Below, piece by piece: positions 1 to 64,000 of a DNA stretch of 64,000 nt (the first letter of the stretch is position 1; every line of letters starts with the position of its first letter). The stretch spans positions 11,298,058 to 11,362,057 of the forward strand of contig NC_091237.1 in the NCBI RefSeq assembly GCF_040958095.1, written 5' to 3'. Under the pieces are notes generated by a model. The model saw only the letters and a list, made by a program, of their open reading frames with translations, made no database searches and had not been told where the DNA came from. The stretch is from Procambarus clarkii. Taxonomy: Eukaryota; Arthropoda; Malacostraca; Decapoda; Cambaridae. The translations under genes and the position numbers were made by a program.

Positions 1-110
1 TTGCCTACCTATTCAAATAGGTACCTTTCTATTCAGAAAGATACCTGTCTACCTTTTTCAAATAGGTACTTTTCTACCTATTCATATGAAAACTAGTTAC
101 TGTCCTCTAC
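1..110. repeat. Palindromic satellite, left fragment
   Basis: This is the same satellite that forms the large array at 2717-4660. It shows several copies of the near-palindrome TACCTATTCAAATAGGTA with short linkers, followed by degenerate spacer (cttatgaaaactag-like). It is interrupted at 110 by a LINE-R insertion and resumes at 748. Confidence 0.9.
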
Positions 111-747
111 CTTATTTCTAGTAAATTTAAATCAGAGGTTTGCTGGGTTCCCAGCCATATTGGTGTTTCTTTCAATGAGCGTGCGGATGCTGCCGCTAAG
201 GAAGCTATCCGCTCTTGTCCCATCTCCCGTAAAAGTATTCCTTATTCCAACTTTTATTGTGTTACTCATTCTTCCATTCTTGCCCGTTGGCAGGGTTGTT
301 GGTCCTCTGTGGTTGGTAACAAACTGCGTACTCTCAGACGTAGTGTGTCCCCGTGGCCTTCCTCCTACCACCGTAACCGGTGGTGGGAAACTGCTTTGGC
401 ACGGCTGCGGGTTGGTCATACCCGCTTAACCCACGGTCACTTAATGGAGCGCCGCCCTGCTCCTTATTGTCCGAATTGTGTTGTCCCTCTTACAGTTGTG
501 CATATACTTGTTGAATATCCTGACTTCCAGGACGAGCGTGTGTCTTGCTTTCCGACCGTCCCTCGCGGTCACTTGTCCCTCGATAGAATTTTAGGTGAAT
601 CGGATACTTTTGATATCGTTCGCCTTATGCTTTTTTGTTCTCGTATTGGCATTCTTGGTGATATTTAGCGCCCTCTGATTATTTCGCACTTTGATGGTGC
701 TACATAACCTTCCCGGTTTGGTGCCTTCTTTTGATAATTATCTTACC
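111..747 (+). mobile_element. LINE-R fragment (3' end) inserted in satellite, with 14-bp target duplication
   Basis: A 5'-truncated copy of a non-LTR retrotransposon. The 14-bp sequence TTACTGTCCTCTAC stands on both sides (97-110 and 748-761), the signature of target-primed reverse transcription. The insert runs from the end of the RNase H domain through the 3' untranslated tail, which ends in gataatta-type sequence shared with the copies ending near 2716, 6862 and 40255. Neighbouring DNA on both sides is the palindromic satellite, so the element landed in a pre-existing array. Confidence 0.88.
120..668 (+). pseudogene. LINE-R ORF2 C-terminus (end of RNase H and CCHC-like tail), frameshifted
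   Basis: The reading frame begins with the VPSHIGVS-type end of an RNase H domain, changes frame near 300-310, and ends at a stop at 666-668. The last part contains a CX2CX8HX4C zinc-finger-like motif (YCPNC then VVHILVEY, with the final Cys replaced by Tyr) typical of ORF2 tails in I-group LINEs. Compared with the copy at 2268-2633 it is about 90 percent alike by eye. The catalytic RT is absent, so this is a dead fragment. Assignment to the RNase H-bearing I-group rests on domain order seen in the longer copies. Confidence 0.8.
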
Positions 748-1016
748 TTACTGTCCTCTACATGTGCCTTTTCTACTTATTCAAATAGACACTATTCAGA
801 TAGGTATACTTTTACCTATTCAAGTAGGTCCTTTTTTAATGTATTTGGTTAGTTACTTTTTCTACCTATTCAAATATGTACTTTTCTACATATCCTTATG
901 AAAACTAGATACTGTCTCCTTTTTACATGTACCTATTTTACCTATTTAAATGGGTACTTTCTACGTATTCATATAGATATTTCTACCTATTCAAATAGGT
1001 AATTTGCTACATATCT
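748..1016. repeat. Palindromic satellite, middle fragment
   Basis: Diverged satellite between two LINE-R insertions. It contains degenerate ctacctattcaaataggta motifs and cttatgaaaactaga spacers. Substitutions in the palindrome arms are far more frequent here than in the homogeneous core at 3050-4560. Confidence 0.8.
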
Positions 1017-2716
1017 TGGGCCACCGATCATGGCTTCAAGTTCTCTACTTTTAAGACTTGTGCCATGACTTTTACGCGGAAACGGGTTGTTCTTCGTCCC
1101 TCTTTGTCACTTTATGGTCATCCCCTTGAATACAAATATTCCGCAAAGCTTTTGGGGTTATTCCTTGACACTCGTTTGTCTTGGTCTCCCCATATCTCTT
1201 ACCTCCGTGTTGAGTGCTCTAAGGCCCTTACCCTCCTTCGGGTCTTGTCCCATACTTCTTGGGGAGCAGATAGGCGCACTCTCCTTGCTTTTACATTCCT
1301 CTCTTGTCCTGTCTAAGCTCGATTATGGTTGCCCTGCTTACTCGTCTGCTTCTCCTTCTACTCTTCGCCGTCTTGATGCTTTGCACCATACTGGGTTGCG
1401 CCTCAGTTCTGGTGCCTTTCGTTCGACTCCCGTCCTTAGCTTGTATGTTGACACTGGCTTCCTGTCTCTCCAGGACCGCCGTGATCGCTACTGTCTTCGC
1501 TATCTTGCGCGGTCCTTACAACATCCTTCCTCTCGCCTCTGTCGTGCTTTAACTTTTATCCCTCCTGCGGTTCCTGTTCCTCTTCACCACCTCCCTTTTT
1601 CTGTCCGGTTATCTCGCCTCCAGGATTCTCTTTCCGTTCGTATTTCTAATGTTTCTCCTCGTGTTGTTCCTTCTTTGCCCCCGTGGAGAGTCCCTCTTCC
1701 GTGGTTTTGTACTTCCTTGACCCGTATCACTAAAGCTTTTACCCCTCCTTCGGTTCTAAAACGCCTTTTCCTTGAGCACTTTTCTTCTCACTCCCGCTCC
1801 GTTTCTGTCTTCACCGATGGGTCTAAGTCGGCGGACGGTGTTGGCTACTCTGTTGTTTTTCCTGATCGCACTTATATGTGTCGCTTACCTCCGGAGACTA
1901 GCATCTTTACAGCGGAACTTTATGCTATTCTCTATGCTCTTCGTCTCCTGCTTTCTCGTTGTCAGTCCTCCTTTGTAGTCGTTGTTGACTCTCGTAGTGC
2001 CCTCATGGCTCTCGGGTCCTTTAATCCGGTTCATCCAGTAGTTGTCGAGATCCAGCATTGGCTGTTTCTTGTTCACAGTAAATTTAAGTCGGTTGAGTTT
2101 TGTTGGGTTCCCAGCCATATTGGTGTGTCTTTAAATGAGCGTGCATAAATGAGCGTGCCGCCAAGGAAGCTGTCCGCCCTTGTCCCATCTCTCGTAAAGG
2201 CATTCCGTATTCCGACTTTTACCCGGTTATCCATTTCTCAGTCCTTACCCATTGGCAGGCTTCTTGGTTGTCTCTTACTGGTAACAAGCAACGTACTCTT
2301 AAATGTTGTATTTCCTCGTGGCCGTCCTCCTTCCACCGTAACCGGCGGTGGGAAACAGCTCTGGCGAGATTGCGTATTGGCCATACTCGCTTAACCCATG
2401 GTTACTTGATGGAGCGCCGCCCTGCTCCTTATTGTCCTAGTTGCATTGTCCCTCTTACGGTCGTGCATGTCCTTCTTGAATGTCCTGACTTCCAGGACGA
2501 GCGTGTGTCTTGTTTTCCGACCGCCCCTCGCGGTTACCTGTCCCTCAATAGAATTCTTGGTGACTCGGATACTTTTGATATCGTTCGCCTTATGCGTTTT
2601 TGTTCTCGTATTGGCATCCTTGGTGATATTTAGCGCCCTCTGATTATTTTGCGCATTTGATGGTGCTACATAGCCTTCCCGGTTTGGTGCCTTCTTTTGA
2701 TAATTACTTACTTATA
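1017..2716 (+). mobile_element. LINE-R copy, 5'-truncated in the RT thumb
   Basis: This non-LTR element fragment begins inside the RT C-terminal region (a WATDHGFKFST-like stretch) and continues through the connection region, RNase H, the CCHC-like tail and the 3' UTR. The 3' end (ttttgataattactta) matches the other LINE-R copies. Palindromic satellite lies on both sides. I could not find a convincing target duplication. It is the best copy in this window for the C-terminal half of ORF2. Confidence 0.85.
1065..2633 (+). pseudogene. LINE-R ORF2: RT thumb, RNase H and CCHC tail, two frameshifts
   Basis: Residues of the RT thumb (SLYGHPLEYK, LSWSPHISYL) read in one frame to about 1312, then the frame shifts into a 280-codon stretch ending at 2148. 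RNase H catalytic residues are visible in order: D in VFTDGSKS, E in FTAELYAI, D in VVVDSRSAL and the terminal SHIGVSLNERA. At 2145-2157 a short direct duplication (aatgagcgtgc twice) introduces a stop and a second frameshift. Thereafter the tail reads to 2633 with the YCPSC...H...C motif intact. The element cannot encode an active polymerase because fingers and palm are missing. Confidence 0.88.
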
Positions 2717-4660
2717 AAAACTAGATACCTAAATTTTCTACATCTGTGGGAATTTATTGCAACACATTTGTTCATTTACCTATTCAAATAGGTACTTTTC
2801 TATATGAAAATTAGTCTTCCACATTTGTTGGGCTTTATTATTGCAGATTTGAACATTCTACCTATTTGGATAGGTACTACCTATTCAAATAGGTATTTTG
2901 TACCTATTCAAATAGGTACTTTTCTATATGAAAGTCTTCCACATTTGTTGGAATTGATTTTTGCGAATTTGAACATAATCTACCTATTTGGATAGGTACT
3001 ACCTATTCAAATAGGTATTTTTCTTTCCTTATGAAATTACAGTTTTCCACATTTGTTGGACTTGATTATAGCAAATTTGAACATATTCTACCTATTCAAA
3101 TAGGTACTACCTATTCAAATAGGTACTACCTATTCAAATAGGTACTTATACCTATTCAAATAGGTACTTATACCTATTCAAATAGGTACTTTTCTTTCCT
3201 GATGAAATTACTGTTTTCCACATTTGTTGGACTTGATAAAAGCAAATTTGAACATATTCTACCTATTCAAATAGGTACTACCTATTCAAATAGGTACTAC
3301 CTATTCAAATAGGTACTTATACCTATTCAAATAGGTACTTATACCTATTCAAATAGGTACTTATACCTATTCAAATAGGTACTTATACCTATTCAAATAG
3401 GTACTTATACCTATTCAAATAGGTACTTATACCTATTCAAATAGGTACTTTTCTTTCCTGGTGAAATTACTGTTTTCCACATTTGTTGGACTTGATTATA
3501 GAAAATTTGAAAATATTCTACCTATTCAAATAGGTACTACCTATTCAAATAGGTACTTATACCTATTCAAATAGGTACTTATACCTATTCAAATAGGTAC
3601 TTTTCTTTCCTGATGAAATTACTGTTTTCCACATTTGTTGGACTTGATTATAGCAAATTTGAACATATTCTACCTATTCAAATAGGTACTACCTATTCAA
3701 ATAGGTACTTATACCTATTCAAATAGGTACTTATACCTATTCAAATAGGTACTTATACCTATTCAAATAGGTACTTTTCTTTCCTGATGAAATTACTGTT
3801 TTCCACATTTGTTGGACTTGATTATAGCAAATTTGAAAATATTCTCCCTATTCAAATAGGTACTACCTATTCAAATAGGTACTTATACCTATTCAAATAG
3901 GTACTTATACCTATTCAAATAGGTACTTTTCTTTCCTGATGAAATTACTGTTTTCCACATTTGTTGGACTTGATTATAGCAAATTTGAAAATATTCTACC
4001 TATTCAAATAGGTACTACCTATTCAAATAGGTACTTATACCTATTCAAATAGGTACTTTTCTTTCTTGATGAAATTACTGTTTTCCACATTTGTTGGACT
4101 TGATAATAGCAAATTTGAACATATTCTACCTATTCAAATAGGTACTACCTATTCAAATAGGTACTACCTATTCAAATAGGTACTACCTATTCAAATAGGT
4201 ACTACCTATTCAAATAGGTATTTATACCTATTCAAATAGGTACTTTTCTTTCCTGATGAAATTACTGTTTTCCACATTTGTTGGACTTGATTATAGCAAA
4301 TTTGAAAATATTCTACCTATTCAAATAGGTACTACCTATTCAAATAGGTACTTATACCTATTCAAATAGGTACTTTTCTTTCCTGATGAAATTACTGTTT
4401 TCCACATTTGTTGGACTTGATTATAGCAAATTTGAACATGTTCTACCTATTCAAATAGGTACTACTTATTCAAATAGGTACTTATACCTATTCAAATAGG
4501 TACTTTTCTTTCCTGATGAAATTACTGTTTTCCACATTTGTTGGACTTGATTATTGCAAATCTGAACATATTCTATCAATTTGAATAGGCACTGCCTATT
4601 CAAATAGGTACTTTTCTACATATCCTTATGAAAACTTTCTACATTTGTTGGAATTTATTA
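2717..4660. repeat. Composite palindromic satellite array
   Basis: About 1.9 kb made of blocks of a near-perfect 18-bp palindrome (arms TACCTATT and AATAGGTA around a CA centre). Units are spaced 19 bp apart (linker c) or 22 bp apart (linker ctta). Blocks of 2 to 9 units alternate with a conserved spacer of roughly 70 bp that starts ttttctttcctgatgaaatt and includes ccacatttgttggacttgatt. I count about 13 spacers. The centre dinucleotide keeps one orientation almost throughout, so the array grew by tandem duplication and not by independent inversions. Variants with a TG or GG centre lie near 2867 and 2981 and at the right edge near 4572. Confidence 0.95.
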
Positions 4661-4817
4661 ATACAAATTTGTTCATGTACCTATTTATTATCACCATGGG
4701 AAGATTCATGGGCAACAAGGCGAGTCAGGGCTACAGGAAAAAGGAATCTCTCACACCTGAAACCTAACTCCACGTTTACTGCATTACAAGGCACGTGTTG
4801 CCGCCAATAGCAGGAAA

Positions 4818-4841
4818 TTTTTTTTTTTTTTTTTTTTTTTT
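4818..4841. repeat. Poly(T) run, about 24 bp
   Basis: Homopolymer T tract after gcaggaaa. It may be the reverse-complement poly(A) tail of a minus-strand retroposed sequence, but the adjacent DNA to 5300 is not recognisable. Confidence 0.85.
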
Positions 4842-6861
4842 ACATCCTGTGCTTGTTTCGAGTGGGGTAGTGGAGAGAACAAAAAAAGTTACGAAAAGCC
4901 TTTCTGATGGGTCTCTGGGACCCTCTCCATTCAGGGGCTTTGATTTTCTTGGCTAAATAGCAGGTTCAAGGCTTGAGGATGGCAAGTACATAGTTTCACC
5001 TGCGCACCACAAAAGGGACTAAAGACAACAGTTTAAGTTCTGTTTTGAGGCAACATGGCCTCATTTTATATGCTTTTACTTTGTGGATTCTATGTTTAGG
5101 TTCTCCCACTTTTCTAGGGGTGTTTTCTTTGTAGGGCAATAAAGGATCCCCTGCGCCTTGCAACTCTTTAGAGGTGAAGGGGGGGGGGTGTTTAGTTTCT
5201 GGCAGGCTTACAATAATTTGCAGGGGCCTAGTGTGGATTGAATTGACAGAGCTCTCCAAATAGCAGCACTAAGGAGCCTCTCCCAGAAAGATTACAGAGG
5301 GACCCCATTTGTGAATTATAATGGCTGATAACCACTGCAACTACTATACATTACACACTGTAGTCATTTAAATAACTGCAGAATTTCAATATTAAACATT
5401 ACAGGGTAAAGATATTAATTATCAAAAGTCGCCAAGCCACAAAACTATTACAGGGTAAAATAAACACTTCTGATCAGGGGGGAAAAAGACACCAACAGTA
5501 TGGGGACTTATTTATTACGTAGAAGTACAAGTAAAATTTCTGCAAAACATGTAAATGACTGCTATAAGTAAGAAATGTATAACATAGCCGTGGCTAACTA
5601 AGTACACCAAATCAACTCAAAATGTACACCCGTAGTAAAATAAAAGTATGCTTATAGCCTAGTAACAAAGTTTTCTGTCCAGGGGGAGAAAGATACTGGC
5701 AGTATGGGGCGTTAAAGTTTATTGAAGATTAAATTCTGCAGAACATGTAAATATATAAAGTTCACATAAAGTAAGTAATTATATAAAGTTTATATTAAAC
5801 ACGGTTTATATTATAGACTTAACAAAGTTGATATTATATAAAACTTAATATTGAACATGTAAATATACAAAGTTTCAAATATAATTTAAGGAATATATAA
5901 CGTTTATATTAAAATATATAAAGTAAATATATAAAGTAAATATATAAAGTAAGAATTAACAGTAACAATTCCAAGGACTAGATTTAACTTAAAAGGTACA
6001 CCCGTAGTAAGTATGAGACCTTAGCCTATAGTGACATGGAAACTAATTCTGCGGAAACCTAAAGGTTAACTGGTACTAGAATTAAGGCCGAGTGCAAATG
6101 TGTAGTAATTATATAACACTAGGATATAACAGGCAGGACACAAAGAATAACTAATAAGTGAGAGACCACATAACACGTAATGTACCCGGCCAAGAGGCCG
6201 TAAAAGACCTAATGGATAAGGAGAAGGGGGTGTGACTACAAGTAGGGCTTACTAGCACCTAGACTGGGCAAAGTATTAGCTGCGGACAGCGGGACACTTG
6301 GGGACCGGCGCTGCACCCCCCTTCCCACATGCAGTGGGGAGACAATCGGGACATCTGTGCAAAGCATGACGGGGGTACAAAAGCAGCCGCTTGCAAAGGG
6401 GGGGAGGGTGGGGTTTTGCGAAGGCAGCGGCGAGGGCAGGCGGAGTGAGGCGGAGCCCCGTTGTGCGCCCGTATTTATACGGCCCCAAACTGCCCGCGCA
6501 ACGCGCTGCACAATTGTTTCTTTCTCCCCCGCCAGAAACATCCCCGCTTGTGATGCAAGCAGTGACCATAAATCAAAAGCTGCAGAAACCTAATAGCTTA
6601 TTGTCTAGAACTAGAAGTAAGGCAAATGATAATTTATAACTACATATTTACTGCATCCTGACTGTTATACAAAGTGATTAAACATAACATTTAATAAGCC
6701 CGGCCAAGAGGCCCGAAAGAATGGTAAACAATAGCCGAATTAATACGGAAATTAATCAGGCGTGCAGAAATTTACAGACTGGGAAAAGCCCGATATGAAA
6801 ATGGAGGAGAAAATTAACCCCAGGCCGTGAGGCCGTGCCGCCAAGGAATAAGGAGATAAGC
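4842..6861. other. Unassigned noncoding stretch
   Basis: No recognisable gene. The left part to about 5300 is of mixed composition. The middle is AT-rich with tataaagt-type runs (5750-5960). A GC-richer patch at 6230-6560 has overlapping open frames on both strands that resemble no family and look like composition artefacts. The motif GGCCAAGAGGCC occurs at about 6189 and 6699, with a variant near 6822. Confidence 0.6.
5468..6050. repeat. Imperfect large tandem duplication (unit about 210-350 bp)
   Basis: Matching landmarks appear twice in the same order: a gggggaaaaagaca/gggggagaaagata segment, cagtatgggg, ttctgcaaaacatgtaaat/ttctgcagaacatgtaaat, and tacacccgtagtaa followed by a cttatagcct/cttagcctat stretch. 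The first unit is about 5470-5680 and the second 5680-6050, the latter expanded by AT-rich repeats. No coding content. Confidence 0.65.
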
Positions 6862-6938
6862 AAGTAATTATCAAAAGGAAGGCACCAAACCGGGAAGGCT
6901 ATGTAGCACCATCAAATGTGCGGGATAATCAGAGGGCG

Positions 6939-9070
6939 CTAAATATCACCAAGAATGCCAATATGAGAACAGAAACGCATAAGGTGAATGATATCAAAAG
7001 TAGCCGAGTCACCAAGAATACTATCGTGAGACCAGCAACCGCGGGGGATGGTCGGAAAACAAGACACGCTCGTCCCGGAAGTCAGGACATTCAACAAGGA
7101 TATGCACGACCGTAAGAGGGACAACGCAATTATTAGGACAATAAGGAGCAGGGCGGCGCTCCATCAAGTGACCGAGTTAAGCGAGCATGGCCAACACACA
7201 ACCTCACCAGGGCCGTTTCCCATTGCCAGTTACGGTGGTAGGAGGACGGCCACGAGGACAACTTAAGAGAACGTAGTTTGTTACCAGTAACAGACGAACA
7301 ACAAGCCTGCCAATGAGTAAGCCTTTTCCAGGTAAAAAGACTGCAACAACGGAGGTCTTCGCAGCAAAAGCAGTACGAATATAGACCAAGTTCACCAGGA
7401 CATCTGTTGTGCTGCGGCACTTTTGGAAACCAAATTGAGACGGAGAGGTGATGGTGTTCCAGGAACCACATCAGATAAACGTTAACCATACGTTCAAAGA
7501 GTTTGCAGACAATTTGTGAGGGCAATAGGGCGAAAGTCCTTAGAGGATGTTCCCAGAGACCCCGGTTTGCAAACAGGGAGGACAACGGGATCGAGCCAGT
7601 CCTCAGGGACTAACGACGACTCCCAGATCGGAGTCTGATACAGACTCAGTAAATACCGAGACGTGCACGGAGGGAGATGGCAAAGCATCTCAATGAATGC
7701 CATCGGAGCCCGCCGCCGTAGAACCGCAAAGGGCCAGGGCAGAACAAAGTTCAGAGAGAAGGGATCGTTATAAGGAAGGCGAAGACGAGTACAGAAATCT
7801 AAAGGACGAGATTCAAGGACAGGTTTACAAAGAAGGAAAGATTGGGGAAGATGAAGACCAGAGCTAACAGAAGAAAAGTGGGAACCCAGTTCGGTAGTGA
7901 CCTGCAACGGGCCCGCCACAGGAGTACCACGGATGTGAAGGACCGGTGAAACATCAGGAACGAACTTGCCCGCTATCTTGTGGATACGCTTCCAGATATG
8001 TGGCAGAGGAGTTTCGGACGTAATGGAGGGAGACATAAGATGCCCAACATTCACGTTTAGCCGTACGGATGGCCCTACGGGCCACCGCACTTGCCTTCCG
8101 AAAGAAAAGAATCGGCCGTCTGGCGACGGCGGTGTGTCTTCCAGGCTGCACGTTTACAGCGGACAGCCCGAGCACAGTCTGCATTCCAAACCAGGAATGC
8201 AATTCCGTGGACCCCAAGAGGAAGAGCGAGGACTAGAGCGGAGGGCAGCTTCAAAGACTCGTGAAAAAGGAAGAGCGAGGGAGAGGCAGAAGGGAGAGGT
8301 CAGAGAGAGCAGCACTGAGGGTAAATATGTTCGTCCGCTTTAGCAAACTGCCACCTAAGGAAGGAGAGGGTTAAAAGAGAAGGTAACAAGGATGGGAAAA
8401 TGGTCACTACCATGGAGGTCATCAAGGACCTACCACGTGAAATCCAAGTAAAGAGAAGACAAGCAAAGAGAAAGATCAAGACAGGAAAGGGTACAAGTCC
8501 GAGAGTCCAAATGCGTGGGCTCACCAGAATTCTGAAGAGACAAGGGAAGAAGAGGATAAATGGCTCAAGAAGGCGACCCCGGGTGTTCGTCAGAACATCA
8601 CCCCAAAAGGAATGACGACAATTGAAATCACCCAGCAGGAGCACAGGCTCCGGCAAGGAGTCCAGTAGGCGTTTCAGATCGGGAAGAGAAAGCGGGACAC
8701 TCGGGGGAGATAAATGGAACAAATGGTGTACCATTTCCCCACAAAGACACTAGCGGCAGAACAATGGAGAGGCGAAGGAAAAAGTAAGGGGACAAAGGGA
8801 ACAGAGCGAATCAAGAGAGCAGAAGAGTTAAGAGCCCCAGCAACAGCTAGGGAGGGGGGGGAGAAAGGAATAGCCCTGAAAATGACCAGGACGAGCACCA
8901 AGCATTGGCTCCTGGAGATAGACACAAAGGGGCGAAAACCGCGAAATCAGAAGTTGCAGTTCAAGGAAATTGGCGTAATAACCTCGAACGTTCCATTGAA
9001 GAATAGACCGATGAGAAGAGAAAAGACAACAAGAGAGAACAAGGAAGAAACAAAGGCGAAAGAGCAACAT
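6939..9070 (-). pseudogene. LINE-R ORF2 (endonuclease, RT N-terminus, RNase H tail) with internal deletion
   Basis: The frame begins near 9009 with SILQWNVRGYYANF and SPLCVYLQEP, the N-terminal signature of LINE endonucleases. LLLGDFNCRHSFWGD at about 8640-8600 gives the GDFN catalytic motif. RT begins with DFRPIALTNC and CKLFERMVN near 7520. It runs to motif A (SVVAVF, then a segment equivalent to LEKAY), where it joins directly to THWQACCSSVTGNK from the end of the RNase H region, near 7310. The RT palm with its catalytic Asp pair and most of RNase H are therefore deleted. Several frameshifts break the remainder. Stop near 6939. Confidence 0.82.
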
Positions 9071-9232
9071 AGCACGTTAAAGAAGATCAGGGTCAGCAAA
9101 GTCAGGGTTAGGGGGCATGGGTAAACTGAGCAAAGACGGAGGGAAGAAAACGGGAGAACAGACCAGAGGCGGACGGGCGGGGTCAGGAGGAGGAGGAGAC
9201 AACCGAGAGGAGCAGTCAAGGACAGCAGCAGG

Positions 9233-9252
9233 AAGAGGGGGGGGGGGGGAGG
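9233..9252. repeat. Poly(G)-rich tract in LINE-R linker
   Basis: A G run inside the low-complexity linker between ORF1 and ORF2 of LINE-R copy 3. The equivalent position in the second long copy (about 43575-43590) also has a G run, so the tract is an ancestral property of the element. Confidence 0.75.
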
Positions 9253-9458
9253 AGAAAGAGGGGAGCGCACCTCAGCAAGGGCAGCAACCGAGAGGGAAGC
9301 GGGGGTCCAAAGAAACCTCTATAGCAGGAACAGGGGGAACAACCACCGAAATGGGAGGGGAAGGCGTTAAAGTCAGAAGCAGGGGCCGAGGAAGAAAGCG
9401 AAGCCTTCTTACCCGCCGGGGAGGAGGAAGGAGAGGAGTCAGGCTTACGCTTCTGACT

Positions 9459-10676
9459 TTAAGAGACAGGTGTCCCAGCAACTACGTACTGGGCAACGGA
9501 TTCCAGCGTCTCAACAGGAGAAGCTGAACGAGAGCACACACGGCCATTAGGAGAGCGATGGACATCAGCCCGCACTGACAGGCAGCGGGGAGAGCCAATA
9601 GACAGAGGAGAAGGATGGGAAGGAGGATCGGAGGGAGACAAGGAAGAAGACACAGGAGACATGACAGACCAGGTAGAAAGAAGGGGCACCCCAGACAGAG
9701 GACCAGGAGGGGGACCCTTCGGGACAGAAAAAGGAACAGAGGGCCTATCTGGGTCCAAGGCCCGGAAACGGTTATGAGTGAGGAAGGTGGGAAGGACGAG
9801 GAGAGGAAGAGCGCAACACGCGAGCATAAGAGACGTTAGCATAAGGCGGGAGCCGGCGAACCTGGCGTCTCGCCTCAGGAAAATATAAATGCTCCCAGTG
9901 CTTCAAGTCGAGGACGGCTGCCTCAAGCTTGTAATGGATACACGCATGGGAGAAGGTAGGATGGGCCTCACCACAGTCGAGGCAGTGAACCTGGGAAGAA
10001 GTGCACTCCGACTTAGAGTGACCTTCGCCCCCACACAAAGGAGACAGTCCCAGAGCAGCGGAGGGCAACATGGCCAAACCTCCAGCACTTGTTACAGAGC
10101 CAAGAAGGAATGTACTCCTGGACATAGCACCTGGCACCAGCAAGAATGACAGAATGGAAGGGTCCTACCATCAAAGGTCATCTTCACAACCCGGAGGAGA
10201 TGACGGTGATGACCACGAGGGGGACGAGTAAACGAGTCTACCTGGAGGACAAAACGAATTTTGGCATCAAGGATATGCCAAATATCGTGGCAGTCCTGCA
10301 GATTCCGAACACCGGTCGCAACATGGGGCGGGAGGAGAATAGTGCCAACACTGGCATTCAACCGAGCGTTTTTTGAGACCTGAACAGGGATCTTGCCAAG
10401 GCAGGATAAGGCAGCCAAGCGGGAAGCTGCATCCTGAGAAAGAGCAGCAACGACACTTGTACCGAGACGAATGGAGAGGCAACCGAGTGGCCCTGCCAAT
10501 TCTAGAGGGGCGTAATCAGCTGGAGGCGAGCCTAGCACTGCGATGGCGGCGCGAAGCATCCTGGAGAAGTCTTGCCTGGTTACTGGGGCACGGGCCGGGC
10601 TTGGCCCCAGGCTAGGGTAGGCGTGCGTCCTGCGCTGTGCTTGTAGGATCCGAAGATAATGTCTATTCCTGACCAT
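9459..10676 (-). pseudogene. LINE-R ORF1 (gag-like, CCHC zinc knuckles), frameshifted
   Basis: A protein of nucleic-acid chaperone type. A globular N-terminal part (GTSVVAALSQDAASRLAAL, LLPPHVATGVRNLQDC) is followed by zinc-knuckle sequence (CGGEGHSKSEC, CLDCGEAHPTFSHAC) and then a Ser/Pro-rich tail. The same order is found in the copy at 43.6-45.5 kb. Reading passes through at least two frames, so it is a pseudogene. ORF1 products of this type coat the retrotransposon RNA; that role is family knowledge. Confidence 0.8.
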
Positions 10677-10690
10677 GTAAAGATACCTGA

Positions 10691-13270
10691 TCCAGTCAAA
10701 GCGTGTGTCGACCTTTTGCCGAGTAGATCACCTTCCCCGGGCTGAAAGTAATAAGGCAGTAAGGGTGGGCAGAAGCGGGCATGCAGTTGTAACATGACAG
10801 GCAAGAACTCGGTTGAGAGGGGTAAACCCTAGCTGAACTAATATGGAGGAGACCTAGCTAATAAGGGTAGTGCAGGAGATAGGCATAAGAGGGAGGGAGG
10901 GGGGGTGCCTTGATGCAGGTTTTAAAAAGATTCCTTAAACAATCCTGGATGAAACCCCAAATAGAAACATTGGCACAGAAAACACTGGGGGTTGAAGGAG
11001 AATAAGTTTGTATAATAACTATACTGTAGCAATGTAAGGTAGCTAACAATTCTAATGAAACTTTCAGCGAAAGGAAGGGAGCGAAATACCGTTGCTAGGA
11101 ACAAAGGCAGGATAAGATATCCAGAAGTAAATCGGCAAGGGTGGCTCAAATACAATCGGTTATAATACAATACACAATCATAATATATATAATCAATACA
11201 TATACCATAGAACGGATATATAATATCAAGTCAATATATAAACAATAAATGGAATATAAGAAAGCAATACGTTAAGGCATATCTGTAACATGCTCGTGTC
11301 CGAAGCGCGACAAATACAACAAATTACTGTACTAAGTATGGGCGCGGGGAACATTACCCTTGGTCTCCATCTCGTGTTGGCCTCCAAATGGATGATAGAG
11401 CTGAAGAGAAGCCAAGGAATCTGCCTTAAGTAGCCATCGAGTGTAGCCTTGGATTGTTAATGAGCATCCGAGAGCAGCAGCTGTACACCGAGAACTTTGG
11501 CTACATCTTGTAGAACGGGTGCAAAGTTAAATCGACGCCAAGGAACTAGTGATCAGTAACTGTAATAAGAATACAAAGTAATATCGTAAATAATATATGA
11601 CGGCAAAGTGTGTAGGAAAATCCGACACCATTTAATATATCATACAGACATAATAATTGCTGCTGTATTACCAACAAGTTACCCATAGAAAACGTAACTT
11701 GTAGTGGAATTACCGTCTAAAGAAAACGGGATATCACCACATACCATTATAAATTCACCAGCTATTCTGCTGGGAATTATTCTTAAATACATTAGTCTTT
11801 GGACTTTACCATCATAAAACCATCTCATAAATTAACTTAATTATCAGTATTAAAGTAGAGTAAATGTGACCCTTCTATCACTTTTGACATCTGGACAATG
11901 TAAGCCAGGCGTCAGAGGAGGAAGGGGAGCCATTGTTGTGTCACCTCCGAGACGTGTGGAGCAAATTCGGCTCCTATCATATCTGGACAATGTCGGCCAG
12001 TAGCGTCAATAGTATGGAGTGTTAGACATTGCCATTGTTTATACTGAGACCAGAGGCTCACAGGAGCAAATTCGGCTCCTGTTAATTTTACTTGGACGTA
12101 GTGTTATGGAAACCAAAGGTGTACCATTGTCAACATGCTGTCAACAAATCAAGTTAAGTGTTCTTTCCGAAACCCATTATCTATCATTAGTGGCCATTAA
12201 TGTCATTGGGTAGGGTGACCCGGTTAGAACGCGAGGCAGCCTCAAACTAAAGGTAATTAAGCCAGGTCTTCATTGTTCCATGTACAGTATTTTCTCTGAT
12301 ATAGTTCGTCATATAGGTATCTGGCTTTACAGCTAGCGCCCTTTTGACAGGTCAAGACGAGGAAGCAAGACTGTGCACCAGTTACTGGGTGATGGAAGCT
12401 ACCTCAAAGAGGATAATTTGGTGTCTACACCCTAGTTATACCTGGTGGACTAACCTGCTGTACTATAAGATAAGGAACCTTTTCAATGTATGTAGTTAAT
12501 ACTGTAGTTTGATTGGCTGCATATATATTTAATTAATATAAACCCCCCCTAATGTGTAGAGGAACGATTTGTGAGTGAGATTATTGCAGAAATACAGTCC
12601 ACTTATCATTATACAAATTGCTATCGAAGTATATAAATTAACGTAAATATAAATTCTATATAAATTCATATAAATTAAATAAATATAAATCTCACAGGTC
12701 GGTTCCCACAAAGTGTCACAGTAGGAGATTAAATTAGGAAAGCGACGCCAATCCGTAATAATAATTTATGCTCATAAAATACTGAAATAACAGTAATGAT
12801 ACGGATTAACATTAATACTGTAATATAGCACAGTAAATAAGGGATATATATATAGTAATTAACGTAAGCCCTGCATGGGCGGCTGCATCCCGGCGCCACT
12901 GCATTGTCTAGTAACACTAGAGTACGGGTGAAATCTCACGATATTCCAAGTACTAGGAGCTGGGACTGAGAACCCATTGCAGGACGGGCACTCCAGAGAC
13001 AGGTGCTGTGTAACTGTGATAAGAGGAATATCCGGCTGGCGTTCTCTTCCTCGCCGCAGCAGAGGGAGGGGGGGAGGGATCCGGCTTCTTGTGGCTGCGA
13101 AAAAAGGAAAGTAAGAAGCGGGCAGAGCACAAGGAGGAATATGCAGATGAAGGCAAGGACCCAAACAAAATGATAAATGAGCTTAAATTAAACAGAATAA
13201 TATTACGTAATAAACATCAATAGCAAATAGGAACATGAGTAAATTAGCCAAGAAGGCCAAGAGGATCTTG
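10691..13270. other. Unassigned noncoding stretch with short direct duplications
   Basis: AT-rich DNA with no recognisable gene. It contains short partial duplications at 11880-12090 (listed separately), a GC-rich patch at 12880-13160 with open frames that match nothing, and an a/t-rich stretch at 12520-12700. No retrotransposon termini are identifiable. Confidence 0.55.
11885..12085. repeat. Direct duplication containing ctggacaatgt and gagcaaattcggctcct
   Basis: The segment catctggacaatgtaagccag...gtggagcaaattcggctcctat is followed by a diverged second copy, catatctggacaatgtcggccag...caggagcaaattcggctcctgt, about 90-105 bp downstream. It could be part of a terminal repeat or regulatory region of a decayed element, but no coding partner is visible. 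Confidence 0.7.
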
Positions 13271-13918
13271 TAGATCTGAGAAAGTGAAATTGACACCAGT
13301 AATTCCATCTATCATCATACTATCATGCAAGAGGAGCCACACATCTATGGATCATCCAATAAAATCAGCATGTTACTACTGCTCGGCTTAGACTCTGTTA
13401 CAAGTCTCTCTGGGAATTCTCATTACCTGCTGATGTAGACCTGACCAAATGTAAACTCAAAATTATTCGCACACCCTCCGTCACTGTGATGGAGTGCGAA
13501 AAGATACGTGAATTTAGAGACAATTCTATAACCAATGTTCCAGCGATGTGTCAATATTTCATTCAAAATCTGCTACCAGAAATTTTAGCCAAATATCCCC
13601 AGTTTGCTAACTGTAGATAACTAAGCGATTGTAACCTATCCACCGCTGCCCACTGGATGGGGGGCGGTGTGCAGGACAAACAAATTTTGACACTAGCTCT
13701 CCATATGTGTCAGTTGCTTAATTTAGAACCTGTACTTGAGGTCGATCTCGAACCCATTGTTGATGTGATGACATATTGAATTTTGTAACTAGCTCATCAA
13801 GATTGTAACTTGCTTAGCTAAATGAATTGTGGGGTTCAATCCCTGAGCCCATTATGTGCCTCTGTAACCCTTTCCACTACCGCCCACAAGATGGGTATGG
13901 GGTGCATAATAAATGAAC
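13271..13918 (+). mobile_element. LINE-C 3' end, copy 1
   Basis: Closely similar to 59983-60636. It starts tagatctgag..aaagtgaaattgacacc, encodes a decayed C-terminal tail of ORF2 (LLLLG..., then LRH-type CCHC sequence broken by stops), and continues with a long 3' UTR containing ccaccgctgcccactggatgggg and ending at gtgcataataaatgaacta. Fragment only; the polymerase is absent. Confidence 0.82.
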
Positions 13919-14964
13919 TAAGGCCAAGAGGCCAAAGACCGTTATGCTAAATAAGCATAAACAACAACAGTAGCAGGAGACTAGTAGAAAACGATAATAA
14001 CGAATAAAGCAGAGGGAGGGGAGAAGTAAGGCAACTAAAACCCAGACCGAATAATAAAACTTAAATTAGTAATAGCATGATACAATATTAACAACATTCA
14101 TGGTGTTAGGCAAGGGCCAGAAGCCAAAAGGGAATGGATAAGAGATCAATAATACCAAGGAAAGTGACCATCAATTGCAAATAGTAACAAGTAGAGAGTA
14201 ACTGCCAAAGACCATAAGCAAAGTAGGCTTAAAACAATATAGTAGCAGAAAACCCAGACTAAACTATAATTACAAATAATAGCAGAGTGGGGGGGGGCCA
14301 AAGCGAGGCAACCGTAAACCCGAACTGAATAGAAAAGGACTTAAATATATAAAAATGTAATAAATAATATATTGACACCAGTCAACATGAAAAGCAGCTA
14401 GCAGCCGTCTGGGATTCGTCGTGAAGTCGTCTCTGACGCCAACTGGAGATCTTTTAATCATCCTGGATCAGGAAGGCACCAAAGAGGCATCGTGCAGACA
14501 TCCAGAAGTCGTCTTAGTCAACACTAAGTCACCTTACAGGCGATCGCAAACATTCGCTACTACAGGAAGACCTGGACAAACTGGAGGAAAGGTCTAGAAA
14601 AAGGCTGCTAAAGTTCAACTCGGGAAAGTGTAAGGTAAAGAAATTAGTCGAAGGGAGCAGGAAGCTGAACACAAGGTACCACCTGGGAGGAGAAATCCTG
14701 CAAGTCAAATTGAGAGAGACCTGGGGGTTGATATCACGCCTAATCTGTCCCCATAGGCCCACATCAAAAGAACCAACAGTGGCATATACTAGTCTGGCCA
14801 ACATAAGCCAGCCAGCATAGCACTCGTTACCATAAAGAATGTAACGAGCAGAGTAATAACTTTGGTCTAACAACGTAACGTCAGTATTCCGAGTTTAGCG
14901 GCTGAAAGTACTACCCAAAGAGTACATAATATGTAAGCAGTAAACCAAGACAAGAATAAAAGGG
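13919..14964. other. Unassigned noncoding stretch with imperfect tandem repeat
   Basis: Two diverged units are visible at about 13995-14080 and 14270-14350. They share gcagag(g/t)g(a/g)ggg, aggcaac, aaacccagac/aaacccgaac and cttaaat. The motif ggccaagaggcc is at 13922. No coding content is recognisable; the open frame at 14529-14873 on the minus strand matches nothing I know. Confidence 0.5.
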
Positions 14965-15925
14965 GGGAAAACGGGTTACCTGGTTGATGGGGTTCTGGGA
15001 GTTGTTCTACTCCCCAAGCCCGGCCCGAGGCCAGGCTTGACTTGTGAGAGTTTGGTCCACTAGACTGTTGCTTGGAGCGGCCCGCAGGCCCACCACAGCC
15101 CGGTTGGTCCCGCACTCGGAGGAATAAATCTAGTTTCCTCTTGAAAATGTCCACGGTTGTTCCGGCAATATTTCTTATGCTTGCTGGGAGGACGTTGAAC
15201 AACCGCGGACCTCTGATGTTTATACAGTGTTCTCTGATTGTGCCTATGGCACCTCTGCTCTTCACTGGTTCTATTCTACATTTTCTTCCATATCGTTCAC
15301 TCCAGTACGTTATTTTACTGTGTAGATTTGGTACTTGGCCCTCCAGTATCTTCCAGATGTATATTATTTGATATCTCTCTCGTCTTTCTAGTGAGTACAT
15401 TCGGAGGGCTTTAAGACGGTCCCAATAATTTAGGTACTTTATTGCGTCTATGCGTGCCGTATATGTTCTCTGTATTCCCTCTACTTCAGCAATCTCTCCT
15501 GCTCTGAAGGGGGAAGTGAGTACTGAGCAGTACTCAAGACGGGACAAAAGTGACTAAGTACAACCATTGTGATGGGATCCCTGGATTTGAAAGTTCTCGT
15601 GATCCATCCTATCATTTTTCTGGCTGTCGCAATATTTGCTTGGTTATGCTCCTTAAACGTTAGGTCGTCAGACATTATTATTCCCAAATCCTTTACATGC
15701 TGTTTTCCTACTATGGGCACATTTGATTGTTTTGTACTCTGTATTATGTTTAAGGTCCTCATTTTTACCGTACCCGAGTACCCGGAATTTATCACTTAAA
15801 CATGTTATTTTCTGATGCCCAGTCGAAAACTATTAATATCAGCTTGAAGCTTTTCAATGTCTTCAGCCGAGGTAATTTTCATACTGATTTTTGTGTCATC
15901 TGCAGGGTGAACAAAATTGCCACTG
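14965..15925 (-). mobile_element. CR1-like LINE copy, 5'-truncated (LINE-B relative)
   Basis: Minus-strand fragment covering the RT thumb and C-terminus. The 3' UTR contains actctcacaagtcaagcc and ggcttggggagtagaacaac and ends in atcaaccaggta. It is related to LINE-B at 33767-36244 by protein, but the 3' tail differs, so the two belong to separate subfamilies. The 5' end is near 15925 and no target duplication was identified. Confidence 0.82.
15060..15910 (-). pseudogene. CR1-like LINE RT C-terminus, frameshifted
   Basis: From 15910 the frame reads a segment after the FADD motif. It then reads KDLGIIMSDDLTFKEH, ARKMIGWITRTFKSRD, and, after a frameshift near 15540, SRLEYCSVLTSPFRAGEI, YLNYWDRLKALRMYSLERR and NIRGPRLFNVLP. 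The same blocks occur in the intact LINE-B ORF (KDLGVLMSEDLTFKEH and others). Catalytic RT motifs lie upstream of the truncation, so it is inactive. Confidence 0.85.
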
Positions 15926-17189
15926 AAGTGCCAAAGCCGCAAAGGAGTTTGCACCCAATGGCGCAATGGAGCCGACCCGTAAAAGAATTAATACCGAACT
16001 GAAATACTAAAGGCCAAAAGGCTCTCCGTCACACAGGACGGAGAGGAGAATGAGCTCAACCGCAAAGGCAGGAAGAGCCAGAGAAAAGTATCACCCGTTT
16101 TAAATAAACGGCACGTAAACCAAATCTGCCAAGAGCCTTAAACAAGCAATACCGTAAACAGTAAGGAGGGGAAACTGGAGAAAATGTTTTGAATACAACA
16201 TATAACAAAGCCGCACCTGACGCGCTGTGCCACCGGATTGGCACCTGAATACCTGAAGAACCCAAGGTCAAAGCACCACCAAGGCAGGCTAAAGAGCCCT
16301 GAAACTATTAGAAAGAGCGAGACTTCCTCCAAGCAGGAGGGCTGGGACTGAAAAGCCAGAGACGGACGGGCCCCCCCAGGGGCAGGAACAAAGTGGCAGG
16401 GAGCAATACTGATCGAATCTAATACAATGTGCTAGAAGAGCAGTAACAAAACCAGCAGTGGGCCGCAGAAGCATATGAAGGTAGCCAAATAATACGTGAA
16501 GTGTGGAAAGCAGGCCTGCAGAATCACAAGGCAAGACAAGTACCGACTTGGTTGCTGGTAAGGCTACTGCCGAATTAAGACGTAGCACATAAGAAATAAC
16601 ACTGCTCTGTACCCGTAAATATGAGTTAAGAGTTAAATATATGAATATGGTAAATCAACGTCGCACAGGGAGAACCGCAGCAGAAGTAGTATGCCCAACT
16701 GTGAGCAATTATGCTCTAAATAAGACTAATAAACTCAATTAAGAATAGCCGAAAGTAAACAAGTGTAATAAACCAATACTACAAAAATTGCAAAGTTAAT
16801 ACAGCACAAAGCTTTGGCTGGGAAGGCCAATGCCGCATGATAATTGCGCTCATAATAAAAAGAAACTGGGCGTTAATCGTAATGATATGAGCAGTATTAA
16901 TACCATATAAATTTTAGCATCACCGGGGACTGTCATTAAATGTTAAATCCAAGACGTAAAACAAATTTGTAAATAAATTTAAAACGCCACCGAACAGGTG
17001 CAAACAGGAAATGACAAGAGTAAGGTCAAGCACAATATGGAAAACTATAAATAGCGAAATGAAAAACGTTCCACATTGGGAGGGGAAAGTAGGCAGGGAA
17101 GCCTTAACATTAAATCAACATTAATGTAGCATGTATAACAAACACCAATGGACAAAAAAAAAAATAAAAAAACATTGCTAAATGTAAAC
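15926..17189. other. Unassigned noncoding stretch
   Basis: Nothing recognisable. Minus-strand open frames at 16056-16588 overlap each other and have no family resemblance. Short motifs of the form ggccaaaaggc occur near 16010 and aaggccaatgcc near 16826. Confidence 0.5.
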
Positions 17190-17194
17190 TAAAA

Positions 17195-18425
17195 TCCTGC
17201 CCCGGAACACCAGCAGCTGGAACATCTGCAGCTGGACATCGGCAACTGGAGCATCAACATCTGCTGAAGATAAATAGCGGCAACTGGCCACCAGGGAAAA
17301 CTTCAGTGGGAAGTAGTAACCCAACTGCAAGACATGTAGGGACCATTAGAACCTGGGAGCTAGCGTTATGGGAACGCCGGGAACGAACTGAAGCTAAAGC
17401 TGAAGCTTTCCCCGCCAAAAGGGGGTTAGAATATCAGCAACTAGCACGTCAGCAGCTGGAATAATGCTGAAACAGCAACAGCTGTAACATCGACGGCTGG
17501 GACAGCGACAGCTAGAACATCAGCAGCTGCTATAGATACAAAATTAGCAGCAACGGGCCAAGGGGGAACTGCAATAAATTTTTGCTCAAATAAGGCTGGA
17601 ATATAACTTTAGAGAAAACGGGATTAATACATGAAGCTGAAAATAAATACAATAAAACAAAAGGAATAATAGGCACAACGTAAGCTGGAACGCTTCAGCT
17701 GGAACCCCGCCCGCTGGAACTCCGGGGGCTGAAACGAGAGCAGGAACGTCCACGGCACGAACCTCGAAGCTGGAACGCAGTAGCATGTACATTAACAGTT
17801 GCGACCGCATCAAGTGGAACAACTTCAGCCGGAACATGGCAGCTGGTCCAACAACCGCTGGACCATGTTCCACCTGAACAGCAGCAAGCTGAGACGGCAA
17901 CACCCACAGCAGCTGGAACACCGACTGCCAGGAACGTCAGCAGCCGGAACACCAACAGCTGCACACCAAAACTGAAGCAACAACGTAGTAAGACCGGCGG
18001 CTCTGACACTAGGGCAGACAGCTGGACCAGCTGCAACCGCCTCAACCGAGCATCAGCCGCTAGAACACAGCGGCAGGGACATCTGAATAACATTGTCGGC
18101 TTAACTCATCACAGGAAGAACGTCGGCTGGACAGGGAACACGGCAAACATCTCGGGAAGAACGTCGGCTGGACATCTACCCCTGAACGAAGGCAGCTAGG
18201 ACGGCAGCGGCTGTGACAACCACGGCAATGTCCGCACCAGCTGGGGAGCGACAGCTGCCAAAGCCAGCAGAAGGATCGGGGCTACACCGGGGGAACATCA
18301 GAAGAACCCAGCGGCCTAAGGCCACGGTTCCTTCCGGGCTACACCGGGCAGACGAGGCGTCTGGGTAACTAGCAACCAAGGTGGTCTCCGTTCTTCTGGG
18401 CTACACCGGGCAGACGAGGCGTCTC
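17195..18425. repeat. Degenerate CAGCTGGAAC-type array
   Basis: A GC-rich block in which agctggaac, cagcagctgg and aacatc motifs recur irregularly over more than 1 kb. Near the right end are longer repeats: cgggaagaacgtcggctgg twice at 18110-18175, and ggctacaccgggcagacgaggcgtct twice at 18337 and 18397. Minus-strand open frames (for example 17695-18093) are Ala/Val/Ser-rich consequences of the repeat. I regard it as a decayed minisatellite and not as a gene. Confidence 0.7.
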
Positions 18426-19690
18426 TTTGGACGAATATTTTACATCAATGTTCACAATACAATGATTACAAAACCCAATACAGTACGCAGAAATGTTTGA
18501 AACGAGTAAAGATAATGAATTAAGGAATATTCCCATAACGTAAAGCAAACTGAAAAATCCCCCGGACAAATTAAAGTCAATGTCCCAGGTGTGAATGGAA
18601 TGAAATCCAAAATTGTAAATTAACTCGCCGAAGAACTACCACAAACTCTTATTCAGATAATCTCTACACCAAGGGAAAGTCCCATCACCCCCCTAAATTT
18701 GGAAATACGAAAATGTCAACATTAACTTAAAAAATGTAGAAATAGCAAACTAGAAAACTACCGAACCTCACGTCCACAAGCTCATTGAGAAAATCCTCAG
18801 AAGGAATTGTTCACCATAGTCTAGTAAAATCAACACTAACATGGATTTGTTAAATATATCCTGCATTACTAACCTAATCAGTTTTGTAATCGGTTATTCA
18901 GGCAAAGGACTTTCAGTATACATGGACGCCTCAAGTTTTTAACAAGACACCACATGAATTACTAAAAAGTAAATTAGAAGCACATTAATTAACAAATGGT
19001 AAAATACAGGGAGCCCTACACGTACGTATGTCAATTCACAAAAAAGTCCTCACCGGAAACTGTAGAACGCCGCTATGTTTAACGTCAGTGAAGTTAGAGT
19101 ATTCTCCGGTGTAGTGATGACAACCACGTCCTCCTCCGGCCCCTTCCCGGTGACCACTGCAGGGCAGCCGGCGTCAACCGCCTCCTGGTACCAAGTGCTC
19201 TTCTGACGTCACAAGCTCATGCAATAACCAATTAAATGCTGTCCCGCAATTGCTGTTTTCAATACTTCATTCAAAATAACAAAACTTTATTTACCAACTA
19301 TTATAAAAATATTTTGGCAAATGGTAAACACGATATATGAAGGGTTGGAATATACAAGATCTCGATGGTGGTGCTGGCAATACTGCCTCCTCCGGTAACT
19401 GCCTTCCCAACCATCAACATACTCCCTCTAATTATCAGACATTTGTACCTATACCTATACACAGTTTCATTAACACTTTCATACATTGCACCGTTGTAAA
19501 ACGCATACAACACCATGGTTATTTAATTTCTTCATTCAAAATACTGTAATATACTAGCAAAAATTTTATCCACGTTTCTGAACCCATTGACTAAACTCTC
19601 CATCACCACCCATAAAATATGGGGCCACAAAATACACTTGAACATTTTAATTGTTTGTAAAGCATATAAATATATAATACTCGACTTACT
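18426..19690. other. Unassigned noncoding stretch
   Basis: AT-rich sequence. At about 18760-18990 there are faint remnants of LINE-A-like RT (aggcaaaggactttcagtatacatggacgcctc; caagacaccacatgaattac), matching the VYMDFAKAFDKVPHE region in diverged form. Nothing else is recognisable. Confidence 0.5.
18770..19010 (+). mobile_element. Possible highly decayed LINE-A RT fragment
   Basis: The sequence tcacgtccacaagctcattgagaaaatcctcagaaggaattgttcacc parallels 33045-33090 of LINE-A (catctgcaagctcatggagagaatcctcaggaaggg...). Further on, atggatttgttaaa and gacaccacatgaattac parallel 33125 and 33252. Similarity is partial and indels are frequent, so the extent is approximate. Confidence 0.6.
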
Positions 19691-19872
19691 AACCACTTGG
19701 GTTGGACAGTAGAGCAACGGTCTTGCTTCATGCAGGTCGGCGTTCAATTCCCGACCGTCCAAGTGGTTGGGTACCATTCCTTCCCCCTGTCCCATCCCAA
19801 ATCCTTATCCTGATCCCTTTCCAGTGCTATATAGTCGTAATGGCTTAGCGCTTTCCGCTTGATAGTGCCCTT
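19691..19872 (+). mobile_element. tRNA-derived SINE (type 2)
   Basis: The head can fold as a tRNA: aaccacttgg pairs with ccaagtggtt, and an A-box-like ggacagtagagc and a B-box-like ggcgttcaattcc lie in between. After the head comes a body, ggtaccattccttcc...ccatcccaaatccttatcctga...gtgctatatagtcgtaatgg. The body recurs without the tRNA head at 51595-51722, which marks it as a dispersed family and not a tRNA gene. Confidence 0.8.
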
Positions 19873-20006
19873 CCCTTCCTTTGCTGCCTCGGGATGGAGA
19901 AGGAACTGATCCATTACGCACTCTTGACCTCATAATTTTGTTAACAAGCAAATTTTTTTAGTTCGTTTAGATTAAATGCCGGGGTTGGAAAACCCCAACA
20001 GGAAAG

Positions 20007-20097
20007 ATGGTCGGGGGAGGGGACCTTTGAGAAACCTCCACCTTCCAATCCCCGTCGAGGCCACTATAGGAACATGGTGACCTCTCAGGTAAATTTG
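20007..20097 (+). mobile_element. LINE-A 3' UTR fragment
   Basis: The stretch gggggaggggacctttga...ccgtcgaggccactatagg...ctctcaggtaaat matches the 3' end of LINE-A at 36776-36850 (gggggggggacctttgacaagccgcc...tcgtcgatgccactgg...ctcgggtaaatc). Less than 100 bp is retained. Confidence 0.65.
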
Positions 20098-20104
20098 CTA
20101 GTTT

Positions 20105-20500
20105 AACTCTCATGTCACCTCCCAGGGCTCCCCCCACTCCCATGCCACCTCCCACGGCTCCCCCCCACTCCCATTCTACCTCCCACGGCTCCCCCACTCC
20201 CATTCTACCTACCACGGCTCCCCCACTCCCATGGCTTCCCCCACTCCCATGCCACCTCCCAGGGCTTCCCCCACTCCCATGCCACCTCCCAGGGCTTCCC
20301 CCACTCCCATGCCACCTCCCAGGGCTTCCCCCACTCCCATGGCTTCGCCCACACCCATGCCACCTCCCACGGCTCCAACCACTCCCAGGGCTCCCTCACT
20401 CCCATGCCACCTCCCAAGGCTCCCAACTCCAATGCCACTCCCAGGGCTCCCCCTACTCCCATGCCATCTCCCAGGGGCTCCTCCACTTCCATGCAGTAAG
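20105..20500. repeat. 30-bp proline-rich minisatellite
   Basis: About 12 diverged units of cccactcccatgccacctcccagggcttcc. All three frames stay open and give Pro/Thr/Met- or Gly/Trp-rich translations. I treat those open frames as products of the repeat. Confidence 0.9.
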
Positions 20501-20980
20501 ACGGCTCTAGGCACGTGGTAGTGTTCCCTACTGAAATTATCTAATTGGGCTACATAGTATGCATGCAGCATGGAAAAGACACGTCGACAAACACCTGAAA
20601 TCTTTTATTCCATTTTAGGAGTATGGTGGCCCATACTTCTAAAGTTAAACCAGTTTTAAATTCATCCAGCTAAATATGAGTATCTTGTTTCTACCATTAC
20701 TGCTGACACACCTCTTACCCCAGGTCTGGAAGAAAAGTCCATATGATTATGGGTAAATTTGTCATATGCCTGCCCTATAATTCTGTGGGTCCGTCGTTGC
20801 AGATCCAGTGTTATTCACGAACGAACTGGGTTTGCACTTTTCAGCCTTTCACTCCGGTACTAGTCATCCTCCTACTTTCCTTTTTCGTGAGGCCTCTGGG
20901 TAGTCTCAGTGACCAGATGAGGGATACATCTCGTTCACACAACTGGGCACATAACTAGATTGTGTGCCCCTTCAATAGTT
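20501..20980. other. Unassigned stretch
   Basis: No known element or gene recognised. It includes a moderately GC-balanced section, 20740-20950, with an open frame of 71 codons that matches nothing. Confidence 0.45.
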
Positions 20981-21120
20981 TAGATTAATTCATTTATTAT
21001 GCACTGCATACCTATCCTGTGGGCAGTAGTGGAAAGGCTTAGAGGGACATAGTGGGCTCAAGGACTGAACCCCAAAATTCATTTAGCTAAGCAAGTTAGT
21101 CTTGATAACCTAGTTACAAA
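20981..21120 (-). mobile_element. LINE-C 3' UTR fragment, inverted
   Basis: Reverse complement of the LINE-C tail: it contains ctgtgggcagtagtggaaagg, ggctcaaggactgaaccccaaa and ttcatttagctaagcaagtta, matching 59481-59605 on the opposite strand. Confidence 0.8.
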
Positions 21121-21494
21121 ATCCTCAACAACCAGCTGAATGTGTCCTTGAAGACTAGAAATTTCAGCACTGATGTCATCTTAAATTTCCTCCTCCCTGT
21201 GGCTCAAGAACCTTGGAAATTGTACATATAATGGTCAGCCACTGTCAGTGTTGAGGACAAGAGTGAGTAAGAAGTACTGTAGTGTGCTTGTGAGTAAACT
21301 ACGTTTGTACCACGAATTGGAATAAACAGTCTTGCATCTGTGGCGTGCCTGTGAGGCATAGTCCAGTTTGATTCATGTGTCAGGCACCTGAAGAAGTGGT
21401 GGAATCAAACTGGAGATGCTGTAATCCAAACTAACCTGACATGTCCAGCATTGAGTTAGAATTCTCATAAGTGTTACAGGGTAATACTTAACAC
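21121..21494. other. Unassigned stretch with short inverted motif
   Basis: No gene recognised. The words agtttgattc (21366) and aatcaaact (21403) form a short inverted pair around ggcacctgaagaagtgg. Confidence 0.4.
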
Positions 21495-21685
21495 GGCGAA
21501 CGATATAAAAGATATCTGACTATCTGATAAGGATTCTATCGAGGGACAAGTGACCACGAGCGACAGTCGGGAAGCAAGACACATGCACGTCCTGGAAGTC
21601 AGGACGTTCACCAAGGATATACACGCCCATAAGGATAATAAGGAGCAGGACAGTGCACCATTAAGTGCCCGTAAGTTAAACCTGT
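21495..21685 (-). mobile_element. LINE-R 3' fragment, inverted
   Basis: Matches the minus-strand copy at 40373-40560: gacaagtgacc, gaagcaagacacatgcacgtcctggaagtcaggacgttcac, and the codons for the YCPNC...H...C tail in reverse. It ends 24 bp before the left end of the Tigger element. Confidence 0.75.
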
Positions 21686-21709
21686 ATGGAACAGTAGTTT
21701 ATATATATA

Positions 21710-24039
21710 CTGTGGTACCTCGGCTTACGAGCGCCCATGGTTACGTGTTTTTCGGGTTACGAGCAGGATTTGCTCAGAAAATTTGTATCGGGATACGAGG
21801 GTTGGCTCAGGATATGAGTTTGTTGGTACGCATACGGGCCGACCGAGCGCGTGGTGGCATGGCGATTGCCGCTCAGTTTGCCAGTGCCCGCGCCCAATGA
21901 CTATTCCGCCTGAATTCTTCACAATGATTTACTGTTTATTTTAGGAGTTTTTGCTATTTGAGCAGAAAATTTGTTATACATCACAATGGATCCCAAGAAA
22001 GCCAGTGGTAAGGTTCAAGGCAAGAAATCGCATGTGAGGATGACAATAGAGGAAAAGCAAGAGATCATTTGGAAGCATGAAAATGGTGCACGTGTTGTTG
22101 AACTTTGTAGGCAGCACAGTACAACAAATCCACGTCAACGATATGCACTATACTTGCCAAGAAAAAGGACATTATGGGTGCTAAAGTGGCAAAAGGAGTA
22201 CAGTATCAACAATCACGAAACAAGAACCACAATTACTTGAGGAAGTAGAAAAGTTGTTATTAATTTGGATACACAGCAAGGAGTTAGCGGGTGATAGTGT
22301 TTCAAAGGCCATCATTTGTGAGAAAGCCAGGGTATTGCACGAAGACCTTGTAAAGAAAACCCCTGGAACGACTGCAGATACGAAAGACTAAGGCAAGCTG
22401 GGGATGGTTTGAGAAATTTAGAAAAAGAATCGGTATTCATAGTGTTGTGAGGCATGGGGAGGCTGCCAGCTCAGACAAACCAGCAGTTGAAAGATTTATT
22501 GAAGAATTTAAAAGATTTTGCAGAGGCTGAGGGATACCTACCGCAACAGGTGTTTAATTGTGATGAAACAGGACTGTTCTGGAAAAGATTGCTAAGAGGA
22601 CATACATTACCAAAGAGGAAAAAGCATTGCCCAGACACAAGTCTATGAAAGATAGGTTTATGCTTGTGCTGTGTTCAAACGCAAGTGGCGATTTGAAAAT
22701 TAAACCCTTGCTAGTGTATCATTCTGAAAATCCAAGGGTTTTCAAACAGTATGAAGTGCAGAAAAACCAAATGTGTGTGATGTGGAGGGCTAATAATAAG
22801 GCAGGGGTGACTAGGATTTTTTTTTTTTTGAGTGGGTGAATGAAGTGGTGTGCCCTGCCATAGACAAATATCTGCAGGAGAAACATTTGGCACTCAAGGC
22901 CCTGCTTCTCCTTGACAATGCTCCTGCTCATCCTCCAGGCTTGGAAGATGAATTGTTGCACAGATACAGTAAATTTCTCACAGTAAAGTTCCTTCCTCCT
23001 AACACCACTCCTCTAATTCAGCCTATGGACCAGAAAATCATAGCGAATTTTAAGAAAATTTATGAAAGGGCACTTTTCCGCAAATGTTTTGAAGTGACTG
23101 AAGTCACAAACCTCACTCTCAAAGAGTTCTGGAAACACCATTTTAACATTTGTAGTTCTTTAAAACTCATTGACAAAGCCTGGCAAGAAGTGACTCAAAG
23201 AACCCTGATCTCTGGCTGGAGAAAATTGTGGCCTGAATGTATACCAGAACTAGACTGAGGGGTTTGAGCCTGTAAATGATGCGCCCATTGTTACTCTGGC
23301 CCAGCAAATGGGCTTGGAATTGGATGGTGATGATGTGGAGGAGTTGGTGGAAGAAGACAACGAAGGACTGACCACCGAAGAACTCCAAGCACTTCAAAAG
23401 GAACAGCAAGAAGACCCAGCTGAGGATGTTTCTCCAGTGGAGGAGGAGGAGGCAGCAGCGAATGTCCCTTCCGCAACCTTTAGGAAGTGGTGTCAGATGT
23501 GGGAAGAGATGCAAACTTTTATTGAAGAGACTCGCCCAGAGAAAGCTGTAGTAGGTCGTTGCATTAGTCTTTTCAATGACAATGTGATGCCTCACTACAG
23601 AGACATCTTGTGAAGAAGGGAAAAAACAATCTTCCATGGACAGATTTGTTGTGAGAACATCGAGCAGCGAGCCACAACCAGGACCTAGTGGTATGCAGGC
23701 AAAACGTGCCAGAGAATGTACCCCAGAGAGGTCCTCACTGCCAGATGTTATAATAGAAGGAGACTCCCCTTCCAAACAGTAACACCTCACTTCCTCCCCC
23801 CTCATCACCATCTTCCATATGCCTACAGCATTCATCAACAATGGTAAGTAATAACTTGAACATAGTTTTGTAGTGTAGATTTTGATGAATTAGGTATAAA
23901 ATTTAGTTTGAAGTGAGGTTTTTGGGTAGTCATGAATGGATTAATTCATTTCCCATTACAGTATTTCTTATGGAGAAATTAGCTTCGGGTTACGAGCTGT
24001 CTCGGGAACGGCTTAAACTCTTAAACCAAGGTACCCCTG
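21710..24039 (+). mobile_element. Tigger/pogo-type DNA transposon, complete with inverted ends
   Basis: The left end CTGTGGTACCTCGG and the right end (reverse complement CAGGGGTACCTTGG) form terminal inverted repeats that continue imperfectly for about 50 bp (the stretch gggttacgagc is near both ends). TA flanks both sides (21708-21709 and 24040-24041), the standard target duplication of the Tc1/mariner-pogo superfamily. The 2330-bp length fits Tigger elements. The transposase inside is broken, so the copy is non-autonomous now. Confidence 0.93.
21986..23613 (+). pseudogene. Tigger transposase (CENP-B/DDE type), frameshifted
   Basis: The ATG at 21986 begins MDPKKASGKVQGKKSHVRMT, typical of the Tigger N-terminus (CENP-B helix-turn-helix). 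The frame then breaks near 22120, 22390 and 22600, and at a T-run near 22820. Catalytic DDD blocks are visible: VFNCDETGLFWKRL, LLLLDNAPAHPPG and PLIQPMDQKIIANF. A stop at 23256-23258 separates an acidic C-terminal segment (DDVEELVEEDNEGLTTEELQ) that reads to 23613. The gene is clearly a decayed transposase and not a domesticated TIGD host gene, because the DNA ends flank it and several breaks interrupt the frame. Confidence 0.92.
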
Positions 24040-24041
24040 TA

Positions 24042-24200
24042 TATATTCCTAAAGTATTTAAACAATTACAAGATGTACTCGAGTTTGATGCAATGTGGGA
24101 TGATCAGGGACTATTCCTTCACTGTTTTGCCCTTGTGCAGTTGCTGGGGGACATGGACCTTTATACGACTGGCAGACAATTGTTTACGGAAAAAACATAG
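24042..24200 (+). other. Unrecognised open segment next to Tigger right end
   Basis: About 50 codons (including DAMWDDQGLFLHCFALVQ and LGDMDLYTTGRQLF) remain open to a TAG at 24198-24200. The upstream part of the frame lies inside Tigger, so any real exon would start after 24041. The family is not recognised and it may be chance. Confidence 0.25.
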
Positions 24201-24406
24201 TAAGCACTGAACACAGACCCCAGTGCCTAGCTTAAGACCTCAGTATTTATCAAAGAAGGCATCAAGCCAGCTTAAGACCTAAATCCTACCCAAAAATATA
24301 TTTTAAATGTTACAAATGCTTTACAGTGATCTGAAAGCTTCAGTTTTGACACTAATCTTCAGTGGAAATAAGACTCGGTTTCTAAATTCAGTTTCCAACA
24401 GTATAT
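24201..24406. other. Unassigned stretch with short direct repeat
   Basis: agcttaagacct occurs at about 24230 and ccagcttaagacctaa at about 24268. No gene. Confidence 0.4.
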
Positions 24407-24459
24407 TATTTTATTTTTATTTATTTATTTATATATACAAGGGTTCTTACATTCTTGTT
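24407..24459 (-). mobile_element. SINE 3' end fragment, inverted
   Basis: tttatttatttatatatacaagggttcttacattcttg is the reverse complement of the tail of the SINE core seen at 31010-31048 (caagaatgt...cttgtatatat) with an (AAAT)n tail. Only about 50 bp is present. Confidence 0.6.
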
Positions 24460-27190
24460 TATACCATAAAAACCATAAGTTTCAACCATAACAAATTAAC
24501 AAGCAGGTTTTAATGTTTTCAGCAGTCTTTATATTCTACAGTAATTGTCAATATTTTGATATGCATTTTATACCATCATCATTTTGAAAAGTTAACATTT
24601 ATAACATTTTAACGACATATAGTACATAAGAACCATCATTGAATTAACAACTGACAATTTTTAAAGCTGTAGAACGAAAAATCACATTTGTAAAAGGCAC
24701 CACAGTATGTGCACACAAATTGATAATTGCAGAACATTTGAGCAAATATTAATAACATTAAGGTCCTCAAAATAATAAACTTGCAACATACAAACACACA
24801 AATAATTCAGAAAAATGCAACAATTAGTTCTCACCAAGACAATAATAAATTAACAAATATGGACACTGCTTGGAAAAAGAAAAATATTTTTGGGAAGAAA
24901 ACATGACTAACGAGTTGCGTCAAGTGGCGCGCGCAAAAAAAGTCGGGGTACTTGAACATGGGCAGCAGAGGTCCCAAACTCTGTTCATCTTTAGTCGCTG
25001 CCCGCACCACAAGCAAAAACCCACCCACCTCCCAAGACCTGCTTATCCTTGTATCCTTACGCAGGGGGTGCCGCCTGGTGGACTCGGGTGGACACTTCGG
25101 ACATAATACTCCCTCGCTACACTCCTGTGTCATATGTAGGGGTGCACTGCTGGAACCCCCAAATTGATACGCTGGTTTAACTGCGGTAGCTTATCTAGCA
25201 CAATTATTTAAGAACTTGCTGAATGTTTACCAAGCATAAATTTACACTGCTCAGATGAATTATGGCAAGAATGTATGATTGCTAGATACATGCAAATTGT
25301 AATTAACAATGGTAAATCCATTCATTTATAAATTTAATTATAAAGGCACATTTAATTAACATTTGTAAATATTGTATAATATTTATAAATTTATTTTATA
25401 TTAATAAAATTTTATATTTAATAAGCAAGTACCCTCATTCTAAGCGTGATTTTTCTTCCTGCACAAAAAAAAAAAAAAAAAGTTAATTTTACCACAGTTC
25501 ACTACAGGTGAGTGACATGCACAAGAGAACCACAAATCCCACCAGTCCCAATTCTCACTAATAAAATTAATTAATTTATTTATACACAGTTCCAACAGCA
25601 AGCAATACTATCAAATGAACAATACCAGAACTGTAATACCAACACAGATCTTGGGATTACAGGATGAAAGATTACATTATCCTTATGGTCCAAGGGAAAT
25701 CAGGATAATGTAGACCCAAGGATGCTAGGATCCTTTGATCTACATCAAGACCAAAGGATCCGGGCATCCTAAAGTTTCCAATAGAGACCTTAGTGTACTG
25801 TATATACAGAACATTAACACCTTTGGCATTGGTCTGGGCTGGAAGTTTAGTTGTAAAACAGAAAAAAATATGTATCATTGCAGTGAAAATGAAGTTAACC
25901 ATTGGAATTCACACAACACCAGTAACAATACTGTCTCTACATTCAAAACAATCTCAAACCATCGAGATAGCATTCCCAGGCCATCCACCCAATGAAAGAG
26001 GCATGTGACTGCCTTTCTGTGGAGCAGATACAAATTACATCCAGAATTTTTATAATTATTAATATATAAAAACTACATAGGGTCAGGTTACAACATAAAT
26101 ACAGGATACTTATTTTATATAACTACTAATTACAGTGTTTCAAGTATAATACTGTATAATTTTTTAAATTTGTTGGATAATGCTTAATACTTTGGATTAA
26201 AAATGTAATTTCTACAGCAGTGATTATGGATGAAATTTGTACCTGCCCCCCAGAAAAGCAGTCACACGCCTTACTGTATTATTAAATTTCCCTAAAATTT
26301 GCTGTTAGATATATGAACGTTAACAAATACCTGAATAAAAATCTAACACATTCTTGTTTAAATAATCTTAGTTGACATACAATTGTCTTAATTAACATTT
26401 ATCTGTTCAATGAAATGTTCATCATTATCAGTCAACATTTCAAGTGGTTCTATAATTGAATTCCAGCTTTCTCTACACCATGTGCCTGTGGTGCTGGCTG
26501 GGAAATACCAGTTCTCAAGGTGTGTACTACAATGCAATAACTAGCATACTTGACACATGCAATTTATTGTCAATAATTTGTGCATATTTGGTACAACTGT
26601 TGCACATTTGATTTGAGCATTCTTAGAGCTTGCTTGATGAAGTTCATTTCATATGGACGGTGCAGATTAATGTATTATCTCTATTTGGCAAGACTTATAA
26701 AGAGGAATTATTTTATGGCAGGATTCAAGTGGTTTGATTCCATTACTAACAAGTCTTAAGTACCATTTGCATATAATAGGCATGTTTTAACAACTATATA
26801 ATAGCACTACCACTAAATGTATCAAGACTTGTAAGTTAAGTCGTAACATTCCATACATAATGATTGTGTATAAACAACATTTTTGCATAGACAAAACATT
26901 ACTGTATTTTGGTTTATTATATCAAAATGAATGGCAGACTAACTTGTGTGGTAGTTAAGTTCCATACTGACTACATTTTACATCAAAAGTTGCCAGTAAT
27001 ACAAAATGTTAAGAGTAACTGGATTACCTTATGTAACCCATCCTCCTGTTTAGATAGTACTTCTTGTAACCGTGTAGACCATTGTACATCCACAGTATTG
27101 ACATAATGGATAATTAGTAGAATTTAATACTATTCACTTAAGGGGTCCAGAAAAATAAGCTAAAAACCAAACAAATATTCATAGCCAAAA
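24460..27190. other. Long AT-rich noncoding stretch
   Basis: No recognisable gene. A GC-rich island at 24890-25160 holds overlapping open frames on both strands with no family resemblance. There is a poly(A) run at 25466-25482. A hairpin at 25718-25770 pairs ggatgctaggatcctttg with caaaggatccgggcatcc. The rest to 27190 is AT-rich with nothing identified. Confidence 0.5.
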
Positions 27191-27390
27191 TCTAGTGCAT
27201 ATGTACTATATGCATATATAGTACTAGCCGTACTATATAGTACTAGCCATACTATATAGTACGACTTAGAATGGTTAGGTTTTATTAGCAACAAATACAA
27301 AACTTTTTCGGTTTGTGCAAATTCAATAGAACCAAATTCTAATTTTCATTGTCCATTATGTCAATATTTGTACTATGGTCCAAACTGTTA
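27191..27390. repeat. AT-rich dispersed element with gtactatatagtac repeats
   Basis: Three closely spaced palindromic words (atatatagtactagcc, gtactatatagtactagcc, gtactatatagtacgac) precede a conserved-looking stretch, aatggttaggttttattagcaac. I recall similar stretches in decapod genomic DNA; boundaries cannot be placed from a single copy. Confidence 0.5.
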
Positions 27391-28459
27391 CTATAAGTAC
27401 TGTACTATCTAAACCAGAGGATGGGCTGCCTTTGTGTAGGAAATTGGTGACCCTATATTACCACTGTTAGAAGCAATTATCAAAAGAAATAACCTGGAAG
27501 CCAAACTTGGAAGACTGAGTCTGTGGTATTGTGCTGCAAATATCCTAACAGCCCTGACTCTAAAAGTGGAGGAAAATTACCCCTGGACCTAATGATCCTT
27601 GGGAGCCATCTCCCCTCAAACCTTCCACAATGGCCAAGATCTCTCTAGTCCACAAAAGGTACAAATGCAGCATTATTAACTAAAAAGGATGAATACAATA
27701 ATATGGATACAACCCAAATCTCATGAGCTTTTAAGACATTACCAGCAATGGCTCATTGTGTAGCAACCACAGACATTTGATAACATTCGGGTTTCAGCCC
27801 TGTAAATGTTCTTTGTACGCCATTCATAACCTGTATGGTACTATTTATAGTATGCAATATAAAATTTCAAATAAACAAGTGTCTAATTCACTCTGTGAAG
27901 GCATAACATTTTGAGGTCCAGAACAACCCCCAATACCGTACATTACATTTTTATATATATGTACATGTTCATTTCACTAGAAATGTTTTAAAAAGTAGTC
28001 ATGAATTATTACTAAGTTTACACATGTGTTGACCACTGATAACAAGTAACAAAACCAGTGGTGTATAATATAAAATAAGAACAAATATTGGAGAGAGAAC
28101 ATGAAGCTTGCCACCCAAACAGGTTAATATAATTATTTCCTCACTAAAACTGTCCTCGTCTTATGTCTTATGTCCTCGTCTTATGTCCTCATAGTCTAGA
28201 ACTCTAGATGATAGATCAACTCTTCATGCATATATCAAACTACCTGTATTACCCATACTGGTCACTAGCAATGTGATCTAAGTATAAACTAAGGTACACT
28301 AACTACTACACTCTACTACCTTAGGAAACCTCAGCACAGTCTTATGAGAAACGGCAATATAATTGCTTGACTTAACACAAATTGTTGTTTGCATAACAGT
28401 TTCACCCAACATTTGTTTTCTTACCCAAAGGTCTATTGAAACTTACATGAAAATGTGGC
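27391..28459. other. Unassigned stretch downstream of the aquaporin
   Basis: Noncoding, AT-rich. A small tandem (gtcctcgtcttat, three partial copies) lies at 28151-28190. If the gene uses a distal polyadenylation site, part of this could be 3' UTR. Confidence 0.45.
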
Positions 28460-28465
28460 TTTATT
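28460..28465 (-). promoter_or_regulatory. Candidate polyadenylation signal (AATAAA) of the aquaporin
   Basis: On the minus strand AATAAA lies 105 nt past the stop codon at 28570, in a suitable position for a short 3' UTR. Other signals further on cannot be excluded. Confidence 0.5.
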
Positions 28466-28569
28466 TTTTTCTTTAAAGTTATCTTAAGACATGCATCTTT
28501 CTATTTCTTACTTGGTATTTCTCCTGGAATATTAATTCTTCTTCTTTGGTATTTCTCCTTGAATTTCAA

Positions 28570-28769
28570 TTATTCTTCCTTAGGTTTGAAGGGTGCAACA
28601 AGAGTACTCTTGACTATGCCTGTGCTCCAGATCCTGATGGACAACATAGCACCCAGGATGGAGCCAGCCCAGTACACTATAATGTGCTCGGCGTTGGTGT
28701 GGCCGCGGCAGCTCCACTTCAGCCCCGTTGCCAATACTGGGTTAAAGTATCCGCCAGAATAGTTGAAGG
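28570..28769 (-). CDS. Aquaporin coding exon 4 (NPV pore box and C-terminus)
   Basis: Acceptor TTTTATTTCAG at 28770. Encodes FNYSGGYFNPVLATGLKW, CRGHTNAEHIIVYWAGSILG and ends SIRIWSTG...KPKEE-stop at 28572-28570. The lysine-rich end resembles retention-type tails of intracellular aquaporins, but no firm KKXX is present. Confidence 0.93.
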
Positions 28770-31042
28770 CTGAAATAAAACATTTAAGTTAAACTAGATT
28801 CCTCAAGTCGTTTCCAAGGAATAATTATGGAATCAAAGTGACTATTGGAATTAACATGTGACTTTATTAAAGTGTTACGAATGACTATGGTTAAATTTAA
28901 AAAAAACATGTAGAGCATTATAAAAGTTAACCTGTTAACACTTTTATGTACGTACTGTATTATCATTCCATTAAAACTACCACTGACAGGTATTTCAAGA
29001 TTTGCTTTTTAATACTATACTGTACATTAAATTACTGTACAAGTTATCATGTAAACATTTGCATTGTACAGAAGAAAAATGTTTTTACTGTTATGAATCG
29101 AAGTGATATTAGCAACTGTTACACCCAACACTTTAAAATAATAGCATCGACTACATTTCAGTCTATCCAGGACTATTTTCAAGGCTACTTGATAATGGTC
29201 CAGGACAGACTGAAACTTAATCAATTCTTTTATTTTCAGATATTTGGGTTGGGGGTTTTAATTTTCAGCCACATTATTGTAACTTATTGTCTGCTTACTA
29301 GTAACTATATTCAGAAAAGGGTAAGGGAGGGGGGGGGGGGTGAGGCAGAATAGTCAAGAGACCAAGAGTAATGAGGTCAGGGGAGGAGGCCTAACTGAAC
29401 TAAGTGACACTGAAGTGGGCTACCCTTCACCGGTCCATCTAATTACCCAAAGCTACCCAAATCTACTCAAAGCTACCCAAAGCTGCCTAGCATTACATAC
29501 GTAATGAAGAAATATGATATATTTACTCACTATAATGTTGGTGCTGAATGTAAAACTTGAAAAAACATATTTTTACTCTGAAATAATGTCTAATTTCATT
29601 ATAAAATCATATTATTAGATGAAACGATATTATTTCAGAGTAAAAATATGTTTTTTCGTGTTGTACATTGAGCACCAACATTATACTGAGTACATATATC
29701 ATAGTTCTTTATTATTTACATATTGCTAGGAAGCTTTGGGTAACTTTGGGTAATTAGATGAACCCAACTTTCACTACACAGAGCACTCACCCAGCACGAC
29801 CATGGAGGTGGAGAAAAAGGAGTCAATAGCCGAAGCAAATCTGGGTTCAATCTCGCCAAGGGCCCTGGAGACGATGCGGCAGGCGCAGGTCAGGAGGCAT
29901 TCAATTAGGAAACCGAAGATGACAGGCACCTGCAGATCAGCACTACAGTCATCGACCCCTCGGCCTATATGGGTCTGTGCCAGCTCCATCATCCAGATGT
30001 ACTTCACCCATCTGCAACGTATGTACTTTGACAGTAATATAGTATATAGATCTACTTCACCCACCTGCAATGCATTTATCCTGATAAAGTAATATGATAT
30101 ATTCCATGCTAGTCATATCTCGAAAATTACAAGACTGGGTAACTATGTTTTATCAACATTGAGATACTAATAAAAAAAGGTTAATACATTATTGCACTTG
30201 ATTATTGCTTTCATAAATATGGCTAAGTGTTAAATGTATACAATTAAATGATTTAGTTTGTAAATATTTTAAAAAGTTATAACATATCTGAAATTGAAGG
30301 AAGAAAAAAAGAAAGAGTGCTCATATGGTGAGGGAGGTAAAGAGGAGTGAGGAAGAGTAGTCAGAGGAAATGGAAAGTTTAGAATGAGAGAAAATGAGAT
30401 CAAGGAGGAAAGTAGAAGAGTAGAAAGTAAGAGTGCTGGAATAGTAGGAAGATAGAAGGTTGCTGTCACCATCCATTCAAGTTAGTTATTTATAAGACAA
30501 GGAATGGAACTTGTCTGCACAACAATATGATCTGATGTTAACACGTATTACTTGTAAGCATGTGCAATTCATATAACCAAGATTTTTTAGGTCAAAATTT
30601 TAAGCCAGTAAACTTCAGAGTGCTCTCCATTCTAGCTTTCAAAATCCAAGACCTAGGGATCACAATTAGTGGCAATTTAAAAAGCAAGTTAATCAATTAT
30701 ATATTTGCCATTGTATATTCACTCATATGGGTATCATAATTCAACCATATCACCTGATATTCAAATGTCAAGATTAATACAGTCTCCGTGGTGTAGTGGT
30801 AAGACACTCGCCTGGCGTTCCGCGAGCGCTATGTCATGGGTTCGTATCCTGGCCGGGGAGGATTTACTGGGCGCAATTCCTTAACTGTAGCCTCTGTTTA
30901 ACGCAACAGTAAAATGTGTACTTGGATGAAAAAACGATTCTTCGCGGCAGGGGATCGTATTCCAGGGACCTTAGGATTAAGGACTTGCCCGAAACGCTAC
31001 GCGTACTAGTGGCTGTACAAGAATGTAGCAACTCTTGTATAT

Positions 31043-31087
<45 letters not shown>

Positions 31088-34000
31088 ACAAATTTGAGTA
31101 ACCACACAAGAAATTGAGAACACCTATGGCTGACTAACCCTGAAAATCACACAACACCTAAGTTGAAATCACAATACTGTATACGTCACCTTACAAGTTC
31201 ACTCACCAAAGTCTTTGAGATTAAGTTTGATAGAGAGGGGAAGGAGGGGGGAAGGGGGTTACGGCTGACAGACACAGTCCCCACCCGGCCTGGGCTACTG
31301 GAACCTATGGTGTAGTGAGGCTTCTCTCTCCATCTGTATCTCAAATGTACAGTTCCACGGGTATTTATGGGGTAACTGGGAGCTCAGTCTACAAGGAGAT
31401 AGCCAATGACTATCTACCTATCACCTAGACAGCGGCTTGTCTGATGGAAACAACACAAGACACCAGTCTGCAATTAACAGCTTAGCAGAAGTGAGGTCAC
31501 CTCACACGACCAGACCCCTACTCAACCTGTGAACATTAAATCTCGAAAAGGTGTTATTTCTTAATTGCTAAGGGCTCACAAACAGGTGCCACCGATATCC
31601 TGTGTGACTTAGCTCGTATGTAAAATATTAAACAAAATCCTTTTATGGTGTTACAAAGTAAACACATTAAATTGGAGCTGAACAGCAACGGTAGTGGATG
31701 AATCAGGATGGTAACTGATGGTTGGACAACCATCATATCTCCAGATGGGCGACATACTTGCTAGTAGTCTAAACATTCATCTCGCTCTATTCTCTAATGG
31801 TGTTTGCTTAGGTCAACAACACTCTCATCACCTATTCACACAAGATGACTAGCATCTATCGCTACTTTCTGCTTTAAGTCCTACATTAACACATTTCAGA
31901 TCTTCTGTTATTTAAATTATTTAACTAGCTTCCAATAATTATTTTTATCCTATCTTGTGCTTCAAACTCTCACTGTATCTTCTGCTACCTACTCCCCTAA
32001 TATTAATATTTAAGACAAGCACCTTCACGAGTGTAATCACATCCACCAATTTATATTATACTTATGTGTCAAAATCAAATTTTGTTTCAATGTACCTATT
32101 CATCTTAGTTGATCTGTTAGATTAAGGGCCTGCCCGAAACCCTATGCGTGTTAGTGGCTTTGGAAGAATGTAAAAACATCAATGAATGTTGGTGTGACAA
32201 CTACAATGTGTAGTGTACTTTCACACACCTATGTACCTTTTTGTATAAATAAATAAATTACAGTTTTCCCCATACATTAGAAGTGGTCAAGCGATTAGTG
32301 TCAACAGGTGGAACACAATATTAAGGCCAGATTCAACAAAACAACTTGAACGTCAGTTACATTATAACAACAAGTACAGCACAAGAGTAGTAGGTGTGGC
32401 ATAAACAGAAAGGCCAGATGCCTCCAGTCACTGATAGGTAAGTACGTACTGATATACCTGAGGGCCACTAACCCTAGTGGCTTTGACGAGGACAGGAAGT
32501 GAGCGAGTAATTATCAAAAGAAGGCACCAAGCCGGGAAGGCTATGTAGCAGATGAGGACAGGAAGCCGGCGACTTCTTAAAGGTTCCCCCATTTGCCTTT
32601 ATGATCTTTTCCAGGTATATTTTAAAACTGAACACAGCTTTGTCATTTACGACTTTGGAGGGTAAGCAGTTCCATGGGTTAATAACCCTGTGGATGAAAA
32701 AGCATCTCCTGTTCTCGGTCCAGCATTGTGGCTTGTTGAGCTTGAAACCGTTGCTCCTTGTTTGTGTTACATCTGATCTTCTGAAGAAAATATCCGAATC
32801 AACATCATCTAACTTGATCCGGATATTCCATCCACACCTGGGTTAGGTGTGGATGGAATCCAATCTGAAGTCTTAAAGAAACTGGCAGAGAAACTATGCC
32901 TACCGCTGAAACTACCTTTCACAAAATCTCTGGACCAAAGGGTAGTCTCCCTAGATTGGAAATATTCAAATGTCACTCCTATTTTAAAAAAAGGACAGAA
33001 AGAGCTCAGCAGAAAACTACCGGCTGATCAGCTTGATATCACACATCTGCAAGCTCATGGAGAGAATCCTCAGGAAGGGAATCATTCACCATCTTTCAGT
33101 GAACAGCCTTGTACAATAGACAACATGGATTTGTTAAAAACAGATCTTGCCTTACAAACTTGCTCACATATTTGGAAATGGTAACCAGCTACTCAGATAA
33201 AGGCCTTCCGGTGGATGTAGTATACATGGATTTTGCTAAAGCTTTTGATAAGGTACCACATGAAAGACTGACAAGGAAATTACAGATCCATGGAATAAAT
33301 GGCAAAATATTAGAATGGATAAAACAATGGTTGAAGGAAAGAAAACATAGGGTTGTGCTAAATGGAAACAAATCTGAATGGAGTAATGTGATAAGTGGTG
33401 AGATGCCACAAGGGTCATTTTAGGACCTACCCTTTTTGTCATATACATCAATGACATAGATGAGAATATTACAAATCACATCAAATTTGCAGAGGTCACA
33501 AAGATTTATGGTAAAGTGGGAAATGATACTGGTATTAAAGCCTTACAAAGAGATCTATACGAGCTCCACAAATGGTCAGAAGACTGGGACATACTTTTTA
33601 TTATTGACAAATACAAGACCATGCATGTGGGGCATAACAACCCATGCCACGACTACCAAATTAATAGCATTACATTACAGCAGATTGATGAAGAAAAGTA
33701 CTGTATCTTGGAGTCAAAATCCGGCACTCGCTAAAAGTTGCACAACAGCTGGGTGCAGCAGTTGCCTTAAACCAGCAAATAGTAGAACCAACTAGGAAGG
33801 AGAACACGCTGGACCTCATTTTCACTAATATTGATGAATTGATCAGGAACATAATGATTACAAATACCTGTTACTCAGATCACAACTTAATTGAAGTTAT
33901 GACAACCATGGGGAGTAGACCTTCAAAACCAGTCCAGATTCCCGGTGGAGGAGATTTCAGCAAATTCAACTTCAATAATAAACAGATAAACTGGGAGCAA

Positions 34001-37000
34001 ATAAACCAGGACTTCACAGAAATAAACTGGGAAGAACAGCTAGAAAATGCAAACCTGAACCAGTGCCTGGAAAAAATAAGCTCAGTAGCACTAGAAATAT
34101 GTTCAAACCGCATACCTCTAAGTAAAATGAGGAAGAGATGCAGATTGGAACGGGAACGTCGTTCCCAATATAGGCGAAGAAAACGAATTGCGGAACAACT
34201 TGAGAGTCGCACCCTATCTCAAGAACGGTGAAGACGGTTAGGTAGAGAAATAGAAACAATTGGACGGAAGCTACAAGAATCATACAAAACCCAGGAGAGG
34301 CAAAGAGAGCAAAAGGCCATCAGTGAAATAGAAAGAAATCCGAAATATTTTTTCTCCTATGCAAAATCAAGATAAAAAAACCACATCTAGTATCGGGCCC
34401 CTGCGAAAGGGAGATGGAACTTTCACCAATGACAACAAAGAAATGAGCGAGCTACTGAGGATGCAGTACGACTCTGTTTTCAGCGAGCCATTAAACACAC
34501 TAAAGATTGATAATCCAAATGAATTTTTCATGGATACGATACCAACATCAAATCATATATCAGACGTCACCCTATCCCCACTGGATTTTGAAGAAGCCAT
34601 AAACAGTATGCCTATGCACTCTGCACCAGGCCCGGATTCTTGGAACTCCATATTCATAAAGAACTGTAAAAAACCACTATCGCAGGCCCTCCACATTCTG
34701 TGGAGACAAAGCCTAGATACTGGCGTTATTCCTGATATACTAAAAACAGCAGAGATAGCACCACTTCATAAAGGAGGAAATAAGGCAGAGGCAAAAAATT
34801 ACAGACCGATAGCACTAACATCGCACATCATAAAAATTTTTGAGAGAGTGCTAGGAAGTAAGATCACAAAATACATGGAATCACAGCAACTCCATAACCC
34901 CGGACAACATGGTTTCAGAACAGGGCGCTCTTGCCTGTCGCAGTTGCTGGACCACTATGATATGGCATTAGATGCTATGGAAGACAAACAAAACGCTGAT
35001 GTAATTTACACAGATTTCGCAAAAGCTTTTGATAAATGTGACCATGGTGTTATTGCACATAAAATGCGTTCAAAAGGAATTACCGGAAAAATAGGCAGAT
35101 GGATCTACAATTTCCTGACCAACAGAACCCAATGTGTAATTGTCAACAAAATAAAATCCAGCCCATCAACCGTGAAGAGCTCAGTCCCCCAGGGTACTGT
35201 GCTTGCTCCAGTACTTTTTCTCATCCTCATATCGGACATAGACAAGAACACAACCTATAGCACTGTATCATCCTTTGCAGATGACACTAGGATCTACATG
35301 AGAGTAGGCAACATAGAGGACACGGCGAACCTCCAGTCAGATGTAGATCAGGTCTTTCTATGGGCTACAGAAAATAATATGGTGTTTAACGAAGATAAGT
35401 TCCAGCTCATGCGCTATGGAAAAAATGAAAATATAAAAACGGAAACCACGTACAAAACTCAGGCAAATCATAACATAGAACGAAAAGGCAATGTAAAGGA
35501 TCTGGGTGTACTCATGTCGGAAGACCTTACCTTTAAAGAACACAATAAAGTAGCCGTCACAACTGCAAGAAAAATGACAGGTTGGATAACAAGAACTTTT
35601 CACACTAGAGATGCTATACCGATGATGATACTTTTCAAAACGCTTGTGCTCTCTAGAGTGGAGTACTGCTGCACAATGACAGCACCTTTCAAAGCTGGAG
35701 AAATTGCTGACCTGGAGAGCGTGCAGAGATCCTTTACTGCTAGAATCCACTCAGTAAAACATCTAAACTATTGGGACCGACTAAAGAGCCTAAAACTGTA
35801 CTCCCTTGAGCGCAGGCGGGAGAGGTACATAATAATTTACACGTGGAAAATATTAGAGGGGCTGGTCCCAAACCTGCACAAAGAAATAACATCACATGAG
35901 ACCAGAAGACATGGCAGGATGTGCAGAATACCCCCGTTGAAAAACAGAGGTGCAACTGGTACTCTGAGAGAGAACTCTATCAACATCAGAGGTCCGAGAC
36001 TGTTTAACACGCTTCCACTACACATAAGGGGCATAACTGGCCGACCCCTCACAGTGTTCAAGAGAGAACTGGATAAGCACCTTCAAAGGATACCTGATCA
36101 ACCAGGCTGTGACTCATACGTCAGGCTGCGAGCAGCCGCGTCCAACAGCCTGGTTGATCAGTCCGGCAACCAGGAGGCCTGGTCGACGACCGGGCCGCGG
36201 GGACGCTAAGCCCCGGAAGCACCTCAAGGTAACCTCAAGGTAAGGTAGCAGTCAGAAGAGCTAACCAAACTCTTGGGATAATCAAGCATACTTTTGACTA
36301 TAAGGAAAAGAAGGTAATGGTTCAACTGTATAAATTTCTGGTGTGCCCACATTTGGATTACTGTATCCAAGCATGGAGATGTCATTTTCAGAAGCTAATA
36401 ACTGCTCTGGAGGTGCAACACCAGGCAACAAAAGTCATTCCAGAGCCAAGTCTTCTCTCGTATCAGGAACACTTGAAGGCCAAAGGGCTAATAACACTGC
36501 AAACCAGGCATGACAGGGCAGATCTCATCGAAACTTAAAATATGAACAGGTTAGAGGATGTTAATCAGGATATTGTCTTCAGATGGTCAGATGTAACACA
36601 AACAAGGAGCAACAGTTTCAAGCTCAACAAGCCACAATGTAGGACTGAGAACAAGAGATGCTTTTTCACCTATAGGGTTATTAACCCATGGAACTTCCTA
36701 CCCGCCGAAGCCATAACTGCCAAAACTGTGTTGCGTTTTAAAATATTTCTGTAAAAGATCATCAAAGCAAATGGGGGGGGGGGACCTTTGACAAGCCGCC
36801 GGCTTCCTGTCCTCGTCGATGCCACTGGGTTAATGGCCCTCGGGTAAATCAGGTGAAAAAAATTCAATATTTTAAAAGTTTCAATGAGATCTCCGTCATG
36901 CCTGGTTTGCAGTGTTGTCAGCCCTGTGGCCTTCAAGCGTTCTAATAAGAGGAACTTTGATAGCACACCAGCAGTCACACAGACAGGACACATCACAGAC

Positions 37001-40000
37001 CCAAGCATTTATGGTCCAGGGCACACCTGCACCATGCTGCACTTGGTCAATGTTTGCCTTTGAGAGGACCTCGTTCTCACTACAGCCGAGATCTTAGAAA
37101 AGGTCTCTACCATCGGAAATGTCTCCCTGGCTGACATCCTGGAGACCATAGAAGGTGTTCACCTGCTCTTCTACAGCGACATGAACTTCGAGAAGCTATT
37201 CGCCGCCTCCAACACGACCACCCTGCTAGACGCCGACCTCGCCCTCAGTCCTCCATAACACTACCTGGCAGACAGGACTGTTTGCCAGATATATCAGCGC
37301 ATGGATCTCCGACCGTAGCATCGACAACATTTTCGGCAGCATCAATGTTGCAGATCCTTCCACCGACGCTGCCTACTCTGCAATGACCCCACACACTGCA
37401 GTCTCACCTGACTGTCTCCACCAACAGGAGGAAATAAAAGAGATGACAGCAAACACTACCTCAACCTCATCTCAGCCAGCCAACCCGCTAGGTCTTTCCC
37501 GGCCTTGCCTGGGAAATCTTTATCAATCATCTGCAGTCCTGCTCTTGGATTGGATTGGCACGTCCATGGATCCCATCTCCAGATCTCCAGTATCAGCTAC
37601 AGATAATGGCCCCAAAGAGCCTCCACTTACAGGCTCATCATAACCCATGCTACTTGGAACTTTTTGTTCCGAGTAGCTGAATTAAAAAACAAACAACAAC
37701 AACAACATGCCCGGGAATATGCCCGGGGAAGCTGCTGCTACCTCACCACCGCCTGGTCCCACGCCTCCGCAGCCCTCACTACCACCAACAAAGCCTGCAG
37801 TTACCACTACCAACACCCTGCTACCAGTACCTCTACACCTCGCCGACAAATTAGCAGGCAACGACGTCAACCTATGCATCCACACCAACAACCGGCTGCT
37901 CACTGCAAATGAACTACCGACGATGATGGTACCAGGTGACCTTCCAGCTCCTCCAGTCACTGCCGGCCCCACAAACAGTCTAGTAACAGGGACACCACCC
38001 ACCCTGGCTGCCCCGGCCAACGAAGACATCACATCAGAAGACGACGACGGACCACCCAAAACACCCACAACTGACACCAGGAGACTCTCCAGAGCCACCA
38101 CCGACGTCAACGAGAATGGCCTTGCGAACGAAGATGAGGACGAAGACACAGTCCCTGCTATGTTCCCTTCATTCCGCCCTGCGAACTACACTGATCTCAC
38201 TATATTGAAGAAAGAGTACTGCAGCCCAGAATTCCACCTCAAATTTCCAGATGGACAAATGAAATTCCTATTAAAGGACGAAGATCCTGGTGGTACAGAA
38301 TTACCGAGGTTGTTCTGTTCAGATATAAAGGGTCACTTTGCACATTAAACTGCAACCTGGTGACCAAGTGTCCTGCAGGACAAACTGCGAGCGACCATGA
38401 AGACCCCGTCCAGAAAACAGATCTCCAGTATCAGCTATTGGTACTGGTAATGGCTCCAAAGAGCCTCCACTTACAGGCTATTCATGCCCGTGCCACCTCT
38501 TGGGTGGCTTAACAGTTAATCAGTCAAAATTCGTATAGTGATTCAGTACAAACACTTTAGATATACCACACATCTTAAACATTCACCAGCAACAGTGTAC
38601 CACTCGAGGAGTCCAGTTCCTTCTCTCTCAAGAGGCTACAGTCTCGACATGGATCAGACAGCCAGATTCTGGCCACATCGAACCTCCACACACTCGTTCC
38701 GCACCGGAGAGCACCACGCTCAACACACTCACCCCGCATCCGATCTCTCTATCCAGCCCGTCGTCCTAAGGTTTCCCAACGTCAAGAATACAGTTAAATT
38801 AAAGTGTCCTCTCCTAACCTACCAGAAGACCCAAAACAAAAAACGGGACAGTGCGTCACATTTGTGAGCCGCTTCCATTTTCTAGTATGACAATTTTTGG
38901 CCTTATGTAACACCTGCCAGCGAAATGCGACGTTCTTTGTGAGAGAACAGGTTAGTCTATTCCCGGCCTCGCTCAGCTGCCATGATCCAGGCTTCGTCTC
39001 CAATACTATGACACTTCACTACATTGCCATCAAACTGACTGCTGTAACCAAGTCTATACTAATATACAAAAACTACTAAACTCCAAATACAAATCATAAA
39101 TAAATATTTGTGACTAATCATCCAAATACGTACACGTAAACGTACATTACACATTTTTTTCGATATTAGAGCATTTGCCAGTCTTGTGACCATTTGTGGA
39201 GTTCATGTAGGTAAGGCTTCATTATCCTTTTCATTTGAAAAAATCCTCAGGATAAATGGGGGACTATTGACAAACCGCTGACTTCCCGTCCAAGCGTCCT
39301 GTGGGCCTTAAACTGCGAGCGACCATGAAGAACTCGTCCATCCACAGATCTTCAGTATCAGCTAAGGGTATGGGTAATGTACCAATAGCTTCACCAATGT
39401 TACACTATACTGTACTCAATTTATGCCCCACGAAATTCACTCTGGCACATGCCTAACATTACTAACATTTTCAAAAACCATATATAACTCAATTTATCGG
39501 ACAGGAAAACTGTCATCTTCATACAAAAGAATAGAACTCAGAGTCCCATATATTACACATGATTACATAGTTCAGTGGCACCAACAGCACTCACCTGAAT
39601 GATGCTAAGCCGCCTATGACTTGAGCGATGATCTTGAGGACGACGTGTAGAGGGTTGGATCCCACTTCGACGTACTCCTCAAGGAGGGAGTAGGGGCAGG
39701 CGGTGGCGGTTCCCCATGACTGGCCCCACCATATGGTCATAAGGAAGAGGTAGACGGCATAGGCATACACTCCGTAGTTGTCCGCCACTGTGGAAATAAC
39801 CTCACTTTACTCTAGTATTCTGCATATTGTTGTTTTAGGTTCAGCTACTCAGCTGTCATTCCCTGTCCAACAGCCTGGTTGGCCAGTCCAGTGATGAGGA
39901 GGCCTGGTCGAGGACCGGGCCATGAGGACTCAAAGCCCCCCAAACCATCTCAAGGTAACCTCGGAACAAAAAGTAACACGTAGCACGGACTATGGTGAGC

Positions 40001-43000
40001 CCATAGTGGACTTACCTGGCACAGGACCGGGGCTGTAACTTGGATGGTATTCTACAGATGCTCTCTCTCTTCACATAATAGATCAATTGCCACAATATTC
40101 TTTAGTGAATCTATGTAATTTTCCAGCTACTGACAGGTTTAAAAACATAATTACCATTCAGTTCAATGTATGTCATATACTGTATATAAAGTATCATTAT
40201 AGTATTGGCAAAAACCTTTATATAAATACAATATTTCCTGTTAAAAGAATCTTAAGTAATTATCAAAAAAAGGCACCAAACCGGGAAGGCTATGTTGCAC
40301 CATCAAATGTGCGGAATAATCAGAGGGCACTAATTATCACTAAGGATGCCAATACTAGAGCAGAAGCGCACAAGACGAACGATATCAAAAGTATCAGTTT
40401 CACCAAGAATTCTATCTAGGGACAAGCGACCGAGAGGGATGGTCGGAAAGCAAGACACACGCTCGTCCTGGAAGTTAGGACATTCAACAAGGATATGCAT
40501 GACCGTAAGAGGGACAATGCAATTTGGACAATAAGGAGCTGGGTGGCGCTCCAGTAACTGACTGAGTTAAGCGTGTATGGCCAATACGTAACCTCGCCAG
40601 AGCCGTTTCCCATCGCCAGTTACGGCGGTAGGAGGACGGCCATGAGGACACACTACTCTTAAGAGTGCTCAGTTTGTTACCAGTAACAGAAAACCAACAA
40701 CCCTGCCCATGGGTAAGGATGGAGGAACTGGGTAAAAGTCAAAATAAGGAATGCCTTTACGGGAGATGGGACAAGAGCGAACAGCTTCCCTAGCGACAGC
40801 ATCCGCACGCTCATATAAAAGAGACATCAATATGGTTGGGAACCCAGCAAAACTCAACTGACTTAAATTTACTGGAAATAAGAAACAGCCAATGCTGAAT
40901 CTCAACGACCACTGGATGGACATTTGGGACCCGAGAGCCATGAGGGCACTACAAGAGTCAACAACAACTATAAAGGAAGATTGACAACGAGAAAGCAGGA
41001 GACGAAGCGCATAGAGAATAGCATAAAGTTCTGCTATGAAGATGCTAGTCTCCGGAGGTAGGCGACACACATAAGTGCTGTCAGGAAAAACAAAAGAGTA
41101 GCCTACACCGTCCGCAGTCTTAGACCCATCGGTGAAGATGGAAATGGAGCGGGAGTGCGAAGAAGAGTGCTCAAGTTAAAGGCATTTCAGAACGCCTTTT
41201 ATGAGGGGTAAAAGCTTTAGTGATGCGGGTCAAGGATGTACAAAACTTCGGTAGGGGGACTCTCCACGGGGGGCAAGGAAGGAACAACACAAGAAGAAAT
41301 ATTAGAAATACGAACTGAAAGAGAATCCTGTAAGCGAGATAACCGAACAGAAAGAGGGAGGTGGTGAAGAGGAACAGGAACCACAGGAGGGGTAAAAGTT
41401 AAAGCATGATAGAGGCGAGAGGAAGGATGTTGCAAGGACCTCGCAAGATAGCGAAGACAGTAGCAATCACAGCAGCCCTGCAGAGATGGGAAGCCAGTGT
41501 CAACATACAAGCTGAGGGCGGGAGTCGAACGAAAGGCACCAGAACTGAGGCGCAACCCAGTATGATGCAAAGCATCAAGACGGCGAAGAGTAGGATGAGA
41601 AGCAGACGAGTAAGCAGGGCAACCATAATCGAGTTTTGACAAGACGAGAGAGGAATGTAAAGCGAGGAGAGTGTGCCTATCTGCTCCCTAAGAAGCGGAT
41701 CGTCATGAAAAGAGGAGGACGACGTGAGGGAGAGGCAGATGGAGAGGTCAGAGAGAGTAGCATGGAGGGTAAATAGGTTCCAGTCTGCTCTAGTAAACTG
41801 CCACCTACGGAAGGAGAGGGGCACGTGAAAAAAGAAAAAGGTAACAAGGATAGGGAAATGGTCACTGCCATGAAGGTCATCAAGAACCCGCCACATGAAA
41901 TCCAAGTAAAGAGACGACGAGCAGAGAGAAAGATCAAGACAGGAAAGGGTGCGTATCCCAGAAGACAGAGATGGCCCGGGCTCACTGGCGAGGCTCTTCC
42001 GTTTCAACCAAGCCCCATCCCACATCAAGCTCCACCTGTACAGAATGATCATAAGGCCTAGCTTGGAATACCCCTACGTTCCCCTGAACCTCACCAACAA
42101 ATCCAACATGCTGAAGATTCAACGAGTACAAAACAAAGCACTTCGCTTTGCAGAGGGCCTAACTCTGAGGGACAGGGTAAGAACTGACCAAATCCATGAG
42201 ACGCTCAACATGAAGCCAATGAACATTAGGCTCAGCTACCTGGCCAGAAGACAGCTGTACCGTATGAAGAACATGTATGTCCCAGACCCCGAAGATCCCT
42301 TCGTAGCAGAAAACACCACCAGCGACTACGAGATCCATGAACCACCACACAGAACCAGAAGAATCACTCTCCAACAAAAAGTGATCAGACATTTCCATGA
42401 TGAGGCCTTCCCAAGCCCTCAGATACTAAGCGGTCTGCCAGACGACCCAGATGAGTGGCCCATCCCGGACCCAATCTACACCAAATGAAGAAAGAAAAAA
42501 AAAACAAAAAAAAAAAACACCTACAAAAAAAATATAAAACCAAAAACCATTTGTCGTGGCGTCAGAAGTGTAACTACCCTGATGTTTCTAAGATTAGCCT
42601 CCTTCAGCCAACTCCATCGGCTCTAGTGCTTTAGGACACCAACAAGGTCACAAACACTAGCCCCCCCAGCCAATGTACTGACAACCCAACATAACACATA
42701 CGCAAACAAACAACACATACAAAAATGTCAACCCATGGTGGACAGGCCACCGAACTTTCAAACCTCCTCTCTCTCTACACCCGCATCCTCTTCCTGAATT
42801 TCATCTCCCCATCCCTCTACCTCCCCCATCCTTTCCATTCCCTATGGACATCAATCCGAATCCGGTGCGAGTTCGAGTCCAAATGAGTTGGCTCTCCAGA
42901 ATTCAGAAGAGGGGATGAACGATTTGAGAAGGCGACCCCGGGTGTTTGTCAGAACATCACCCCAGAGGGTATGTTGACAATTGAAATCACCCAGCAGGAG

Positions 43001-46000
43001 CACAGGCTCCGGCAAGGAGTCCAGTAGGTGTTTAAGATCGAGAAGAGAAAGCGGAACATTTGGGGGGAGGTAAATGGAACAAACCGTGTACCATTTACAC
43101 ACAATTACACATGCAGCAGAACATTGGAGATGCGACGGAAAAAGTAGGGGGACAAAGGGAACATCAGAACGAATCAAGAGAGCAGAAGAGGAACGGGCCC
43201 CAGCAAAAGCCGGGGGGAAAGGGGGGGGGGTAACAGAAAGGAATAGCCACGGAAGCGATCAAAACGAGCACCAAGCATCGGCTCCTGGAGACAGACACAA
43301 AGGGGCGAAAACTGTGAAATCAGAAGTTGGAGTTCAAGGAAATTGGCGTAAGATCCAAGAATATTCCATTGAAGAATAGACATCGACAAAAAGAGAAAGG
43401 ACAGCAACAGAGGATAACGAAGAAACAAAGGTGAAAAAGGAACACAGCACGTTAAAGAAGCGCAGGTTCAGGGTCAGCGAAGTCAGGGTTAGGGGACATG
43501 GGTAAACTGAGTAAGGATGGAGGGAAGGGAGCGGGAGTACCGACAAGAGGCGGACGAACAGGGTCTGGAGGAGGAGGGGGGGGGGGACAACCGAGGGTCA
43601 AGGACAGCAGCAGGAGGGGCACAAACCAGGGAGTGCACCTAAGCAAGGGCAGCAACCGAGAGGGAAGCGGGGGGCCAAAGAAATCTCCATAGCAGGAACA
43701 GAGGGTGCAACCACCGAAACGGGAGGGGATGTAGCAAGAGAGTCAGAGGTAGAGGGTGAGGAAGAAAGCGAAGCCTTCTTACCCACCGGGGTGGAGGAAG
43801 GAGATGAGCCAGGCTTTCGCCTCCGACTCAAAGAGACAAGCGTCCCAGCAACAATGTACTGGGCAACAGATTCGAGCATCTCAACAGTCGAAGCAAAAGG
43901 TGAGCAAACAACACGATGGCCGCTGGGAGAGTGATGGACATCAGCCCACGCAGACAGGCGGCATAGAGAGCTAAGAGATGGAGGAGGATTGGAGGGAGAC
44001 GAGGAAGAAGACAAGGAGACAAGACAGACTGGGTAAAAAGAAGGGGAACACCCCAGACAGAGAACCATGAGGGGGACCCTTCGAGACAGAACTCAAAGGA
44101 ACAGAGAAGGCGATGGTGGGTGTGTCTGGGTCTAAGGCCTGGAAACGGTTGTGAGACTGAGGAAGCTGGGAAGGACGAGGAGAAGAAGAGCGCAACATAC
44201 GAACATAAGAGACACCAGCGAAAGGGGTGGGACGGCGAACTTGGCGCCTCGCCCCAGGAAAAGACAAACGTTCCCTGTGCTTCAAGGTGAGGACAGCTGC
44301 CTCAAGTTTGTAATTACACACGTGGGAGAAGATACAACCCGTTCTCGCAAATTTAATAAGTCAATATTGACTTATTAAATATGTGCATAGGTGACATACT
44401 TAACATAATAGTTTCCCTTGAAAAGCTTCATAGAAAACCCCGACCTTACCTAACCTACTTAGTATGTTAAGATAGGCATCTTATTGCTTCGTAATTACAA
44501 TTACTACCTAACCTATACCTATAATAGGTTAAGTAACAATTGTAATTACGAAGCTATAAGATGCTTATTTTAACATACTAAGTAGGTTAGGTAAGGTCGG
44601 TGTTTTCTATGAAGCTTTTCAAGGGAAACTATTATGTTTAGTATGTCACCTATGCACGCAACTAATAAGTCAATATTGACTTATTAAATTTGCGAGAACG
44701 GGTTGGAAGATAGGGTGGGCCTCATTGCAATTGAGGCAACGAGCCCGGGGAGAAGTGCACTCCGACTTAGTGACTTTCGTTCCCACACAAGGGACATAGA
44801 GAAACAGTACTGGAGCATCAGAGGGCACCATGCCCAAACCTTCAGCACTTATTACAGAGCCGAGGAGAAGGAATGTACTCCTGGACGGAGCACCTGGCAC
44901 CAGCAAGAATGACAGAGGGCGAAAGGGTCCTACTATCAAAGGTAATCTTCACAACCCGAAGGGGCTGACAGCGACAACCACGAGGGGGACGAATAAACGT
45001 GTCTACCTGGAGGACAGAATGTCTGGGCTTCGAGGATATGCCAAATATTTTCGTGACAGTCCTGAAGATTCCTAACACCGGTTGCAACATGGGGTGGGAA
45101 GAGAACAGTGCCAACACTAGCATTCAACGCTCAGAACGTCTCCGAGCGTTCTTGGAGACCCGAACAGGGGTTTCGCCAAGGCAGGATAAGGTGGCCAAGC
45201 GGGTGGCTGCATCCTGAGAAGGAGCAGCAACGACACTTGTACCAAGACAGGTGGGGTTGAAAATAACAGAGGCATCTACTGAATCAACAAGGTGTCTATG
45301 GAGGGAGAAATCGTCAGGAGGTGTAGAATCCAGAGGGAGGAGATCAAAGTATTTGGCCCACGAAGTGGGACCAAACAAGGCTTGGTACGCATCAGTATGG
45401 GAAGGGGTCGAGCGAGGGCGGCCGAGGCGTGGACAGCGTTGAGAACTCCCAGAGAGGGGTTAAAAGGCGCAGTAGTCACAATGAGAGACCGAGCCGTGCC
45501 AGGGGACGAAGTGGTCCCCACTGAGGGCTTGTGGCTCAACCCAACCACAGAGGGAGGGAGGGAGGGAGGGAGGGGAACCGAGGGGAGTAGTCAGGAGAGT
45601 CAAAGAAGGAGGAAGGTCGGGGCCCAAAGAAGCAGAACAGAGCCAAGTCTTCCAACACAGTCCGACTCGGGGGGCTTGGTCGCCCACCCCCATGAGCCCG
45701 AGAAGGTACAAGAGGAACAGAATGAGAGGAACAAACGTTCATTCACGAATGAGCCCCCACACCCACCACGGAGCCACAATTAGAGGCAGGACACCCAACA
45801 AGAGACATGTTGCCAATCTTGCCGGAACCCCGCAGGGGTGCGTCGTGAGTATACGCCCCCATAAACGCCACCTTAAGAACCGTCAGTCCGCGAGATCGGG
45901 TTCAGTGACGAAAGGAGGATTGACAATAAAAGCGTCCCCTCACTCGCGACGTCGGGTACCACAGTTCTACGGGTGCAAGAGTATGCCTCCTCAAACACCC

Positions 46001-46799
46001 GGGCGTCAAAACAAAAGAAGGCTGTAAGAATAATCAAAACAGGCAAAAGGTTGGTGGGAAATGTCAATTAGAAAGGAGAAGAGGGGATGAGGGGGAGAAA
46101 AACGAAACACAAGGAAAAGAAAAAGTCGCCCGGCAGAATTCGAGAGGAGAGCAGCAGGAGCATAAGAACACTAAAGGACAGAGGACTGTCCCATGGAGCA
46201 TCACACTCCGGCAGCCGCCCACCAAGCCCCCTCATGGCAGCAACCGGCCAGACAGGTAGGGGGAAAGTATCTTAAATTAACGTGTGCAGAAAAGAAACTT
46301 CCTATATTGAATTACATTCTGTGTTCATTAGACTTGCTTCTCTGTACACAGACATCTTTGTGTCATTATTATAATTTCTATAATTATGAGGACGAGGCGA
46401 GCACCACACCCTCCAACACTCCCTCATGACGAGGACGAGGCGGGCACCACACCCCCAACACTCCCTCATGACGAGGACGAGGCGGGCACCACACCCCCAA
46501 CACTCCCTCATGACGAGGACGAGGCGGGCACCACACCCCCAACACTCCCTCATGACGAGGACGAGGCGAGCACCACACCCCCAACACTCCCTCATGACGA
46601 GGACGAGGCGAGCACCACACCCCCAACACTCACCAATGATCAGTTCGAAGCAGGTGCCGCACATCTCCGCCGCGGCGACAAGCTCAAGAAGGCAGCCCTT
46701 GATCATTTCGTTCTGGATCATGTCGCTCAAGCGGCCGCGGATGACGTGCGACAACGCCATCTGCGTCGCGATGGTTAACGACGACACCACGATCGACAT
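28570..46799 (-). CDS. Unorthodox aquaporin (AQP11/12-like), spliced, four coding exons
   Basis: Joining 46799-46634, 39787-39595, 30011-29791 and 28769-28570 gives 780 nt, 259 residues plus TAA, with intact phase at every junction (1, 2, 1). The product is a small hydrophobic channel protein with several predicted membrane spans (for example residues 1-20, 34-56 and 61-80). The first pore box is CPY (residues 86-88) in place of NPA, the pattern of the AQP12-like branch. The second is NPV (203-205). Conserved family stretches include ADLQVPV, FNYSGGYFNP and YWAGSILGA. Members usually sit in intracellular membranes and pass water or small solutes; that is family knowledge. Length fits the family (about 250-290). 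The in-frame TAA eight codons before the ATG supports this start. Introns are 6.8, 9.6 and 1.0 kb and packed with mobile elements. Non-coding 5' exons are not located. Confidence 0.93.
29433..29764. mobile_element. Foldback/MITE-like element in aquaporin intron 3
   Basis: Long inverted repeat of about 160 bp per arm. The outer ends are ccatctaattacccaaagc and its counterpart gggtaattagatg. Inner parts such as aaaaaacatatttttactctgaaataat are mirrored by attatttcagagtaaaaatatgttttttc. Identity between arms is about 85 percent by eye. No open frame. It ends about 25 bp from the exon 3 donor. Confidence 0.88.
29791..30011 (-). CDS. Aquaporin coding exon 3
   Basis: Acceptor GTTGCAG at 30012 and donor CTGG|GTGAGT at 29790. 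Encodes RWVKYIWMMELAQTHIG, CSADLQVPVIFGFLIE and SRALGEIEPRFASAIDSFF. The EP-acidic and ADLQVPV blocks are characteristic of the AQP11/12 branch. A foldback element ends only about 25 bp beyond the donor site. Confidence 0.93.
30782..31086 (+). mobile_element. tRNA-derived SINE (type 1) with poly(A) tail, in intron 2
   Basis: The head gtctccgtggtgtagtggtaa carries an A box, and catgggttcgtatcctgg a B box, followed by an acceptor-like ccggggagg. The body leads into a core, ggacttgcccgaaacgctacg...actagtggctgtacaagaatgta, and a run of about 38 A residues (31049-31086). Not a functional tRNA gene: there is an extra body, no clean cloverleaf end, and related cores occur elsewhere (32118, 24407). 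Confidence 0.88.
31087..32117. other. Unassigned intronic stretch
   Basis: Part of aquaporin intron 2. No gene or element recognised. A purine-rich patch (gagaggggaaggagggggga) lies at 31234-31257. Confidence 0.5.
32118..32260 (+). mobile_element. SINE core with (TAAA)n tail
   Basis: gattaagggcctgcccgaaacc...gtgttagtggcttt parallels the core of the SINE at 30782, but the downstream part (cacacacctatgtacc..ttgtataaataaataaat) ends in TAAA repeats and not poly(A). Two SINE families thus share the core module. Confidence 0.75.
32450..32838 (-). mobile_element. LINE-A C-terminal fragment, inverted
   Basis: On the minus strand, from 32838 down, it reads DVDSDIFFRRSDVTQTRSN, NKPQCWTENRRCFF and HRVINPWNCLPSKVV, then a 3' UTR (ggggaacctttaagaagtc, ccggcttcctgtcctc). 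The same blocks appear on the plus strand at 36540-36850. A 51-bp LINE-R scrap interrupts its UTR (listed next). Confidence 0.85.
32500..32550 (-). mobile_element. 51-bp LINE-R 3' end insertion with 15-bp target duplication
   Basis: tgagcgagtaattatcaaaa...ggctatgtagca is the extreme 3' end of LINE-R (compare 6860-6910). It is flanked by GACGAGGACAGGAAG (32485-32499) and GATGAGGACAGGAAG (32551-32565), one mismatch in 15. This is a retrotransposition event that copied only about 50 nt of template. Confidence 0.85.
32839..33766 (+). mobile_element. LINE-A, 5' part of a copy split by LINE-B
   Basis: RT sequence of a CR1/L2-type LINE reads GVDGIQSEVLKKLAEKLCL, RQHGFVKNRSCLTNLL, VDVVYMDFAKAFDKVPHE (motif A) and SGEMPQGSF (motif B), with frameshifts. 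It continues through VGHNNPCHDYQINSITL to 33766. The next codons of the same protein reappear at 36245. The FADD motif C region is degraded (tttgcagaggtcacaaag at 33486). Confidence 0.85.
32849..33730 (+). pseudogene. LINE-A RT (fingers and palm), multiply frameshifted
   Basis: The open pieces 32849-33184, 33109-33423 and 33516-33734 overlap in different frames and together cover RT from the fingers to beyond motif C. A deleted base after MPQGS near 33420 and indels near 33020 and 33100 break it. It is homologous to the LINE-B RT at 34359-36209 but clearly a separate family. Confidence 0.83.
33770..34358 (+). pseudogene. LINE-B endonuclease C-terminus and linker
   Basis: NTLDLIFTNIDELIRN and CYSDHNLIEVMT (the SDHNLI catalytic His block of APE-type endonucleases) are followed by a basic linker (RRKRIAEQ). 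An in-frame TGA at 34229-34231, then a frameshift in the A-run at 34373-34380, separate it from the RT frame. The N-terminal endonuclease is missing through truncation. Confidence 0.83.
34359..36209 (+). CDS. LINE-B reverse transcriptase, 616-codon intact frame
   Basis: A retrotransposon polymerase of CR1/L2 type. Order seen: RPIALTSHIIKIFERVLG (fingers), HGFRTGRSCLSQLL, DVIYTDFAKAFDKCDHG (motif A Asp), SSVPQGTVLAPVLF (motif B), SSFADDTRIYM (motif C, FADD), then thumb blocks KDLGVLMSEDLTFKEH and NYWDRLKSLKLYSLERR, and a C-terminal NIRGPRLFNTLP. All catalytic residues are present, so this frame could encode enzymatically plausible RT. The element as a whole is 5'-truncated and cannot be autonomous. 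The ATG at 34359 results from a frameshift and is not the native start. Longest open frame in the window. Confidence 0.92.
   Translation: MQNQDKKTTSSIGPLRKGDGTFTNDNKEMSELLRMQYDSVFSEPLNTLKIDNPNEFFMDTIPTSNHISDVTLSPLDFEEAINSMPMHSAPGPDSWNSIFIKNCKKPLSQALHILWRQSLDTGVIPDILKTAEIAPLHKGGNKAEAKNYRPIALTSHIIKIFERVLGSKITKYMESQQLHNPGQHGFRTGRSCLSQLLDHYDMALDAMEDKQNADVIYTDFAKAFDKCDHGVIAHKMRSKGITGKIGRWIYNFLTNRTQCVIVNKIKSSPSTVKSSVPQGTVLAPVLFLILISDIDKNTTYSTVSSFADDTRIYMRVGNIEDTANLQSDVDQVFLWATENNMVFNEDKFQLMRYGKNENIKTETTYKTQANHNIERKGNVKDLGVLMSEDLTFKEHNKVAVTTARKMTGWITRTFHTRDAIPMMILFKTLVLSRVEYCCTMTAPFKAGEIADLESVQRSFTARIHSVKHLNYWDRLKSLKLYSLERRRERYIIIYTWKILEGLVPNLHKEITSHETRRHGRMCRIPPLKNRGATGTLRENSINIRGPRLFNTLPLHIRGITGRPLTVFKRELDKHLQRIPDQPGCDSYVRLRAAASNSLVDQSGNQEAWSTTGPRGR
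36245..36860 (+). mobile_element. LINE-A, 3' part of the copy split by LINE-B
   Basis: Resumes at VAVRRANQTLGIIKHTFDYKE, then PHLDYCIQAWRCHFQK, HLKAKGLITLQTRHDRADLI, DVNQDIVFRWSDVTQTRSN and YRVINPWNFLPAEAIT, and then the UTR with gggggggggacctttgacaag and ccactgggttaatggccctcgggtaaatca. One stop interrupts near 36538. Confidence 0.87.
36866..36960 (-). mobile_element. Short inverted LINE-A fragment
   Basis: The minus strand reads LLLERLKATGLTTLQTRHDG and DLIETFKILN, the same block as 36470-36540 on the plus strand. It lies tail-to-tail with the larger LINE-A copy. Confidence 0.75.
37060..37640 (+). pseudogene. Unrecognised decayed coding segment (possible retroelement ORF1)
   Basis: An open stretch reads VLTTAEILEKVSTIGNVSLA, DILETIEGVHLLFYSDMNFE and LFAASNTTTLLDADLALSPP to a stop at about 37256. 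After shifts a second piece reads YISAWISDRSIDNIFGS. Codon-like character and frame decay suggest a former protein. I do not recognise the family; retrotransposon ORF1 is a guess from its position among LINEs. Confidence 0.4.
37643..37706 (+). repeat. Hairpin-tailed dispersed repeat, copy 1
   Basis: ccatgctacttggaactttttgttccgagtagctga contains the stem gctacttggaac/gttccgagtagc and is followed by an (AAC)n tract. Further copies are at 39962-40032 (inverted) and 63195-63290. Confidence 0.75.
37707..38348 (+). CDS. Unrecognised 213-codon proline/threonine-rich open frame
   Basis: Starts MPGNMPGEAAATSPPPGPTP directly after an (AAC)n tract. It has a Pro/Thr-rich, low-complexity N-terminal half, an acidic stretch (NEDEDEDTVP) near residue 145, and a more ordered C-terminus (ANYTDLTILKKEYCSPEFHL, MKFLLKDEDPGGTELPRLF). 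No family recognised. It lies on the plus strand inside intron 2 of the aquaporin gene and beside LINEs and short repeats, so a retroelement ORF1 fragment is the likeliest origin; a host exon is less likely. Confidence 0.35.
   Translation: MPGNMPGEAAATSPPPGPTPPQPSLPPTKPAVTTTNTLLPVPLHLADKLAGNDVNLCIHTNNRLLTANELPTMMVPGDLPAPPVTAGPTNSLVTGTPPTLAAPANEDITSEDDDGPPKTPTTDTRRLSRATTDVNENGLANEDEDEDTVPAMFPSFRPANYTDLTILKKEYCSPEFHLKFPDGQMKFLLKDEDPGGTELPRLFCSDIKGHFAH
38355..38520 (+). repeat. Dispersed repeat ending in catgcccgtgccacctcttgggtgg
   Basis: Contains gtgtcctgcaggac, aaactgcgagcgaccatgaag, agatctccagtatcagct, gagcctccacttacaggct and catgcccgtgccacc. Parts of the same series occur at 37560-37640 (agatctccagtatcagct...cttacaggctcat) and 39285-39375 (aaactgcgagcgaccatgaag...agatcttcagtatcagct), so this is an interspersed family, probably SINE-like. 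Confidence 0.7.
38521..38756. other. Unassigned intronic stretch
   Basis: An open frame of 109 codons runs across it but ends in the dispersed repeat that follows. Nothing is recognised. Confidence 0.4.
38757..38965 (+). repeat. Conserved ~205-bp dispersed repeat, copy 1
   Basis: cagcccgtcgtcctaaggtttcccaacgtcaa...gcttccattttctagta(t/c)gacaatttttggcc...gaaatgcgacgttctttgtg is repeated with about 85 percent identity at 51293-51500, same strand. No coding potential, no tRNA head, no terminal inverted repeat visible. Confidence 0.82.
38966..39594. other. Intronic stretch with scraps of repeats
   Basis: Aquaporin intron 2. Contains a 40-bp LINE-A 3' scrap at about 39252-39292 (ggggactattgacaaaccgctgacttcc) and a piece of the dispersed repeat at 39285-39375. 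The remainder is unremarkable. Confidence 0.5.
39595..39787 (-). CDS. Aquaporin coding exon 2 (CPY pore box)
   Basis: Acceptor TTTCCACAG at 39788 and donor CAG|GTGAGT at 39594. Encodes ADNYGVYAYAVYLFLMTIWW, then WGTATACPYSLLEEYVEV with the CPY box, and IIAQVIGGLASF. The 193-nt exon starts in phase 1 and ends after two nt of an Arg codon completed by exon 3. Confidence 0.93.
39866..39964 (+). mobile_element. LINE-B-type 3' end fragment
   Basis: ccaacagcctggttggccagtcc...gaggcctggtcgaggaccgggcc...atctcaaggtaacctc matches the LINE-B 3' terminus at 36143-36240. It may be the tail of a truncated LINE or of a SINE using the same tail. It lies about 80 bp from the exon 2 acceptor, in intron 1. Confidence 0.78.
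39962..40032 (-). repeat. Hairpin-tailed dispersed repeat, copy 2 (inverted)
   Basis: Reverse complement reads gccaggtaagtccactatgggctcaccatag..cgtgctacgtgttactttttgttccg, matching 63212-63262. It begins where the LINE-B tail fragment ends. Confidence 0.72.
40033..40254. other. Unassigned intronic stretch
   Basis: AT-rich; nothing recognised. Confidence 0.5.
40290..41690 (-). pseudogene. LINE-R ORF2 thumb, RNase H and tail (copy 4)
   Basis: From 41690 the minus strand reads REQIGTLSSL, then SKLDYGCPAYSSASHPTLRR and LHHTGLRLSSGAFRSTPALS. After a break near 41220 it reads MCRLPPETSIFIAELYAILY (RNase H Glu), VVVDSCSALMALGS (Asp) and, further on, SRKGIPYFDFYPV. Several frameshifts; no capacity for function. 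Confidence 0.82.
41988..42488 (+). pseudogene. LINE-D RT C-terminal domain
   Basis: One open frame reads HIKLHLYRMIIRPSLEYPYV, NMLKIQRVQNKALRFAEG, LSYLARRQLYRMKNMYVPD and ends PDDPDEWPIPDPIYTK-stop at 42486-42488. YRMIIRPSLEYP and IQRVQNKALR are typical of jockey-type LINE thumbs. The catalytic region is absent through 5' truncation. An A-rich tract follows the stop. Confidence 0.8.
41988..42874 (+). mobile_element. LINE-D 3' fragment inserted into LINE-R
   Basis: Comparison with the uninterrupted copy at 8480-8560 shows foreign DNA between gggctcactgg and gagtccaaatgagttgg. The insert starts in an RT C-terminus and ends in a 3' UTR with ttcctgaatttcatctcc. Target-site duplication is ambiguous because the left flank is diverged. 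Confidence 0.78.
43598..45548 (-). pseudogene. LINE-R ORF1 with CCHC knuckles (copy 4), frameshifted and interrupted
   Basis: Blocks SWAKYFDLLPLDSTPPDD, GTSVVAAPSQDAATRLATL, NASVGTVLFPPHVATGVRNL and VLQVDTFIRPPRGC precede CNKC and the knuckle-like KSECTSPRARCLNCNEAHP (about 44760). The foldback at 44335-44705 sits just after this, and the frame resumes with YKLEAAVLTLKHRERLSF and a Ser/Pro-rich tail. Frameshifts abound. Confidence 0.8.
44335..44705. mobile_element. Foldback element (371 bp) with 7-bp target duplication
   Basis: Almost the whole element is one inverted repeat. It starts CAACCCGTTCTCGCAAATTT and ends with the reverse complement. Arms include aataagtcaatattgactta, ttcccttgaaaagcttcata and cttacctaacctacttagtatg. 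GAAGATA flanks both sides (44328-44334 and 44706-44712). The empty site is visible in the paralogous LINE-R at about 9944-9960 (gggagaaggtaggatggg). No coding capacity, so it must be mobilised in trans. Confidence 0.93.
45549..46387. other. LINE-R flank and unassigned intron 1 sequence
   Basis: Begins with a (GGGA)n microsatellite (about 45553-45575). Open frames here show no family resemblance. Some of it may be LINE-R 5' UTR, but the two long copies do not match in this part. Confidence 0.5.
46388..46632 (-). repeat. 42-bp minisatellite starting at the exon 1 splice donor
   Basis: Six units (minus strand) of the form GAGTGTTGGGGGTGTGGTGC followed by (t/c)cgcctcgtcctcgtcatgagg. The first unit overlaps the true donor (G|GTGAGTGTTGGGG). 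The following units replace GGTGAGTG by GAGGGAGTG, so the repeats are copies of the intron start lacking a usable GT. Units are nearly identical apart from C/T at one site. Confidence 0.93.
46634..46799 (-). CDS. Aquaporin coding exon 1 (residues 1-55 and 1 nt)
   Basis: Encodes MSIVVSSLTIATQMALSHVI followed by RGRLSDMIQ and the second hydrophobic span (KGCLLELVAAAEMCGT...). The donor is ATTG|GTGAGT at 46633. Immediately upstream, ..CCTCCACAG|AAC precedes ATG, so this is probably an internal exon with its acceptor at 46804-46803 and the start codon three nt inside. Both flanks are tandem repeats. Confidence 0.92.
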
Positions 46800-46800
46800 G

Positions 46801-47220
46801 TTCTGTGGAGGACACGGGCGTTAGATCATGTTCTGTGGAGGACACGGGCGTTAGATCATGTTCTGTGGAGGACACGGGCGTTAGATCATGTTCTGTGGAG
46901 GACACGGGCGTTAGATCATGTTCTGTGGAGGACACGGGCGTTAGATCATGTTCTGTGGAGGACACGGGCGTTAGATCATGTTCTGTGGAGGACACGGGCG
47001 TTAGATCATGTTCTGTGGAGGACACGGGCGTTAGATCATGTTCTGTGGAGGACACGGGCGTTAGATCATGTTCTGTGGAGGACACGGGTGTTAGATCATG
47101 TTCTGTGGAGGACACGGGTGTTAGATCATGTTCTGTGGAGGACACGGGCGTTAGATCATGTTCTGTGGAGGACACGGGCGTTAGATCATGTTCTGTGGAG
47201 GACACGGGCGTTAGATCATG
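46801..47220 (-). repeat. 30-bp x 14 minisatellite made of 3' splice-site units
   Basis: Exactly 420 bp, fourteen units (two carry a single C-to-T change, at 47071-47130). On the minus strand each unit reads CATGATCTAACGCCCG then TGTCCTCCACAGAA: a branch-point-like CTAAC, a short pyrimidine stretch, an AG acceptor and, at the start of the next unit, an ATG. The last unit abuts the aquaporin start codon. Confidence 0.97.
46803..46824 (-). promoter_or_regulatory. Predicted 3' splice site of aquaporin exon 1
   Basis: CTAACGCCC, GTGTCCTCC, ACAG|AACATG: a branch point about 20 nt from the AG and the start codon 3 nt inside the exon. An in-frame TAA upstream of ATG rules out simple N-terminal extension. 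Which of the 14 equivalent acceptors is used cannot be told from sequence; the proximal one is assumed. Confidence 0.6.
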
Positions 47221-49039
47221 TTATTAAATATTCAGTGTGTATGTGGTGAGAATTTTCAAGATTAACATTAAAATAAATTCTATAAAAAATGTATTATATA
47301 TCTAAACAGTAAACACTCAACAGTATCCAAATAACCTTAAAATTGTATTTTCACAAATTCTCACATGCATACGGGAAACCCGTTTTTGGTGTGAATATAC
47401 ATTAATAAATATTCAATGCATGATGTACCTTGTTTTTACTATTTAGGTTAAATTATGGTAATGATAATACTTGGTGTTATAATGCTCGTTTAAGCATAGT
47501 TAGAACTGTATATGTAATGGTATGCGAGCTACTATACTACAGTCGGTAATACCCATCCCCATGTGGGTACACACACACACACACGGGCGGGATCCAAGAG
47601 TCAATGCTCGATCCTGCAGACACTAATAGGTCAGTACACACACACAAAGCACATCACCAACATCTCAAACCATACAAACAATTGCATCAAACCAAGTAAG
47701 CTGAAATGTGTTCAATGATGAACACAAGTTATTAAATATATGCCTATCCTAATGTAGCAATGACATCATTAAATATGCCTATCCGGTCACGACACTAATT
47801 ACTTGACTCGTGTGCACCATTGCAACTTAAACAAACCTAATATAATTAAAAAATATAATTCAAGCTAGAAGCTGTATTTAATAATGCTAACCTTGAGTTA
47901 ATTTCATAATTTATATTGTAACAGAAACCTTGTATTTATGTAGCCTGTAGTTTAGTTTGTACAAGTGATTTATTGGTCTCCTGTAATTACAGATAATTAG
48001 CTTTGGGTGCATACATAAGCACTGAAGTTTTCTACATAAAGATACACAATTTAGGAACTGTACGAGCAAGAGGTAAGGAAAGTACGCAAGAAACAGAGCG
48101 TTGTTCATGATGGTGCAAGAGACGATACATACATTACATAAGGGTGAGAGATAAGCTATACAATAGAGTGCTATACAGGTGCAGGAAGAACACGAGCTAT
48201 GCTAGAGGCAGTACAGAGGTGCAGAGCAGTGTGCTGTGAGGAGTGTCTCGCCGCACTGTTGTGGTTTGCTCGTTGTGAGTGCAAGTACTCTGACTTGTGT
48301 GTCGGTCCGGAGGGAGGTACAAGTATGACTTGTAAGGTGGAGTACACACACACAATGAAGGTTTTAGCTACACAAATTAGTACATTTCGTCACCCACAAC
48401 ACACAAATACAAGCAACGATTTCGAGGTCTTCAGACCGGTTCGTCCACGAAGTCTCTGAAGGAATGGCTGAACGAACTTGTGGATACAGATGCAACTTGA
48501 TCTATGAACGTGAAAAAACACAAATTTATAAACTGCTCCATCAATATTTTGGCCAATTTGGTTCCCGAATACACGAATTCTCGTCCAAGTGTTTTATATG
48601 TTTTATCTCGACTATACATAAACGTCACAAAGTCAAGAGAAGTTACGGAGAAGCACTAAGAGGGTCATTAATTTGGATTACTTTTGATTTAAGCTTTCTG
48701 TAAATCTGTGGGTGTGAGTGTATGAGGTACAGAAGGTAACCGCTGCAGGCTTGCGTGAGTGCTGGAATAGTTACCTTCCTGGAAGCCTTGGAGACAGAGC
48801 AAGAGACTGTCTTCTAACACGCCATAAAGGACCGACAGGATGATTTAGCTTCATATTATATTTCCATATTAGGGGATTGTGTGTGGGTGTTGAGGTGTGT
48901 GTGGTGAGCGTTAAGGTGTGTAACTGGTATAGAGAAACAACAGCTGTATGAAGAGACTACTGATGTTTGAACATCAGTAGGTAAGAGAGAGAGAGAAGGG
49001 AAATGAGGAGAGGAGGGCAAGAGGCACCAAGAGAGGTGT
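47221..49039. other. Upstream region of the aquaporin, noncoding
   Basis: AT-rich to 48.1 kb. Beyond 48.2 kb the sequence is less AT-rich, with no coherent frame. It may contain the 5' non-coding exon, which cannot be located by eye. Confidence 0.45.
47551..47647 (+). repeat. CA-microsatellite-bearing dispersed repeat
   Basis: ccatccccatgtgggta(ca)n then cgggcgggatcc, tcgatcctgcagacac and aataggtcagtac. The module aatgctcgatcctgcagacacnaatagg resembles decapod SINE parts; the related module gcaagcacaactaggtaagtac is at 55239-55260. Confidence 0.55.
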
Positions 49040-49560
49040 GAGAGAGCAGTTCACAGGTGTTGGGATGGTGTCTGCTGTAACTGCTTGTTACCCTCTGTGT
49101 GCGAGCAAGATTAATGGTCACGGGGACACAGGTTACAACACTGATAAGAGAGAGAATACACTTAGTGCGTTGAAGATGGAAGGTGCGGTACTAGTGCGTA
49201 GAAATTGCGTAGCGAGCAATGGCGTGCGCTTCTGCAATCATAGCCATTACCTCAGCGCCTGGCGCACCGTACATGGAGGCTGGCGAAGGATCCTTGTAGC
49301 CAGTAGCTGTGAGCACCTCCCACCAGATGGCCGCCATTTTCCCCGTCAGCTGACGGAAGCTTGCCGCCAGAACTCTGCCAGGAGCCGCGGTGGAGGGACG
49401 ACCACGCCCATTAACGCAGCTGCACGTCACAGCAGGACAATTTAGCAACTGGGGGACGGCGAGGCTAGCGCAGGTGTTCCCAGGTGACTGAGGGAGTTGA
49501 AGGCTGGAGGGAACATGGCCGCCATGTCACCGTCTCCACCAGGATGGCCACGCCACAACG
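49040..49560. promoter_or_regulatory. CpG-containing GC-rich patch upstream of the aquaporin (candidate promoter)
   Basis: CpG dinucleotides are far more frequent here than in the surrounding DNA. The minus strand has an AAAATGGCGGCCATC start-codon-like context at about 49338, followed by an open frame (WWEVLTATGYKDPSPASMYG) to a possible GAG|GTAATG donor. Two ATGGCCGCCAT-type words (49515-49526, plus strand) mirror it. A first exon of the aquaporin or of another gene is possible; no protein family recognised. Confidence 0.3.
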
Positions 49561-49847
49561 TGCAGACAACGCTGCCAGCCTGCTTCCCCATCTTACTGTG
49601 TGCGTGTTGGTACACATTAATAATACTGGTTTACACTATGTAAAATGTAAACATTTGTAACTAGTTCACCACAATGTGTATTGCTTAGCATAAATAACGT
49701 TGTGGTCCAGCTCTTGGGCCCATTATGCGAGTAGCCTTCGTGTCCCAGCCAATAGTATGGGAGAACATACTGAACACAAGAAACTAAATGTAATAATTTG
49801 AATTGGTTTATTAGCGGCGTTGAAGAAACAGAAGCACTCACTCCTGC

Positions 49848-50168
49848 ACCCCAGGTCCACTCTAGGGGGCTCCCTGAACCCCAGGTCCACGCCAGGGGCC
49901 CCCTCGCACCCCAGGGGCCCCAGGCCCACTCCAGGGGCCCCCATGCACCCCAGGTCCACGCCAGGGGCCCCAGGCCCACTCCAGGGGCCCCCCTGCACCC
50001 CAGGTCCACTCCAGGCCCCCCCCTGCACCCTAGGTTCACTCCAGGGGCCCTCCTGCACCCCAGGTTCACTCCAGGGGCCCTCCTGCACCCCAGGTTCACT
50101 CCAGGGGGGCCCCCTGCACCCCAGGTTCACTCCAGGGGGGCCCCCTGCACCCCAGGTCCACGCCAGGG
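49848..50168. repeat. GC-rich 27-30 bp minisatellite
   Basis: About 12 units of cactccaggggcccncctgcaccccaggt with variable G/C runs. All frames stay open and yield Gly/Trp/Pro-rich translations that are not a gene. Confidence 0.9.
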
Positions 50169-51019
50169 CCGCTGCTAACACGGTGATCCATCACCATTTC
50201 CAAGAGTTGTTGTAAAGGCGTGTACAGTGATACCATCTTAGGCCACATTGTTCTTATGAACTAGGTTATAAAATGCTTAAACTATTCCGTGAGATTTAAA
50301 TTAGGTTACATGAATTATATACATATACAGTTTTTATATAATTGTATACATTCATTCAGACACTGGCGCATACAGAACAAAAATAACAGGTAAATATTAT
50401 GAACACTCTCACTCTAATCAAATATTATGCAAACACATAATAGGTAATAATACACACTCGCACATATGTAGCCAGACATCAACACATCGACATATGGACA
50501 CACAGGGCCACCAAAACACCCACAAACACCCTATAAGAATGGCATAGCACCCAAAGCAAAGGACCAACCTAAGCTTCTATGGACCTCCATCAGAAGGATG
50601 ATGCATGGACCTGATTCATGAAAAAATGAGGGGCATCAACAAGTAGCTACAGAAGAGGCAGATCTTCTTGTTTGAGGAGCTGTTCACTTGAGACAGTTAA
50701 GCAAGTCCCAGCTGTGTCTGGGTACAAGTGACAGGATGAACAACCCAGCGGGTTTTCTTCCTATTGGGGAGTGTTGTACATGCGGCTATGGCGGTGTGTC
50801 CACTCACAGGATGAGTGACGCTGCCCAATAAACTCGCCCCTCGGGTCAAAATTAAACAAAAAATAAAAATTTAGCATGTTAGGACTCAACTTGTCACGAC
50901 GCCGCCGTAAAATGTTAACATCAACCACTGTAACTATACTGTATCAAATGTGCATCCAAAACTACCATAATGTTTGCGACACCATAGTAACAGGCGTTAC
51001 TCTTTTCTCCTCTCCCTCT
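50169..51019. other. Unassigned stretch
   Basis: AT-balanced noncoding DNA; no recognisable element. Confidence 0.45.
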
Positions 51020-51290
51020 CTCCCTCCCCAAATCCTCCCCCCCCCCAGCAGCGGGGTCGGCCTGGGGTCTGACCCCCTAGAGACAAGTGTGCGGCTTTAA
51101 TATGGCTCACTACTGTTATCCTTCCTCCTCCTCCTCTTCCCTCCTTGCTCTTCTAACCCCCCCCCCACTAGTAGTAGAGGGGAGGGTGTCTCCCTCCGGT
51201 AGGGGGGCACCGGAGGGTAGGAGACACCGTCCCCTCTACTACTGCCACAGCCTCTACCCGCTGCCTGCAGGACCCGCCCTTTCATGCTAA
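51020..51290. repeat. C-rich tract with strong hairpin
   Basis: Two C-runs (51040, 51160) and an inverted repeat at 51170-51243: agtagtagaggggagggtgtc pairs with gacaccgtcccctctactact, with tccctccggt/accggaggg continuing inward around a G loop. Stem more than 30 bp with few mismatches. Confidence 0.8.
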
Positions 51291-51292
51291 TG

Positions 51293-51500
51293 CAGCCCGT
51301 CCTCTTAAGGTTTCCCAACGTCAATAAAACGGTCAGTTTAAAGTGTCCTTATCCTAACCTACCGGAGGACCCAAAACAGAAAATGGGACATTACGTCACT
51401 TTCGCGATCCGCTTCCATTTTCTAGTACGACAATTTTTGGCCGTATGTAGCGCATACGAGTGAAATGCGACGTTCTTTGTAGGAGGACAGGTTGGCTAAT
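51293..51500 (+). repeat. Conserved ~205-bp dispersed repeat, copy 2
   Basis: Second copy of the sequence at 38757-38965 (tttcccaacgtcaa, cttccattttctagtacgac, gcgacgttctttgtaggag). Same orientation, about 85 percent identity. Confidence 0.82.
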
Positions 51501-51594
51501 GAGACTCCCAGCACCCTCGCTATTTCCTCTGTCCAACCATCAACGCCGGTCCCTCACCTAGCCCCTACTCCTTTCCCCACCATCCAGCCAAAAT

Positions 51595-51722
51595 CCAAGT
51601 GGTTGGGCACCATTCCTTCCCTCCGTCCCATCCCAAATCCTTATCCTGACCCCCCTTCCAAGTGCTATATAGTCGCAATGACTTGATGCTTTCCCCTTAA
51701 TAACTCCCTTTCCCCTCCCCCC
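51595..51722 (+). mobile_element. SINE type 2 body, head missing
   Basis: aagtggttgggcaccattcc...catcccaaatccttatcctga...agtgctatatagtcgcaatg matches 19755-19870. The tRNA-like head is absent, consistent with 5' truncation. Confidence 0.8.
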
Positions 51723-52165
51723 ACTGGTGCTTACTACTATACTAATTAACAATTATTATTAAACAATTAGTACAATTATTATTATACTATTGGTGTGTCG
51801 CTGCTGCTGCTGGGTTATGCTCCAGGCAGCTCTAACAAACTACAGTAGTGTGACAACACAAGGAGACCAAAGTAGTTGCTTATTCTTTCATTGAATGGAC
51901 CGATCATCGCCATTTCGTAGGTTCATCACAAGGCTGTTTTTATATAGACATTAACGTTTTCTGTTGGGTATGTAAAGGCTGAAAGAAAACGCGCACTGCC
52001 ATTGTTTACTAAACTTATAGTGTAACAATTAATCTAACAAAATTGTCTTAATTGTAATCAGGTTAACGTAGACAAACGCACGCAGAGAGAAAAACAGAAG
52101 AAGAAACGTTAAGAATCAACGTACAGAAGCAAGCATGAAGGCAACTAGAACGTTTATAGAAGCAC
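51723..52165. other. Unassigned stretch
   Basis: Includes a (GCT)n scrap at 51800 and AT-rich DNA. No gene. Confidence 0.45.
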
Positions 52166-52397
52166 ACGCCTGACAGCTGAGTGGACAGAGCTTCGGATTT
52201 GTAGTCCTGAGGTTCCGGGTTCGATTCCCAGTGAAGGCGGAGACAAATGGGCAAAAACTTTCTTTCATCCTCATTCCCCTATTACCTAGCAGTAAATAGG
52301 TAGCTGCTACGGGCTGCTTCCTGGGTGTAACAAAAAGGAGGCATGGTCGAGGACCGGGCCGCGGGGACGCTAAGCCCAGAAATCATCTCAAGATAAC
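52166..52397 (+). mobile_element. tRNA-derived SINE with LINE-B 3' tail
   Basis: The head cgcctgacagctgagtggaca (A box) and ggttccgggttcgattccc (B box) closes with tgaaggcgg, pairing with cgcct. Then comes a body with cccctattacctagcagtaaataggtagct, then gaggcatggtcgaggaccgggccgcggggacgctaagccc and ctcaagataac. The last 60 bp are the LINE-B 3' end (36176-36240), the expected design of a SINE that borrows LINE machinery. A body relative lies at 57838-57935. Confidence 0.88.
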
Positions 52398-52735
52398 GCA
52401 CAGACTTATGCTAGATCAGAGACGAGCGAACGACCAACTACGAGCACATTTACTCGTCAAAGACCGCATCTGTGACGCTGTAGTTAGCGCAGTCAGGTCA
52501 CATGCGAAAGGTACCGGGGTTAATTGCCGTAGCAGGATAATGGCTTGTTTTGCCATTGTCACAGGTGCTTCCGTTAACCTACTAGTAAATTGCTTGATGG
52601 AGCACAATGTAACAAAGGCTGTTGAGGCTGACAATCTCACCTTAGATGCTAAAAGAGGGTGTAAAAGCCTCGTGCAGTCATCTGGAGGAAAAACCCTTCT
52701 TGTAAACTGCCCGTACCATCAAGAAGAAGAAAGGT
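52398..52735 (+). other. Unrecognised open segment
   Basis: A frame of about 110 codons (RRANDQLRAHLLVKDRICDA, CFAIVTGASVNLLVNCLMEH) runs from 52408 into LINE-B sequence. No family recognised; likely retroelement-derived because it is collinear with the RT fragment that follows. Confidence 0.3.
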
Positions 52736-53175
52736 GCAAAATGGTATATGACAGTTCACTGGAAACAGGAAACCTACCGGAAAGTTTGAAGACAACTAAG
52801 GTAGTCCTAGAATCCACTCAGTAAGACATCTAAACTACTGGGACTAACTAAAATGTCTAAATCTGTATTCTCTTGAGCGCAGGTGGGAGAGAGACATAAT
52901 AATTTACACGTGGAAAATAGTAGAGGGACTGGTCCCAAACCTACACACAAAAATAACAGCACATGAGACCAGGAGGCATGGCAGGATGTGCACAATATCT
53001 CCGTTGAAGAGCAGAGGTGCAACAGGTAGTCAGAGAGAACTCTATCAACATCAGAGGCCCGAGACTGTTCAACACGCTTCCACTACATATAGAGAGAACT
53101 TGATAAAAGAAGAGTGTGTTAAGAGAGAACGTGATAAAACACCACCAAAGAATACCTGATCAACAGATCAGGTAT
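52736..53175 (+). mobile_element. LINE-B relative: RT start joined to C-terminus, internal deletion
   Basis: KMVYDSSLETGNLPESLKTT (the pre-motif RT segment, compare LWRQSLDTGVIPDILKTA in LINE-B) is followed without gap by the RIHSVKHLNYWD region (52809) and the NIRGPRLFNTLP region (53049). All catalytic motifs between are missing. Ends near gatcaacagatcaggtattatc, with a duplicated gataaaa/gagagaac stretch. Confidence 0.78.
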
Positions 53176-53214
53176 TATCAGGCCCTTGTTGATCAGGGGC
53201 CGACCCCTGTTGTT

Positions 53215-53500
53215 GATTCCCAATAATAGAACAATACCCCCTCCTCCCCCCTCCATAACTGTTGACCAAGGTCACTACCTCCCCCGGGGGGGGGGACAAT
53301 ACCCCCTCTCCCCCCCCCCCCTCCATAACTGTTGACCAAGGTCACTACCTCCCCCGGGGGGGGGTGAACAATACCCCCTCCCCCCCCCCTCCATAACTGT
53401 TGACCAAGGTCACTACCTCCCCCGGGGGGGGGGGGGTGAACAATACCCCCTCCCCCCCCTCCATAACTGTTGACCAAGGTCACTACCTCTCCGGGGGGGG
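53215..53500. repeat. 64-70 bp G/C-rich minisatellite before the gap
   Basis: Four units of ccataactgttgaccaaggtcactacctcccccgggg(n)caataccccctcc, with homopolymer length changes. It runs into the assembly gap. Confidence 0.92.
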
Positions 53501-54000
53501 NNNNNNNNNNNNNNNNNNNNNNNNNNNNNNNNNNNNNNNNNNNNNNNNNNNNNNNNNNNNNNNNNNNNNNNNNNNNNNNNNNNNNNNNNNNNNNNNNNNN
53601 NNNNNNNNNNNNNNNNNNNNNNNNNNNNNNNNNNNNNNNNNNNNNNNNNNNNNNNNNNNNNNNNNNNNNNNNNNNNNNNNNNNNNNNNNNNNNNNNNNNN
53701 NNNNNNNNNNNNNNNNNNNNNNNNNNNNNNNNNNNNNNNNNNNNNNNNNNNNNNNNNNNNNNNNNNNNNNNNNNNNNNNNNNNNNNNNNNNNNNNNNNNN
53801 NNNNNNNNNNNNNNNNNNNNNNNNNNNNNNNNNNNNNNNNNNNNNNNNNNNNNNNNNNNNNNNNNNNNNNNNNNNNNNNNNNNNNNNNNNNNNNNNNNNN
53901 NNNNNNNNNNNNNNNNNNNNNNNNNNNNNNNNNNNNNNNNNNNNNNNNNNNNNNNNNNNNNNNNNNNNNNNNNNNNNNNNNNNNNNNNNNNNNNNNNNNN
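53501..54000. other. Assembly gap (500 N)
   Basis: Exactly 500 undetermined bases, a round number that suggests an arbitrary gap size. Different tandem repeats lie on the two sides. Open frames spanning it are meaningless. Confidence 0.99.
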
Positions 54001-54296
54001 GACCCACCCTGATGTTGCCAACCACCACCCCTACGACCCACTCTGATGTTGCCAACCACCACCCCTACGACCCACTCTGATGTTGCCAACCACCACCCCT
54101 AAAACCCACCCTGCCGCTGCCAACCACCATCCCTACGACCCACCCTGCCGCTGCCAACCACCACCCCTACGACCCACCCTGCCGCTGCCAACCACCACCC
54201 CTACGACCCACCCTGCCGCTGCCAACCACCATCCCTACGACCCACCCTGCCGCTGCCAACCACCACCCCTACGACCCACCCTGATGCTGTCATCCA
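54001..54296. repeat. 34-bp minisatellite after the gap
   Basis: Nearly nine units of gacccaccctgatgttgcca accaccacccctac, with later units reading gccgctgcc in place of gatgttgcc. The left edge is cut by the gap. Confidence 0.95.
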
Positions 54297-54555
54297 CCTA
54301 CACACCTGACACTTGCCCCAGCTTTTACTACCTTGTTTAAACGTGATTAAAACAGCGTTGGTATCGGCCAAGGAAGATTAACGTGTGGAACAAGCGCTTA
54401 CCTTGACACTCAGGCCTGGGAGATGGTTTTGTGGGGGTCAGGTCAAGGAAGTACGCGCTCCAGGTTACACTAGTGAGCTGCTAGCCACAGCCTCATGCTA
54501 GAGGCGACACCTGTCACAACTGCTCTCTACACAACCTGTCCTCACACTAGGCTGC
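54297..54555. other. Unassigned stretch
   Basis: No gene or element recognised between the minisatellite and the foldback element. Confidence 0.45.
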
Positions 54556-55195
54556 TTAAAGCAGAGGCCGTCCTCCCCAGACGCATTCATCAATTTGAAC
54601 ATACTGTCTTAAATATTGGTTTGTTTTCATATATAAATTAATATTACTATACTTAAAATTCTACGTATAGTTAGGCGTAGGTTAGGTTAAGTGTTTAGGT
54701 TCTGTTGGTAATTATTTGTATTTGAAGTACGTAGGTGAAGCATTTATAGAATTGTGGTTCGAACAGCGGACGTGAGCGAAGCACTTGTTCCGGAAGTGTT
54801 CGGGCGTCATCAGTTGTGAGTCGTGTGTAAACCGCTTTTCATTAATAAACAGGGAGTTTGGCGGCTGGATTAACGAGCTTGGATCTTTGTATGTGAGGAC
54901 GGGTAGGTTTATGAATGAAAAAAGTTTACACACGACTGATGACGTGACATCAGGCTGATGACATCCGAACACTTCCGGAACTGACGACTTGTGTTCGAAC
55001 TACAACGCTGTAAATGCTTCACCCACGTACTACAAAAACAAATAATCGCCAACAGAACCTAAACACCTAACCTAACCTACGCCTAACTATACATAGAATA
55101 CTCAAGTATAATAATATTAATTTATATATGAGAAAAAACTATTTTTATCACACAAAATGTTAAAAGTTATGGATGCGTGTGGCCGCTGCTTTAAA
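54556..55195. mobile_element. Foldback element F2, copy 1 (~640 bp)
   Basis: The left arm aaagcagaggcc...agacgcattcat...gcgtaggttaggtt...gtgtttaggttctgttgg...gaagcacttgttccggaagtgttcg...gagtcgtgtgtaaac is mirrored by gtttacacacgac...cgaacacttccggaac...ccaacagaacctaaacac...aacctaacctacgc...ggatgcgtgtggccgctgctttaa. A second copy is at 57193-57807. No coding capacity. Confidence 0.88.
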
Positions 55196-55208
55196 CAGCA
55201 GTGTGAGG

Positions 55209-55260
55209 CGGGACCAAAGAGCCAAAGCTCAACCCCCGCAAGCACAACTAGGTAAGTACG
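55209..55260 (+). repeat. Dispersed repeat module (ggaccaaagagcc...aactaggtaagtac)
   Basis: gcgggaccaaagagccaaagctcaacccccgcaagcacaactagg resembles a module I associate with decapod SINEs. Single full copy here, so recognition rests partly on memory. Confidence 0.45.
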
Positions 55261-55617
55261 GGTTGCAGCCAAGCACAAATTTTCAGTCATATGATCACCT
55301 GCTGCTTAACCCAAATACTAAAATACTATTAAAATATCTGTATGTCAATGTTTGACTCACTACGTGGCTTGGAGGATACGTGAAGAAGAGTTTACCTACT
55401 AAGACAAAATGGGCTGAATTTTAAAAATGAGTTGGGAATATTTGTTCAGACAGAATTTGGCCAGTGTGCTCCAGGTAGCCTAGGCCACTACTGTCACAGC
55501 CGCTCTAGGTATGCACACCCGCACACATCCCTGCCTACTTGCCATTCTAGGTTAATAAAACATATATATGCCAACTCTGATCATGGTACTCTTACCTTCG
55601 GGGCCAACATCTACAAA
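55261..55617. other. Unassigned stretch
   Basis: Nothing recognised. Confidence 0.4.
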
Positions 55618-55757
55618 GTTGAACACCGGTACTTTCTTCAGCATATACAAGTTAAACACCGGTACTTTCTTCAGCATATACAAGTTAAACACCGGTACTT
55701 TCGTCAATATCCACGAGTTAAACACGAATACTTTTGCCAACATCTACAAGTCGAACA
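55618..55757. repeat. 33-bp minisatellite, about four units
   Basis: Units gttgaacaccggtactttcttcagcatatacaa, the first two almost identical and the next two diverged (aacacgaatacttttgcc). Because 33 is divisible by three the frames stay open (KVEHRYFLQHIQ-type repeats). Confidence 0.92.
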
Positions 55758-56518
55758 AGACACTATTAAGTCAACACTTTTCATGTATTCTTTATCATGG
55801 TGGCAAGCCATTTCCTGAGATACATAATGTAGAATTATAATAAGCTGTTTTAGGCTATTTTACTATTTTGTGTCGTGTATATGAATACTTGAGTTTTTTT
55901 TTGCACAGTAGACTAAGTAAATCATTAATATACAACCATTTATGAGTAAAAGTTAGAAATTAAATCAACATCTCAGAGAGGCACAATGAAGATTGTATTC
56001 GTCAGTAGCAGCCTCGGTATGTGGCCTTGACTAGTTGGCACCGTAGTCAGGATGTCTTCCTCTGCATATTTCTACGTTAGTTCTCACTATTTTATGGCGT
56101 TTTATTCTCATGGAAAATACGTGAATAAATAATTCTTGAACACTAATAGTGCTGTTGACCTTGATATTTGGCCCATCTTCATTTTATGAGGGATGTGTGG
56201 GTTTTCTCTTTAATTTTGTTAACACAAGCTTATATACAAATTTCTCTTTTTCTGAAGGAAAAAATATAAACTAAATCAACTATAACAATTTGGCCAACAT
56301 TCAGATATGGTGTTGCCATATTAGTTCGTGAATACGGCCCTCAGTATTCGATTATCTAAAGTAATTTGTCATACTGAAAAATGGATTCAAAGGTGATCAC
56401 TTTTTTAACACATGTGAAGATATTCTGGTTCGAGATAGAGATAGGCAAATATACGAAAAACCACATTAAAAAATAAATAAATAAACATTTTTTTTTTTTT
56501 TTTTTTGCAGGGATATTC
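55758..56518. other. Unassigned AT-rich stretch
   Basis: No element recognised; ends in a T-run (56489-56506). Confidence 0.45.
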
Positions 56519-56611
56519 CTGCGCGGGCCCTAAGCCTCTGGCTGGCCCACTGCGCGGGTCCTAAGCCTCTGGCTGGCCCACTGCGCGGGTCCTAAGCCTC
56601 TGGCTGGCCTA
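56519..56611. repeat. 36-bp tandem repeat, three units
   Basis: ctgcgcgggtcctaagcctctggctggccca three times, almost identical. Confidence 0.92.
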
Positions 56612-57017
56612 CTAAGTGTTGCTTGTTTCTGTTTTACTTGGGCGGAGTATGAGTATTTATGACTCGTATGGTCGCTTCAGTAAGATTTTGCAATGTGTGT
56701 TTAACAACTTCTGCTCTGTTGAATCTAAGTTGAAATCTTAATGGGTTTGTATCTGTGCACTGTGTTAGATAATGTTCCAGTGGTCTGTCGGGCATTAAAT
56801 AAACATTAATTTTTCAATACGGTTTTTCCGCATACTTAGTTCGGTGTTTTCATGGTCGTTACAAAGGTAAATATAATTTTACCTAAAAATATATATACAA
56901 TATTTGTAGATAAGGAAGTTTTGGATTATGACATTAATCCTTGTTAGTGATACATCAAGACGGATTTATAAGCAGTAGCCAGCAATATTTTGCATAAGAA
57001 TCTAGACAGCATTGCTC
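56612..57017. other. Unassigned stretch
   Basis: Nothing recognised. Confidence 0.4.
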
Positions 57018-57163
57018 TTACTGATTACATTTATACTTTAATATATTTTACTGATTACATTTACACTTTAATATATTTTACTGATTACATTTATACTGTA
57101 ATATATTCTACTGATTACATTTATACTTTAATATATTTTACTGATTACATTTATACTTTAATA
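57018..57163. repeat. 30-bp AT-rich minisatellite, five units
   Basis: tactgattacatttatactttaatatattt repeated five times with single-base changes, next to foldback copy 2. Confidence 0.93.
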
Positions 57164-57192
57164 CCAACCCAAACCAACCCGTCCTCAGACCA

Positions 57193-57807
57193 ACTCCATT
57201 CCATCCAGCGGTCGACCCCAAAGACGCATTCATAAATTTTAACATGCTGTTCATTCAAAACAGGATTTTTCTCAAACATAAACGAATATTATAATATATT
57301 AGCATATTGTGCATATTTAGGCACTGGTTAGGTTAGGTGTTTAGGTTCTGTTGGCGATTATTTGTATTTGTAGTACGTGGGTGAAGCATTTATAGCGTTG
57401 TGATTCGAACAAAATTCGTCAGTGAAGCACTTGTTCCGGATATGTTCGAACGTCAGTAGTTGTGAGTCGTGTGTAAACCGCTTTTCATTCATAAACAGGG
57501 GGTTTGGCGGGTGCATGGAATCACTTTTGGATCTTTGTTTGGAGGACGGGCTGTTTCGTTCAACACTTCCGGAACAAGTGCATCACTGACGTTTTTTTTT
57601 CGAACCACAACTCTTCACCCACGTACTACAAATACAAATAATCGCCAACAGAACCTAAACACCTAACCTAACCTATGTCTATATATGGATATTATGCTAA
57701 TCTATTATAATATTAATTTATATTTGAGAAAATCCCCGTTTTGAATGAACAGCATGTAAAAATTTATGAATGCGTCTGTGGGGTCGACCGCTGGATGTAA
57801 TGGAGTT
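57193..57807. mobile_element. Foldback element F2, copy 2 (~615 bp)
   Basis: Same family as 54556-55195: agacgcattcataaat, tggttaggttaggtgtttaggttctgttgg, acttgttccggatatgttcg and the mirrored right half. Here the inverted repeat extends further out: actccattccatccagcggtcg on the left matches cgaccgctggatgtaatggagt on the right. Confidence 0.88.
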
Positions 57808-57837
57808 TAGTCGAGGATGGAATGGTTGGGCACATTT

Positions 57838-57935
57838 CCTTTCACCTAATCCCACTGTTCACCTAGCAGTAAGTAGGTACTCATGACTTACTCACCTTAA
57901 TGTCGGGTTGCATCCTGGGTGGGATAAGTAATTCG
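57838..57935 (+). mobile_element. SINE body fragment related to 52166-52397
   Basis: cacctaatcccactgttcacctagcagtaagtaggtac...gggttgcatcctgggtgggataa parallels cccctattacctagcagtaaataggtagct...ggctgcttcctgggtgtaac. The tRNA head is not present. Confidence 0.65.
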
Positions 57936-59059
57936 ACCATGGAGAGGAGTGGGGGTGGGGGACCTCGATATAACCGTAACGTGTATGAATACACGCTGGC
58001 TTCCTGTCCACCCGACTCAATTAATTAAATCAGGTTCACTTACCGAACGAAGATTGCATACGACCCACACCTCTTCGTCAGCTGATTGCCACATCCGCTA
58101 CACACAGGTTGCTGGACTTCACCACTTCCATAATTGGCCAGCCTCCGGGTTAATGTCACCTACGTGTTCCTTCACAACAACACACAGCTAGGGGTTACCG
58201 ACCGTCTCCCTCCGACAAGTGTTGAAACATGACCGCCACTAGGCCGCCCGGGGAACATGATGCTTCGTGTGTCGCTAACTTTTGCGGTTATCAACATGGA
58301 TATTATCTAGATATCAACATGTTTCTTACGTTTGAAGAGACACAATCTATTATAACAATGTCTACGAACTTTTCATTACATGGTGACATATCCAAGAGTG
58401 TTTTGTAGTATAATCTTCAGAGATATTCACGAAAATATTTGAGACTAGGCGTCTTGTTATTGTCGTACAAGACTGGCTTGAGTATGTCCCGAACATGACG
58501 CTCTTGTCTTTGATATTTCATGCAGTACGATATTGATTTACGACAATTAGTGCATAATTCAATGCGTTAGTAAGTCTTAAAACTCTATAAAATACACATT
58601 AAAGTTCTTTCATATCATTATATTGGTAAGTAATTAGAAATAATGGTTTATTTTAAGTCAAAGCCAGTGCCATGAAATAAACGGGACGAGTTAAAGGTCG
58701 AAGTTGTAAACCCACTGGTGGAAACAAGCGTAAATTGTATTTTTATTATTATTATTATTTCCTACCACAGACGTGGCCACACATTTACAATGCTAACCAG
58801 CATATATACATTTTCTTGTGTCCTCCATGGACAGGGTTAGAGATTTGTTAGGTCCTACCACCACCTTTCATGAGGGGATACGCACGTCTCTAAACATTTC
58901 CATGATATCCATCAACTAATCAATAACTCGAGCTTTGTCCGGACAATTATACAGTGGATAGTGCACTTATTTTATACGAGCGATATTAAAAATTTATTAC
59001 TTAGTTTCATTGGTTTATTACGACCTCTATGCCTGGTGGAAGGTGGTGGGGGGGGGAAT
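57936..59059. other. Unassigned stretch
   Basis: No gene. An (ATT)n microsatellite lies at about 58741-58760. The following ctaaccagcatatatacattttc..tgtcctccatggacagggtta is probably a dispersed repeat, judged by memory only. Confidence 0.4.
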
Positions 59060-59130
59060 TTATTTCCATATACCTAAAAGGGGTACCACCTCTGGTGCAA
59101 GTGTAGGGACCCATAGCCTCGGAGAATACT
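59060..59130 (+). repeat. Possible dispersed repeat (ggggtaccacctctggtgcaa)
   Basis: tatacctaaaaggggtaccacctctggtgcaagtgtagggacccatagcctcgg looks like a module common in decapod DNA. Single copy here. Confidence 0.4.
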
Positions 59131-59278
59131 GTATAGCGGGTTCAAGAGGTGAACTCAAATGATTTTTTGTTTACATTAGTGTGTTTAAAAAAATGACGTC
59201 TAAATCTTGTTAGCAAGCTTAGAACTCTACCTACCCACAGCTTAAACTTTACTATCCAATGATCGATTAATTACGTCC

Positions 59279-59340
59279 TTACCTGCCCAGGGCTCGAACC
59301 CGGACGTAATTCGCCGGCGAGGCGTGCTATCCACAAGGAG
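59279..59340 (-). mobile_element. tRNA-like SINE head, inverted
   Basis: The minus strand reads ccttgtggatagcacgcctcgc then cgtccgggttcgagccctggg, a B-box-like ggttcgagccc following an A-box-like stretch, closing with caggtaagg. No canonical full cloverleaf, so a SINE relic is preferred over a tRNA gene. Confidence 0.5.
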
Positions 59341-59480
59341 CTCTAAATCTTTAACTTAAGCAATTTACATTTGTGCTAAACTATTTACATATATTTTTCA
59401 TTAGTCTACAACACAGCCTCCAGCCTACATGCGGTAGGCAGCGGTAGAGAAGCTATGCTATATTTGTTCCTTATTTATTG

Positions 59481-59605
59481 ATTGTAACTTGCTTAGCTAA
59501 ATGAATTGTGGGGTTCAGTCCCTGAGCCCATTATGTGTCTCTGTAACCCTTTCCACTACCGCCCACAAGATGGGTATGGGGTGCATAATAAATGAACTAA
59601 ACTCA
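59481..59605 (+). mobile_element. LINE-C 3' UTR tail fragment
   Basis: attgtaacttgcttagctaaatgaattgtggggttcag...cccacaagatgggtatggggtgcataataaatgaacta is identical in design to 13797-13918. Confidence 0.82.
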
Positions 59606-59982
59606 ACTATTTATTGCCAATGCCTTCCTCCCTCCATCGCATATGACTTGATAACGGCCCAGGACGAACTGAAACGTTGTCGTTTCTTTACCTTCTGATG
59701 CGTGGTTTGGTCATCAAGATAGGCTAAATTGTTTTATTTGGCTACGCTTCTGTGTTATATTTATTTTTTAATTTAATATTTCGACATTTCTTGAGAATTT
59801 AACGTGATAATTGCTTTGGCGACAGTTTACATTTGGTCATATCTGTATCAGGCTATTAAATCCCAAAGATACACACAGCCGAGCAGTTGTAACATCTGGG
59901 AGTGTGATGACTGTATGGACGACCCGTATATAGAGGCCGCCCTCCTCTATAGTTAGTGCAGATGTCACTCTGCCTCACATCT
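59606..59982. other. Unassigned stretch
   Basis: AT-rich, nothing recognised. Confidence 0.4.
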
Positions 59983-60636
59983 GTAGATCTGAGGCAAAGT
60001 GAAATTGACACCAGTAATTCCATCTTTCATCATACTATCATGCAAGAGGAACCACACATCTATGGTTCATCTTCTAGATGTTACTACTGCTCGGCTTAGA
60101 CTCGGTTACAAGTATCTCTGGGAATTCTCATTATCAGCTGATGTAGACCTGACCAAATGTAAACTGTCAACAAAATTATTCGCACACCCTCCGTCACTAT
60201 GTGATGGAGTGCGAAAAGACACGTGAATTCAGAGACAATTCTTTAACAAATCTTCCAGAGATGTGTAAATATTTCATTCAAAATCATCTGCCAGAAATCT
60301 TAGCGAAATATCTCCAGTTTGCTAACTGTAGGTAGTAACTAGGTGATTGTAACCTATCCACCGCTGCCCACTGGATGGGGGGCGGTGTGCAGGCCAAACA
60401 TACCAATTGTGACACTAGCTCTCCACATATGTCAGTTGCTTAATTTAGAAACTGTAATTGTGGTCGATCTCGAACATTGTTGATGTGACGATGTGCATAG
60501 AATTTTGTAACTAGCTCATCAAGACTGTAACTCGCTTAGTTAACTGAATTGTGGGGTTCAGTCCCTGGGCCCATTATGTGCCTCTGTAAGACTTTCCACT
60601 ACCACCCACAGGCTGGGTATGGGGTGTATAATAAAA
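59983..60636 (+). mobile_element. LINE-C 3' end, copy 2
   Basis: Coding remnant DVTTARLRLGYKYLWEFSLS and TKCKL, then (after one missing base) CQQNYSHTLRHYVMECEK gives a CX2CX8HX4C-type tail. NLPEMCKYFIQNHLPEILAK ends at 60334. The 3' UTR carries ccaccgctgcccactggatgg and ends ggggtgtataataaaa. LINEs with this tail belong to I/R1-like groups by family knowledge. Confidence 0.83.
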
Positions 60637-60948
60637 ACCTCACACTTCAGTGTATTATTGCTCGCCAAAATTATAATTGTTTAAAAGCCTATTCTTTGTC
60701 AAACTTATCAGTTCTCTCACACACTCCGAGGCCAACATGAGACAGAATCCGCATCATGAATGTGTTGTTGTGGTGCCAAACATCCAACACAAGAATGTTA
60801 CAATTGTGTCTTAACGTATGTAACGCAATTAAGGATAATAAGTTATAATTTAAAAGTTACATGTCAATTTTAGGTGCGTACACATAAGTGCAAGGAGTAT
60901 GGCAGACCGGACCGTCGTTAATGGTAGAAGCCTAGTTCTTTGTATGGC
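60637..60948. other. Unassigned stretch
   Basis: Nothing recognised. Confidence 0.4.
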
Positions 60949-61150
60949 AACACCTGCAGGCTGGTGTACCTGTACCTCAGGCAACACCTGCAGGCTGGTG
61001 TACCTGCAACACCTGCAGGCTGGTGTACCTGCAACACCTGCAGGCTGGTGTACCTGTACCTCAGGCAACACCTGCAGGCTGGTGTACCTGTACCTCAGGC
61101 AACACCTGCAGGCTGGTGTACCTACACCTCCAGCAACACTTGCAGGCTGC
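60949..61150. repeat. 27/34-bp minisatellite (acctgcaggctggtgtacct) fused to the Penelope element
   Basis: Six good units and one diverged unit of acctgcaggctggtgtacct with linkers gcaac or gtacctcaggcaac. The plus-strand frame is open through the whole array into the Penelope RT. Confidence 0.93.
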
Positions 61151-61165
61151 TATACGTCATTCTTA

Positions 61166-62985
61166 AAAAAGACGAATATCTGGCGAAAATGAACCTCATA
61201 CTCTCTGACCAAACTAAATTCCAAAGGGTAATGAAGGACACTACAGCCGAATTGAAAGCAAAGGTAAACAGATTGATCGAAACTGTGAAGGCCAAAAAAT
61301 CCGGACTCCACCTGCCAAAGGTTATTGGGGAATACAAACCTGGGTATGCGTATGGAAATGTCAAGACCTACAAGCCAGGAAACCCACTTCGGCCAATCAT
61401 CAGCCAGATACCCACACCCACGTACAGACTGGCGAAGCGACTCAACGGCTTGCTGACTCCTTATGTCCCTTGTGCTTTCAGCCTGAAGTTTCCAAAGGAA
61501 TTTGTTGACTTACTGCGAGGAACACGGACCACAGGGATAAGAGCCTCGTTGGACGTAGAATCACTGTTTACCAACGTACCTGTGGATGAAACAATCGGGA
61601 AGATAGCGGACAGAGTGTATCGTGATCCGGCCTGTACTCCTCTTGACATACCAGAAAACATTCTAAGGAAACTACTCCAAGCTTGTACTAAAGAGGCACC
61701 CTTCTTGAGCCCAGATGGGCACATGTATAAGCAAGTAGATGGGGTCGCCATGGGTTCTCCCCTAGGTGTCCTGTTTGCGAACTTCTACATGGGCACCATC
61801 GAACAGAAGGTCTTAGTTGACATGGACTTGAAATCGGCCATATACTGCAGGTATGTTGATGACATTTTTACACAGATACCTGATGTCCGATGTCTGCAGG
61901 AGCTAAAGGAGGCATTCGAGCGAAATTCTGTGTTGAGTTTCACTTACGACATGGAGAAGGATGGGAAGCTGCCCTTTCTTGATGTAACAGTCACGGAAAG
62001 GAGCGGAGGTTTCTACACTGCAGTCTACACTAAGGAAACATAGGAATGTGCCTCAATGCCAATAGTGACTGCCCAAACAGGTACAAGAGAAGTGTTGTCA
62101 ATGCTTACGTCGACCGTGCTCTCAGTCACAGCTCAGGATGGAAGCAAGTCGATGAAGAACTCTGTAGGTTAAGGCAGGTCCTAGTCAACAACGGCTTCTC
62201 TAATGGTTTTGTTGAAGACATCATAAGAAGAAAGGTAAAACGCCATGCAACCACTGAAGAGTCAACTAACACAACACATGTAACCCTATTAGACTATTTT
62301 ACAGGAACGTCTTCTCGACAGCTCATAAAACGGAGGAAAGGGTCCTGAAAAATATTGTTGATAGGAACGTTATCCCTACAGACAAAAAACAGAAAATACT
62401 ATTGACGATTTACTATAAAACAAAAAAAACGGCCAACCTACTCATGAAAAACTCTCCAGACACAAAGCAGAACGCCTTGAAAGAGACCAAAGTCGTCTAT
62501 GCCTTCAAATGCCCACTTGGGGAATGTAAGCCCCAAAGAACTCAGTATATAGGCAAGACAACAACGTCTCTTTCCAGGCGATTAACAATGCATCAGCAAC
62601 AGGGCTTCATTAAGGAAACAAGACTCGCGTCCCTATCAAAACGAAAAAGACCACTACTTTTTTACTGTCGATGGTAATGGAAAAATCAATTCTCCAACAT
62701 TCATTTGTATTTCTAGTCTGACTGTTATTTTTTTTATGTCTAGTCTATTTCTAGTCATTAAGGAACAAATAATCTCCTCTCACAACCAGACCATCACCAG
62801 ATAAGTCTTAACAGACAATACAGAAATCATCGATAGGTACAACGATAGCAGGCGGCTCGACATCTGCGAGGAACTACACATCAAAAAGTCAACACCAGCA
62901 ATCAGCAGTCAATTAATGCACAACTATATTCTACCCACTTCAAGACTCCGTACAAATATAGAAGCATCAAGAGGAAGTATGGGCC
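61166..62985 (+). pseudogene. Penelope-like RT and GIY-YIG protein, broken
   Basis: First frame to 62043: VKTYKPGNPLRPIISQIPTP, RASLDVESLFTNVPVDET (motif A), QVDGVAMGSPLGVLFANFYM (motif B) and YCRYVDDIFTQIPD (motif C, YVDD), then KLPFLDVTVTERSGGF. A frameshift at TAG 62041 leads to YKRSVVNAYVDRALSHSSGW and FVEDIIRRKVKR. A third frame from 62402 reads TIYYKTKKTANLLMKNSPDT and VYAFKCPLGECKPQRTQYIG (GIY-YIG core). The final part after the insertion reads QIISSHNQTITR. Catalytic RT residues are intact but the polyprotein is not. Confidence 0.87.
62618..62754. mobile_element. 137-bp insertion in the GIY-YIG region with 11-bp duplication
   Basis: TCATTAAGGAA occurs at 62607-62617 and again at 62755-62765. 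Removing the insert and one copy restores a continuous reading through QQGFIKE and QIISSHNQ. The insert (acaagactcgcg... gtctatttctag) has no recognisable ends and T-rich sequence near its right side. Confidence 0.8.
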
Positions 62986-63130
62986 AATAGGCCCTCTGCA
63001 GTTGCTTCCATCCAATTAATACCCATTGTTTCGTGTTCTGTCTTCCGTTTGTCACAAATTTGTTCACCTCATCCAAAACTGTTGCGCCATATCACCTCAC
63101 CCATGTGCGAGTATATGTAAGACGGATAAG

Positions 63131-63626
<496 letters not shown>

Positions 63627-63646
63627 CATATGTCGTACCTAGTAGC

Positions 63647-64000
63647 CAGAACGCACTTCTATGCCTACTATTCAAGGCCCGATTTGCCTAATAAGCCAAG
63701 TTTTCCTGAATTAATATATTTTTTCTAATTTTTTTCTTATGAAATGATAAAGCTACCCATTTCATTATGTATGAGGTCAATTTTTTTTTATTGGAGTTAA
63801 AATTAACGTAGATATATGACCGAACCTAACCAACCCTACCTAACCTAACCTAACCTATCTTTATAGGTTAGGTTAGGTTTGGTAGCAGAAAAAGTTAGGT
63901 TAGGTTAGGTTAGGTAGGTTAGGTAGTCGAAAAAACATTAATTCATAAAAACTTGGCTTATTAGGCAAATCGGGCCTTGCATAGTAGGCATAGAAGTGCG
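63647..64000. mobile_element. Foldback element with inverted TTAGG-like core, cut by the window end
   Basis: The left end cgcacttctatgcctactat, then ggcccgatttgcctaataagccaagttt, is mirrored by aaacttggcttattaggcaaatcgggcc and atagtaggcatagaagtgcg at the very end. The core carries (CCTAA)n at about 63830-63855 facing (TTAGG)n at 63866-63925. The right flank lies outside the window. Confidence 0.9.

What the first reader, a model, noticed from the sequence alone, without database searches (positions are those of the whole stretch)
46801..47220. A 14-fold tandem array of 3' splice sites abuts the aquaporin start codon
Each 30-bp unit on the minus strand is a complete-looking acceptor: CTAAC, pyrimidines, CACAG, followed by AACATG. 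The unit next to the coding exon provides its acceptor and start context; the other thirteen are equivalent copies upstream. Inclusion of any upstream copy would add mini-ORFs ATG-ATC-TAA, 30 nt apart and in the same frame as the true ATG. A variable-number repeat could thus tune splice-site choice and translation of a channel gene. The repeat is seen directly; the regulatory role is inference. I know of no described case with this geometry.
Basis: partly seen in the sequence, partly recalled or inferred. Interest (0 to 1): 0.87.

Follow-up and report, generated by a model that had tools for sequence, protein, structure and literature searches.

The report
Fourteen-copy splice-acceptor repeat at aquaporin exon
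In a genome that is probably the red swamp crayfish's, the short signal marking the start of an aquaporin gene's first coding exon is stamped out fourteen times in a row, start codon included; it most likely grew from a single ordinary signal and may be harmless noise or a tunable splice and translation control.

Summary
On the minus strand, fourteen 30-bp units (46801-47220; two carry the same single change) end at the first coding exon of an aquaporin-11-like gene, probably in Procambarus clarkii. Each unit has a branch-point-like CTAAC, a pyrimidine tract, CACAG and AACATG. The unit nearest the exon holds the acceptor, 3 nt before the ATG of a four-exon, 259-residue gene (89% identical to Cherax). 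A paralogue on the same contig has one ordinary acceptor at the same place, so the array most likely grew from a single ancestral acceptor (24 intron + 6 exon bases). Using any upstream copy would add 1 to 13 AUG-AUC-UAA mini-ORFs. Mirror-image donor repeats are known in human ABCA7 and IFI6; I recognised no acceptor minisatellite in my search listings. No RNA or population data were available, so regulation is unproven; low-level alternative acceptor use in a tolerated repeat is likeliest. A planned survey of exon edges failed because the search machine stayed busy.

The parts
46801..47220 (-). Acceptor minisatellite: 14 x 30-bp units, each CTAAC + pyrimidine tract + CACAG + AACATG
46803..46805 (-). 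CAG of the exon-proximal acceptor (unit 14)
   Evidence: reading frame and splice phase of the four exons; paralogue has its acceptor at the same place
46634..46802 (-). First coding exon of the AQP11-like gene, 169 nt; ATG at 46797-46799
46388..46631 (-). Donor-side minisatellite, 5.8 x 42 bp, beginning right after the donor GT (46632-46633); copies read TCATGAGGGAGTG where the exon edge reads TCATTGGTGAGTG, so they have no GT donor
39595..39787 (-). AQP11-like exon 2
29791..30011 (-). AQP11-like exon 3
28570..28769 (-). AQP11-like exon 4 with stop codon

Best explanation
A minisatellite (candidate VNTR) was born by tandem amplification, in place, of the ancestral single 3' splice site of this aquaporin exon: 24 intron bases (branch point, pyrimidine tract, CAG) plus 6 exon bases (AACATG). 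All 14 copies keep every acceptor element. Most mature mRNA probably joins the exon at one, mainly exon-proximal, acceptor (normal 169-nt exon, no upstream AUG). Occasional use of upstream copies yields poorly translated leaders with 1-13 Met-Ile-stop ORFs. The array is tolerated because whichever acceptor is used leaves the coding sequence intact. Shown: array, unit anatomy, gene, single acceptor in the paralogue. Inferred: direction of change, which acceptors are used, low-level misuse, tolerance.
For: Array and anatomy. Four exons join in frame into a 259-aa protein 89% identical to Cherax AQP. Paralogue 67 kb away on the same contig, opposite strand...CACCTACAG|GACATGTCG, single acceptor exactly 3 nt before ATG, and no array at its exons. 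Of 24 homologues fetched, five (Cherax, Scylla, Panulirus P0008, Oratosquilla, krill P0018) have Asn just before the same Met, as AAC-ATG here. Units include the exon's own first 6 bases, as expected if the exon edge was copied. ABCA7 precedent: 25-bp VNTR starting with the exon 18 donor; retention of a single unit is rare (2%, reading the paper's two figures in the order given) and unaffected by length.
Against: No transcript of this gene was available: the best of 261 protein hits (120 listed) is 89% identical, so expression and acceptor choice are unseen. No 5' exon was found upstream in the window (one test). The unit's core CCCGTGTCCTCC recurs in other arrays of this genome, so an origin outside this gene is not excluded. 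Paralogue and window acceptors share no clear sequence beyond the splice consensus and the exon. In ABCA7 the VNTR is not harmless: in one brain region the alternative isoforms together exceeded the canonical one in 90% of samples, exon 19 skipping being the commonest of them.
Confidence: 0.58

Rival explanations
1. Functional tuner: repeat number sets how often an upstream acceptor is used and hence how many Met-Ile-stop uORFs the leader carries, adjusting aquaporin output.
For: All 14 copies keep branch point, tract, CAG and an A at -3 of the ATG; every upstream choice adds only MI* uORFs. ABCA7 shows VNTR length correlating with exon skipping and lower expression.
Against: No RNA or polymorphism data. 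Near-identity of copies is also what recent expansion gives without selection. Other arrays abound nearby (16 in 64 kb).
Confidence: 0.12
2. A pre-existing or dispersed minisatellite with the core CCCGTGTCCTCC, pyrimidine-rich by composition, came to lie at or replaced the acceptor, rather than the acceptor being amplified.
For: Units sharing CTRAC-(G)CCCGTGTCCTCC-n-CAG occur on C78 and C76, and 15-bp satellites CACCCGTGTCCTTCA run over thousands of bases on C8 and C12. Unit similarity AQP vs C78: p about 7e-6 per pair against shuffles.
Against: With roughly a million arrays in the genome (my extrapolation from the window), such a per-pair p is not beyond chance. The unit contains the gene's own AACATG exon edge.
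Confidence: 0.18
3. The exon is transcribed from a start site inside or just 3' of the array; the array is promoter-proximal DNA and not a set of splice sites.
For: No 5' exon identified in the window; some decapod records start at this Met (P0004, P0007, P0014, P0015).
Against: Paralogue has a good acceptor at the same position; several malacostracan records have differing N-terminal extensions right before this Met, as upstream exons spliced there would give, though some could instead be unspliced leader read in frame.
Confidence: 0.09
4. Assembly artefact: repeat number or position wrong.
For: Tandem arrays are prone to assembly error in general; no reads could be checked.
Against: The array lies inside a 22.3-Mb contig and has two internal variant units.
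Confidence: 0.03

Closest known systems
ABCA7 intron 18 VNTR (Acta Neuropathol. 2018, PMC5954066; passages read)
   Same: Short-unit VNTR (25 bp) immediately at an exon edge, whose unit contains the splice site used by that exon; single-unit retention seen; length correlates with exon 19 skipping and lower expression
   Different: Donor, not acceptor; the start codon is not in the unit; human; effects measured there, none here
IFI6 (G1P3, 6-16) minisatellite (Turri, Cuin and Porter 1995; title and one citing sentence seen, paper not held)
   Same: Minisatellite whose units give several splice donor sites in one transcript
   Different: Donor sites; reported from transcripts; position relative to a start codon not checked
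Splice patterns arising from tandem arrays (Zhuo et al. 2007, title in a reference list only; De Grassi and Ciccarelli 2009, PMC2812944, passages read)
   Same: Internal tandem repeats at exon-intron boundaries generating splice variation
   Different: De Grassi: novel introns formed from internal repeats; here an old acceptor is repeated on the intron side
NAGNAG tandem acceptors (PMC3250501, start of abstract in the listing only)
   Same: Neighbouring competing 3' splice sites
   Different: Two sites 3 nt apart; here 14 complete acceptors 30 nt apart
Repeated acceptors in the long internal repeat of Epstein-Barr virus (recalled; a related paper, PMC12451641, appeared in the listing and was not read)
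   Same: Tandem repeat carrying splice acceptors near a translation start
   Different: Viral; units are kilobases long with whole exons (recalled)

Membership tests
Splice-site-bearing VNTR (ABCA7/IFI6 type) | Repeat unit contains the splice site of the adjacent exon | tested here: met
   unit 14 holds CACAG|AACATG at the exon edge
Splice-site-bearing VNTR (ABCA7/IFI6 type) | Other copies keep the same splice site | tested here: met
   14 of 14 units have CTAAC...CACAG; for the 42-bp donor-side array not met: 0 GTRAG in the copies
Splice-site-bearing VNTR (ABCA7/IFI6 type) | The repeated site is a donor, as in both published examples | tested here: not met
   it is an acceptor; so filed as a variant of the kind, not as a member of the donor class
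Splice-site-bearing VNTR (ABCA7/IFI6 type) | Additional copies are used in transcripts | not testable with these tools
   no RNA data
Splice-site-bearing VNTR (ABCA7/IFI6 type) | Copy number varies between individuals | not testable with these tools
   one assembly only
Aquaporin-11-like (gene identity) | Full-length similarity to annotated AQP11-like proteins | tested here: met
   89% identity, 100% coverage to Cherax P0001, E 5.6e-157; 87% to Penaeus aquaporin-11-like P0002
Aquaporin-11-like (gene identity) | Pfam MIP domain above the curated cut-off | tested here: inconclusive
   PF00230 hit 19.7 bits, below cut-off 25; of the 120 listed homologues only 5 carry a precomputed PF00230

The most novel reading that the evidence does not exclude
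Acceptor minisatellites are a recurring feature of this genome: splice acceptors with adjoining exon bases are repeatedly amplified into arrays of complete, equivalent 3' splice sites, and copy number acts as a heritable rheostat on acceptor choice and, where the start codon is in the unit, on the number of uORFs.
Probability: 0.13. Interest if true: 0.82.

Novelty: new variant of a known kind. Interest (0 to 1): 0.55.

Why it matters
If the copies are used, it is a natural 14-way competition among near-identical complete 3' splice sites in front of one exon, which would let one read off how the spliceosome chooses by position alone. It would also extend the known donor-VNTR mechanism (ABCA7) to acceptors and to start-codon/uORF control, and points to a minisatellite-rich crustacean genome as a place to look for more.

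Tried and rejected
RNA pairing between the two arrays (exon looping or circular RNA): predicted duplex of 90 nt of the acceptor side with 126 nt of the donor side -56.5 kcal/mol, against a mean of -65.1 for arrays of shuffled units, 259 of 300 shuffles as strong or stronger; rejected. Rfam on 45500-48500 at gathering score: 0 matches. Search for the nine-residue Cherax N-terminal extension in the window upstream of the array: the best ungapped match contains a stop codon. Common descent of the AQP and C78 units: per-pair p about 7e-6, not beyond chance over an estimated million arrays; left open. The pattern was mis-specified by me (an extra N, so it could not match the window's own unit); its one hit with 2 mismatches says nothing. 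Homologues of the C78 exon peptides: Pfam one hit below cut-off, NCBIfam 0, PDB 0, two protein searches 0 at E 0.001. The planned survey of exon edges through protein families (PF00069, PF00005, PF00225) and the pattern CTRACGCCCGTGTCCTCC got no answer.

Full report
WHAT IS THERE. The finding's array is real. On the minus strand 46801-47220 holds 14 head-to-tail 30-bp units; 12 are identical and two neighbouring units share one G-to-A change. In gene orientation a unit reads CATG-AT-CTAAC-GCCCGTGTCCTCCACAG-AA. CTAAC fits the metazoan branch-point consensus (recalled), the AG is the first one after it, and AACATG is the start of the exon.

THE GENE. The exon belongs to a four-exon gene on the minus strand: 46634-46802, 39595-39787, 29791-30011, 28570-28769, with AG before each exon, GTGAGT after the first three, and in-frame joins, encoding 259 residues. 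It is 89% identical over its whole length to a Cherax quadricarinatus aquaporin and 81-87% to the next five named decapod records (Penaeus, Scylla, Eriocheir, Petrolisthes, Panulirus P0008); further decapod records are lower, for example Chionoecetes 74%. The Pfam MIP hit is below the curated cut-off (19.7 against 25 bits). The genome is 4.03 Gb; contig C88 is 22,321,902 bases, the same length as the contig given for the P. clarkii aquaporin-11 record P0015, so the species is very probably Procambarus clarkii.

DIRECTION OF CHANGE. The genome search with the Cherax protein gave 8 exon matches: four are this gene and four are a paralogue on the same contig about 67 kb away on the other strand. 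The paralogue's first coding exon begins ...TTTAATACCATCACCTACAG|GACATGTCGATA: one ordinary acceptor exactly 3 nt before the ATG; no array of period 12-120 and 3 or more copies lies at its exons (L026). Of the 24 homologous proteins fetched, five have Asn just before the same Met (Cherax, Scylla, Panulirus P0008, Oratosquilla, krill P0018); others have Thr, Met, Glu, Val or other residues there or begin at this Met, and the N-terminal extensions differ between species. Differing extensions are expected if different upstream exons splice to this point; some could be unspliced leader read in frame. A single acceptor is the likely ancestral state and the array is derived. That the unit contains the exon's own first six bases (AACATG) fits amplification of the exon edge in place.

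CONSEQUENCES BY ANATOMY. Choosing acceptor 14 (exon-proximal) gives the 169-nt exon with no upstream ATG; choosing acceptors 13 to 1 gives exons of 199 to 559 nt with 1 to 13 upstream ATGs, every one opening Met-Ile-stop, in frame with the true start. The protein is not altered, only the leader. This explains why such an array can persist, and also why it could regulate; nothing here shows that it does.

THE OTHER EDGE. The exon's donor side also carries an array, 5.8 x 42 bp (46388-46631, 98% match), beginning right after the donor GT. The exon edge reads TCATTG|GTGAGTG and the copies TCATGAGGGAGTG; no GTRAG occurs in the copies, so they are not donors of that type. Under independent random placement of the window's 16 arrays, two array ends within 6 nt of this exon's two splice sites have Poisson probability about 8e-5, or about 1e-3 counting 7 splice sites of the gene. 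This is post hoc, on a finding selected for being odd.

IS IT RECURRENT? A DNA search with the array gave 42 matches in the genome (27 candidates scored; counts are lower bounds), on C88 itself and seven other contigs. I read by eye the flanks on four of those seven (C78, C76, C35, C69): one, C78, has the same layout. There, 24.2 copies of a 34-bp unit (ACTAACCCGTGTCCTCCCCCAGGAACAACATGGT in gene orientation; L018 4159-4982) end at an exon-like stretch GAACAACATGGTGCTGCCC... An upstream exon-like stretch ending CTCATACG|GTGAGA joins it in phase, and the joined frame has a coding-like G+C pattern by codon position (0.54, 0.41, 0.84; the aquaporin 0.50, 0.43, 0.72). Against it: no homologue in Pfam above cut-off, NCBIfam, PDB or two protein searches limited by protein length, so it is a candidate exon only. 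Its unit is 34 bp, so upstream acceptors would usually shift the frame there. On C76 a 24-bp array is acceptor-like by my rule, but I recognised no exon beside it; the C35 and C69 arrays are not acceptor-like by that rule. The large arrays on C8, C12 and C20 were not checked for exons.

BACKGROUND. This genome is rich in minisatellites: 16 arrays in the window, of which 1 of 16 has an acceptor-like unit. Five 10-kb stretches at random positions (the first five of 60 drawn, on the eight contigs already met; two came back mostly masked) held 5 arrays, 0 of 5 acceptor-like. The core CCCGTGTCCTCC is shared by several arrays and, as CCCGTGTCCTTC, by very long 15-bp satellites; against shuffles the AQP-C78 unit similarity has p about 7e-6, which over a genome-wide number of arrays (about a million by extrapolation, rough) is not decisive.

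WHAT IS KNOWN. The closest published case read here is the ABCA7 intron 18 VNTR: 25-bp units, the first two bases being the exon 18 donor. Single-unit retention was rare (2%, reading the paper's two figures in the order given) and did not change with repeat length, whereas exon 19 skipping rose with length, ABCA7 expression fell, and in one brain region alternative isoforms together exceeded the canonical one in 90% of samples (PMC5954066 passages). IFI6 has a minisatellite giving multiple splice donors (Turri 1995, cited in the two papers; the paper itself is not held). My searches for an acceptor counterpart were 4 papers; 25 of 30 listed; 20 of 128 listed; 0 papers; 1 paper; I recognised none in the listings. 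From recall, a long viral repeat (Epstein-Barr virus) does carry repeated acceptors with kilobase units; a related paper was listed and not read. Most subscription papers are outside the library.

VERDICT. The thing is real, its gene context is right, and it is a mirror-image variant of a known kind. The likeliest account is a tolerated repeat grown from a single acceptor; a regulatory role is possible and directly testable.

Noticed in passing
window 46388-46631: 42-bp minisatellite at the donor of the same exon, open in the coding frame (14-residue repeats), so missed splicing would extend the protein with repeats instead of stopping at once.
   Followed up: partly
L018 4159-4982 (contig C78): Second acceptor-array layout, 34 bp x 24.2, before a coding-like exon with no recognised homologue.
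   Followed up: partly
protein search: The best record for this gene is 89% identical (Cherax); no near-identical record is listed although P. clarkii's paralogue is. The Homarus record P0020 lacks exon 1. The exon with its flanking arrays may be hard to annotate.
   Followed up: no
window 2777-4613: Array built of an 18-mer inverted repeat TACCTATTCAAATAGGTA (8-base arms, CA centre) in higher-order units of 108-326 bp.
   Followed up: no
loci L021-L023, L027, L028: 15-bp satellites CACCCGTGTCCTTCA running over thousands of bases on contigs C8 and C12, sharing most of the core of the acceptor unit.
   Followed up: no
window 34332-36209, 60928-62043, 21962-23258: Open frames that look like a non-LTR retrotransposon reverse transcriptase, a Penelope-like element and a pogo/Tigger-like transposase (recognised from memory, not tested).
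   Followed up: no
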